In this document: in pieces, positions 1 to 36,845 of the stretch
Layout of the letters: each line of letters begins with the position of its first letter
Numbering within the stretch: position 1 is the stretch's first letter
Assembly (NCBI GenBank): GCA_018648265.1
Contig: JABGRN010000052.1
Span: forward strand, 1 to 36,845
Length of the DNA stretch: 36,845 bases
Direction of reading: 5' to 3'
Source of the DNA: Prolixibacteraceae bacterium
GTDB taxonomy: Bacteria > Bacteroidota > Bacteroidia > Bacteroidales > Prolixibacteraceae
Translations under genes and position numbers: made by a program
Notes under the pieces: generated by a model
The model's database searches: none
What the model saw: the letters and a program-made list of their open reading frames with translations, nothing else
Told to the model about the DNA's origin: nothing

Positions 1-128
1 AAAGATAAAAGAAAACTTTTTATCCCACCAACCCGATAATTAAACTGATCCGTTAGTAGCTTCATTTTCAAAAGAATTTTAGCCATACTTCCTCTGGGAA
101 AGCTTAGCATCGTTCGCTTTTTTTTCAT
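1..128 (-). CDS. SusC-like TonB-dependent receptor, N-terminal fragment (runs off window; end possibly chimeric)
   Basis: A minus-strand ATG at 128-126 opens a frame that stays open to the window edge (42 codons). It starts MKKKRTM and continues PRGSMAKILLKMKLLT, which resembles the basic leader and first signal-peptide residues of SusC-type receptors that follow fecR in Bacteroidota. These are outer-membrane importers of glycan pieces, and the FecR partner fits an STN-domain receptor. From codon 26 on the frame reads DQFNYRVGGIKSF, which is not a hydrophobic signal segment. That part is an exact inverted copy of the right end of the window (see the repeats), so only codons 1-25 or so are likely genuine. 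The assignment rests mainly on position after fecR and on the leader style. Confidence 0.45.
   Translation of the reverse strand, partial: MKKKRTMLSFPRGSMAKILLKMKLLTDQFNYRVGGIKSFLLS
2..52. repeat. Left copy of a perfect 51-bp inverted terminal duplication
   Basis: Positions 2-52 are the exact reverse complement of 36795-36845. The match stops abruptly at 52/53 (the left copy continues TTAGTAGC, the reverse-complemented right copy continues AAAACATT). The right copy lies naturally inside an outer-membrane-protein reading frame, whereas the left copy replaces the expected signal peptide of a SusC-like gene. The left copy therefore looks like the misplaced one. An assembly join at a contig end is the simplest reading; a true inverted repeat cannot be excluded. 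Confidence 0.9.
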
Positions 129-170
129 AATTTTGAACAGTTTAGATTAAATACTAATTTAAATTTACCA

Positions 171-204
171 GAAAACCGGAGAGCATGCACGCTCGCCGGT
201 TTTC
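171..204 (-). terminator. Hairpin between fecR and the SusC-like gene
   Basis: GAAAACCGG (171-179) pairs perfectly with CCGGTTTTC (196-204), and an inner GAGC (181-184) pairs with GCTC (191-194) around a six-base loop. It lies 8 bases past the fecR stop. Read on the minus strand the stem ends in TTTTC, so it is a modest intrinsic terminator or a processing/attenuation hairpin that would lower read-through from fecR into the receptor gene. Confidence 0.6.
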
Positions 205-211
205 GCTTTTA

Positions 212-1447
212 TTATCTCATATGTAATTCGTTTAATTTTTTATCAATATAAATTTTGTTCCCATTAATTCGGTATTCAATATTTGTCACATCGGATAACG
301 TTATCATCACATCCTGCAATGATTCTTTTAAATCAAGTTTTCCGGTTATTAGTTCGGATGAAAGGAAATTTTGGGAAGTCCTTATTTCAACATTATAATA
401 TCGTTCTAATTTTGCAAAAACAGATTGTAAGCTTTCGTGAGAAAATTGCAACCAGCCCTCTGTCCAGGCAATGTACAATTCAGCATTGGGCTCCTCAGAA
501 ACTATCACATCATTTTTTTGCTTTTGAAAACTAGCTCTCTGGTAGGGTTTTAATATTATCTCGCTTCTCCCCAATCCCAAAGAATTAGGTTTACTAACAG
601 CAACACTCCCATTAATAAGTATCGTTTCAATATTTTCGTCAGAAGAATATGCGGAAATATCAAATAACGTTCCTAATACTTTTATTTCAAGTTGACCAGC
701 TTTTACAATAAAAGGCTGATTTTCGTCGCTAACCACTTTAAAACAGGCCTCACCTTCAAGATAAACTTCCCTGGTTTTTTTTGTAAATTTTGAAGGAAAT
801 GCAAGACGACTACCCGCATTTAACCATACTATTGTACCATCGGCGAGTAATAACTCGGATTTTTTCCCGTAAGGAATAATTACTTCATTCATTTGAACTA
901 CATTATCGAGTTCATTTTCTTTTTTGGACAAATCAATTATGCTGTCATTATTAATTTTTAACTCATTTTCATTATTCAATGAGATAGTTGAATTATCACT
1001 GTTTAATTGAATTTCTTCACCATCTGAAAGAACTAATCTGGCTTCGTTGCCTTGCGTTACATTTTCTGAAGATACAAATTGGTAATCAGTGTCCTTTTCA
1101 TTTAAATAGAAGTAACCGATAGTTCCTGCTGAAAAAATTAATAAAACTGAGGCAGCCCAACTGAGACCTCTGCGACGTTTTATAGTTCGGACTTTTTTCT
1201 TGTGTTGTTGCTCAAAACGATAAATGTTATGCCCCATTTTCAGAATCGATTCTTCATCTAAAACTTCATAGTTATCGCGAAGCAATAATATGGTCCTTCT
1301 GGCTTTTTTTACTTTCTCTTTAATTACTGGATTATCTACAATAAATTTTTTCCATTCATTTTTATTGCTCCCTCTTAGAACCCAAGCAATAAAATGTTTG
1401 TCTTCTATTAGCTCCTCAAAACTATATTTTTTATATTTTTCTTTCAT
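212..1447 (-). CDS. FecR-family anti-sigma factor
   Basis: An inner-membrane signal transducer that holds an ECF sigma factor until a TonB-dependent receptor reports ligand. The 411 residues show a cytoplasmic N-terminal part (about 1-92), a single membrane segment at about 95-115 preceded by the basic run KRRR, and a periplasmic FecR domain at about 190-290. That domain contains IPYGKKSELLLADGTIVWLN, GEACFKV and a VLGTLFDISAY segment. The C-terminal DUF4974-type domain (about 330-405) has FSHESLQSVFAKLERYYNV. Length and order match Bacteroidota FecR proteins. It lies downstream of the sigma gene and upstream of the SusC-like start, the usual trio. Family call is firm; the ligand is unknown. 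Confidence 0.93.
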   Translation of the reverse strand: MKEKYKKYSFEELIEDKHFIAWVLRGSNKNEWKKFIVDNPVIKEKVKKARRTILLLRDNYEVLDEESILKMGHNIYRFEQQHKKKVRTIKRRRGLSWAASVLLIFSAGTIGYFYLNEKDTDYQFVSSENVTQGNEARLVLSDGEEIQLNSDNSTISLNNENELKINNDSIIDLSKKENELDNVVQMNEVIIPYGKKSELLLADGTIVWLNAGSRLAFPSKFTKKTREVYLEGEACFKVVSDENQPFIVKAGQLEIKVLGTLFDISAYSSDENIETILINGSVAVSKPNSLGLGRSEIILKPYQRASFQKQKNDVIVSEEPNAELYIAWTEGWLQFSHESLQSVFAKLERYYNVEIRTSQNFLSSELITGKLDLKESLQDVMITLSDVTNIEYRINGNKIYIDKKLNELHMR

Positions 1448-1509
1448 TAAACGTACACTGTTATATAAACTTATATTCTATTTTTACTGATAAGTAATTA
1501 GAAAAAAAA

Positions 1510-1536
1510 CACCCTTATAATATTATTAACCGGGTG
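1510..1536 (-). terminator. Possible terminator between sigma factor and fecR
   Basis: CACCC (1510-1514) pairs with GGGTG (1532-1536) across an AT-rich, nearly self-complementary loop. On the minus strand the stem is followed by a run of eight T (complement of 1502-1509). It sits in the 209-base gap after the sigma gene, so it may terminate or attenuate before fecR. The stem is short. Confidence 0.4.
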
Positions 1537-1656
1537 CTCTTTTTCATTAACTAACCAAACTTAAACTATCACCCTATAATTAAACAAAACGATTCATTAT
1601 TAATTCCCTATTTATATTAAGGGGAAAAATTGAAGATTGTGGACAATAAATTTAAA

Positions 1657-2259
1657 TTATTTTTTTTGAGACGAAAAATTTTTTGGAAAGAACCCGAAAA
1701 ACAAAAGAAAAATATCGGAACTCACCAAACATTTTTTTAACGATTTTAATGCCCTGAAAACTAATTTCCGGGCAGAATCGTATTTGAGTGACATGATTTG
1801 ACAAATCTGCTCATATTCAAAATCGCAGGTAAAACGGTAAAAAAGTATTTCACGTTGTTTTGGGCTTAATTCCCTAAGTGCTTTCTGAACAATTTTTTCA
1901 CGGTGGGTTAATTCCTCTTTGCATATTAAATCATGTTCGACGGAATACACAATTTCGGCTTCGATATTTTTTCCCATTCCACCATCAACAAACAAAATTT
2001 GTTTCCGAAGGTTTTTAACTAATTTTCTTTTGAATGAAGTAATTAGATAAAATCTAATATTATCTGTTTTCCCCAAATTTTCGCGCGTCCTTATTAAATC
2101 AAAAAACAGATCCTGGATAGTATCTTTTATTATTTCATTGTTCTTGGAAAACTTTTTCCCGTACCGAAAAAGAAGTTGAACATGCTGACAATAAATATGA
2201 GATAAAACGCAGTTCTCACCTTTCTTGAAATCATTCCATATTTTAATGTCTATGTTCAT
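1657..2259 (-). CDS. ECF RNA polymerase sigma factor (FecI-like)
   Basis: A 200-residue sigma-70 family protein that would direct RNA polymerase to the adjacent receptor genes when released by FecR. Region 2 is seen at about 20-90 (IIKDTIQDLFFDLIRTREN, then RFYLITSFKRKLVKNLRKQ). Region 4, a helix-turn-helix, lies at about 130-185 (LRELSPKQREILFYRF, then YEQICQIMSLKYDSARKLVF). The C-terminal tail (FLLFFGFFPKNF) is oddly hydrophobic. The ATG at 2259 lies about 10 bases from the transcription start predicted from the promoter at 2276-2307. It pairs functionally with the FecR gene downstream. Confidence 0.92.
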   Translation of the reverse strand: MNIDIKIWNDFKKGENCVLSHIYCQHVQLLFRYGKKFSKNNEIIKDTIQDLFFDLIRTRENLGKTDNIRFYLITSFKRKLVKNLRKQILFVDGGMGKNIEAEIVYSVEHDLICKEELTHREKIVQKALRELSPKQREILFYRFTCDFEYEQICQIMSLKYDSARKLVFRALKSLKKCLVSSDIFLLFFGFFPKNFSSQKK

Positions 2260-2275
2260 ATTTCTGATGATACAT

Positions 2276-2307
2276 CAAATATATAGGCAAACAATACAAG
2301 TTCAAAA
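2276..2307 (-). promoter_or_regulatory. Bacteroidota-type promoter of the sigma factor gene
   Basis: On the minus strand TTTTG (2307-2303) is separated by exactly 19 bases from TATATTTG (2283-2276), matching the Bacteroidota TTTG/TAnnTTTG consensus. Transcription would start near 2269, about ten bases before the ATG at 2259. Confidence 0.65.
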
Positions 2308-2541
2308 TTATATCAGCTTTATTTGACATCCTGTATGAAGTCTTTTTAGCCTAATTAATTCATAAACTCAAATTTATTCAATATTTCTGGGCTGTTAATT
2401 ATGCTAACCTCAAATTCCTCAATAAATTTTGTTTTTACATCAGACTTGGTATGGTCTTTATGTTTTCCTGCCAACCTGTTTCGGGATCTATTTTTTAGTG
2501 AGCTACCCTGTGCCAAGAGTGAAGGGATTTCTCGAAATTCT

Positions 2542-3543
2542 TTAAAAGAGCTTTCTAAATCCAATTACATCTTTTACTTCATTCAAGGTTCTCGAAGCCG
2601 ACTCGCGCGCTTTTTCAGCACCCATTTTAGCCACTTTTGCCAAATAAGCATCATCTTCTAATATCTCAATTATTCTTTCGCGTATCGGAGATGTGTAAGC
2701 AATAATATCTTCCGCCAAATGTTTTTTCAAATCGCCGTAGCGGATCTCACAATTGTTGTACAAACCATCGAAATGAGTAACTGTATCTGCGGTTGAAACA
2801 ATTTTCATTAATGTGAAAAGATTTTGAATCGCTTCCGGTTTTTGCTGATTCATTTCTGTTGGCCCCGAATCGGTTACTGCACGCATCACTTTTTTACGAA
2901 TTGATTTTGGGTCTTCAAAAAGATTAATAGCATTTCCTTCCGATTTTCCCATTTTCCCACTGCCATCTAATCCGGGAACTTTAATCATGTCGCCACCACC
3001 AAAAGTATAAGGTTGTGGAATTGGAAATACTTCTTTGTTGTACATCCTGTTAAAACGTTTGGCAAACTTGCGCGCCATTTCGAGGTTTTGTTCCTGATCT
3101 TTTCCAACTGGCACAAAATTGGCTTTATGAATTATTATATCGGCGGCCATTAAAACAGGGTAAGTTAACAGTCCGGCATTTACGTTATCGGGTTGCTGGC
3201 GCGCTTTGTCTTTAAACGAAGTAGTGCGCTCAAGCTCTCCTAAATATGCATTCATGTTTAAAAAAGCATATAATTCCGATACTTCCGGAACATCGCTTTG
3301 AATAAAAATGGTTGCTTTTTCAGGGTCAATTCCGCAAGCTAAATATTCTGCAAGAACCTGCCTTACACCCGACTGTAAATTTTCGGGAGTAGGATGAGTT
3401 GTTAACGAATGTATATCGGCAATAAAAAAGAAGCAGTTGTAATCGTCCTGCATCCGAAGAAAATTCTGTACCGCACCAAAATAATTTCCAAGGTGTAAAT
3501 ACCCGGTTGGTCGAATTCCGCTTAAAACAGTTTGCTTGTTCAT
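2542..3543 (-). CDS. trpS: Tryptophanyl-tRNA synthetase
   Basis: Charges tRNA-Trp with tryptophan in the cytoplasm (class I synthetase). The 333 residues are the normal bacterial length. The HIGH-type motif is GYLHLGNYFGAVQN near residues 14-27, and the KMSKS-type loop reads GKMGKSEGN near residue 198. The fold also shows the typical TYPVLMAADII segment. The ATG at 3543 follows a good promoter at 3565-3595. It stands alone in its operon, divergent from the glycosidase at 3716. The next tryptophan gene is the TrpB2-type synthase at 6867. The C-terminus (VIGFRKLF) is a normal end for this family. Confidence 0.97.
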   Translation of the reverse strand: MNKQTVLSGIRPTGYLHLGNYFGAVQNFLRMQDDYNCFFFIADIHSLTTHPTPENLQSGVRQVLAEYLACGIDPEKATIFIQSDVPEVSELYAFLNMNAYLGELERTTSFKDKARQQPDNVNAGLLTYPVLMAADIIIHKANFVPVGKDQEQNLEMARKFAKRFNRMYNKEVFPIPQPYTFGGGDMIKVPGLDGSGKMGKSEGNAINLFEDPKSIRKKVMRAVTDSGPTEMNQQKPEAIQNLFTLMKIVSTADTVTHFDGLYNNCEIRYGDLKKHLAEDIIAYTSPIRERIIEILEDDAYLAKVAKMGAEKARESASRTLNEVKDVIGFRKLF

Positions 3544-3564
3544 TTTAAGTTTTTAAAATCGATG

Positions 3565-3595
3565 CAAAAATAGGTATTCAAGTTGAAAGGCAAAA
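3565..3595 (-). promoter_or_regulatory. Promoter of trpS
   Basis: On the minus strand TTTTG (3595-3591), an 18-base spacer, then TATTTTTG (3572-3565), a full match to TAnnTTTG. It lies about 20 bases upstream of the trpS ATG. Confidence 0.6.
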
Positions 3596-3715
3596 TACAA
3601 ATGAAGTTTGTGTGAAATAAATTTAATTCAATCGTGTTATTTGATTTTCAAAAAAGTAAATCTATTGATTTTCGATTGTATTGCTTATTTGTATTTTTAC
3701 ACAAAACTAAAACCA

Positions 3716-6595
3716 ATGAAGCGTTTCTTTTTAATTATCACAATTATTTTTTTAATTTCATTTTTAGGGAAAGCCCAAAATTTTTCAGACGGGTTTAATT
3801 TTAACCTTCGTTACGACGATTCAACAACCGTTGATTTTTTGCCGCAGTTTCCAAAAAAAGCAATCGGAGAAACCGATTTTATTTCATCTGATAATTCAGG
3901 TAATTTTATACTAAATGGTGAACCCATCAGGTTTTTCGGAGGAAATTTAACAACTCAAGGAGCTTTTCCAACAAAAAGTGATGCCGAAAAAATTACAGGA
4001 CGAATGCGAAAAATGGGCATTAATTTAATTCGTTTTCACCATATAGACAATCCGTGGAGCAATGGCAGTTTATTTTATGGAGTTACGGGCACCCGAAAAT
4101 TTAATCCGGTTTTGTTGGATCGATTAGACTATTTGATTTATCAACTAAAAGAGAACGGAATTTATGTGAACATGAACTTAAATGTTTCGAGAACTTTCGA
4201 AAATTCCGACGGAGTTTATGCTGCCGATTCGCTCAGCGATTTTGGAAAAGGAATTACACTTTTTAATCGCCAAATGATTGAACTTGAAAAAGAATATGCG
4301 CAAAAATTACTCGGTCATGTTAATCCTTATACCGGAATTCCATTGGCGCAGGATCCTGTCTTGGCAATGGTTGAGATTGTTAATGAAAACTCCTTGTTCA
4401 GACGTTGGTACGGTGACGATTTAAAACCAATTTCAGAAGGTGGATCGTTGCCGCTTTTATATTCTTTAGAATTGGATAGTTTATGGCGCGATTTTCTATT
4501 TAAGAAATATAATTCTACCGAAAACCTGAGAAATACCTGGAATAGCAGTCGTTTAATTGGAGACACTATTTTTAAAGATGATTTTGAAAGTGGGCTTAAT
4601 ACACAAATTTGGCAGTTGGAAGAACATGATGTGGCACAAGCTTCATTCGAACTAAATACAAATGGAGGCAACTCGGAGGTTTTGGTAAAAACCGTTGCAA
4701 ATGGAACGGAAACCTGGCACATTACATTTAAAAATGTTGGAAATTCTGCTCAAAAAGATAGTATTTACGAACTTCATTTTCGAGCGAAATGTAACGAACA
4801 AGCGAAAATGTCTGTTGGTTTTCAACGAAATAATTCTCCCTGGACTTATTATAACGGAACCACCGTGGATCTTGATACCACTTATAAATCATATAAAGCA
4901 ATTTTTAAAGCTCCTGAAAACAACAACGGAAACCTTCGAATGTATTTCAGGTTTGATTACCATTTAGGTGAATTTTTTATTGATGACGTTGTATTTAAAA
5001 AAGTTAGTACAACTGGGTTAAATGAAGAAGAGTCGTTTGAAAATAATAATATCCAACGCATTTCTTTTAACGAAATTAACGCTTATTCACCTTTACGAAC
5101 TTATGATTTAACCGAGTTTTATGCAGAAACTCAAGTCGATTTTCTAAATGAAATGAAAAATTGGTTAGAAGATACTTTGGGAGTTGATGTACCGCTTGCA
5201 GGAACAAATTGGTACACAGGGCCAGAAGATGTTTATGTGCAAAATACATTAGATTATTTAGATAATCATGCTTATTGGGATCATCCACAATTTCCGAACC
5301 AGCCCTGGTCGCAAACAGACTGGAAAATAAAAAATATTCCGATGATGACTGCCAGCAGTTCTACAATTGAAAACCTGTTTAATGGATTGAATGTTAAAAA
5401 TAAACCTTTCACAGTAAGCGAATATAACCATGGTTACCCAAACCAGTTTCAAGCCGAGTTGCTGCCCATGATTACTTCGTACCTCTCTTTTAATGGTGCC
5501 GATGGAATTATGTTTTTTACTTACAGTGGATCGTGGGATTGGGATGTTGATGCAGTTTACGGGTATTTCGACTTACATCGCAACAATGCAGTAATGGCGG
5601 GTTTTCCGATATATTCTTACGTTTTTAGAAATAAATTAATTTCCGAGGCTCAAAACTCAGTAGTAGTTAATTATCAAAAAGCTGACATCTTAAAAATGCC
5701 ATTTCAAGTAGAAAATTCCTGGGGAACGCACACTCCTTTTCCAAAAGAACTAAGTTATACCAATAAAGTTGAATTAACTTTTAACGAAGAAGAACCTTCT
5801 GATTTAAGTCAGGTGCCAAATCCTTCTGCAAGTCCTTTTTCTTTAAATGATGGAGAAGTTTTTTGGGATAAAAATGGAATATTCAAAATTAACACCTTGA
5901 AATTTAATAGTATTTCAGGTGAATTAGACCAAAATAGTGGAGCGGAAACCGACCAAATGAAATTAGAATTAGGTTCAGGATTTGGCTCAATATCGTGGTT
6001 AAGTCTGGTCGATTCAGCATTAAATGTTTCGTCGAGGTCGGTATTGTTTATTGGCTCGAAACAGATAAATACAGACATGCTTTGGGATGAAACAATCAGT
6101 GTTCACAACAATTGGGGGACTGGTCCAACATTAATTGCACCACTTTCATTAACATTAAAAATGAAAAATAATTCGGACGGATTGAAGATCTTCCCATTGG
6201 ATATAAAAGGAAATCCTGATTATTCGCTTACAAAATATTTTGTAAGTGATGAAAGTGGGTATTCAACAGTTGAATTAAAGACAGCAGAAGATAAATCTGT
6301 TTGGTATGGCGTTGAAACAGTTTCAGATTGGAGTATTACAAACAATAACAATTTAAATAAAGAATCAAGTTCAATTATTTGTTTTCCAAATCCTTCTTCA
6401 AATTATACAATTATAAAAAATACTGATTTGGAAAATTTTGAATTGCAGATTTATGATATTTCGGGGAAAATTCTTTTTTCAGGCAAATCAAAACAAAAAT
6501 ACCAAATCGATAAAATGGAAATTGGCCCAGGAGTGTTCATATACAAAGCAATTCAAAACCATCAAACTTCGGCAGGAAAGTTTGTTTTCAGGTAA
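3716..6595 (+). CDS. Secreted clan GH-A-like glycoside hydrolase with inserted CBM and type IX sorting domain
   Basis: A 959-residue predicted polysaccharide hydrolase; the substrate is not determined. I start at the ATG at 3716 because it gives a clean signal peptide (MKRFFLIITIIFL, cleaved after GKAQ); the upstream in-frame extension is not protein-like. A TIM-barrel half (about 40-280) has RFHHIDNPW and the acid/base candidate E224 in VEIVNENS. A jelly-roll, CBM4/9-like domain (about 283-430, from DDFESGL to FFIDDVVFKK) is inserted into the barrel. The second half carries nucleophile candidate E569 in FTVSEYNHGY. The last ~80 residues (FPNPSSNYTII to AGKFVFR) are a type IX secretion sorting domain, so it is exported or surface-anchored. 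No CAZy family is assigned with confidence. Confidence 0.85.
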   Translation: MKRFFLIITIIFLISFLGKAQNFSDGFNFNLRYDDSTTVDFLPQFPKKAIGETDFISSDNSGNFILNGEPIRFFGGNLTTQGAFPTKSDAEKITGRMRKMGINLIRFHHIDNPWSNGSLFYGVTGTRKFNPVLLDRLDYLIYQLKENGIYVNMNLNVSRTFENSDGVYAADSLSDFGKGITLFNRQMIELEKEYAQKLLGHVNPYTGIPLAQDPVLAMVEIVNENSLFRRWYGDDLKPISEGGSLPLLYSLELDSLWRDFLFKKYNSTENLRNTWNSSRLIGDTIFKDDFESGLNTQIWQLEEHDVAQASFELNTNGGNSEVLVKTVANGTETWHITFKNVGNSAQKDSIYELHFRAKCNEQAKMSVGFQRNNSPWTYYNGTTVDLDTTYKSYKAIFKAPENNNGNLRMYFRFDYHLGEFFIDDVVFKKVSTTGLNEEESFENNNIQRISFNEINAYSPLRTYDLTEFYAETQVDFLNEMKNWLEDTLGVDVPLAGTNWYTGPEDVYVQNTLDYLDNHAYWDHPQFPNQPWSQTDWKIKNIPMMTASSSTIENLFNGLNVKNKPFTVSEYNHGYPNQFQAELLPMITSYLSFNGADGIMFFTYSGSWDWDVDAVYGYFDLHRNNAVMAGFPIYSYVFRNKLISEAQNSVVVNYQKADILKMPFQVENSWGTHTPFPKELSYTNKVELTFNEEEPSDLSQVPNPSASPFSLNDGEVFWDKNGIFKINTLKFNSISGELDQNSGAETDQMKLELGSGFGSISWLSLVDSALNVSSRSVLFIGSKQINTDMLWDETISVHNNWGTGPTLIAPLSLTLKMKNNSDGLKIFPLDIKGNPDYSLTKYFVSDESGYSTVELKTAEDKSVWYGVETVSDWSITNNNNLNKESSSIICFPNPSSNYTIIKNTDLENFELQIYDISGKILFSGKSKQKYQIDKMEIGPGVFIYKAIQNHQTSAGKFVFR

Positions 6596-6643
6596 AAATG
6601 ATAATTAAGAACCATTCTTGATTTAGATTAGAAAGTTGAAATA

Positions 6644-6674
6644 TTTGATTGAAATAAAAATATAATTAGTTTTA
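6644..6674 (+). promoter_or_regulatory. Promoter of the trpB2 leader transcript
   Basis: TTTG (6644-6647), 19-base spacer, TAGTTTTA (6667-6674; 7 of 8 positions agree with TAnnTTTG plus the usual T run). Transcription would start near 6681, about 15 bases before the leader peptide start codon. Confidence 0.5.
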
Positions 6675-6695
6675 CGTGCTGAATTAAAGAGAGAT

Positions 6696-6785
6696 ATGTA
6701 CAAAATGCCTTTATACGGAAAAGAATGGCACTGGCGCAACATAAAAATGGAAGCGCGAGAACAATTTATTAACTTACGGATATAA
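6696..6785 (+). CDS. Candidate tryptophan leader peptide (29 codons, two near-adjacent Trp codons)
   Basis: A short frame, ATG 6696 to TAA 6783-6785, preceded by a purine-rich AAAGAGAG. It encodes MYKMPLYGKEWHWRNIKMEA and nine more residues. Codons 11 and 13 are both TGG (6726-6728 and 6732-6734). Tryptophan is the rarest amino acid, so W-x-W in a 29-residue frame just ahead of a terminator and a tryptophan synthase gene is the hallmark of ribosome-mediated attenuation. The stop codon lies 8 bases before the terminator stem. The peptide itself need have no function; translation speed at the Trp codons would be the sensor. Identification rests on context and composition only. Confidence 0.65.
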   Translation: MYKMPLYGKEWHWRNIKMEAREQFINLRI

Positions 6786-6792
6786 AGGCCGG

Positions 6793-6839
6793 AAGAAGGG
6801 ATTTGTTGCGCGTTTGCAACAGGTCCCTTCTTTTTTTTT
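6793..6839 (+). terminator. Rho-independent terminator/attenuator upstream of trpB2
   Basis: AAGAAGGGA (6793-6801) pairs with TCCCTTCTT (6824-6832), continuing through two T-G wobbles into TGTTGC (6804-6809) paired with GCAACA (6816-6821). This makes an almost unbroken 17-pair stem with a six-base loop, followed by T residues to 6839. It lies 27 bases before the trpB2 ATG and after the Trp-rich leader frame, so it should stop transcription when tryptophan is plentiful. Candidate antiterminator pairing: GCGCGA (6753-6758) with TTGCGC (6806-6811). Confidence 0.85.
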
Positions 6840-6866
6840 AAAATTAATTTATAAAACAATAAAATC

Positions 6867-8243
6867 ATGACTAGACAAAAAAAGATTTTTCTCGATGAGT
6901 CGGAAATGCCAAAACAATGGTACAACCTTGCGCCTGATCTTCCAACTCCAATGAATCCACCGTTAGGGCCAGGTGGTGTGCCAATTGGTCCGGAAATGTT
7001 GGCTCCGGTATTTCCGATGAACTTAATTGAACAGGAAGTTAGCCAGGAAAGATGGATTGACATCCCTGAACCAATAAGAGATATTTTGAAACAATGGAGG
7101 CCAAGCCCTTTGATTCGTGCGTATGAATTGGAGGCAGCATTGGGAACTCCGGCAAAAATCTATTACAAAAACGAAGGTGTTTCGCCTGCCGGAAGTCACA
7201 AACCAAATACTGCCGTTGCACAGGCATGGTACAACAAAGAGTTTGGTATTAAAAAATTAACCACCGAAACCGGGGCCGGGCAGTGGGGATCGGCTTTGTC
7301 ATACGCTTGCGCACAAATTGGTGGCATCGAATGTAAAGTTTATATGGTCCGGGTAAGTTTCGACCAGAAACCATTCCGGAAAATGATGATGGAAACCTGG
7401 GGTGGACAATGTGTTGCAAGTCCAAGTACAGAAACTCAGGCAGGCCGAAATATTCTTGCTGAATTTCCTGATACTCCGGGAAGTCTGGGAATTGCCATTT
7501 CGGAAGCGGTTGAAGCTGCTGTCACCGATCCAACCGGGGGGACCCGTTATTCGCTCGGTTCGGTATTAAATCATGTTATGTTGCACCAAACAATTATCGG
7601 ACAGGAGGCTAAAAAACAACTGGCAAAAGTTGGCATTAAAAAACCGGATATTGTGATTGGTTGTTGCGGAGGTGGAAGCAATTTCGCCGGTATCGCATTT
7701 CCGTTTATGGCCGATAAAATTAATGGTGCCGACATTCAAATTATTGGAGTGGAACCAACCAGTTGCCCAACATTAACAAAAGCCCCATTTATTTACGATC
7801 ATGGCGATGTGGCTAAAATGACACCACTTCTTGCAATGAATAGTTTAGGCCATAATTTTGTACCTGCACCAATTCATGCCGGCGGATTGCGTTACCACGG
7901 AATGGCTCCTCTTGTAAGTGCTGCCCTTCGCGATGGATTAATGGAAGCTACTTCTGCACACCAAAGCGAATGTTTTGAGGCTGGTTTGCTTTTTGCAAAA
8001 ACAGAAGGAATTATTCCTGCACCAGAGACTACGCACGCCATTGCAGCCACAATTCGTGAAGCTAAAAAAGCAAAAGAAGAGGGTAAAGAAAAAGTTATCC
8101 TTTTCAACTTTAGCGGACATGGATTAATGGACTTGGTAGGTTACAATAAATATATTGCAGGCGAATTGCAGGATTATGCATATCCGGAAACGGAAATTGC
8201 CAAAAATCTTAAAAAATTAGAGGGTTATCCGATGCCAAAATAA
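6867..8243 (+). CDS. trpB: Tryptophan synthase beta chain, TrpB2 type
   Basis: A PLP enzyme that makes L-tryptophan from indole and serine. The 458-residue length, the long N-terminal extension with NLAPDLPTP and PPLGPGG, and the segment [12 protein letters not shown] mark the TrpB2 group rather than TrpB1, which pairs tightly with TrpA. The PLP lysine is K112 in GSHKPNTA, the phosphate-binding loop is GCCGGGSNF, and the catalytic-region motif ETGAGQWG is present. No trpA or other trp biosynthesis genes lie alongside, consistent with a TrpB2 that salvages indole. The gene sits directly behind the leader peptide and attenuator and is closed by a terminator at 8266-8297. Confidence 0.95.
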
Positions 8244-8265
8244 GAAAGGAATTTATGATATTGAT

Positions 8266-8297
8266 CGCCGGGGCATTTTTGTTCCGGCGTTTTTTTT
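8266..8297 (+). terminator. Terminator of trpB2, overlapping the lplA stop
   Basis: CGCCGG (8266-8271) pairs with CCGGCG (8284-8289), extended by G-T wobbles, followed by eight T (8290-8297). It ends the trpB2 transcript. The T tract overlaps the stop codon of the convergent lipoate ligase gene. Confidence 0.8.
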
Positions 8298-9255
8298 AAA
8301 AGAAAGTGTAAATTAAATCATCCGAAAAACTGTCTTGAATTTCCTTTATTATTTCTTTTAAATCCTCAAAAATATGCCTTTTATTCTGAAGTAAATTTTG
8401 CAGATGATGTGCAACTTCAACAGAAAAATAATCACCCGAAATGTTACAATCTTCAATAATCCCCTTTTTTACATTCAGCTCAATTGAGAGTTTTTTGCCC
8501 TCAATTTCAATTTCGTTTTTAAATAAATATTTTGGTGAATACCCAAAATTCCATTGCCATGTTTTAAATTTTTCGTTAACAAGAACTTCTATATTTTGTG
8601 TATCGTTTTCATTCAATTCATAAAATATATTCTCATCATTTTCAAGTTGAACATCAAGTAAAAACTGAATAAATTCGTCAACAGTAATATTCTTTTTCAG
8701 GAAAGAAGAAATGTTAGCAACCTCGCTTCGATTCGATTGTACTGCTTTACTTTGATATTTCCCGGAAATAACTTTTATAGCATCACCAAGATTTTTAAGA
8801 TCGGAATTAAAAAGTAATGTTCCGTGGTGCAAAACCCTGTTTTTAAAAACGTGTTCGGCGTTTCCGGAAATCTTTTTGCCACTAACCAATAAATCGTTTC
8901 TTCCTGAATTTATTGCAAGCACGCCAAGTTTTGACAGAGCTGCGACCACCGGTTCGGTAAATTGTTTGAAACTGATTTCAGCCGGGCTTTTTACATTTTT
9001 AATAAACGAAAAATTTACATTCCCAAAGTCGTGAAAAACAGTGCCTCCACCCGAAATACGGCGTGCAACTGTGATTTTGTTGTCTCGGACAAATGGGTAA
9101 TTGATTTCGCCAAGTGCGTTTTGATGCTTGCCAACAACAATCGCATTTTCACTTTGCCAGATTATAAAAATATCCTCAACAAAATTTTTTAGAAAGAATT
9201 CTTCAGCAGCAAGGCAAAAATAAGGATCGGTATTTTCCAGGTGAATTATGAGCAT
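8296..9255 (-). CDS. lplA: Lipoate-protein ligase A
   Basis: Attaches lipoic acid, via lipoyl-AMP, to lipoyl domains of 2-oxoacid dehydrogenases and the glycine cleavage H protein in the cytoplasm. In 319 residues I see the LplA signature ARRISGGGTVFHDFGNVNFS, the upstream VVGKHQNALGEIN, and the lysine region LLVSGKKISGNAEHVFKNRV followed by HHGTLLFN. A C-terminal accessory domain follows (about 240-319). The start at 9255 (MLIIHLENTDPYFCLAAEE) fits the family N-terminus. Its start lies 6 bases from the stop of the ATPase gene upstream on the same strand, so the two are probably co-transcribed. Confidence 0.92.
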   Translation of the reverse strand: MLIIHLENTDPYFCLAAEEFFLKNFVEDIFIIWQSENAIVVGKHQNALGEINYPFVRDNKITVARRISGGGTVFHDFGNVNFSFIKNVKSPAEISFKQFTEPVVAALSKLGVLAINSGRNDLLVSGKKISGNAEHVFKNRVLHHGTLLFNSDLKNLGDAIKVISGKYQSKAVQSNRSEVANISSFLKKNITVDEFIQFLLDVQLENDENIFYELNENDTQNIEVLVNEKFKTWQWNFGYSPKYLFKNEIEIEGKKLSIELNVKKGIIEDCNISGDYFSVEVAHHLQNLLQNKRHIFEDLKEIIKEIQDSFSDDLIYTFF

Positions 9256-9261
9256 TTTGAA

Positions 9262-10395
9262 TCAATTATTTTGAATCCATCGTTGAAAAAGCACGTCGTA
9301 AACACTATAGTATAATTTCCCGTTTTTATTGTATTCGCTGTAAACAAGCTCTTTTTTTTGCAGGGAAATTAGTGAACGGTTAACAGTTGAAGGACTTCCC
9401 AATTTATATTTTTGCACAAAATCCTTCGAAGTTATTGCAAAAACTTTGCCTTCGTGTGCAATCGATTTTAACAGGTTCCATTGCTGTTTTGTTAACATAT
9501 CGCGGTAACTAAAAAATACATATTCCTGTTCGTTTAGAATTTTTAAAGCTTCGTTTTTCCAGGTTTCTGAGGTAATTGATTTTTCCGAATTAATATAAAC
9601 CCGGTTGCAAAGTAACTGTACATAATAAGTATGAATATTGGTCCATTCAAGTATTTCCGCAACTGTTTCTTTACTGATTTTTTTATTGTTTTCTGAAAAT
9701 TTTTCAATAATAAAAGATTGATATGACCCAAATTTGATTTTATCTAATTTTAAAAATAATGCGCTTCTAAAAAATGGTTTTGAAGGATTAGAGAATATAT
9801 CGTACATCAGATGCTGCTGGCTTCCTGAAAAAATAAAAACAACATTTTTAAGTTGTTGGATTATTTTGCGTAACCATGCTTCTACATTTTTTTCGGGATA
9901 ATTTAATATTTGTTGAAATTCATCAATTGCAAACAAAACACGTTTCCCCTGACTTTCCAGAAATGAAAGTAATGATTCAATTTGATGTTCACTTTCAATG
10001 TTTTGGATATTAAACGAAACATTGGGGTCGCCAGTAAGGGCATCGAATGTAATTACGGGGCGCAACGATTTAATAAATTTCCATATTTTAACGCCAACAC
10101 TGGTTTTTTCAGGAACAGAATTTAAAATGGCAGTAGCCAAACTATTTAAAAAATCAACACTGTTTTCAGTGGGCAATATATCTGTATAAATACAAATCAT
10201 ACTCTCCGATATTTTATGTTGCAAATGTTTTATAAGTCCTGTTTTCCCTATTCGGCGAATAGCAACTAAAGTCGTTGATTGCCCACCTGCAATATTTCCG
10301 AGAATTGTTTCCAACTCTTTTTCGCGATCACAAAAATAAAGTGGGCCAAAATATCCACTTGTAGGAAAAGGTGTTGTTGGATTTATATTTTTCAT
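9262..10395 (-). CDS. AAA ATPase of the archaeal ATPase_2-like family with C-terminal winged helix
   Basis: A 377-residue ATP-binding protein of unknown role. I start it at the ATG at 10395 (MKNINPTTPFPTSGYFGPLY) because the in-frame upstream codons fall in a simple repeat. Walker A is AIRRIGKTGLIKH (K51), in the GxRRxGKT style of ATPase_2. Walker B is VLFAIDEFQQI. A sensor-like FIFSGSQQHLMYD follows, then DMLTKQQWNLLKSIA and a winged-helix segment (SPSTVNRSLISLQKKELV) suited to DNA or protein contacts. Such proteins occur as stand-alone STAND-like or mobile-element-associated ATPases. Coupling to lplA (6-base gap) is probably only transcriptional. Confidence 0.85.
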   Translation of the reverse strand: MKNINPTTPFPTSGYFGPLYFCDREKELETILGNIAGGQSTTLVAIRRIGKTGLIKHLQHKISESMICIYTDILPTENSVDFLNSLATAILNSVPEKTSVGVKIWKFIKSLRPVITFDALTGDPNVSFNIQNIESEHQIESLLSFLESQGKRVLFAIDEFQQILNYPEKNVEAWLRKIIQQLKNVVFIFSGSQQHLMYDIFSNPSKPFFRSALFLKLDKIKFGSYQSFIIEKFSENNKKISKETVAEILEWTNIHTYYVQLLCNRVYINSEKSITSETWKNEALKILNEQEYVFFSYRDMLTKQQWNLLKSIAHEGKVFAITSKDFVQKYKLGSPSTVNRSLISLQKKELVYSEYNKNGKLYYSVYDVLFQRWIQNN

Positions 10396-10402
10396 TTTAT
10401 GC

Positions 10403-10451
10403 AATTTGTAATTTACAAAATGCAATTTACAAAATGTAATTCGCAAAATGC
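10403..10451. repeat. 14-bp tandem repeat, three copies plus a partial one
   Basis: AATTTACAAAATGC (10410-10423), AATTTACAAAATGT (10424-10437) and AATTCGCAAAATGC (10438-10451) are consecutive, with a partial unit AATTTGT at 10403-10409. It occupies the region upstream of the ATPase gene and creates a false in-frame N-terminal extension. Confidence 0.8.
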
Positions 10452-10546
10452 GTAAATATTAAAAGAAATATTAATTCTTTGCCACTTTTGAAAGAATTAA
10501 AACTAAATCGACTATTTTTAAAATATCAACTTTAAATCTTTATCAA

Positions 10547-11941
10547 ATGAAACGATTTTCAGGATTATTATTTCTTCTGTTTTTATGTATTTTCATTCAG
10601 GCTAAAGAAAAACCCAACATCGTTTTTATCCTCATCGACGACCTGGGTTGGAAAGATGTTGGTTTTATGGGAACGGAATATTACGAAACGCCAAACATCG
10701 ACAGGCTTGCAAAAGGAGGGATGATTTTTACCCAGGCCTACGCAAATGCAGCTAACTGTGCTCCAACACGGGCATGTTTGTTAAGTGGGCAATATTCACC
10801 GCGCCACGGATTATTTACAGTCGGAAATTCCGACCGTGGGAAATCAAACGATCGCAGGTTGGTTCCGGTTGAAAACAATAAAGAAATATCGTTAAGTAAA
10901 ATAACAATTGCCGAAGCATTAAAACCGGCCGGGTATGTAAGTGCGGCAATTGGCAAATGGCATGTTGGAAATACGCCCCAATTGCAGGGTTTTGATATTG
11001 GCGTAGAAAAGCCCGATGTTGGTTTTAAACAAGGTCATTTTAAAGATGATGGTGAATATTTAACCGATCGATTAACCGATGAGGCGGTAAAGTTTATAAA
11101 GGAAAACAAAAATAAACCTTTCTTTTTATACCTGGCTCATCATGCTGTTCACACACCAATTCAGGCAAAAAATGAAATAGTAACAGGATTTAAAGATAAA
11201 CCTGGAATTGATTGTCATAATGATGCAACTTATGCCGCAATGATTCAAAGCGTTGACGAAAGCGTGGCACGGGTAAATCAAACGCTTGAAGTATTGGGAT
11301 TAAGCGAAAATACGATCCTTATTTTTTTCTCGGATAATGGTGGTTACGGGCCTAAAACCTGCATGAAACCTTTACGCGGTGGAAAAGGAATGTACTACGA
11401 AGGCGGTATCAGGGAGCCGATGTTTGTGTATTGGCCGGGTAAAATTAAACCGGAAACAATGTGCGATGTGCCTGTAATCAGCACCGATTTTTACCCCACT
11501 TTTGTTAAATTGGCAGGTGCAAAATATCCTGAAAATTACCCTCTCGATGGTTTAAATATTTCACCACTTTTTAATGGTGGAAAATCTTTGCAAAGAGATA
11601 AATTGTTTTGGCATTTCCCTGGATATTTACAAGCATACGGTGCATTAAAAGACGAATCACGCGATCCTTTATTCCGGACCCGGCCAGTAAGTGTTGTTCG
11701 AAAAGGAGACTGGAAACTATTGCTTTTCCATGAAGAATGGATCCTGGACGGAGGGCGCGAAAAAATTAAAACAAATAATTCGGTTGAACTTTACAATATT
11801 AAAAAAGACATTGGTGAAAAAATTAATCTTTGTAATATTGAAATTGAACAAAGGGACGAATTATTAGATGATCTTTTAAATTGGCAAAAAGAAACAAATG
11901 CCTCAATTCCAGGCAAAGCAAATTTTGAATACAAAATGTAA
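10547..11941 (+). CDS. Type I (formylglycine) sulfatase
   Basis: Hydrolyses sulfate esters, probably on a sulfated glycan, in the periplasm. The 464-residue protein has a signal peptide (MKRFSGLLFLLFLCIFIQA). The metal-binding start is NIVFILIDDLGWKDVGF. The modification motif CAPTRACLLSG has Cys71, to be matured to formylglycine. Further down come GKWHVGN (Lys and His) and SDNGGYG (Asp and Asn), and a C-terminal RPVSVVRKGDWKLL. All expected catalytic elements are present, so it should be active if an anaerobic sulfatase-maturating enzyme is encoded elsewhere. It is the only sulfatase here and opens the plus-strand glycan region. The sulfatase subfamily is not determined. Confidence 0.93.
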   Translation: MKRFSGLLFLLFLCIFIQAKEKPNIVFILIDDLGWKDVGFMGTEYYETPNIDRLAKGGMIFTQAYANAANCAPTRACLLSGQYSPRHGLFTVGNSDRGKSNDRRLVPVENNKEISLSKITIAEALKPAGYVSAAIGKWHVGNTPQLQGFDIGVEKPDVGFKQGHFKDDGEYLTDRLTDEAVKFIKENKNKPFFLYLAHHAVHTPIQAKNEIVTGFKDKPGIDCHNDATYAAMIQSVDESVARVNQTLEVLGLSENTILIFFSDNGGYGPKTCMKPLRGGKGMYYEGGIREPMFVYWPGKIKPETMCDVPVISTDFYPTFVKLAGAKYPENYPLDGLNISPLFNGGKSLQRDKLFWHFPGYLQAYGALKDESRDPLFRTRPVSVVRKGDWKLLLFHEEWILDGGREKIKTNNSVELYNIKKDIGEKINLCNIEIEQRDELLDDLLNWQKETNASIPGKANFEYKM

Positions 11942-11957
11942 AAAAAGGGTTGCTTTT

Positions 11958-12539
11958 TTATAAAGGAGAAGCACTTACAGTGACAGGCATTTTTATTTTA
12001 ACTGTGGTTTCAATATCATAATTTGATGTGCCAGCTAATTCTAACAAGAATACTTTATCTTTGTTGGCTTCAATTTCCTGTATTAAAATGCTTGTCCATA
12101 AATCACTATAATATTCAATCAATCCGTTGTTTGCAAGCAATTCTTCGGAAATGTCAAAAGCAGTTATCATTGCAGGTTCGATATCGGGACTTGTTTGAAT
12201 TCCGTATTTTAACATGCAAGTCAATATTTTATTTCCATCAACAGCTCCTAAAAACGAAACCACGCCACCAGCTTCGGAAGTGATATTACGTATGTTATTG
12301 ATGTACTCTTCTAAATCATTATTGTCGGCCAACGAAAAAGTAGCGTCGCCACCAAAACTAAAAACATCTTTAGCCAAATTTTCCGATTTTAAAATTATCG
12401 CTACTGTATTTTGTGCCGAAACAGGAATGTCAGTAGTTAATTCTGTTTCAATATCAATTTCCGTAGCTTCCTTAATTTTTTCGCACGATCCAAATAATAT
12501 CCCAATCAAGCCTACAAATAAAAACATGTAATTTTTCAT
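11958..12539 (-). CDS. Hypothetical lipoprotein
   Basis: A 193-residue protein that I do not recognise. The N-terminus is a clear lipoprotein signal (MKNYMFLFVGLIGILFGSC), with the lipid-modified cysteine at 19. The rest is soluble and acidic, with segments ETELTTDIPVSAQ and LLELAGTSNYDIETTVKIKM that look like beta strands. It lies convergent with the sulfatase and divergent from the lipoprotein at 12678. A short A/T-rich hairpin (AAAAAAG...CTTTTTT, around 11941-11959) separates it from the sulfatase. No function is proposed. Confidence 0.75.
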   Translation of the reverse strand: MKNYMFLFVGLIGILFGSCEKIKEATEIDIETELTTDIPVSAQNTVAIILKSENLAKDVFSFGGDATFSLADNNDLEEYINNIRNITSEAGGVVSFLGAVDGNKILTCMLKYGIQTSPDIEPAMITAFDISEELLANNGLIEYYSDLWTSILIQEIEANKDKVFLLELAGTSNYDIETTVKIKMPVTVSASPL

Positions 12540-12652
12540 AATATTAATTTAAATTGTATGTTAAAAGATTTATTATCACATTTAACACAATTTTTTAAAT
12601 AAAGTTTAAAAAGTCCTTTTTATTTTAACAAGTTTTTTTCGGTTTATAATCT

Positions 12653-12660
12653 TAACTTTG
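12653..12660 (+). promoter_or_regulatory. Probable -7 box for the GH region starting at 12678
   Basis: TAACTTTG matches TAnnTTTG and lies 18 bases before the ATG at 12678. The -33 element is poor (T-rich only), which leaves room for an activator. Confidence 0.4.
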
Positions 12661-12677
12661 AGATAAAAATTGTAATT

Positions 12678-14279
12678 ATGAACCGGTTATACTTTTCTCT
12701 TTTCTTTTTTTTCGTTTTGTTTTCATGTGAAACCCAACCAAATTTTCAGCAAGAAATAATTGGACAAGCCATTGAAAATGGCAAACAAGCTAACGAAGGT
12801 TATGTTCGAAGTTTGAAATTTGTAGAAGGCTGGCTTACTAAAACCGACAGTGCAAGTGGATTAATCCCAACCAACCTAAATAAAGGGCTTGATATTTGGG
12901 AACCGCACAACTCAGCTGCCGATAACTATCCGTTTATGGTTTTAACGGCATATTTACTCAATAAAGATTTGTACAAAGGTGAAATGCTGGACATGTTAAA
13001 AACCGAAAAGAAATTAACATCCCGGGTGAATTCACTTCCTGACACTTATTCATTTTCCAAACAAAATTTTAAATCGGATGAATTGGAAATGGGAAAAGTA
13101 ATTTTTGGTACTTCGGAATATATAAAAGACGGGTTAATTCCTTTAAATGAATACATTGGCAAATCACCGTGGCAGGACCGAATGATGGAAATGCTGGACG
13201 ATCTTTCGGAACATTTGGTTTACCTCGAAAACATGGAGGAATTTAGTTATTACCATGCTCCAGCAGAAGAAGTAAACGGAGAAATGCTTCAAACCCTGGC
13301 CCGGGTTTATTGGATGACCGGTGAACAAAAGTACCTGGATTGGGCAATTAAAATCGGCGATTATTATATGCTTGGTGAACGAGATCTTGCTGAAATTGAA
13401 TATCTGCGAATTCGTGATCATGGCTGCGAAATAATTTCCGGGTTGAGCGAATTGTACGTGACACTTCATTTTACAAATCAGGAAAAAAAGGAAGAATACA
13501 AAGAATCGCTTTACAAACTTTTAGACCGTGTTTTGGAAATTGGGCGAAACGAAGACGGGATTTTCTACAATGCAATTAATCCGAAAACAGGCGAAATTGT
13601 TGATGAAAAAGTAGTTGACAATTGGGGTTATGTTTTCGATGCATATTATTCGGTTTGGCTGGTCGATAAAAAAGAAGAATACCGAGATGCAGTATTAAAT
13701 GGTTTTACAAAACTATTCGAGAATTATCGTAATTACAAATGGGAGGGCGAAAGCCACGATGGCTACGCCGATGCGCTGGAAAGTGGGATTAATCTTTACA
13801 ATCGCGAACCGGTTCCAGAATTGAAAAAATGGATTGATAGCGAAATGAAGGTAATGTTCGCGATGCAACAAGACGACGGAATAATTGGTGGCTGGCATGG
13901 CGATGGTAATTTTGCACGCACTGCAATTATGTACAGTCTCTGGAAAACACAGGGTGCTCATGTTTTTCCATGGCGCAGCGATATAATAATTGGTGGAGAA
14001 AAAACTGAAAATCAAATCTACATTGTTATAACTGCAGAAAATGACTGGAGTGGAAAATTGGTTTTCGATGCCCAGCGCCACAAAACCATTCTAAACCTGC
14101 CCATCGACTATCCCAGAATTAACCAGTTCCCGGAATGGTTTACTGCAAACGAAAACGAAGAATATTTAATTGAATCTTCTCAAAAAGAAATTTCCGGGAA
14201 ATATGCTGGTAAAGAACTGTTAGAAGGAATTCCTTTTAAAATTAAAGGCGGCGAAAAGTTGGTAGTTGCTGTACATTAA
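12678..14279 (+). CDS. Alpha/alpha-barrel-like lipoprotein, putative glycan-active enzyme
   Basis: A 533-residue lipoprotein (lipobox LFSC, Cys17) with many helix pairs of the kind seen in (alpha/alpha)6-7 barrels: PHNSAADNYPFMVLTAYLL, MLQTLARVYWMTGEQKYLDW, NWGYVFDAYYSVWL and DGYADALESGINLYN. Repeated W/Y/H-rich loops such as DDGIIGGWHGDGNFARTA suggest a carbohydrate cleft. A small beta domain closes the protein (about 450-533). I cannot place it in a glycosidase or lyase family; six-hairpin glycosidases and polysaccharide lyases are the alternatives. It lies 102 bases upstream of the GH2 gene in the same direction and is probably co-expressed with GH2 and GH26. Confidence 0.75.
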   Translation: MNRLYFSLFFFFVLFSCETQPNFQQEIIGQAIENGKQANEGYVRSLKFVEGWLTKTDSASGLIPTNLNKGLDIWEPHNSAADNYPFMVLTAYLLNKDLYKGEMLDMLKTEKKLTSRVNSLPDTYSFSKQNFKSDELEMGKVIFGTSEYIKDGLIPLNEYIGKSPWQDRMMEMLDDLSEHLVYLENMEEFSYYHAPAEEVNGEMLQTLARVYWMTGEQKYLDWAIKIGDYYMLGERDLAEIEYLRIRDHGCEIISGLSELYVTLHFTNQEKKEEYKESLYKLLDRVLEIGRNEDGIFYNAINPKTGEIVDEKVVDNWGYVFDAYYSVWLVDKKEEYRDAVLNGFTKLFENYRNYKWEGESHDGYADALESGINLYNREPVPELKKWIDSEMKVMFAMQQDDGIIGGWHGDGNFARTAIMYSLWKTQGAHVFPWRSDIIIGGEKTENQIYIVITAENDWSGKLVFDAQRHKTILNLPIDYPRINQFPEWFTANENEEYLIESSQKEISGKYAGKELLEGIPFKIKGGEKLVVAVH

Positions 14280-14381
14280 ATACCTTTTAATAATTGAAAC
14301 GAGCAGTGAAATTATCTTAAAATTGATATTATTTATTGTGTCTGGTTTTATCTGCTACGATTACATCAACAATAATTACTT

Positions 14382-17207
14382 ATGAAGTTAAACGTTGTCT
14401 TTCTTTTCACCCTGATTATCTTTTTTGTTTCATGCGAACAACAAAATAATAACATTGATCTCACAGGCGAGTGGAATTTTCAAATGGATACTGAAGATGT
14501 CGGCATTATTGAAAGATGGTTTGAAACTGATTTACGCGAAACAATTGTGCTGCCTGGCTCGATGGTTGAAAATGGGAAAGGGTTCGATATAACTATCAAT
14601 ACCGAATGGACAGGCGGTGTGAGAAATCAGGATTGGCACACCCACCCAAATTACGCGCCTTATCACGATTCAATCAATATCCGGTTTCCATACTGGCTTC
14701 AACCCGAAAAAAAATACACTGGTGCAGCATGGTATCAAAAAAAAGTAATTATTCCCAGAAACTGGATTGAAAAAACCACTTGGTTGAAATTGGAACGGCC
14801 ACATTGGGAATCGATTGTTTGGGTAAATGGTGAAAAGGTGGGAATGCAAAACAGTCTGGCAACACCTCATAAATTTAATGTCTCGCCTTTTTTAAAAGTT
14901 GGCGAGAATATATTAACCATTTGCATTGACAACCGAACCAAAGATATTGATGTTGGCTGGAATTCACACAGTATTTCAGACCACACACAATCGAACTGGA
15001 ACGGAATTGTTGGTGAACTTTCATTGCACTCTGCCGGGAAAATATATTTCGATGATATCAGGATTTACCCCAATATTGAAACTAAAACTGTAAATATAAG
15101 TGCGGTTATAATCAATTCAACCAACGAAGAGAAATCCATTAAAATTGAAATTGAAGCGGAACTTAAAAACCATGAGTTTGAGGTTAAAAAAGAGTCGTTT
15201 GATTTTAACATTCTTCCTGGCGATAACGTCGTAAAAATGAGTTATCCACTGGGGGAAAATGCCTTTATGTGGGATGAATTCAATCCAAATGTTTATCAAC
15301 TCACAGCTGATTTGGAATACAAAAATGGGGCGGACAAAAAGCAAATTGATTTTGGTTTGCGGGATTTTAAAGTTGATGGTTCCCTGTTTACGATAAATAA
15401 ACGACCGGTATTTTTGCGAGGAACTTTGGAATGTGCCATTTTCCCAAAAACAGGATATCCTCCAACCGAAATTGAAGGTTGGGAAAAAGTTTACCGTGCA
15501 GTAAAAGCACACGGTTTAAATCATGTCCGTTTTCATTCGTGGTGCCCGCCCGAAGCCGCTTTTGAAGCTGCCGACAAAATGGGTATTTACTTGCAAGTGG
15601 AGTGTTCGTCGTGGGCAAACCAAAGTTCCAAACTGGGGAGCGGCGAAGCAATCGACCAATATATTTGGGACGAAAGCCGGAGAATTGTAAAGGAATACGG
15701 AAATCATCCGTCGTTTGTAATGTTTGCTTACGGAAACGAACCGGGCGGGCCAAAACACAAGGAATTTCTTACTGATTTTATTTCGTATTGGAAAGAAAAG
15801 GATTCGAGACGGGTTTACACAGGGGCTGCCGGGTGGCCGGTACTCGAAGTAAACGATTTTCACAATCTTCCGCAGCCCCGCATCCAGGGTTGGGGCGAAC
15901 AACTGCGTAGTATTATAAACTCTGAATCCCCGCGAACAAATTTCGATTGGTCGGACAAAATGCCCAAAGACGGGATTCCAGTTGTCAGTCACGAAATCGG
16001 GCAGTGGTGTGTATATCCCAATTTTAAGGAAATTAAAAAATATACCGGCCCCTTAAAAGCTAAAAACTTTGAACTGTTTCAGGAAAGTTTAATTGCTAAT
16101 AAAATGGGGCATTTGGCCGACAGTTTTCTTTTGGCTTCCGGCAAATTACAAACACTCTGCTACAAAGCTGATATTGAAGCAGCACTCCGAACGCCCGGTT
16201 TTGCTGGTTTCCAGTTGCTCGATTTGCACGATTTCCCAGGTCAGGGAACTGCATTGGTTGGTGTACTCGATGCGTTTTGGGAAGAAAAAGGTTATGTTAC
16301 ACCTGAAGAATACAGCAGGTTTTGTAACACAACTGTTCCGCTTGCCCGATTAGAAAAACGGGTTTTTATTGAAGGAGAAACAATGACTGCAAACATTGAA
16401 GTTGCACATTTTGGAAATGAATCCCTAAAAGATGTAAGTCCTGTTTGGAAGCTTATTAATAACGAGCAAATAGTAGCAGAGGGTTCACTCGGTTTGCAAA
16501 ATATTGAAATTGGAAATGCAATTCAGTTGGGACAAGTTTCTCATCGGTTCGAAACAATAAACCAACCCCGTAAACTAATATTGGAAATTTCTGTAAATGA
16601 ATTTACCAATTCGTGGGATATTTGGGTTTATCCTGAAAATGTAATTGTTGAAACAGATGATATTTTGGTGGTTGATAAACTCAATACTTCAACAATAAAA
16701 TATTTAAATGAAGGCGGAAAATTATTGTTAAGCCTTGGAAAAGGGAAGGTTGCCCCCGAATTGGGTGGCGATGTTGGAGTTGGTTTTTCCAGTATTTTTT
16801 GGAATACCGCCTGGACCAATGGACAAAAACCACACTCTCTCGGAATACTTTGCAATCCGGAACATCCGGCACTTGAATTGTTCCCAACTGAATACCATTC
16901 AAACTGGCAGTGGTGGGATGCAATGAGTTATTCGGATGCAATAAAATTAAACGACTTTCCGGTAGAACTAAAACCCATCGTACGAATCATCGACGATTGG
17001 GTAAGCAACCGCCGTTTAGCACTGCTTTTTGAGGCAAGAGTTGGCAAAGGCAAGATTCTGATAAGTGGGGCCGATCTTGTTAATGAATTGGAAGTCAGAC
17101 CAGGAGCAAATCAATTAAAGGCAAGTTTATTGAATTATATGAATGGAGATAAATTCAATCCAAGTGTTGAGTTGAGTAGCAGCCAAATCAAAAAAATATT
17201 GAAATAA
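14382..17207 (+). CDS. Glycoside hydrolase family 2 lipoprotein
   Basis: An exo-acting beta-glycosidase (beta-galactosidase, mannosidase or glucuronidase type; specificity unknown) of 941 residues. The lipobox is FVSC (Cys18), so it is membrane-anchored. An N-terminal sugar-binding jelly roll runs from DLTGEWNF to about 220, with the GH2 hallmark AAWYQKKVIIP. An immunoglobulin-like domain spans about 225-330. The TIM barrel begins at INKRPVFLRGTLE, with HGLNHVRFHSW, the acid/base E453 in AYGNEPGG, and a nucleophile candidate E538 in VVSHEIGQW. An extra C-terminal region of about 250 residues follows. Its TAA overlaps the ATG of the next gene by one base, so the two are translationally coupled. 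Confidence 0.92.
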   Translation: MKLNVVFLFTLIIFFVSCEQQNNNIDLTGEWNFQMDTEDVGIIERWFETDLRETIVLPGSMVENGKGFDITINTEWTGGVRNQDWHTHPNYAPYHDSINIRFPYWLQPEKKYTGAAWYQKKVIIPRNWIEKTTWLKLERPHWESIVWVNGEKVGMQNSLATPHKFNVSPFLKVGENILTICIDNRTKDIDVGWNSHSISDHTQSNWNGIVGELSLHSAGKIYFDDIRIYPNIETKTVNISAVIINSTNEEKSIKIEIEAELKNHEFEVKKESFDFNILPGDNVVKMSYPLGENAFMWDEFNPNVYQLTADLEYKNGADKKQIDFGLRDFKVDGSLFTINKRPVFLRGTLECAIFPKTGYPPTEIEGWEKVYRAVKAHGLNHVRFHSWCPPEAAFEAADKMGIYLQVECSSWANQSSKLGSGEAIDQYIWDESRRIVKEYGNHPSFVMFAYGNEPGGPKHKEFLTDFISYWKEKDSRRVYTGAAGWPVLEVNDFHNLPQPRIQGWGEQLRSIINSESPRTNFDWSDKMPKDGIPVVSHEIGQWCVYPNFKEIKKYTGPLKAKNFELFQESLIANKMGHLADSFLLASGKLQTLCYKADIEAALRTPGFAGFQLLDLHDFPGQGTALVGVLDAFWEEKGYVTPEEYSRFCNTTVPLARLEKRVFIEGETMTANIEVAHFGNESLKDVSPVWKLINNEQIVAEGSLGLQNIEIGNAIQLGQVSHRFETINQPRKLILEISVNEFTNSWDIWVYPENVIVETDDILVVDKLNTSTIKYLNEGGKLLLSLGKGKVAPELGGDVGVGFSSIFWNTAWTNGQKPHSLGILCNPEHPALELFPTEYHSNWQWWDAMSYSDAIKLNDFPVELKPIVRIIDDWVSNRRLALLFEARVGKGKILISGADLVNELEVRPGANQLKASLLNYMNGDKFNPSVELSSSQIKKILK

Positions 17208-18307
17208 TGAAAAACACATTAATCTTAACATTACTTATGATTGGCTTTTTTGCCTTTGCCGAAAAACCAAAACCAACCGACAATAAAGCTACTACGGAAA
17301 CTGTAAAACTTTATCAAAACCTGTTGAAGCTTCAAAAAAAAGGATTGATGTTTGGTCATCAGGATGCACTGGCTTATGGTGAAGGATGGGTTTATGAGGA
17401 GGGACGCTCGGATGTAAAAGACGTTTGTGGTGATTACCCGGCAGTTTATGGTTGGGAACTGGGACACCTGGAATTGGGCGATGCCTACAGTTTGGATTCG
17501 GTGCATTTCGATAAAATTCAAAACTGGATAAAGTTAGTGTATGAACGTGGTGGTTTAAATACAATAAGCTGGCATTTACGTAATCCGTTAACGGGCGGTT
17601 CATCCTGGGATACCTCATCAAAAAAAGTGGTGAGTTCAATCCTCCCCGGTGGTGAAAAACATGAACTTTTTAAACAGTATCTCGATAATCTGGCTGATTT
17701 TCTACTTGGATTAAAAACTGACGATGGAACTTATGTTCCAATTCTTTTTCGGCCTTTCCACGAGCATACTGGCAGTTGGTTTTGGTGGGGAAAGAATTTG
17801 TGTTCCGTTGATGATTACAAAAAACTTTGGCAATTTACTGTATCTTATTTACAAGACAAGAAGGAGGTTCACCATTTGTTGTATTCTTATTCAACCGACC
17901 GATTTAATACACAGGAAGAATATTTGGAAAGATATCCGGGCGACGACATTGTAGATGTTATTGCTTTTGATTTATACGACCGGGGACCAGATTATCCGGC
18001 AACCTTAAAAAAATGTGCCGAAACAGTAACAAAACTGGCAAAAGAAAAAGGGAAAATAGCAGCTGTTAGCGAAACCGGTGGACCAATTGCAAAAAACACC
18101 AAATGGTGGACTAAAATTTTATTAGAAACCTTGCGACCTTTTGAGTTGTCTTATGTTTTAGTTTGGCGTAATCCGTGGCAAGCTGCCGGACACGGCGCCT
18201 TTGGACCACACAAAGGGCATCCGAGTTCAGCAGATTTTGTTGAGTTTTATAATAATTCTGAAACTATTTTCCAAAAGGAAATTACAAAGGAGAAACTGTA
18301 TAAATAA
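17207..18307 (+). CDS. Glycoside hydrolase family 26 (beta-mannanase type)
   Basis: A 366-residue clan GH-A enzyme, expected to cut beta-1,4-mannan or a related beta-glycan inside the chain. It has a signal peptide (MKNTLILTLLMIGFFAFA). GH26 features are GLMFGHQDALAYG near residue 47, the acid/base E186 in FRPFHEHTGSWFWWG, the nucleophile E289 in AAVSETGGP, and SWHLRNPLTGG. Length fits a single catalytic domain. Its start codon overlaps the GH2 stop (TAATG), so GH2 and GH26 probably act on the same glycan, endo- then exo-acting. Other GH26 activities (xylanase, mixed-linkage glucanase) cannot be excluded. Confidence 0.94.
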   Translation: MKNTLILTLLMIGFFAFAEKPKPTDNKATTETVKLYQNLLKLQKKGLMFGHQDALAYGEGWVYEEGRSDVKDVCGDYPAVYGWELGHLELGDAYSLDSVHFDKIQNWIKLVYERGGLNTISWHLRNPLTGGSSWDTSSKKVVSSILPGGEKHELFKQYLDNLADFLLGLKTDDGTYVPILFRPFHEHTGSWFWWGKNLCSVDDYKKLWQFTVSYLQDKKEVHHLLYSYSTDRFNTQEEYLERYPGDDIVDVIAFDLYDRGPDYPATLKKCAETVTKLAKEKGKIAAVSETGGPIAKNTKWWTKILLETLRPFELSYVLVWRNPWQAAGHGAFGPHKGHPSSADFVEFYNNSETIFQKEITKEKLYK

Positions 18308-18312
18308 TTTAG

Positions 18313-18588
18313 CCTGATTCGGAATTATCTATAAAGTCTGTATTTAAATTAAATAGTGAAAATCTCAAATGGCAGGTACTGATAATCTTAGGAATTTGTC
18401 TCTTTAAAGCTACCAATTCCAGAATTACCTCCAGCGATATTTTAACCCAATCTTTAAATGTAAAAAAAGCAAATGAGCTTGACCAGATAATTCCAGGAGT
18501 TCCGGTTTGGAGTTTAAACGATAGCCAGGCTTTTCCGGGCTTAAGTTTTATGCCCTTTGCCGGAAATTTGAGTATGATGTTTTTGTAA
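18313..18588 (+). pseudogene. C-terminal remnant of a four-carbon acid sugar kinase (NBD_C type)
   Basis: This occupies most of the 327-base gap between GH26 and the DUF1080 gene. From just after a TAG (18310-18312) to TAA 18586-18588 one frame is open for 91 codons without a plausible start. Its second half reads SRITSSDILTQSLNVKKANE, then LDQIIPGVPVWSL, then FPGLSFMPFAGNLS. That is the C-terminal nucleotide-binding pattern (GGITSSDIATxxLxVK, QIxPGVPVWRL, FPGLPYxxFPGN) of the four-carbon acid sugar kinase family (OtnK and relatives). The glycines before TSSD and the final GD are lost, and the N-terminal four-fifths are missing. It is a decayed gene, informative because the family handles C4 sugar acids. 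Confidence 0.75.
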
Positions 18589-18634
18589 CTTCGCTAATTA
18601 GCTTTAAATTGTAGCCAAATTAAAAAAATATATC

Positions 18635-19336
18635 ATGAAACGGATTCCAATTTACATTGCCATCTTATTTATTGCATTTTCTTGTAATTTTGCCTCTGGC
18701 CCGAAAACAGTTAGCTTAATAAATGGCGTTGATTTAACCGGTTGGCACGTCGATGTTCCGGCAATGGATAATAATCCAGATACGATAAATCCGTTTATTG
18801 TTCGCGATTCAATGCTAGTGAGCCTGGGTACTCCGGGCGGACATTTAATTACCGATTCTGTTTATCAGGATTACCGTTTGGAAGTTGAATACCGATTTGC
18901 TGGGAATCCGGGTAACTGTGGGGTTTTGATTCATGCATCAACACCGCGTGCTTTGTACAAAATGTTTCCAAAATCGTTGGAAGCGCAAATGTATCACGAA
19001 AATGCTGGTGATTTTTGGTGTATTGTTGAAGATATTACGGTTCCGAATATGCTGGAGCGACGTGGTCCTAAAGAGGAATGGGGAATTACTGAAGGTAAAA
19101 AACGCAGGATTTTGAATTTAACTGATGGTTCGGAAAATCCGGTGGGCGAATGGAACAATTATGTTATTGAATGTGTTTCCGATTCAATAAAAATTTGGGT
19201 GAACGGCGACCTTGTAAATTTTGGTTACAATTGTACTACCAACAAGGGTCAGATTGCAGTTCAAGCCGAGGGTTCCGAAGTTGAATTTAGAAAAATTGAT
19301 ATTACCCCAATTACAAAGCTAACTGCAACTGAATAA
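18635..19336 (+). CDS. DUF1080 family lipoprotein (3-keto-disaccharide hydrolase-like)
   Basis: A 233-residue lipoprotein (lipobox AFSC, Cys17) made of one DUF1080 concanavalin-like jelly roll. Typical pieces are SLINGVDLTGWHV, HLITDSVYQDYRLEVEYRF, the NCGVLIHAS core, EAQMYHENAGDFWCI, and EWNNYVIECVSDSIKIWVNG. Members of this family have been linked to hydrolysis of 3-keto-glycosides after oxidation of the sugar; others are only glycan-binding. No 3-ketoglucoside dehydrogenase is visible in this window. It lies between the kinase remnant and the operator/promoter at 19419. Confidence 0.85.
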   Translation: MKRIPIYIAILFIAFSCNFASGPKTVSLINGVDLTGWHVDVPAMDNNPDTINPFIVRDSMLVSLGTPGGHLITDSVYQDYRLEVEYRFAGNPGNCGVLIHASTPRALYKMFPKSLEAQMYHENAGDFWCIVEDITVPNMLERRGPKEEWGITEGKKRRILNLTDGSENPVGEWNNYVIECVSDSIKIWVNGDLVNFGYNCTTNKGQIAVQAEGSEVEFRKIDITPITKLTATE

Positions 19337-19418
19337 TTAATCCATAAAAATATTATTGTTCTTAATCAACCGTAGAAATACGAATATTCTAAAGTAGTGT
19401 AAATTTCGGCATTTCATC

Positions 19419-19450
19419 TTTTGTATATTGTATACAAAAACATATCTTTG
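19419..19450 (+). promoter_or_regulatory. Promoter with an embedded palindromic operator (probable GntR site)
   Basis: TTTTGTATA (19419-19427), spacer TTG, TATACAAAA (19431-19439) is a perfect 9+9 inverted repeat. Inside it TTGTATACAA (19428-19437) is a second perfect palindrome. The left TTTTG is also the -33 box; exactly 19 bases later TATCTTTG (19443-19450) is a perfect -7 box. A bound dimer would block polymerase. The start would be near 19457, 30 bases before the ATG at 19487. FCD-type GntR regulators typically bind sites like TTGTATACAA, and such a gene follows at 20589. Confidence 0.75.
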
Positions 19451-19486
19451 AATTAGTTTTAAATCAATCAATCAAAGATCTAACAA

Positions 19487-20566
19487 ATGAAAACCGGAAT
19501 ATTTCTAATTATTTTGGCCATTCTGGCCAGTTCGTGCATAAGCAAAAAAGAAACAAATTCTTCAACAAGAGTAAGCATCAAAGGTGAAAAGTTTTACATA
19601 AACGGAAAACCAACTTTTGAAGGAAGAACCTGGGAAGGAATCTCAGTTGAAGGACTTCTTCCAAACTCCAGAATGGTTCAGGGCATATTTGACGACCTAA
19701 ATCCGGAAACAGTTGTTCGTTGGGATTACCCTGATGGAAAATGGAGTGCTGACAGAAATACGAATGAATTTGTTGCAGCGATGGACGATTGGCGAGCACA
19801 TGGACTTTTGGCGTTTACAGTAAATATGCAAGGTGGCAGTCCGATGGGCTATGGAAATAAAAACTGGTATAATTCTGCTTATTTCGAAGATGGGAAATTA
19901 CGTGAGGATTACATGCTCCGTTTAGATAAAATTTTGAAAAAAGCTGATGAAATTGGAATGGTTCCAATCCTTGGTTTGTTCTATTTCGGGCAGGATCAGA
20001 ATTTAAAAGATGAAACTGCGGTTGTAACTGCGGTTGACAATTCTATTGCATGGTTACTGGAAAAAGGATATAAAAATGTAATTATTGAATTGGGAAATGA
20101 AAGTAATAATCGGTCTTACGATCATGAAATTCTAAAAAAAGATCGTGTACATGAATTAATTATCCGTGCAAAAGAAAAGGCTCCTGAAATGTTGGTTTCA
20201 ACAAGTTTTAATGGAAATACACTTCCCCCTGAAAAAGTTGTGGAAGTTTCAGATTACGTATTAATTCATGGAAACGGTGTTCACGAGCCTGCAAGAATCA
20301 CTGAAATGGTTGAACAGGTTCGGGCAATGTCTTCATACACTCCAAAGCCAATTGTGTTTAACGAAGATGATCATTTTGATTTCGATAAACCGATAAATAA
20401 TTATGCGAATGCCACAAGAGCATTCGCATCATGGGGATATTTCGATTTCAGAATGGGAGAGGAAGGATACGATGAAGGATACCAAAGCGTTCCGGTAAAT
20501 TGGGGAATTAGTTCCGAAAGGAAAAAGGGATTTTTCAAAAAAACAAAGGAAATTTTTGTGGATTAA
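19487..20566 (+). CDS. TIM-barrel lipoprotein, unassigned clan GH-A-like glycosidase
   Basis: A 359-residue lipoprotein (lipobox LASSC, Cys17). The fold is read as a beta/alpha barrel: a start segment KFYINGKPTFEGRTWEG, HGLLAFTVNMQGG, and a helix with GMVPILGLFYFGQ. The acid/base candidate is E205 in VIIELGNESNN and the nucleophile candidate E293 in PIVFNEDDHFD. The spacing and the N-E / E pattern are those of clan GH-A hydrolases, but I cannot name a family. It is the first gene after the operator promoter, directly before gntR, so its product probably releases the sugar that the following genes catabolise. Confidence 0.75.
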   Translation: MKTGIFLIILAILASSCISKKETNSSTRVSIKGEKFYINGKPTFEGRTWEGISVEGLLPNSRMVQGIFDDLNPETVVRWDYPDGKWSADRNTNEFVAAMDDWRAHGLLAFTVNMQGGSPMGYGNKNWYNSAYFEDGKLREDYMLRLDKILKKADEIGMVPILGLFYFGQDQNLKDETAVVTAVDNSIAWLLEKGYKNVIIELGNESNNRSYDHEILKKDRVHELIIRAKEKAPEMLVSTSFNGNTLPPEKVVEVSDYVLIHGNGVHEPARITEMVEQVRAMSSYTPKPIVFNEDDHFDFDKPINNYANATRAFASWGYFDFRMGEEGYDEGYQSVPVNWGISSERKKGFFKKTKEIFVD

Positions 20567-20585
20567 CAATTTAATCTATTGTTAA
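20563..20585. promoter_or_regulatory. Inverted repeat directly upstream of gntR
   Basis: TTAACAAT (20563-20570), a 7-base spacer, ATTGTTAA (20578-20585): a perfect 8+8 inverted repeat that includes the stop codon of the previous gene and ends 3 bases before the gntR ATG. It could be a second operator (auto-regulation) or an RNA hairpin at the junction. Its sequence differs from the palindrome at 19419. Confidence 0.4.
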
Positions 20586-20588
20586 ATT

Positions 20589-21236
20589 ATGATGGAAATT
20601 CAGCATACTGATTTAAGTGTAGAGGTTTATAAACGGCTGAAGGCAATGATTCTGGCCAAAGAATTTAAGCCGGGAGAGAAATTAAAACAGGAGCAAATTG
20701 CAACAATGTTGGGAGTAAGCAGGATGCCACTTCATAAAGCATTTCAAATGTTGGAAAACGAAATGTTAGTGGAGAATTTTCCTCGCAGGGGATTTTTTGT
20801 GACTGAAATTGACAATACAAAACTCATAGACGCTTTTGAATGTCGCGAAGCACTGGAAGGCGTTGCAGTAAGAAGAGCGACAAAAGTGATTACAAGCGGT
20901 GAAATAAAGTATTTGAAATCACTTTTTCAACCCTTTGGTGGAAAGCATAAAATTGATGTTAAAAAATACATTGAAGCCGATCAGGAGTTTCACAATTCAA
21001 TTTTAAAAATTAGCGGGAATCAGGTGTTACAAAAATTTGAGATTATTAAAAATATTACGGCTCAAACTTATAGGGGGGGGCTAATTCGTGAACCCGCTGA
21101 AACATTACCGGAACATCTTGAAATATTGGATGCAATAGAAAAAGGCGATTCAGTTTTAGCCGAAAAACTGATGAGAAGACACTCCTTAAAAACGCAGGAA
21201 CTATTAAAAGAAAAACTAAAATCAACGGAAGAATAA
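20589..21236 (+). CDS. GntR family regulator, FCD (FadR/VanR) type
   Basis: A 215-residue repressor or activator with an N-terminal winged helix (about 5-75: VYKRLKAMILAKEFKPGEKL, then LGVSRMPLHKAFQMLENE and the wing PRRGFFVTEI). A C-terminal all-helical FCD ligand domain follows. The FCD metal ligands are seen as D131 and H135 (EADQEFHNSI), H176 (LPEHLEIL) and H198 (MRRHSL), so it likely binds a metal and a sugar acid or sugar phosphate. It sits at the head of the transporter/isomerase/kinase block, 9 bases before the MFS gene. Its probable target is the palindrome at 19419-19439. An eight-G run (21073-21080) inside the frame is unusual. Confidence 0.9.
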   Translation: MMEIQHTDLSVEVYKRLKAMILAKEFKPGEKLKQEQIATMLGVSRMPLHKAFQMLENEMLVENFPRRGFFVTEIDNTKLIDAFECREALEGVAVRRATKVITSGEIKYLKSLFQPFGGKHKIDVKKYIEADQEFHNSILKISGNQVLQKFEIIKNITAQTYRGGLIREPAETLPEHLEILDAIEKGDSVLAEKLMRRHSLKTQELLKEKLKSTEE

Positions 21237-21245
21237 CATCATCTT

Positions 21246-22499
21246 ATGAAGAAAACAATCATTCCAATTCGTATTTTACTTGTATTAAGTACCTTTCTTT
21301 TAACCGTTTTGTTATACATCGACAGAGCATGTATTTCAGCAGCTAAAGATGATATTTGCAGTGATCTCGGATTCGATTTAACCGACTTTGGTTGGGTAAT
21401 GGCAGTGTTTACTTTGGGGTACGCTTTGTTTCAGGTTCCTTCAGGAAAGCTTGCCGATAAATTTGGCCCCCGTGGTGTTATAAGTGGTATTGTCCTGATT
21501 TGGTCGATTTTAACCGCGGTTACGGGAATGGCATGGAATTATGTTTCTATGCTGGTAATCCGTTTCTTTTTTGGGGCAGGCGAGGCAGGAGCTTTCCCAA
21601 GTTTGTCGAAAGTAGTTTTTAATTGGTTTCCGGTAAAAGAACGAGGTGTTGTTCAGGGAATTAATTTTTCAGGTTCAAGATTAGGTGCAGCATTTGCATT
21701 GCCACTTGTTGCATGGATGATTACCGTAGTTGGTTGGAGAACGTCATTTTTGATTTTTGGTGGATTTGGAATTCTTTTTGGCATTTTGTGGTACTTGCTT
21801 TTCAAAAATAAACCCGAAGAATCAAAAGCTCTAAGTGAACAGGAAAAAAAATATATTCTTGAAAACAGGCAGGAGCCTTCTGCAAACAAAGGAACAATTG
21901 CATTTTCAAAAATTATAAAATCCAAAAATGTTTGGATGACAATGATACAATATGTTTGTAGCAATTTTACTTTCTATTTCACTTTAACCTGGATGTTTCC
22001 TTTCGTAAAAGAAAAATTTGGATTGTCGCCCGTTGAGGCAGGTTTGTACAGTTCAATTCCATTAATTGCGGGTGCTGTTGGAAACTGGTTTGGAGGTGTT
22101 CTTGTGGATTGGTTGTATCGAATTAAAGGATTAAAAATTTCAAGAAGAATTCCTCCAATTATTGGATTTTCTTTGGCGGCATTTGGTATGATAATGGTTA
22201 CTGCTTCGGGGTCCGGTACCATGGCAATCGTATTTTTGGCAATCGCAGTTTTTGGTGCCGATATGACTTTAAGTCCGTCGTGGGTTTTCTGCATCGATAT
22301 TGGTAAAGAAAATGCAGGAGCCGTTTCCGGAACCATGAACATGGCCGGAAATCTTGGGGCGTTTGTAACTATTATGGCTTACCCCTATTTAATCGAATGG
22401 ACAGGCAGTAATGTGCCGTTTTTCTATATCGCAGCATCACTTTCTGTTGTTGCAATTATTATGTGGACTTTTATGAACCCGAAACAAGTAGTACCTTAA
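21246..22499 (+). CDS. MFS transporter, ACS (hexuronate/sugar-acid) type
   Basis: A 417-residue inner-membrane carrier with about 12 membrane segments. The conserved start is LLYIDRACISAAKDDI, followed by GWVMAVFTLGYALFQVPSG and the MFS loop motif GKLADKFGPRGV, then RFFFGAGEAGAFPS with NWFPVKERG. These are hallmarks of the anion:cation symporter group that includes hexuronate and glucarate carriers, although Bacteroidota members also carry neutral sugars. Nine bases separate it from gntR. It presumably imports the sugar used by the enzymes downstream. Confidence 0.9.
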   Translation: MKKTIIPIRILLVLSTFLLTVLLYIDRACISAAKDDICSDLGFDLTDFGWVMAVFTLGYALFQVPSGKLADKFGPRGVISGIVLIWSILTAVTGMAWNYVSMLVIRFFFGAGEAGAFPSLSKVVFNWFPVKERGVVQGINFSGSRLGAAFALPLVAWMITVVGWRTSFLIFGGFGILFGILWYLLFKNKPEESKALSEQEKKYILENRQEPSANKGTIAFSKIIKSKNVWMTMIQYVCSNFTFYFTLTWMFPFVKEKFGLSPVEAGLYSSIPLIAGAVGNWFGGVLVDWLYRIKGLKISRRIPPIIGFSLAAFGMIMVTASGSGTMAIVFLAIAVFGADMTLSPSWVFCIDIGKENAGAVSGTMNMAGNLGAFVTIMAYPYLIEWTGSNVPFFYIAASLSVVAIIMWTFMNPKQVVP

Positions 22500-22550
22500 A
22501 AATAAAAACCTGGACTTCCGATTTAGGGCTTCCGACAATTTTTTAAAAAT

Positions 22551-23414
22551 ATGAAATTAGCATTAAATACATTGGTTTACGAAGTTGGAAATAAAGGACC
22601 CGAAGAATCATTGCGTTCTGCTGAGAAATATGGTTTTAGGTACATTGAATACGCAGGTATTCGCAAAGGAAATCCTTTAACAATGACTGCCGAACAGCGA
22701 AAAGAAGCAGTGAGAATTGTGAAACACAACGACATCCACAGCACTCAAATGTTAATGGTTGCCACAAAAGATACTGCACATCCAAACGCTAAAAAACGAG
22801 ACGCTGTTTTTGATTATATGAAAGCCTGCACCGATTATCAGTTGGAAATGGGTGGTCGGCAGTTGCTGGTTTGCTGGGGTGGTGGATTATATGAATTGGG
22901 AACTTCGCCGGAACAATCGTGGTTGTACATGGTAGAAAATGTAGGCCGTTTTGCAGAATGGTGTCTCGATAAAGATTTATTGGTTGGTATAGAACTCGAC
23001 CCGCATGTTTATTTTATTTGTAATAACACATATAAATTGGCAAAAGCAATTGAAGATATTGGTTTACCGAATGTATATCCGAATGTAGATGTTGGGCATT
23101 TGGTAATTACGCGTGAAGAACCAGAACAGTTGGAAAAATTAAAAAGCCGCATGATTCACGTTCATTTAAGCGAAACCGAAAGTTTTGCTCATACAAATAG
23201 TATATTAGGAACTGGTGCAGTCCCGTTCCGTAAATATGTAGATAAATGTTTGGAATTGGGGATTGAAGAAAATTGTGCAAAACTAGGAGAACCATGTGTG
23301 GCCGGTATTGAAATGGGTAGTGAAGCCAGCGGTGGATTTGTTGAAAATCCGGATTATTGGGTTGAAGAAAGCCTGAAATTTCTGGAAAAGGAATTGCCAA
23401 ATGTTACGAGATAG
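22551..23414 (+). CDS. Sugar (phosphate) isomerase/epimerase, xylose-isomerase-like TIM barrel
   Basis: A 287-residue AP_endonuc_2-type TIM barrel that would interconvert ketose and aldose forms, or epimerise a ketose, using a divalent metal. Metal-ligand candidates in barrel order are E148 (VGIELDPHV), D180 and H183 (YPNVDVGHL), H203/H205 (MIHVHLSE) and E254 (AGIEMGSEA). Length is normal. It follows the MFS gene and precedes the RpiB-like gene. A similar protein in erythritol/threitol catabolism isomerises L-erythrulose-1-phosphate; the exact substrate here is unknown. Confidence 0.87.
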   Translation: MKLALNTLVYEVGNKGPEESLRSAEKYGFRYIEYAGIRKGNPLTMTAEQRKEAVRIVKHNDIHSTQMLMVATKDTAHPNAKKRDAVFDYMKACTDYQLEMGGRQLLVCWGGGLYELGTSPEQSWLYMVENVGRFAEWCLDKDLLVGIELDPHVYFICNNTYKLAKAIEDIGLPNVYPNVDVGHLVITREEPEQLEKLKSRMIHVHLSETESFAHTNSILGTGAVPFRKYVDKCLELGIEENCAKLGEPCVAGIEMGSEASGGFVENPDYWVEESLKFLEKELPNVTR

Positions 23415-23475
23415 TTTTTTAGAAGGTTCAAGTCTTGGATCTTGAATCTTGTGTCTTGAATCAAAAAGAATTAAA

Positions 23476-23937
23476 ATGAAAATATGTATCGACTGCGATG
23501 ATGCGGCAGTAAATCTAAAAAAAGTGCTTTACAATCATATAAAAAGTAAAGGAATTGATATTACTGATCTTAATTATTCCGAAGGAAAAGAAAATTCTAT
23601 GTATCCGGAAATTGGATTTAATCTGGCAAAAGAAGTGGTTGCCGGAAACTACGACCGTGGAATTAGTATTTGCGGAACGGGTTTGGGAATGGCGATGATT
23701 GCCAATAAAGTTGAAGGTATTTTTGCAGGTACTTGTCACGATGTTTTTTCTGCCGAAAGACTTCGTAAAAGCAACGATGCCCAGATTATAACAATGGGTG
23801 AAAGAGTAATTGGACCTGAGTTGGCAAAAACAATAATCGATGCCTGGCTGGTTTCTGAATTTGCTGGTGGCGGCTCAACTCCAAAAGTAGCTCAAATGAG
23901 AAAACTTGAAAAAGAGTCATTTGCTTCAAATAAATAA
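23476..23937 (+). CDS. RpiB/LacA-B family sugar-phosphate isomerase lacking the pentose-type histidines
   Basis: A 153-residue aldose-ketose phosphate isomerase. I take the ATG at 23476 (MKICIDCDDAA); the upstream TTG lies in a simple repeat (CTTGAATCTTGTG). The catalytic cysteine is C66 in GISICGTGLG, the same number as in E. coli RpiB. E. coli His10 is replaced by Asp (CDD) and His99 by Ser (RKSNDAQI, where RpiB has RQHND). The phosphate arginine in GERVIG is kept. His99 opens the furanose ring of ribose-5-phosphate; its loss suggests an open-chain substrate such as a tetrulose or tetrose phosphate. It should produce an aldose phosphate for central metabolism. Confidence 0.88.
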   Translation: MKICIDCDDAAVNLKKVLYNHIKSKGIDITDLNYSEGKENSMYPEIGFNLAKEVVAGNYDRGISICGTGLGMAMIANKVEGIFAGTCHDVFSAERLRKSNDAQIITMGERVIGPELAKTIIDAWLVSEFAGGGSTPKVAQMRKLEKESFASNK

Positions 23938-23971
23938 TCAATAAAAAATAATCGATTTAAAAATAAAGTCC

Positions 23972-24979
23972 ATGCAAAAATTTGTAAACGACCCGTCGAA
24001 AGTGGTTGACGAAATGTTGGAAGCTTATGTAAAGGTGCATTCAGACTTGGTTAGTCCTACTGAAAACGAACGCGTTATAAAATATAAAGAAGCACCAATT
24101 AAAGGTAAAGTTGGAATTGTAACGGGTGGTGGCTCGGGACACAAACCTGCATTTATCGGTTATGTTGGCCGAAATATGGTCGATGCAGTTGCTTGCGGCG
24201 AGATATTTTCTTCACCACCAGCACAAATGTTTTACGATGCAATAAAAGAAGCAGACGGTGGAGAAGGAGTTGCTTTGCTTTATGGGAATTATGCTGGCGA
24301 TAATATGAATGTTGCCATGGCAATTGATGAAGCTGAAGATAATGATATTGAAGTGAAAAAGGTAGTTGCAAACGATGATGTTCCTTCCGCTCCAAAGGGT
24401 CAGGAGGAAAAACGCAGGGGAGTTGCGGGTGAAATATTAATGTGGAAAGTGGGTGGTGCAAAAGCTGCAATGGGAGCTTCGCTTGATGATGTAATTACTG
24501 CCGCGCAAAAAGCCATCGACAATACCCGAAGTATGGGAATTGGTCTGGCACCCTGTTCAATTCCAGAGGTTGGGCATCCAAATTTCACAATTGAAGATGG
24601 TAAAATGGAAGTAGGAATCGGGCACCACGGAGAACCTGGGATTGAAGTTTGTGATTTGGAACCTTCGGCAAAAATCGCCCAAAGGTTTTGCGATGTAATT
24701 ATTCCTGATCTTCCTTTTAAAAAGGGAGATGAAGTTGTTGTTTTAATTTCAGGATTAGGTTCAACCCCCATCATGGAACAATACATTGTTTTTAACGATG
24801 TGGAAAAAATCCTCACTGAAAAAGAAATTAAAATTTACATTTCTTACGTAGGAAATTATTTTACATCGCTAGAAATGGCTGGAGTAACCTGTACATTAAT
24901 GAAGCTGGATAAAGAATTAAAAGAATGTATCGAATATGAGTGTGATTCAGTTGGGATAAGACAATTCCAGAGAAAATAA
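23972..24979 (+). CDS. Dihydroxyacetone kinase-like subunit K (ketose-binding DhaK domain)
   Basis: A 335-residue stand-alone DhaK subunit that would hold a short ketose as a hemiaminal on histidine while the L subunit donates phosphate. Seen: GGGSGHKP (H57; the glutamate usual after the His is Lys here), GNYAGDNMN (D110), and the covalent histidine H219 in GIGHHGEPGIE. A final KLDKELKECI segment ends the fold. The changed positions around H57 and the doubled HH differ from dihydroxyacetone-specific enzymes. The kinase could act on dihydroxyacetone, erythrulose, apulose or similar. The partner DhaL is 2 kb further on, after a glycosidase gene. Confidence 0.88.
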   Translation: MQKFVNDPSKVVDEMLEAYVKVHSDLVSPTENERVIKYKEAPIKGKVGIVTGGGSGHKPAFIGYVGRNMVDAVACGEIFSSPPAQMFYDAIKEADGGEGVALLYGNYAGDNMNVAMAIDEAEDNDIEVKKVVANDDVPSAPKGQEEKRRGVAGEILMWKVGGAKAAMGASLDDVITAAQKAIDNTRSMGIGLAPCSIPEVGHPNFTIEDGKMEVGIGHHGEPGIEVCDLEPSAKIAQRFCDVIIPDLPFKKGDEVVVLISGLGSTPIMEQYIVFNDVEKILTEKEIKIYISYVGNYFTSLEMAGVTCTLMKLDKELKECIEYECDSVGIRQFQRK

Positions 24980-25038
24980 AATACAACTTATAACTTTATA
25001 AAGGGATTAAAAAATCAAAGTAATTTCAATTTATCATC

Positions 25039-26922
25039 ATGAAAAAATCAAAGCTTAAATTTCTAAATTCACTTTCTCAATTGTTATTATTCGTGTTTCT
25101 GTTGTTTTTTTTATACTCGTGCAGCAATAGACCAAAATATAATATTCAAGGTGAACTTAAAAAATGGCATAAAATAGAATTGGTTTTTGACGGTCCTTAT
25201 AGTAGTGAGTTAGATAGTATTAACCCTTTTCTAAATTACAGGCTGGATGTTTCATTTACCAATAACGGACAAACCTTTGTTGTGCCTGGATTTTATGCTG
25301 CCGATGGAAATGCAGCCGAAACTAGCGAGGTGTCAGGGAATAAATGGATGGTAAGGTTTACACCAAACCAAATTGGAGAATGGAAATTTAATGTCTCATT
25401 TAAACAGGGAAATAAAATTGCTGTGGCTAAAGATATTACCAGCGCAGAAAGCGCGGTTTATTTCGATGGTTTAAAAGGTAGTCTCACTATAGTTGAATCT
25501 GATAAAACAGGGATTGACAACAGGGCAAACGGTAGATTGAATTATGTTGGAGAGCCCTATCTTAAATATGAGGAATCGGAGAAATACTTTATCAAAGTAG
25601 GCGTTGATGCACCGGAAAATTTATTGGCTTTTAGCGATTTTGACGCTCCCTCAAATGTTTTTGATTTGCTAAAAAAATGGGGCCCTCATCAAAAAGATTT
25701 TAATAAAGATGCCAGAGAATTTTTATGGAAGGGAGAAAAAGGGAAAAATTTGTTTGGGGCAATCAATTACCTCGCTTCCGAAGAACTGAATGTTTTTTCG
25801 TTCCTAACATTTAATGTTGATGGCGATGATAGAAATGTTTTTCCTTATTTGTTAAAAGTTTCAGACGCTGAATATGTTGAATACGCCAATGTTAAAAAGA
25901 ACCGGGAAGCATGGCAAACAATGTTTTACAAAACCCGTTTTGATGTTTCGAAATTAGAACAATGGGAACGTATTTTTGAGTATGCGGAGACAAAAGGAAT
26001 GTTCCTGCACTTTAAAACCCATGAAACTGAAACTGACCATTTAATGGATAACGGTGAGTTCGGGGTCGAGGGTAAATTATATTATCGTGAACTCATTGCC
26101 CGCTTTGGTCATCATCTGGCATTGAACTGGAATTTAGGTGAAGAAAATAATCAACCCATTGATGTAGTAAAAAAAGTTGCCAATTATGTTGCAGAACTTG
26201 ATCCTTACAAGCACCATTTAGTAATTCATACTTTTCCTAACAAAGATGATCGTTATGCTGAACTAATTGGAGAACAATCACCGTTAACCGGAGCATCATT
26301 ACAATTGAGCGATGCTGAATTTTGGGATGTACACCCAAGGGTATTAAAGTGGAGAAAGAAATCGGAAGCAAGTGGTAAATCCTGGGCACTGGCTGTTGAT
26401 GAACCTGGCAAAGCAAATATAGCCTTGCTTCCCGATGATGAAGATTTGGAACATAATTTTGCACGGTCAGGTGCTCTTTGGGGAACATTAATGGCGGGTG
26501 GATTTGGGGTAGAATGGTATTTTGGATATAATAGCCCAAATTCAGATTTGACATGTCAGGATTTTAGGAGTCGCGATTTATTTTGGGATCAAAACAGACA
26601 CGCAAAAACCTTTTTTGAAAATTACATTCCCTTTTGGAAAATGAAACCCACAGATGAACTGACAACTGATACAATTTCTTATTGTTTTTCTGAACCTGGT
26701 GAAATATACGTCGTTTATCTTCATCAGGGTATGGAAACAACTTCCCTGTTAATGGGAAACTCATTGAAAAAATATTCGGTTAAATGGTACGATCCAAGAA
26801 ATGGAGGAGGTTTAATGGATGGTACTGTAAAAAGTGTGATTGCAAATGGAACAATGGCCCTGGGAAATTCGCCAGATGAGAAAACAAACGATTGGGTTAT
26901 TTTGATTCAACATGAAAAATGA
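25039..26922 (+). CDS. DUF5060-domain TIM-barrel glycosidase lipoprotein, copy 1
   Basis: A 627-residue lipoprotein (lipobox LYSC). The N-terminal DUF5060 beta-sandwich (about 33-130) has KKWHKIELVFDGP, PGFYAADGNAAET and IGEWKFNVSF. The barrel follows, with KTHETETDHLMDNG, an acid/base candidate in LNWNLGEENNQP, and a nucleophile candidate in ALAVDEPGK. The C-terminal beta domain (KWYDPRNGGGLMDGTV) is of the collagen-binding type seen in apiosidase-like (DUF4038) proteins. The substrate is unknown. It is inserted between the dhaK-like and dhaL-like genes and is paralogous to the protein at 28769. Confidence 0.85.
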   Translation: MKKSKLKFLNSLSQLLLFVFLLFFLYSCSNRPKYNIQGELKKWHKIELVFDGPYSSELDSINPFLNYRLDVSFTNNGQTFVVPGFYAADGNAAETSEVSGNKWMVRFTPNQIGEWKFNVSFKQGNKIAVAKDITSAESAVYFDGLKGSLTIVESDKTGIDNRANGRLNYVGEPYLKYEESEKYFIKVGVDAPENLLAFSDFDAPSNVFDLLKKWGPHQKDFNKDAREFLWKGEKGKNLFGAINYLASEELNVFSFLTFNVDGDDRNVFPYLLKVSDAEYVEYANVKKNREAWQTMFYKTRFDVSKLEQWERIFEYAETKGMFLHFKTHETETDHLMDNGEFGVEGKLYYRELIARFGHHLALNWNLGEENNQPIDVVKKVANYVAELDPYKHHLVIHTFPNKDDRYAELIGEQSPLTGASLQLSDAEFWDVHPRVLKWRKKSEASGKSWALAVDEPGKANIALLPDDEDLEHNFARSGALWGTLMAGGFGVEWYFGYNSPNSDLTCQDFRSRDLFWDQNRHAKTFFENYIPFWKMKPTDELTTDTISYCFSEPGEIYVVYLHQGMETTSLLMGNSLKKYSVKWYDPRNGGGLMDGTVKSVIANGTMALGNSPDEKTNDWVILIQHEK

Positions 26923-26995
26923 ACTGTAAAACTCAAGTTAAAGGTAATTTGAAATAATACGTTTTTAAACTATTATTGAAAATATCCATTGGAAT

Positions 26996-27640
26996 ATGAA
27001 GAAGTTTACAAATATTGAAGGAGCGATTATCATCGACAAAATGATTCTGATCATTCAGGAGAACAAACAGTACTTAAGTGATATCGACGGATTAATTGGC
27101 GATGGCGACCACGGAATAAATATGAATAAAGGATTTACAATGTGTCGCGAAGAATTGGATAAGAATCCCGGCGATTTAGCGCATTCTGCAAAAGCTCTTG
27201 CAAAAATATTAATTATGAAAATTGGTGGTTCCATGGGGCCACTTTACGGGAAATTGTACCGTGGTTTCGCAAAGGAACTAGCGGGTAACGAAGAAATTGG
27301 ATTAATTGAAATGGGGGCAGCCTTAGAAGGAATGCTTGCTTCTATACAATCTATTTCCACCGCAAAACCGGGGGATAAAACTTTAATGGACACTTTGGTT
27401 CCGGCAGTTGAAGCATTTAAAAGGGCCATTTCTGAAGGACAAAATTTTGTCGGTGCGCTGGAAGAAATGAAATCGGCAGCAAAATCCGGTCGCGATTCAA
27501 CTAAAAACATGGTTGCGCAACTTGGACGCGCTAGTCGTTTAGGCGAACGCGCTCGTGGAGTACTAGATCCCGGTGCAACATCTTGTTGTCTTTTACTGGA
27601 AACATTGGCTGATACAGCAATAGAATTATTAAGAAAATAA
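26996..27640 (+). CDS. Dihydroxyacetone kinase-like subunit L (ATP-binding DhaL)
   Basis: A 214-residue all-helical phosphoryl-donor subunit. The metal-chelating aspartates lie in DIDGLIGDGDHGINMN (D31, D36, D38), and the nucleotide lid region is KIGGSMGPLYG. A further conserved GDKTLMDTLVPAVEAF and a DPGATS segment close the fold. The set of motifs is complete, so the subunit should be active. No PTS-type DhaM is present, so ATP is the likely donor. Its partner is the DhaK-like protein at 23972. Separation by a glycosidase gene is unusual, since the two are normally adjacent or fused. Confidence 0.9.
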   Translation: MKKFTNIEGAIIIDKMILIIQENKQYLSDIDGLIGDGDHGINMNKGFTMCREELDKNPGDLAHSAKALAKILIMKIGGSMGPLYGKLYRGFAKELAGNEEIGLIEMGAALEGMLASIQSISTAKPGDKTLMDTLVPAVEAFKRAISEGQNFVGALEEMKSAAKSGRDSTKNMVAQLGRASRLGERARGVLDPGATSCCLLLETLADTAIELLRK

Positions 27641-27723
27641 ATCAAAAATTTTGCTAAGACACAAAAAAAATGATTATTAAAACTTGGCGTCTCAGTGACT
27701 TTGCAAGAAATAAAATAAAAAAA

Positions 27724-28692
27724 ATGTCAGATTTAAAACAAGGTGTAATTATCGGTTTCCTAGGAAAAACTCAGGATCGTTTTTCAGAATATCAACGTCC
27801 GGTAACTACAGAAGAAAAGTTGGAATTCGTTTCAAAAATCGATGGCTTTACTGGCGTTGAAATGGTTTTTCCTTACGAAAATGGAACACCGGAAGAAACT
27901 AAAATGTGGATGGCAAAATATGGTTTGGAGTTTGCCGCGATTAATGTAAACATCAAAAAAGAAACAGAATGGGTTCCAGGTGCACTTTCCCGCCCCGATA
28001 AAGGAATTCGCGACCGTGCAGTTGCAATGATTAAGAAAGCAAAAGATTTCGCCAAAGCCGTCGGTGCACCACATGTTACATGTTGTCCCCTGAGCGATGG
28101 TTATGATGTGCTTTTTCAGATAAATTACAAAACCGCCTGGAATTACATGGTAGAAACTATTGCAGAGGCTGCAGATTATCTTCCTGAAGTACCAATATTT
28201 ATCGAGCCAAAATATTCTGAAACACGCGTACATTGCCAGATTGATTCTACTGCAAAAGGATTGTTATTGCTAAAAGACATTCAATGCAAAAATACCGGGA
28301 TTACAATCGATATGGGGCATTCTTTGCAAAGTCAGGAAAATCCGGCACAGGCACTTTCACTAATTTACGAAAGTGGTTACGATGCCTATATTCATACAAA
28401 CGATAACGACACAAAAGCCGACTGGGATTTAGTTGGAGCAAGCCGCCATTTTCTTCATTATATTGAAATGATGTTTTGGGCACAGGAATACGGTTACGAT
28501 AAATATTTTACTACCGATGCTTCACCTCGTATTTTCGATGTATTAGATTTTTTTAATCGACATTCAGAAATTACACAAGGAGCCTACAAATTGGCCAAAA
28601 CCTTAAATCGCGGGCAAATTATGGAAATGATGCGCACTGAAGATTATAATGGTTTGATGAAGATGGTAAACAAAAAAATATATCGAATTTGA
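27724..28692 (+). CDS. Second sugar isomerase/epimerase, TIM barrel
   Basis: A 322-residue xylose-isomerase-like TIM-barrel protein, distinct from the one at 22551. I begin at the ATG at 27724 (MSDLKQGVIIGFLGK); the longer in-frame start at 27670 runs through low-complexity A-rich DNA typical of intergenic spacers. Metal-ligand candidates are E161 (FIEPKYSE), D196 and H199 (TIDMGHSL), H224 (YIHTNDND) and D265 (TTDASP). That arrangement resembles metal-dependent ketose isomerases of the rhamnose isomerase/tagatose-epimerase superfamily. Its place just after the DhaL gene suggests it converts the imported aldose to the ketose that DhaK/DhaL phosphorylates. Confidence 0.85.
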   Translation: MSDLKQGVIIGFLGKTQDRFSEYQRPVTTEEKLEFVSKIDGFTGVEMVFPYENGTPEETKMWMAKYGLEFAAINVNIKKETEWVPGALSRPDKGIRDRAVAMIKKAKDFAKAVGAPHVTCCPLSDGYDVLFQINYKTAWNYMVETIAEAADYLPEVPIFIEPKYSETRVHCQIDSTAKGLLLLKDIQCKNTGITIDMGHSLQSQENPAQALSLIYESGYDAYIHTNDNDTKADWDLVGASRHFLHYIEMMFWAQEYGYDKYFTTDASPRIFDVLDFFNRHSEITQGAYKLAKTLNRGQIMEMMRTEDYNGLMKMVNKKIYRI

Positions 28693-28768
28693 CAAAATCC
28701 TATTTTTAGAATACAAAATTATCGAAATTGAATTTTGAAATATTGATACATTAAATCTTTAACGAATC

Positions 28769-30595
28769 ATGAAACACTTAATCTACCTGTTTATTGCAGC
28801 ACTATTATTTTCGTGCCAAACCGAAATCAAACAAGAAGTAAAAGTTGAAGGGGAACTTCAGAAATGGCATAAAGTAACCCTTGTTTTAAATGGTCCTGAA
28901 ACTTCGGAGTGGGCAAAAGAAAACCCGTTTTTGGATTATAAACTTGAGGCTACTTTTACAAAAGGAAATAAATCTTTTACCGTTCCCGGTTATTTTGCCG
29001 CCGATGGAAATGCTGGCGAAACTTCAGCCGATGAAGGAAATGTTTGGAAAGTGCATTTCAGACCCGATGAAGTTGGAACATGGAACTACAAAATTTCATT
29101 TAAAAAAGGAAAAAATATTGTTGTAATCGATGAAAAAGATTTAGGAGATTCGCTTGAACTGGATGGCAGTGAAGGATCGATTGAAGTGACAGAATCTGAT
29201 AAAACAGGTGATGACTTTCGTGCAAATGGAAGAATTATTAATGGGAATAAAGGTTATTTTAAGTTCCAGGGAACTGATAATATTTGGATAAAAAATGGTG
29301 CCGATAGTCCCGAAAATTTCCTTGCTTATCATGAATTTGATCAGACCACACGTTTCACTTTGAAAAAAGTAATTCGCGAAGGAGAAGCTAATCCAGATGA
29401 TGGTTTGCATAAATATGAACCTCACATTGCCGATTGGCAAGAAGGAAATCCGACCTGGCAAAACGGCAAAGGAAAAGGTATAATTGGAGCCATAAATTAT
29501 TTGAAGTCAGTAGGTGTAAATTCTGTTTACATGCTTACAATGAATATTATTGGAGATGGGAAGGATGTTTGGCCATACAACGATTATAACGAACGTTACC
29601 GTTTCGATTGCAGCAAATTAGATCAGTGGGAAGTTGTATTTGATTACATGGAGCAAAACGGGGTGATGAATCATTTTGTATTACAGGAAACTGAAAATGA
29701 ATGTTTGCTTGATCAGGGTCATACCGGTGTTCAGAGGAAAGTTTATTTACGTGAATTGGTGGCTCGTTTTGGGCATCATTTGGCAGTTACTTATAATTTG
29801 GGTGAAGAAAATGGTCCTGCAAATTGGACTCCAATTGGCCAAACCGACCAACAACGAAAAGACATGGCAACATATTTAAAAGAAGTAAATCCATATCCTT
29901 GCTTTGTAGTCCTTCATACACATTCTGGCGATGATGGGCAGGATAAAACATTAAACCCACTGCTGGGTTTTGAAAACCTCGATGGCCCTTCGTTGCAAAT
30001 AGGGCGGGCAGATAATGTCCACAAAAGGGTTAAAAAATGGATAGCCGAATCAAAGTCCGCCGGCAAACAATGGGTAGTGAATTTTGATGAATTGGGACCG
30101 GCAAATAAGGGAGTCATGCCAGATTCCTTCGATGCCCTTCACGATACAATAAGGCATCACGCACTGTGGGGAACGCTAATGGCAGGCGGTGCAGGTGTTG
30201 AATGGTATTTTGGTTATCGTTTCCCGCACAACGACTTGGGTTTGGAAGATTTCAGAAGTCGCGATAATTGGTTTAAACAATCAACAATCGCTACACAATT
30301 TGTAAATCAGTTTCCGTTGGAAGAAATGTCAAGCGTGGACGAGTTGATAAATGTAAAGGATGCGTATTGTCTTACAAATCAAAAGGACATTTACATTGTA
30401 TATCTTCCGGCCGGAACAAAAAATGCAAAACTCAAAATTAATTCAAAAAAAGCACTTTCAGTAAAGTGGCTTAATCCTCGTGATGGTGGAGAATTAAAAG
30501 TTGGAAGTGTTTCATCAATAGAAGGAACTGGAATTAGAAGTTTAGGAAATCCGCCTATAGATTCAGAAAAAGATTGGGTGGTATTAGTTAAGTAA
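28769..30595 (+). CDS. DUF5060-domain TIM-barrel glycosidase lipoprotein, copy 2
   Basis: A 608-residue lipoprotein (lipobox LFSC, Cys16), paralogous to 25039-26922 over its full length. DUF5060 spans about 27-125 (QKWHKVTLVLNGP, PGYFAADGNAGET, VGTWNYKISF). The barrel includes NHFVLQETENECLLDQG, the acid/base candidate E346 or E347 in TYNLGEENGP, and the nucleophile candidate E441 in VVNFDELGPAN. The last domain has VKWLNPRDGGELKVGSV. Both copies keep the same two candidate catalytic glutamate regions, so both are probably active. It is the last gene of the catabolic block. Reported functions of DUF5060 proteins are too few for me to name a substrate. Confidence 0.85.
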   Translation: MKHLIYLFIAALLFSCQTEIKQEVKVEGELQKWHKVTLVLNGPETSEWAKENPFLDYKLEATFTKGNKSFTVPGYFAADGNAGETSADEGNVWKVHFRPDEVGTWNYKISFKKGKNIVVIDEKDLGDSLELDGSEGSIEVTESDKTGDDFRANGRIINGNKGYFKFQGTDNIWIKNGADSPENFLAYHEFDQTTRFTLKKVIREGEANPDDGLHKYEPHIADWQEGNPTWQNGKGKGIIGAINYLKSVGVNSVYMLTMNIIGDGKDVWPYNDYNERYRFDCSKLDQWEVVFDYMEQNGVMNHFVLQETENECLLDQGHTGVQRKVYLRELVARFGHHLAVTYNLGEENGPANWTPIGQTDQQRKDMATYLKEVNPYPCFVVLHTHSGDDGQDKTLNPLLGFENLDGPSLQIGRADNVHKRVKKWIAESKSAGKQWVVNFDELGPANKGVMPDSFDALHDTIRHHALWGTLMAGGAGVEWYFGYRFPHNDLGLEDFRSRDNWFKQSTIATQFVNQFPLEEMSSVDELINVKDAYCLTNQKDIYIVYLPAGTKNAKLKINSKKALSVKWLNPRDGGELKVGSVSSIEGTGIRSLGNPPIDSEKDWVVLVK

Positions 30596-30613
30596 AAAAA
30601 AATTAAATATTGA

Positions 30614-30808
30614 AAGGCCTTTTCAATTAAAAAAGCAATTACTGAAGAAGGAAATCCAAATGTAAAAACCATGGAATTCGAAAATCTCAATCACCTATTT
30701 CAAAACTGCGAAACCGGTGCCATTTCCGAATATTCACAAATTGAAGAAACCATCGAAACAGAAGTTTTGGAAATTATGAGCGATTGGATTTGGGAAGTGG
30801 TGAAGTAA
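30614..30808 (+). pseudogene. C-terminal remnant of an alpha/beta hydrolase
   Basis: This lies in the 350-base gap before the NRAMP-like gene. From after a TGA (30611-30613) to TAA 30806-30808 a frame stays open for 64 codons. It reads IKKAITEEGNPNVKTMEFEN, then LNHLFQNCETGAISEYSQIE, then VLEIMSDWIWEV. This is the C-terminal end of alpha/beta-fold serine hydrolases of the type with LNHLFQ (catalytic His), TG-SEY-QIEET and EVLEIMSDWI. The nucleophile region is gone, so this is a decayed gene. The remainder of the gap (30809-30945) shows only the promoter box listed separately. Confidence 0.7.
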
Positions 30809-30917
30809 ATTAGTTCTTTTATCTAATGTGTTCTATGTGTCTAATGTGGTTACTATTTTTTTGAACCACATAGCCACAGTAGATCACAATAGAATATTAA
30901 ATTCTGTCAGCAATTCT

Positions 30918-30925
30918 TATATTTG
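30918..30925 (+). promoter_or_regulatory. -7 box upstream of the NRAMP-like gene
   Basis: TATATTTG matches TAnnTTTG; the predicted start near 30932 gives a 14-base leader to the ATG at 30946. No clear -33 TTTG is seen. Confidence 0.4.
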
Positions 30926-30945
30926 ATGGATTTCAATACTATTTT

Positions 30946-32259
30946 ATGTCAGTAAAAAAACGAATCCTAAATATTCTTTTCTGGTCGGTGGTTTCAGCAG
31001 CTTTTATAGGACCCGGAACAATTACAACAGCGGCAAAATCTGGTGCCGCATTTGGAACTGAACTACTTTGGGCACTGGTGTTTTCAACATTTGCCTGCCT
31101 ATTATTACAGGAAGCGGCAGCACGATTAACAATCATTTCAGGCAAAAACCTAGGACAGGCAATTGTACAGCAATTTGAAAAAAGTAAATCGAAACTATTG
31201 GTTTTAGTTCTGGTTTTAGGTGCAATTGTATTAGGAGCAGCTGCCTACGAAATGGGAAATTTGCTTGGCGCAGTTGCCGGATTTCGCCTCATTTTTAATG
31301 TTCCTCCATATATTTTAGTTTTAATTATTGGAGCTGTTTCAGCAATAATATTGAATATTCCCTCGCTAAAAATTATCGCAACAATTATGGGACTAGTGGT
31401 TGTTTTAATGGGACTTGGATTTTTAATTACCGCTTTTTTGGTGCAACCTTCTTTTTCCGAAATTGCAAAAGGAGCTTTTATTCCCCGAATTCCATCATCA
31501 GCAAATGCAGGAATTCTGGTTCTCGGATTAATAGGAACTACTATTGTTCCTTACAACCTTTTTCTCGGTTCCGGCATTTCAAACAAAAACCAATCGGTAA
31601 AAGAAATGCGTTTTGGTTTGGTCGTGGCAATTTTATTGGGCGGTTTGTTTTCCATGGCAGTTTTAATTGTCGGGACAACGGTGGTAACAGAATTTTCGTT
31701 CGATGAACTTGCTTTGGCACTGCAAGAAAAGATTGGTCCTTCAGGAAAATATTTATTAGGATTTGGTTTGTTTGCCGCCGGTTTTACTTCTGCTGTTACC
31801 GCTCCCCTTGCAGCAGCAATTACCATTAAAAGTTTGTTTGGAAATAAAAATCCCGAAAAATGGAAACCTGATTCTATCAATTACAAATTAGGATGGATTT
31901 TCGTTCTGATAACCGGAGTTGGTTTCGCAATTGGAAATGTAAAACCAATTCCAGCAATTATTTTGGCACAGGCGCTAAACGGATTTCTACTTCCTTTTAT
32001 TAGTATTTTTTTGTTTTTAGTTATTAATAACCGTGAGATTACAAAAAATAATACGAATCCATTTATGTTGAATATTGCAATGATTTTTGTGATTTTCGTG
32101 ACACTTGTTCTAGGACTAAATAGTGCGAGCAAAGCGTTTTTCTCTACTTTCTTTCAAGGAGTTGCACCCGAAAACACATTAATTGGGATTACTTTAATAG
32201 CACTTTTTTTATCGATTTTTGTTTGGGTGAAAGCAAAAAAACCTTCAAAAAATATTTAA
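30946..32259 (+). CDS. NRAMP-fold transporter without the usual metal ligands (YcsG-like)
   Basis: A 437-residue inner-membrane protein with about 11 membrane helices and clear NRAMP-family similarity (LLWALVFSTFACLLLQ, then GKNLGQAI). In metal-transporting NRAMPs the first helix carries DPGN and the sixth MPHN; here they read GPGT (residues 22-25) and VPYN (201-204). The Asp, Asn and Met that bind the metal are therefore replaced by Gly, Thr and Val. Its TAA is followed at once by the ATG of the 5-oxoprolinase (zero gap). NRAMP-like YcsG of Bacillus lies in the operon of the PxpABC-type oxoprolinase. I infer an organic substrate, possibly 5-oxoproline, rather than Mn or Fe. Confidence 0.9.
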   Translation: MSVKKRILNILFWSVVSAAFIGPGTITTAAKSGAAFGTELLWALVFSTFACLLLQEAAARLTIISGKNLGQAIVQQFEKSKSKLLVLVLVLGAIVLGAAAYEMGNLLGAVAGFRLIFNVPPYILVLIIGAVSAIILNIPSLKIIATIMGLVVVLMGLGFLITAFLVQPSFSEIAKGAFIPRIPSSANAGILVLGLIGTTIVPYNLFLGSGISNKNQSVKEMRFGLVVAILLGGLFSMAVLIVGTTVVTEFSFDELALALQEKIGPSGKYLLGFGLFAAGFTSAVTAPLAAAITIKSLFGNKNPEKWKPDSINYKLGWIFVLITGVGFAIGNVKPIPAIILAQALNGFLLPFISIFLFLVINNREITKNNTNPFMLNIAMIFVIFVTLVLGLNSASKAFFSTFFQGVAPENTLIGITLIALFLSIFVWVKAKKPSKNI

Positions 32260-35200
32260 ATGACCGAAAAATATTTTCAGCTATTTGTGGATACCGGCGG
32301 CACTTTTACCGATTGTATTGGTATTGATGAATCAGGAAAAGAATACCGACAAAAAGTATTAAGCAGCAGCAGTTTGCGCGGTACAATTACAAAAATTATT
32401 TCTAAAAACGAAATTCAAATCTCTGATTTGTGGAATCTAAAACGCGATATTTTAAAAGGATCTTCATTCCGCCTGTTAAATACTGAAAATGCTGAATACA
32501 AAATAGATAAAATCAATATAGAATCAAAAATTATTCAATTAAACAAATCGATCCCTAAAACTCAAAATTGGGTAGGACAGAATTTCGAAATAACATCAAA
32601 CGAAGAAGCTCCTGTTTTGGGAATTCGACTTATTACTGAAACGGCTCTAAATGAAATCTTTCCTGACTTGACTTTAAAACTCGGTTCAACAAAAGGAACA
32701 AATGCACTGCTGGAAAACAAGGGAGCTAAAACACTATTTGTTGTTACCAAAGGATTTGCAGATTTATTAAAAATTGGCGACCAAACGCGCCCTGATATTT
32801 TTGCGCTGAATGTTGTAAAACCAAAACAAATTACTCACCAAATAATTGAAGTTGACGAACGAATTGATGCAAAAGGAAAGATTCTAAAATCAATTGACGC
32901 AGAAATTTTTAAAACCCAATTAAAATCAATTGACAAAAACATTATCGAATCGGTTGCAATTTCACTAATCAATTCCTACATAAACCCTGCTCATGAAAAA
33001 CAAATTGCGGAAATTTTAACTGAATCAGGATTTCAATTTATATCCACTTCAACCGAACTTTCACCGCTAATAAAAATATTAAACCGAGCAGAAACAACAG
33101 TTGTAGATTCGTATTTATCACCAATAATTCACAACTATGTAAACCGTATTTCTGAAAAAACCGGAAACCACAATTTTCAGATTATGACAAGTGCCGGGGG
33201 TTTGGTTTCGGTCAAAATATTTCACCCGAAAGATAGTTTATTGAGCGGCCCGGCAGGTGGAGTTGTAGGTGCAAAAAAAATTGGAGAGCAAAGTGGTTTC
33301 AAAAAACTAATCACTTTCGACATGGGCGGAACAAGCACCGATGTTTCGCGCATTGATGGAGAATTTGATTACCGTTACGAATTGCAGGTTGGTGACGCTA
33401 AAATTAACAGCCCGGCAATTGCCATTGAAACGGTTGCGGCGGGCGGCGGTTCAATATGTGGATTCGACGGCTACAAACTTTTTGTTGGCCCCGAAAGTGC
33501 GGGTGCTTTTCCTGGCCCGGCTTGCTACGGTGCAGGCGGTCCACTTACAATTACCGATGTAAATTTACTGCTGAACCGACTAGACACTTCACAATTTGGA
33601 ATCCCTGTTTTTAAGAATGCGGCCGAGAAAAAGCTGAAATTGCTAATTCAAAAAATTGAGAAAAAAACGAAAAATAATTATTCCTCAAAAGAAATATTAA
33701 AAGGTTTTATCGACATTGCCAACGAGATTATGGCGGGTGCAATTCGTAAAATATCCATTTCGAGGGGGTACAATCCGAAAGATTTTGCATTGGTAGCTTT
33801 TGGTGGAGCCGGAGGAATACACGCTTGCGATATTGCCGAAATACTTGGGGTTCAAACCATTATATTGCCAGAAGACGCGGGATTATTAAGTGCTTTTGGA
33901 ATAGGTAATGCCGCAGTTGAACGTTTTGCTGAACGCCAGATTTTAAAAAATTTAAAAGAAATACAAACCGAGATTTCTATTCTTTTTGATGAACTGGAAA
34001 ACGAAGCATCTGAAAAATTACTTGCCGAAGGCTTTCAAACTGAGGAAATTCAAATCAGACAGAAAATGGTTTTTCTTCGATTTAAAGGACAGGATTCAAG
34101 TCTAAAAATTCCTTTTTTAACTCCCGAAAAATTGGTTTCAGATTTTCATATTCAGTACGAAAAAATTTATGGGCACAAAGTTTCAAAGCACGAAATTGAA
34201 GTGGAAACTTTGCGTGTAATTGCTTTTGTTCAAACTAAAAACAAAAAACGTTCAATTCAAAAATCATATTCTTATTTTCCCAAGCCAAGCAGTATTTTAG
34301 AAAATAAAACTCCCGTTTTTATTCGCAAAGATTTAAATACCGGAGCCGAGTTTTCAGGACCGGCTTTATTCCCGGATAATTTTTCTACCACTTTTGTAAA
34401 ACCCGGTTGGAATCTCAAACTTGATAATTCTGGCACAGCTATTTTAATAAAAGAATCCAAAGATTTGGTTTCAACGCAACATCAAACCCGCGAAACAGAA
34501 TTGGAATTATTTACCAACCGATTTATGGCAATTGCAGAAAATATGGGTGCACTGTTGCAACGAACTTCGCTTTCGGTAAATATAAAAGAGCGGCTCGATT
34601 TTTCGTGTGCCCTGCTCGATGCCAACGGTCGCCTGGTTGCCAACGCGCCACACATTCCTGTTCATTTGGGCGGATTAGGAGTTTGCGTACAAACCTTGCT
34701 CGAAAGTTTTGATTTTAAAGAGGGAGATACCCTTGTAACCAACCATCCAAAATATGGCGGTTCACATTTACCCGATGTTACGGTTGTTACTCCCGTGTTT
34801 TATAAAAATGAACGTGTTGGCTTTGTTGTTAATCGTGCACACCATTCCGAAATTGGCGGAATCAGCCCGGGTTCGATGCCGCCAAATGCAACAAACCTGG
34901 AACAGGAAGGTGTTACAGTTTCCCCTTTTAATTTAATAAAAAAAGGAGTTGTAAACTGGGATGAGATGCGAGCTATTTTATTAAACGCGAAATATCCTAC
35001 CCGGGCCGTAGAGGAAAATTTGGCCGATTTAAATGCAGCTTTGGCAGCCAATAAAAATGGTGCAAACGCATTAATCGAATTAATTAAAAATCATGGAAAA
35101 GAAACTGTTCAAAACTATTTGAATTTGCTTCGGGAACATGCATCAACAAAAATGAAAGCCACTTTGCTGAAATTTCCGGATGGCAATTACTCCGCCATTG

Positions 35201-36024
35201 AATATCTTGATGACGGTTCTCCTTTAAAAGTCAATGTTGAGTTAAATAAAGGAGAGTGCAAAATTGATTTTACTGGAAGTTCTCCTGTTCATCCGGGAAA
35301 TATGAATGCCACAGAAGCCATTGTAAAAAGTGTTACTATTTACGTTTTAAGATTATTACTAAACGAACAAATTCCATTAAACGATGGACTTTTAGAGCCT
35401 GTTGAATTTATTTTGCCAACCGGATTGCTAAATCCTGATTTTGACGATGATCCCCAAAAATGCCCAGCAGTTGTTGGCGGAAATGTTGAAATTAGTATGC
35501 GTTTAACCGATACTTTATTAAAAGCTTTTGGCTTGGTTGCTGCCAGTCAGGGCACAATGAACAACACTTTATTTGGGAACAAAAATTTTGGTTACTACGA
35601 AACCATTTGTGGAGGTTGCGGTGCAAGTGAAGGATTTAACGGTGCAAGTGCAGTTCATCACCACATGACTAATACACGGATTACTGATCCAGAAATTATG
35701 GAACACCGCTATCCAGTTCGGTTGGAAGAATTCAGTATTCGAAAAAACTCGGGCGGAAAAGGAAAATGGAACGGTGGTGACGGAGTAAAAAGGGTAATTA
35801 CATTTCTTGAACCTGTTAATCTTTCTGTGCTTTCGCAACGGAGAAATTCCCAACCATTTGGGATTAATGGAGGTAATTCGGGGAAATCCGGAGTTCAAAA
35901 AATTATTCGTAAAAACGGGGAAGTTGTAGAATTAGATTCTATTCAGAATATAAATATTGAAGCTGGTGATAAATTTATTATCAAAACTCCGGGTGGTGGT
36001 GGATTTGGAAAGTTAGAAGATTGA
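32260..36024 (+). CDS. 5-oxoprolinase / hydantoinase A-B fusion (ATP-dependent)
   Basis: A 1254-residue enzyme that opens 5-oxoproline (pyroglutamate), or a hydantoin-like ring, with ATP to give glutamate. It has the length of eukaryotic-type OPLAH, with both halves fused. The HyuA-like part starts with FVDTGGTFTD (about 9-18) and has a second phosphate-binding site, FDMGGTSTDVSR (354 on). A HyuA C-terminal domain ends near 720. The HyuB-like half starts near 743 (ELELFTNRFMAIAENMGALL), with SVNIKERLDFSCAL, HIPVHLGGLG, DTLVTNHPKYGGSHLPD, and an end with IIKTPGGGGFGKLE. It abuts the NRAMP-like gene with no gap, so translation is coupled. Hydantoinase activity is the alternative. Confidence 0.92.
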   Translation: MTEKYFQLFVDTGGTFTDCIGIDESGKEYRQKVLSSSSLRGTITKIISKNEIQISDLWNLKRDILKGSSFRLLNTENAEYKIDKINIESKIIQLNKSIPKTQNWVGQNFEITSNEEAPVLGIRLITETALNEIFPDLTLKLGSTKGTNALLENKGAKTLFVVTKGFADLLKIGDQTRPDIFALNVVKPKQITHQIIEVDERIDAKGKILKSIDAEIFKTQLKSIDKNIIESVAISLINSYINPAHEKQIAEILTESGFQFISTSTELSPLIKILNRAETTVVDSYLSPIIHNYVNRISEKTGNHNFQIMTSAGGLVSVKIFHPKDSLLSGPAGGVVGAKKIGEQSGFKKLITFDMGGTSTDVSRIDGEFDYRYELQVGDAKINSPAIAIETVAAGGGSICGFDGYKLFVGPESAGAFPGPACYGAGGPLTITDVNLLLNRLDTSQFGIPVFKNAAEKKLKLLIQKIEKKTKNNYSSKEILKGFIDIANEIMAGAIRKISISRGYNPKDFALVAFGGAGGIHACDIAEILGVQTIILPEDAGLLSAFGIGNAAVERFAERQILKNLKEIQTEISILFDELENEASEKLLAEGFQTEEIQIRQKMVFLRFKGQDSSLKIPFLTPEKLVSDFHIQYEKIYGHKVSKHEIEVETLRVIAFVQTKNKKRSIQKSYSYFPKPSSILENKTPVFIRKDLNTGAEFSGPALFPDNFSTTFVKPGWNLKLDNSGTAILIKESKDLVSTQHQTRETELELFTNRFMAIAENMGALLQRTSLSVNIKERLDFSCALLDANGRLVANAPHIPVHLGGLGVCVQTLLESFDFKEGDTLVTNHPKYGGSHLPDVTVVTPVFYKNERVGFVVNRAHHSEIGGISPGSMPPNATNLEQEGVTVSPFNLIKKGVVNWDEMRAILLNAKYPTRAVEENLADLNAALAANKNGANALIELIKNHGKETVQNYLNLLREHASTKMKATLLKFPDGNYSAIEYLDDGSPLKVNVELNKGECKIDFTGSSPVHPGNMNATEAIVKSVTIYVLRLLLNEQIPLNDGLLEPVEFILPTGLLNPDFDDDPQKCPAVVGGNVEISMRLTDTLLKAFGLVAASQGTMNNTLFGNKNFGYYETICGGCGASEGFNGASAVHHHMTNTRITDPEIMEHRYPVRLEEFSIRKNSGGKGKWNGGDGVKRVITFLEPVNLSVLSQRRNSQPFGINGGNSGKSGVQKIIRKNGEVVELDSIQNINIEAGDKFIIKTPGGGGFGKLED

Positions 36025-36154
36025 GTTGGTGGCAGAAGTTAATCTGTTTAAAAAAAGGAACAAAACCAACGCTGCCTGAAAAATAGAATCCATCTTTAGC
36101 AAATTAAAAGTTAACTTTAGGTTTCAATTTTAAGTTTTGTAAAAACCCTTCAAA

Positions 36155-36845
36155 ATGAAACACATTTTACTGGCAATTATTCTCAATCTTTTTTCTTCGG
36201 CAGCTTTTTCGCAAGAAACTCCAATTTTTAATATTAGTGTTGGCATGCCTATTTCCTTTCAGCACAATTATAGTACTTCAGGTGGCACTCCTACTTTGTC
36301 CATGGAAAGGATAAATTTGTTGATTGAAAAACCTATAAAAATTAGTGAAAATGATAAATGGTCTATCAATCCGGGAATTTCATATTTTTTATTTAATGAA
36401 ATTGATAAAAGTAGTGATTCAGCTTTGGGCGGATGGTACTCAAACATGTATAAACATAATGGAATAAGTATAACTACAAAGCTCTTGTATGATTTAAATT
36501 ATAGTTCTGAAAAAATACACAACTGGTATTTTGGAGCAGTTGCCGGTGCTTATATTTATACAAAAACGACAGGTAAAGGATCCTAGTGGATGATGCAACA
36601 GCCACAAAATATTTCTGGTAAAACGGAAATAAACAAAAGCGGACAAGAATTTTTCCACTCTGTTTATTATGGAGTGATAGCCGGTTTTAAAGCTAAATCA
36701 AAAGAAAATTCATTGTTAAATCCATCTTTCGAATTTTCATTTTATCCTGTGTTTGTAACTCTTGACAGCAAAAGAGTAAACATGGGAATGTTTTCGGATC
36801 AGTTTAATTATCGGGTTGGTGGGATAAAAAGTTTTCTTTTATCTT
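36155..36845 (+). pseudogene. Outer-membrane beta-barrel-like protein interrupted by an in-frame TAG; runs off window
   Basis: A signal peptide (MKHILLAIILNLFSSAAFSQ) begins a protein with alternating aromatic strands (SWYFGAVAGA-like stretches such as WYFGAVAGAYIYT), typical of small outer-membrane porin-like proteins. TAG at 36584-36586 stops translation after 143 codons. The same frame then stays open for 86 more codons to the window end (WMMQQPQNISGK, FHSVYYGVIAGFKAK, LLNPSFEFSFYPVF, MGMFSDQFNYRVGG), with the same strand pattern. So this is one gene with a nonsense codon, a natural pseudogene, or a base-call error. The last 51 bases are duplicated inverted at the left end. No function is assigned. 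Confidence 0.65.
36795..36845. repeat. Right copy of the 51-bp inverted terminal duplication
   Basis: Exact reverse complement of 2-52. Here the segment continues the reading frame of the outer-membrane-like gene at 36155 smoothly, so this copy is likely in its original place. Confidence 0.9.

Follow-up and report, generated by a model that had tools for sequence, protein, structure and literature searches.

Introduction

Tetritols are catabolised through EltD, LerK, LerI and DerI in mycobacteria, through EryA-I in Brucella and Rhizobium, and through EYK1 and an RpiB-like isomerase in Yarrowia. D-apiose catabolism involves an isomerase, a kinase and a split transketolase, with apionate branches (gene names ApsI, AptA/B, ApsK and ApnO). 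Parts of this background are described in PMC13001218, PMC10733421 and PMC5992420 and in the plasmid annotation of oiaX. In other organisms, erythritol is degraded with an erythrulose kinase and RpiB-type isomerases (PMC5992420; PMC10733421).

The locus described here lies in the window, the whole stretch of 36,845 nucleotides that was analysed. It resembles tetritol catabolism in its DHA-kinase-family erythrulose kinase, its RpiB-type isomerase and its end product, erythrose-4-phosphate, all of which are predictions in the present case. The first-pass annotation had likened it to erythritol/threitol catabolism feeding D-erythrose-4-phosphate, a likeness strengthened by the DhaK clade and by Ser99 and Ser134, which are common to the operon RpiB and the RpiBs of erythritol-type loci (EryI/DerI-type rows). 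In contrast to those pathways, the operon has no polyol dehydrogenase or TPI-like isomerase and carries instead two AP_endonuc_2 proteins (TIM1 and TIM2), a GntR regulator and candidate secreted glycosidases. Pfam found no tetritol dehydrogenase or erythritol kinase among the ten genes; TPI-like LerI/EryH and an EryC epimerase are likewise missing there, both TIM proteins being of the AP_endonuc_2 family. D-apiose catabolism offers a TIM isomerase distantly resembling TIM2 and, by plasmid annotation, an oiaX cluster with a Ser99-type RpiB, but the operon lacks an FGGY kinase, transketolase halves, OiaX and OiaK. In the open-licence literature, among the matches listed, no title describes such an operon, none concerns apiose together with a dihydroxyacetone kinase and none concerns apulose.

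Results

Ten genes occupy 19487–30595 on the + strand (ORF list and Pfam), preceded by a palindrome:

19428–19437, no strand: candidate GntR operator, palindrome TTGTATACAA with core TGTATACA, about 50 bp upstream of LipX
19487–20566, + strand: LipX, secreted lipoprotein, candidate glycosidase with a clan GH-A-like (beta/alpha)8 fold (predicted model, Foldseek)
20589–21236, + strand: GntR/FCD transcriptional regulator (GntR-FCD; PF00392, PF07729)
21246–22499, + strand: MFS transporter (MFS_1, PF07690; best NCBIfam match TIGR00893, below cut-off)
22551–23414, + strand: TIM1, sugar isomerase/epimerase, candidate ketose 3-epimerase (AP_endonuc_2, PF01261)
23476–23937, + strand: RpiB-like isomerase with an altered site, candidate D-erythrulose-4-phosphate isomerase (LacAB_rpiB, PF02502; residue survey)
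23972–24979, + strand: DhaK, ketose-binding subunit, candidate erythrulose kinase (Dak1, PF02733; motifs, tree)
25039–26922, + strand: DUF5060a, lipoprotein, candidate secreted GH-A-like glycosidase with DUF5060, barrel and Collagen_bind_2 (PF16586, PF12904)
26996–27640, + strand: DhaL, nucleotide-binding/phosphoryl-transfer subunit (Dak2, PF02734; TIGR02365)
27670–28692, + strand: TIM2, candidate aldose-ketose isomerase, distant relative of 3ktc (AP_endonuc_2, PF01261)
28769–30595, + strand: DUF5060b, lipoprotein, candidate secreted GH-A-like glycosidase (DUF5060 and Collagen_bind_2; PF16586, PF12904)

The common strand and, by Pfam, the gene types agree with the earlier description, whose count of twelve or so genes is corrected to ten. 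Two of its three glycosidase-like lipoproteins are the DUF5060 proteins; the third, LipX, matched nothing in Pfam, NCBIfam or the PDB sequences at the thresholds applied. The most likely start of RpiB is the ATG at 23476, not the TTG at 23449. A DUF5060 gene separates DhaK from DhaL here, whereas the two are adjacent in the other loci showing both. No SusC/SusD pair is present among the 18 genes of the window that were scanned (10547 to 36586); one does occur in a relative (L001/L045). The source organism is a marine-sediment bacterium.

Conservation of the neighbourhood, which had been envisaged with the DUF5060 genes as part of it, holds for TIM1-RpiB-DhaK-DhaL-TIM2, a set that is complete in 11 of the 24 genomes examined (Bacteroidota and one Verrucomicrobiota). 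DUF5060 genes adjoin only six of these 11 sets; they are not part of the conserved core. Of 295 genomes of the order, four have TIM2 and six have DhaK, two of the latter at only 46-47% identity, and all four TIM2 genomes have a close DhaK. With the window's genome excluded, this co-occurrence gives a Fisher p of 2.4e-6: the core genes occur together more often than by chance, and the operon is rare yet conserved. LipX is found in all four core genomes among the 295, on a separate contig in three of them, and in four genomes without the core. Phylum-wide searches of 395 genomes with TIM1 and DhaK returned the window's genome only, the sample being too distant to help.

Relatives vary around this set. 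In L046, TIM1-TIM2 are accompanied by a BKACE protein and a transaldolase-like one, and RpiB and DhaKL are missing; the TIM pair can therefore serve another ending. RpiB follows MFS in L013, where TIM1 is missing, the L009 neighbourhood of RpiB-DhaKL contains a GntP permease and a tartronate-semialdehyde reductase, and GH43 and GH10 genes lie beside some relatives' loci. A 305-aa secreted protein is encoded between RpiB and DhaK in L003, L044, L049 and L050; in L048 it comes after RpiB. By eye it looks like a nucleoside hydrolase, but comparison with a PF07632 protein gives E 0.012 over 57 residues and does not establish that assignment.

The strongest new evidence for a C4 core is the replacement of RpiB residues. 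The operon RpiB retains the catalytic Cys66 and membership of the LacAB_rpiB family, and its site residues are Asp9, Cys66, Ser99, Ser134 and Lys137. The residue survey found Asp/Glu10, Ser99, Ser134 and Lys137 in 20 of 20 operon copies, and His10, His99, His134 and Arg137 (E. coli numbering) in 0 of 20, so that every copy has other residues in place of the ring-opening His and of most phosphate ligands of ribose-5-phosphate isomerase. Ordinary RpiBs from 60 genomes of the order, by contrast, keep His99, His134 and Arg137 in 54 of 55 cases, this genome's second copy included; that survey covered the 30 best-scoring of 60 matches and 26 of the remainder, the exceptions being three fragments and a repeat of the window's own operon copy. 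The survey was used in place of the RpiB tree, which had little support (3 of 12 inner branches starred). NCBIfam places the operon RpiB above the general RpiB cut-off (163 bits against 135) and below that of DerI (157 against 240). Ser99 and Ser134 also occur in the RpiBs of erythritol-type and oiaX loci of rhizobia.

On chemical grounds, neither erythrose-4-phosphate nor erythrulose-4-phosphate can close a furanose ring. In PMC4783025, protonation of the ring oxygen is ascribed, as a proposal, to the equivalent of His99, and equivalents of His10, Arg133 and Arg137 hold the phosphate; the same paper reports that E. coli H99N has an unchanged Km and a 26-fold lower kcat and that a His10-equivalent mutant is still active. 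An enzyme lacking only His99 may thus still act on ribose-5-phosphate. The RpiB of Coccidioides immitis (3qd5, 3sdw) is a fungal protein, but aligned with the operon RpiB it has the same active-site set of Asp, Cys, Ser, Ser and Lys; its authors suspected shorter substrates from Asp17, Ser109, Ser145 and Lys148 (PMC3212906). Judged by its residues, the operon RpiB would act on a C4 substrate. Ribose-5-phosphate, the ordinary substrate whose isomerisation would have spoken against the first-pass annotation, is not supported, since the ring-opening and most phosphate-binding residues are altered throughout.

DhaK belongs to a GHHGEPG / GDNMNV / GHKP subfamily and, in the tree, to a clade with 100/100 support that is separate from the DhaM-linked dihydroxyacetone kinases, whose rows carry GIHGEPG and GD-x-[ML]-NF and do not include the operon DhaK. 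It scores 351.7 bits, below the NCBIfam DhaK cut-off of 406.25, and DhaL exceeds that of TIGR02365 (174.7 bits against 138.3). Operon DhaKL shares fold and subunit split with the DhaKLM dihydroxyacetone kinase, but differs in its motifs and in having no DhaM, which Pfam did not detect among the ten genes; nor was a PF05524 match, for PTS enzyme I, found anywhere in the genome. A clade member on a Klebsiella plasmid adjoins a Ser99-type RpiB, an alcohol dehydrogenase, tal and tkt (a putative tetritol cassette), and 5 of the clade's 14 DhaK rows have no RpiB within 7-8 kb. We infer that DhaKL phosphorylates a C4 ketose.

TIM1 weakly matches D-tagatose 3-epimerase (E 3e-5), and Glu148, Asp180, His205 and Glu254 are among the invariant residues of 16 rows. 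Plasmid comparisons gave 13 records of 22-26% identity, of which the two contexts viewed, with Gfo/Idh and ABC genes, supplied no functional anchor. TIM2 matches 3ktc (E 4e-26), shares Glu179, Lys181, Asp214, His217, Asn244, Asp245 and Asp283 across 12 aligned rows, and has distant relatives that adjoin TRAP transporters. EryC was discarded as a model for TIM1, which has no significant similarity to two EryC-type proteins; nor has TIM2. The order and specificity of TIM1 and TIM2, and the identity of the released sugar, are guessed from family.

The best Foldseek matches of the LipX model (pLDDT 84.4) are GH5 and GH140, and Glu205 (candidate acid/base) and Glu293 (candidate nucleophile) are invariant in 10 aligned rows. 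DUF5060a, for which a mean pLDDT of 68.2 makes matches meaningful at fold level only, best resembles the GH5 mannanase ManDH5, then 4n0r, 4qfu and GH140. In predicted fold and in the positions of its two candidate catalytic Glu residues, LipX agrees with GH140 apiosidases and GH5 enzymes (clan GH-A), as DUF5060a does in predicted fold, but both sequences are too distant for family placement, and the Pfam scan gave no DUF4038 match in LipX or the DUF5060 proteins. The one paper on DUF5060 among the matches listed in the open-licence literature concerns Lactobacillus jensenii.

TTGTATACAA occurs once in the window, where 0.1 copies are expected. Because its core TGTATACA lies 12-132 bp upstream of GntR or LipX in nine of nine loci with a close GntR, LipX, and not DUF5060, is the secreted candidate enzyme better linked to the core. 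Further copies of the core palindrome occur elsewhere in the loci, some with no gene start behind them. GntR presumably controls the operon. The best NCBIfam match of the MFS protein is the D-galactonate transporter subfamily TIGR00893 (263.8 bits, below the cut-off of 395), which together with GntP in L009 hints at an acid as substrate.

Discussion

We propose that the locus is probably a GntR-controlled operon that catabolises a rare short-chain sugar through tetrulose (erythrulose) to erythrose-4-phosphate. Secreted GH-A-type glycosidases (LipX and, locally, the DUF5060 proteins) would cleave the sugar off an extracellular glycan, and the MFS protein would take it up. TIM2 may then convert the aldose to a ketose, which TIM1 may epimerise. 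Nucleotide-dependent DhaKL would phosphorylate the tetrulose (erythrulose). From D-erythrulose-4-phosphate the altered RpiB would make D-erythrose-4-phosphate, which would enter the pentose-phosphate pathway. Given the RpiB residue changes, the separate DhaK clade and the failure to find a PTS enzyme I, the core is most likely of the C4 type, predicted to make erythrulose-4-phosphate and then erythrose-4-phosphate. This four-carbon part is well supported by sequence, at which level the conservation of the operon, the altered RpiB residues, the distinct DhaK clade, the common palindrome and the lack of a detected enzyme I are established. Of the erythrulose-, apiose- or dihydroxyacetone-related sugar suggested earlier, the erythrulose-type kinase and isomerase core fits, and dihydroxyacetone is set aside on account of the DhaK clade and motifs, the missing DhaM and the undetected enzyme I. 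It is very improbable that this is a plain dihydroxyacetone kinase operon beside glycosidases by chance: DhaL does exceed its cut-off, but DhaK falls short and the gene order is conserved.

In a pentose pathway, TIM2 and TIM1 would yield a pentulose as the substrate of DhaKL, with RpiB acting as a normal ribose-5-phosphate isomerase. This reading is favoured by the general NCBIfam placement of RpiB, the GH43 and GH10 genes flanking some relatives and the residual activity of H99N (PMC4783025), and the tal and tkt genes of the Klebsiella plasmid are compatible with a pentulose too. We regard it as unlikely, since ring-opening and most phosphate-binding residues are altered in every operon copy and the genome already has a second RpiB with ordinary residues. 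Import of a sugar acid, with the TIM proteins converting a keto-acid that finally yields a short ketose, is suggested by the MFS match, the FCD-type GntR, the GntP permease and tartronate-semialdehyde reductase of L009, the TRAP transporters and the beta-keto acid cleavage enzyme downstream in L046. The secreted GH-like enzymes, however, suggest glycosides, the ten genes contain no dehydrogenase or decarboxylase, and a match below cut-off is weak evidence for a ligand; this reading is unlikely.

In a further reading, a new D-apiose route, the sugar would be released by LipX or DUF5060 as an apiosidase and converted by TIM2 to apulose, DhaKL receiving apulose or, with one carbon lost, erythrulose. 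TIM2 shares 26% identity and catalytic-type residues with the TIM protein of a Rhizobium apiose-type cluster that also encodes a split transketolase and an FGGY kinase, structural comparison puts GH140 apiosidases among the top hits of the predicted LipX and DUF5060a models, and the secreted proteins that look like nucleoside hydrolases by eye recur beside the core or LipX. Yet 26% identity is weak, GH5 enzymes match LipX and DUF5060a equally or better, no clear role is left for TIM1, and transketolase halves, FGGY kinase and apionate enzymes are lacking among the ten genes; we think such a route improbable.

If the preferred tetrulose reading is correct, an uncharacterised secreted glycosidase-like family is tied to a defined intracellular pathway, and the substrates accepted by the kinase and isomerases could reveal which sugar is released. 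The residue rule (Ser99, Ser134 and Lys/Asn137, with Cys66 kept) may tell tetrulose-phosphate isomerases apart from ribose-5-phosphate isomerases, which at present receive the same annotation, and it points to a substrate for the fungal RpiB of known structure. More tentatively, the operon may be a redox-neutral, dehydrogenase-free furanose route, absent from the listed open-licence literature, in which secreted LipX-type GH-A enzymes release a tetrose glycoside or apiose, two AP_endonuc_2 proteins lead to erythrulose and DhaKL-RpiB give erythrose-4-phosphate without ring opening. No tetrose is known to be a common glycan component, which also speaks against the preferred reading; were this route true, LipX would found a new family of glycosidases and the natural source of the tetrose would be a new glycan component.

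Conservation of the operon

The core TIM1-RpiB-DhaK-DhaL-TIM2, in which TIM1 and TIM2 are AP_endonuc_2 proteins, lies within the following block, drawn from open reading frames and Pfam matches.

19487-30595, + strand, ten-gene block: LipX (secreted lipoprotein, 19487-20566), GntR-FCD, MFS, TIM1, RpiB (23476-23937), DhaK, DUF5060a, DhaL, TIM2, DUF5060b

Gaps between the listed frames are 9-76 bases, while the nearest neighbours, a 3-keto-disaccharide hydrolase gene upstream (18635-19336) and an Nramp gene downstream (starting at 30946), lie 150 and 350 bases off. The first-pass annotation was right that the genes share a strand, and its count of about twelve becomes ten. The upstream region (10547-19336) contains sulfatase, GH2, GH26 and 3-keto-disaccharide hydrolase genes and a lipoprotein weakly resembling GH88/GH127, below cut-off; downstream (30946-36024), the Nramp-family transporter gene is followed without a gap by one for a fused hydantoinase A/B (oxoprolinase-like) protein.

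Besides the window we read 26 loci, of which 14 came from scanning named genomes for DhaK and 12 were regions of further relatives, and merging those of the same genome (L001/L045, L002/L042, L013/L052) gave 24 genomes, window included. The core is complete and on one strand in 11 of them:

Window, L041, L042, L043, L044, L045, L049, L050, L051, L003 and the verrucomicrobial L007

A DUF5060 gene lies inside the complete core in two (window, L041) and a gene for a secreted protein of about 305 residues in four (L003, L044, L049, L050). Five further genomes have a partial core on short contigs (L006, L008, L047, L048, L013/L052), L013 showing MFS then RpiB, with TIM1 on a different contig, and six have RpiB-DhaK-DhaL with other neighbours (L004, L005, L009, L010, L011, L012), the TIM2 of L010 and L011 being only 47% identical. 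L046 has GntR-MFS-TIM1-TIM2 with a transaldolase-like and a BKACE protein replacing RpiB and DhaKL, and L014 (Bacillus) has a DhaK of 50% identity, a DhaL and nothing more of the core. Across 295 genomes of the order, TIM2 occurs in four and DhaK in six; all four TIM2 genomes have a close DhaK, the other two DhaKs being 46-47% identical (Fisher p 2.4e-6 for co-occurrence, window's genome left out). Within the family, 10 of 140 genomes carry TIM1. The operon is rare yet held together, and the joint conservation on which the first-pass annotation staked its pathway is found for the core.

Three of the other layouts merit description. In L046 (G688:C21:1-17000), the divergent transaldolase and beta-keto acid cleavage enzyme form another ending for the TIM1-TIM2 pair. 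L010:716-7985 adds ThuA, a Gfo/Idh oxidoreductase and a 3-keto-disaccharide hydrolase, which might connect the tetrulose core with 3-keto sugar cleavage. L012:2461-14256 is a clostridial PTS locus with enzyme I, an EIIC-like protein, DhaK, DhaL, a class II aldolase and an RpiB in which Ser replaces the ring-opening His99 (Ser99-type; E. coli RpiB numbering).

The active site of RpiB

According to excerpts of a Leishmania RpiB study (PMC4783025), the His99-equivalent mutant is inactive, the proposed role of this residue being protonation of the ring oxygen, phosphate is held by the equivalents of His10, Arg133 and Arg137, the His10-equivalent mutant remains active, and E. coli H99N loses 26-fold in kcat with Km unchanged. 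We surveyed positions 10, 66, 99, 133, 134 and 137 in 20 operon copies: all have Cys66, Ser99, Ser134 and Lys137, position 10 is Asp in 19 and Glu in one, and position 133 is Gly, Arg or Ser (17/2/1). As a control, 60 PF02502 matches were listed from 60 genomes of the order, of which 56 were read (the 30 best-scoring and 26 others), the other four being three fragments and the operon copy of the window, which the 20 include. The 56 contained the operon copy of G014, also among the 20, which leaves 55 ordinary RpiBs. His, Cys, His, Arg, His and Arg occupy the six positions in 52 of these, two cut at a contig end still show the last five, and 54 keep His99, His134 and Arg137, including the second of the two RpiBs in the window's genome. 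The sole deviating protein, L156 (G058:C198), has Asp99 and Phe134 but keeps His10, Arg133 and Arg137, and is perhaps a third RpiB type; this single exception does not alter our weighing of the pathways.

The excerpted report on the solved Coccidioides immitis RpiB (PMC3212906) places Asp17, Ser109, Ser145 and Lys148 at the equivalent positions, with phosphate bound by the last three, and its authors noted the loss of the ring-opening histidine and suspected shorter-chain substrates. Ser99, Ser134 and Lys137 are common to the RpiB rows from a Klebsiella plasmid, Sphaerotilus and Clostridia, and RpiBs of erythritol-type loci (Rhizobium, Labrenzia) and the oiaX cluster read Ser10, Ser99, Ser134 and Asn137. 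Since neither erythrose-4-phosphate nor erythrulose-4-phosphate has a free hydroxyl for furanose ring closure, a ring-opening residue is not needed for either, and we infer that the operon RpiB would act on a C4 substrate. Serine also takes the ring-opening position in PDB entries 3qd5/3sdw and 5ifz, which are named ribose-5-phosphate isomerase but may isomerise tetrulose phosphates.

The kinase

The window's DhaK has the motifs GSGHKP, GDNMNV and GHHGEPG; the corresponding motifs in aligned dihydroxyacetone kinases are GSGHEP, GD-x-[M/L]-NF, and GIHGEPG or GIHSEPG. A 29-row tree groups the 14 GHHGEPG enzymes in a single clade (support 100/100), separate from the DhaM-linked enzymes of Deinococcus and Citrobacter; only the seven rows of the subclade that contains the window's DhaK have the lysine of GHKP. 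A Ser99-type RpiB is present in nine of the 14 loci, the five alphaproteobacterial ones having none within 7-8 kb, and no RpiB match was found in the loci of the other 15 rows (two viewed to 1.5 kb, one cut by the record end). A search of the window's genome (164 contigs, completeness rated at 100%) gave no PTS enzyme I, which makes a nucleotide, presumably ATP, the very likely phosphoryl donor of DhaKL.

A Klebsiella plasmid (NZ_CP018670.1, L015:1637-10839), whose DhaK is a member of the clade, carries alcohol dehydrogenase, MFS, DhaKL, Ser99-type RpiB, tal and tkt genes under generic annotation only. No curated model scores over cut-off for the dehydrogenase; by its gene content, the cassette is probably a plasmid-borne tetritol pathway.

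The proposed pathway and its alternatives

On balance, we favour the operon being a tetrulose pathway. Its proposed ending, from erythrulose through erythrulose-4-phosphate to erythrose-4-phosphate, resembles that of erythritol/threitol catabolism as excerpted from PMC10733421 and PMC5992420; the tetrulose ending would be the known part, whereas entry would differ, by two AP_endonuc_2 proteins and secreted glycosidases without a dehydrogenase. No description of such a locus was found in the open-licence literature searched. As a proposal only, TIM2 would act first, converting an aldose to a ketose, and TIM1 would follow with a 3-epimerisation. The Glu, Asp, His, Glu pattern retained in TIM1 resembles that of the D-tagatose 3-epimerase group. 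The best solved relative of TIM2 is 3ktc (E 4e-26).

The RpiB residue changes are the best evidence for a C4 substrate, and a pentose pathway is a less likely alternative. An apiose route is another: TIM2 is 26% identical to a TIM protein from Rhizobium, with which it shares Glu179, Lys181, Asp214, His217, Asn244, Asp245 and Asp283, and which is encoded in a cluster with an ABC transporter, an FGGY kinase and a split transketolase, the layout of D-apiose use. A sugar-acid pathway is a third, with support from the MFS subfamily and from GntP in L009. That the kinase, with its separate clade, is a plain dihydroxyacetone kinase is unlikely.

A candidate operator and the secreted enzymes

19428-19437, palindrome TTGTATACAA, candidate GntR operator, core TGTATACA

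The palindrome occurs once in the window (0.1 expected), about 50 bases 5' of LipX. Its core lies 12-132 bases 5' of GntR or LipX, by similarity-based estimates of gene starts, in every one of the nine loci that have a close GntR, namely the window, L008, L041-L045, L049 and L050 (L042 and L043 are near copies), and is absent 5' of the operon in L003, L007, L046 and L051. This shared site suggests that GntR controls both the secreted enzymes and the core. The core motif also precedes SusC in L045 (L045:1661), MFS in L050 and, in L042 (L042:17082) and L043, a 491-residue gene heading Sde182-like and MR_MLE genes; the SusC and L042 sites point to a wider putative GntR regulon. Several close-GntR loci have extra copies elsewhere, some with no gene start behind.

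DUF5060 proteins, secreted glycosidase candidates that the first-pass annotation counted as pathway members, do not belong to the core: they adjoin six of the 11 complete cores (window, L041, L042, L043, L045, L049), none was seen in the stretches read beside L003, L007, L044, L050 and L051, and their position is not fixed: in the window one lies between DhaK and DhaL, in L041 between RpiB and DhaK. LipX is linked to the core better. Its gene is part of the locus in the window, L008, L041, L044, L045, L047, L048 and L049, with a 29% identical relative in L046. Among 295 genomes of the order, eight carry LipX, including all four with the core, although three of those four have it on a separate contig; in the four without a core by the TIM2 and DhaK searches, it lies amid other hydrolase-like genes. 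A third DUF5060 protein of the window's genome (L131:7767-10960, G000:C143) has a different setting, where the 19 kb read contain no TGTATACA site, and is followed by a protein that looks GH140/DUF4038-like by eye.

The LipX model is confident (pLDDT 84.4) and of (beta/alpha)8 type, its best PDB matches being GH5 enzymes and one GH140 apiosidase (E ~1e-9), and all 10 rows compared have Glu205 and Glu293. The DUF5060a model (pLDDT 68.2) matches the GH5 mannanase ManDH5, 4n0r and 4qfu, then GH140. Both would have a GH-A type fold, the sugar not being readable from fold matches. Nucleoside-hydrolase-like secreted proteins recur near the core or LipX (PF07632 in L042; PF07632 and PF01156 in L115), a hint that the substrate might be a furanoside.

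The secreted protein of about 305 residues is absent from the window; in relatives it lies between RpiB and DhaK (after RpiB in L048):

L003:9036-9983
L044:8108-9124
L048:156-1076
L049:10960-11880
L050:8551-9465

The L003 copy has no Pfam match; by eye, the protein's SSDGNEHDHDDWA motif is nucleoside-hydrolase-like.
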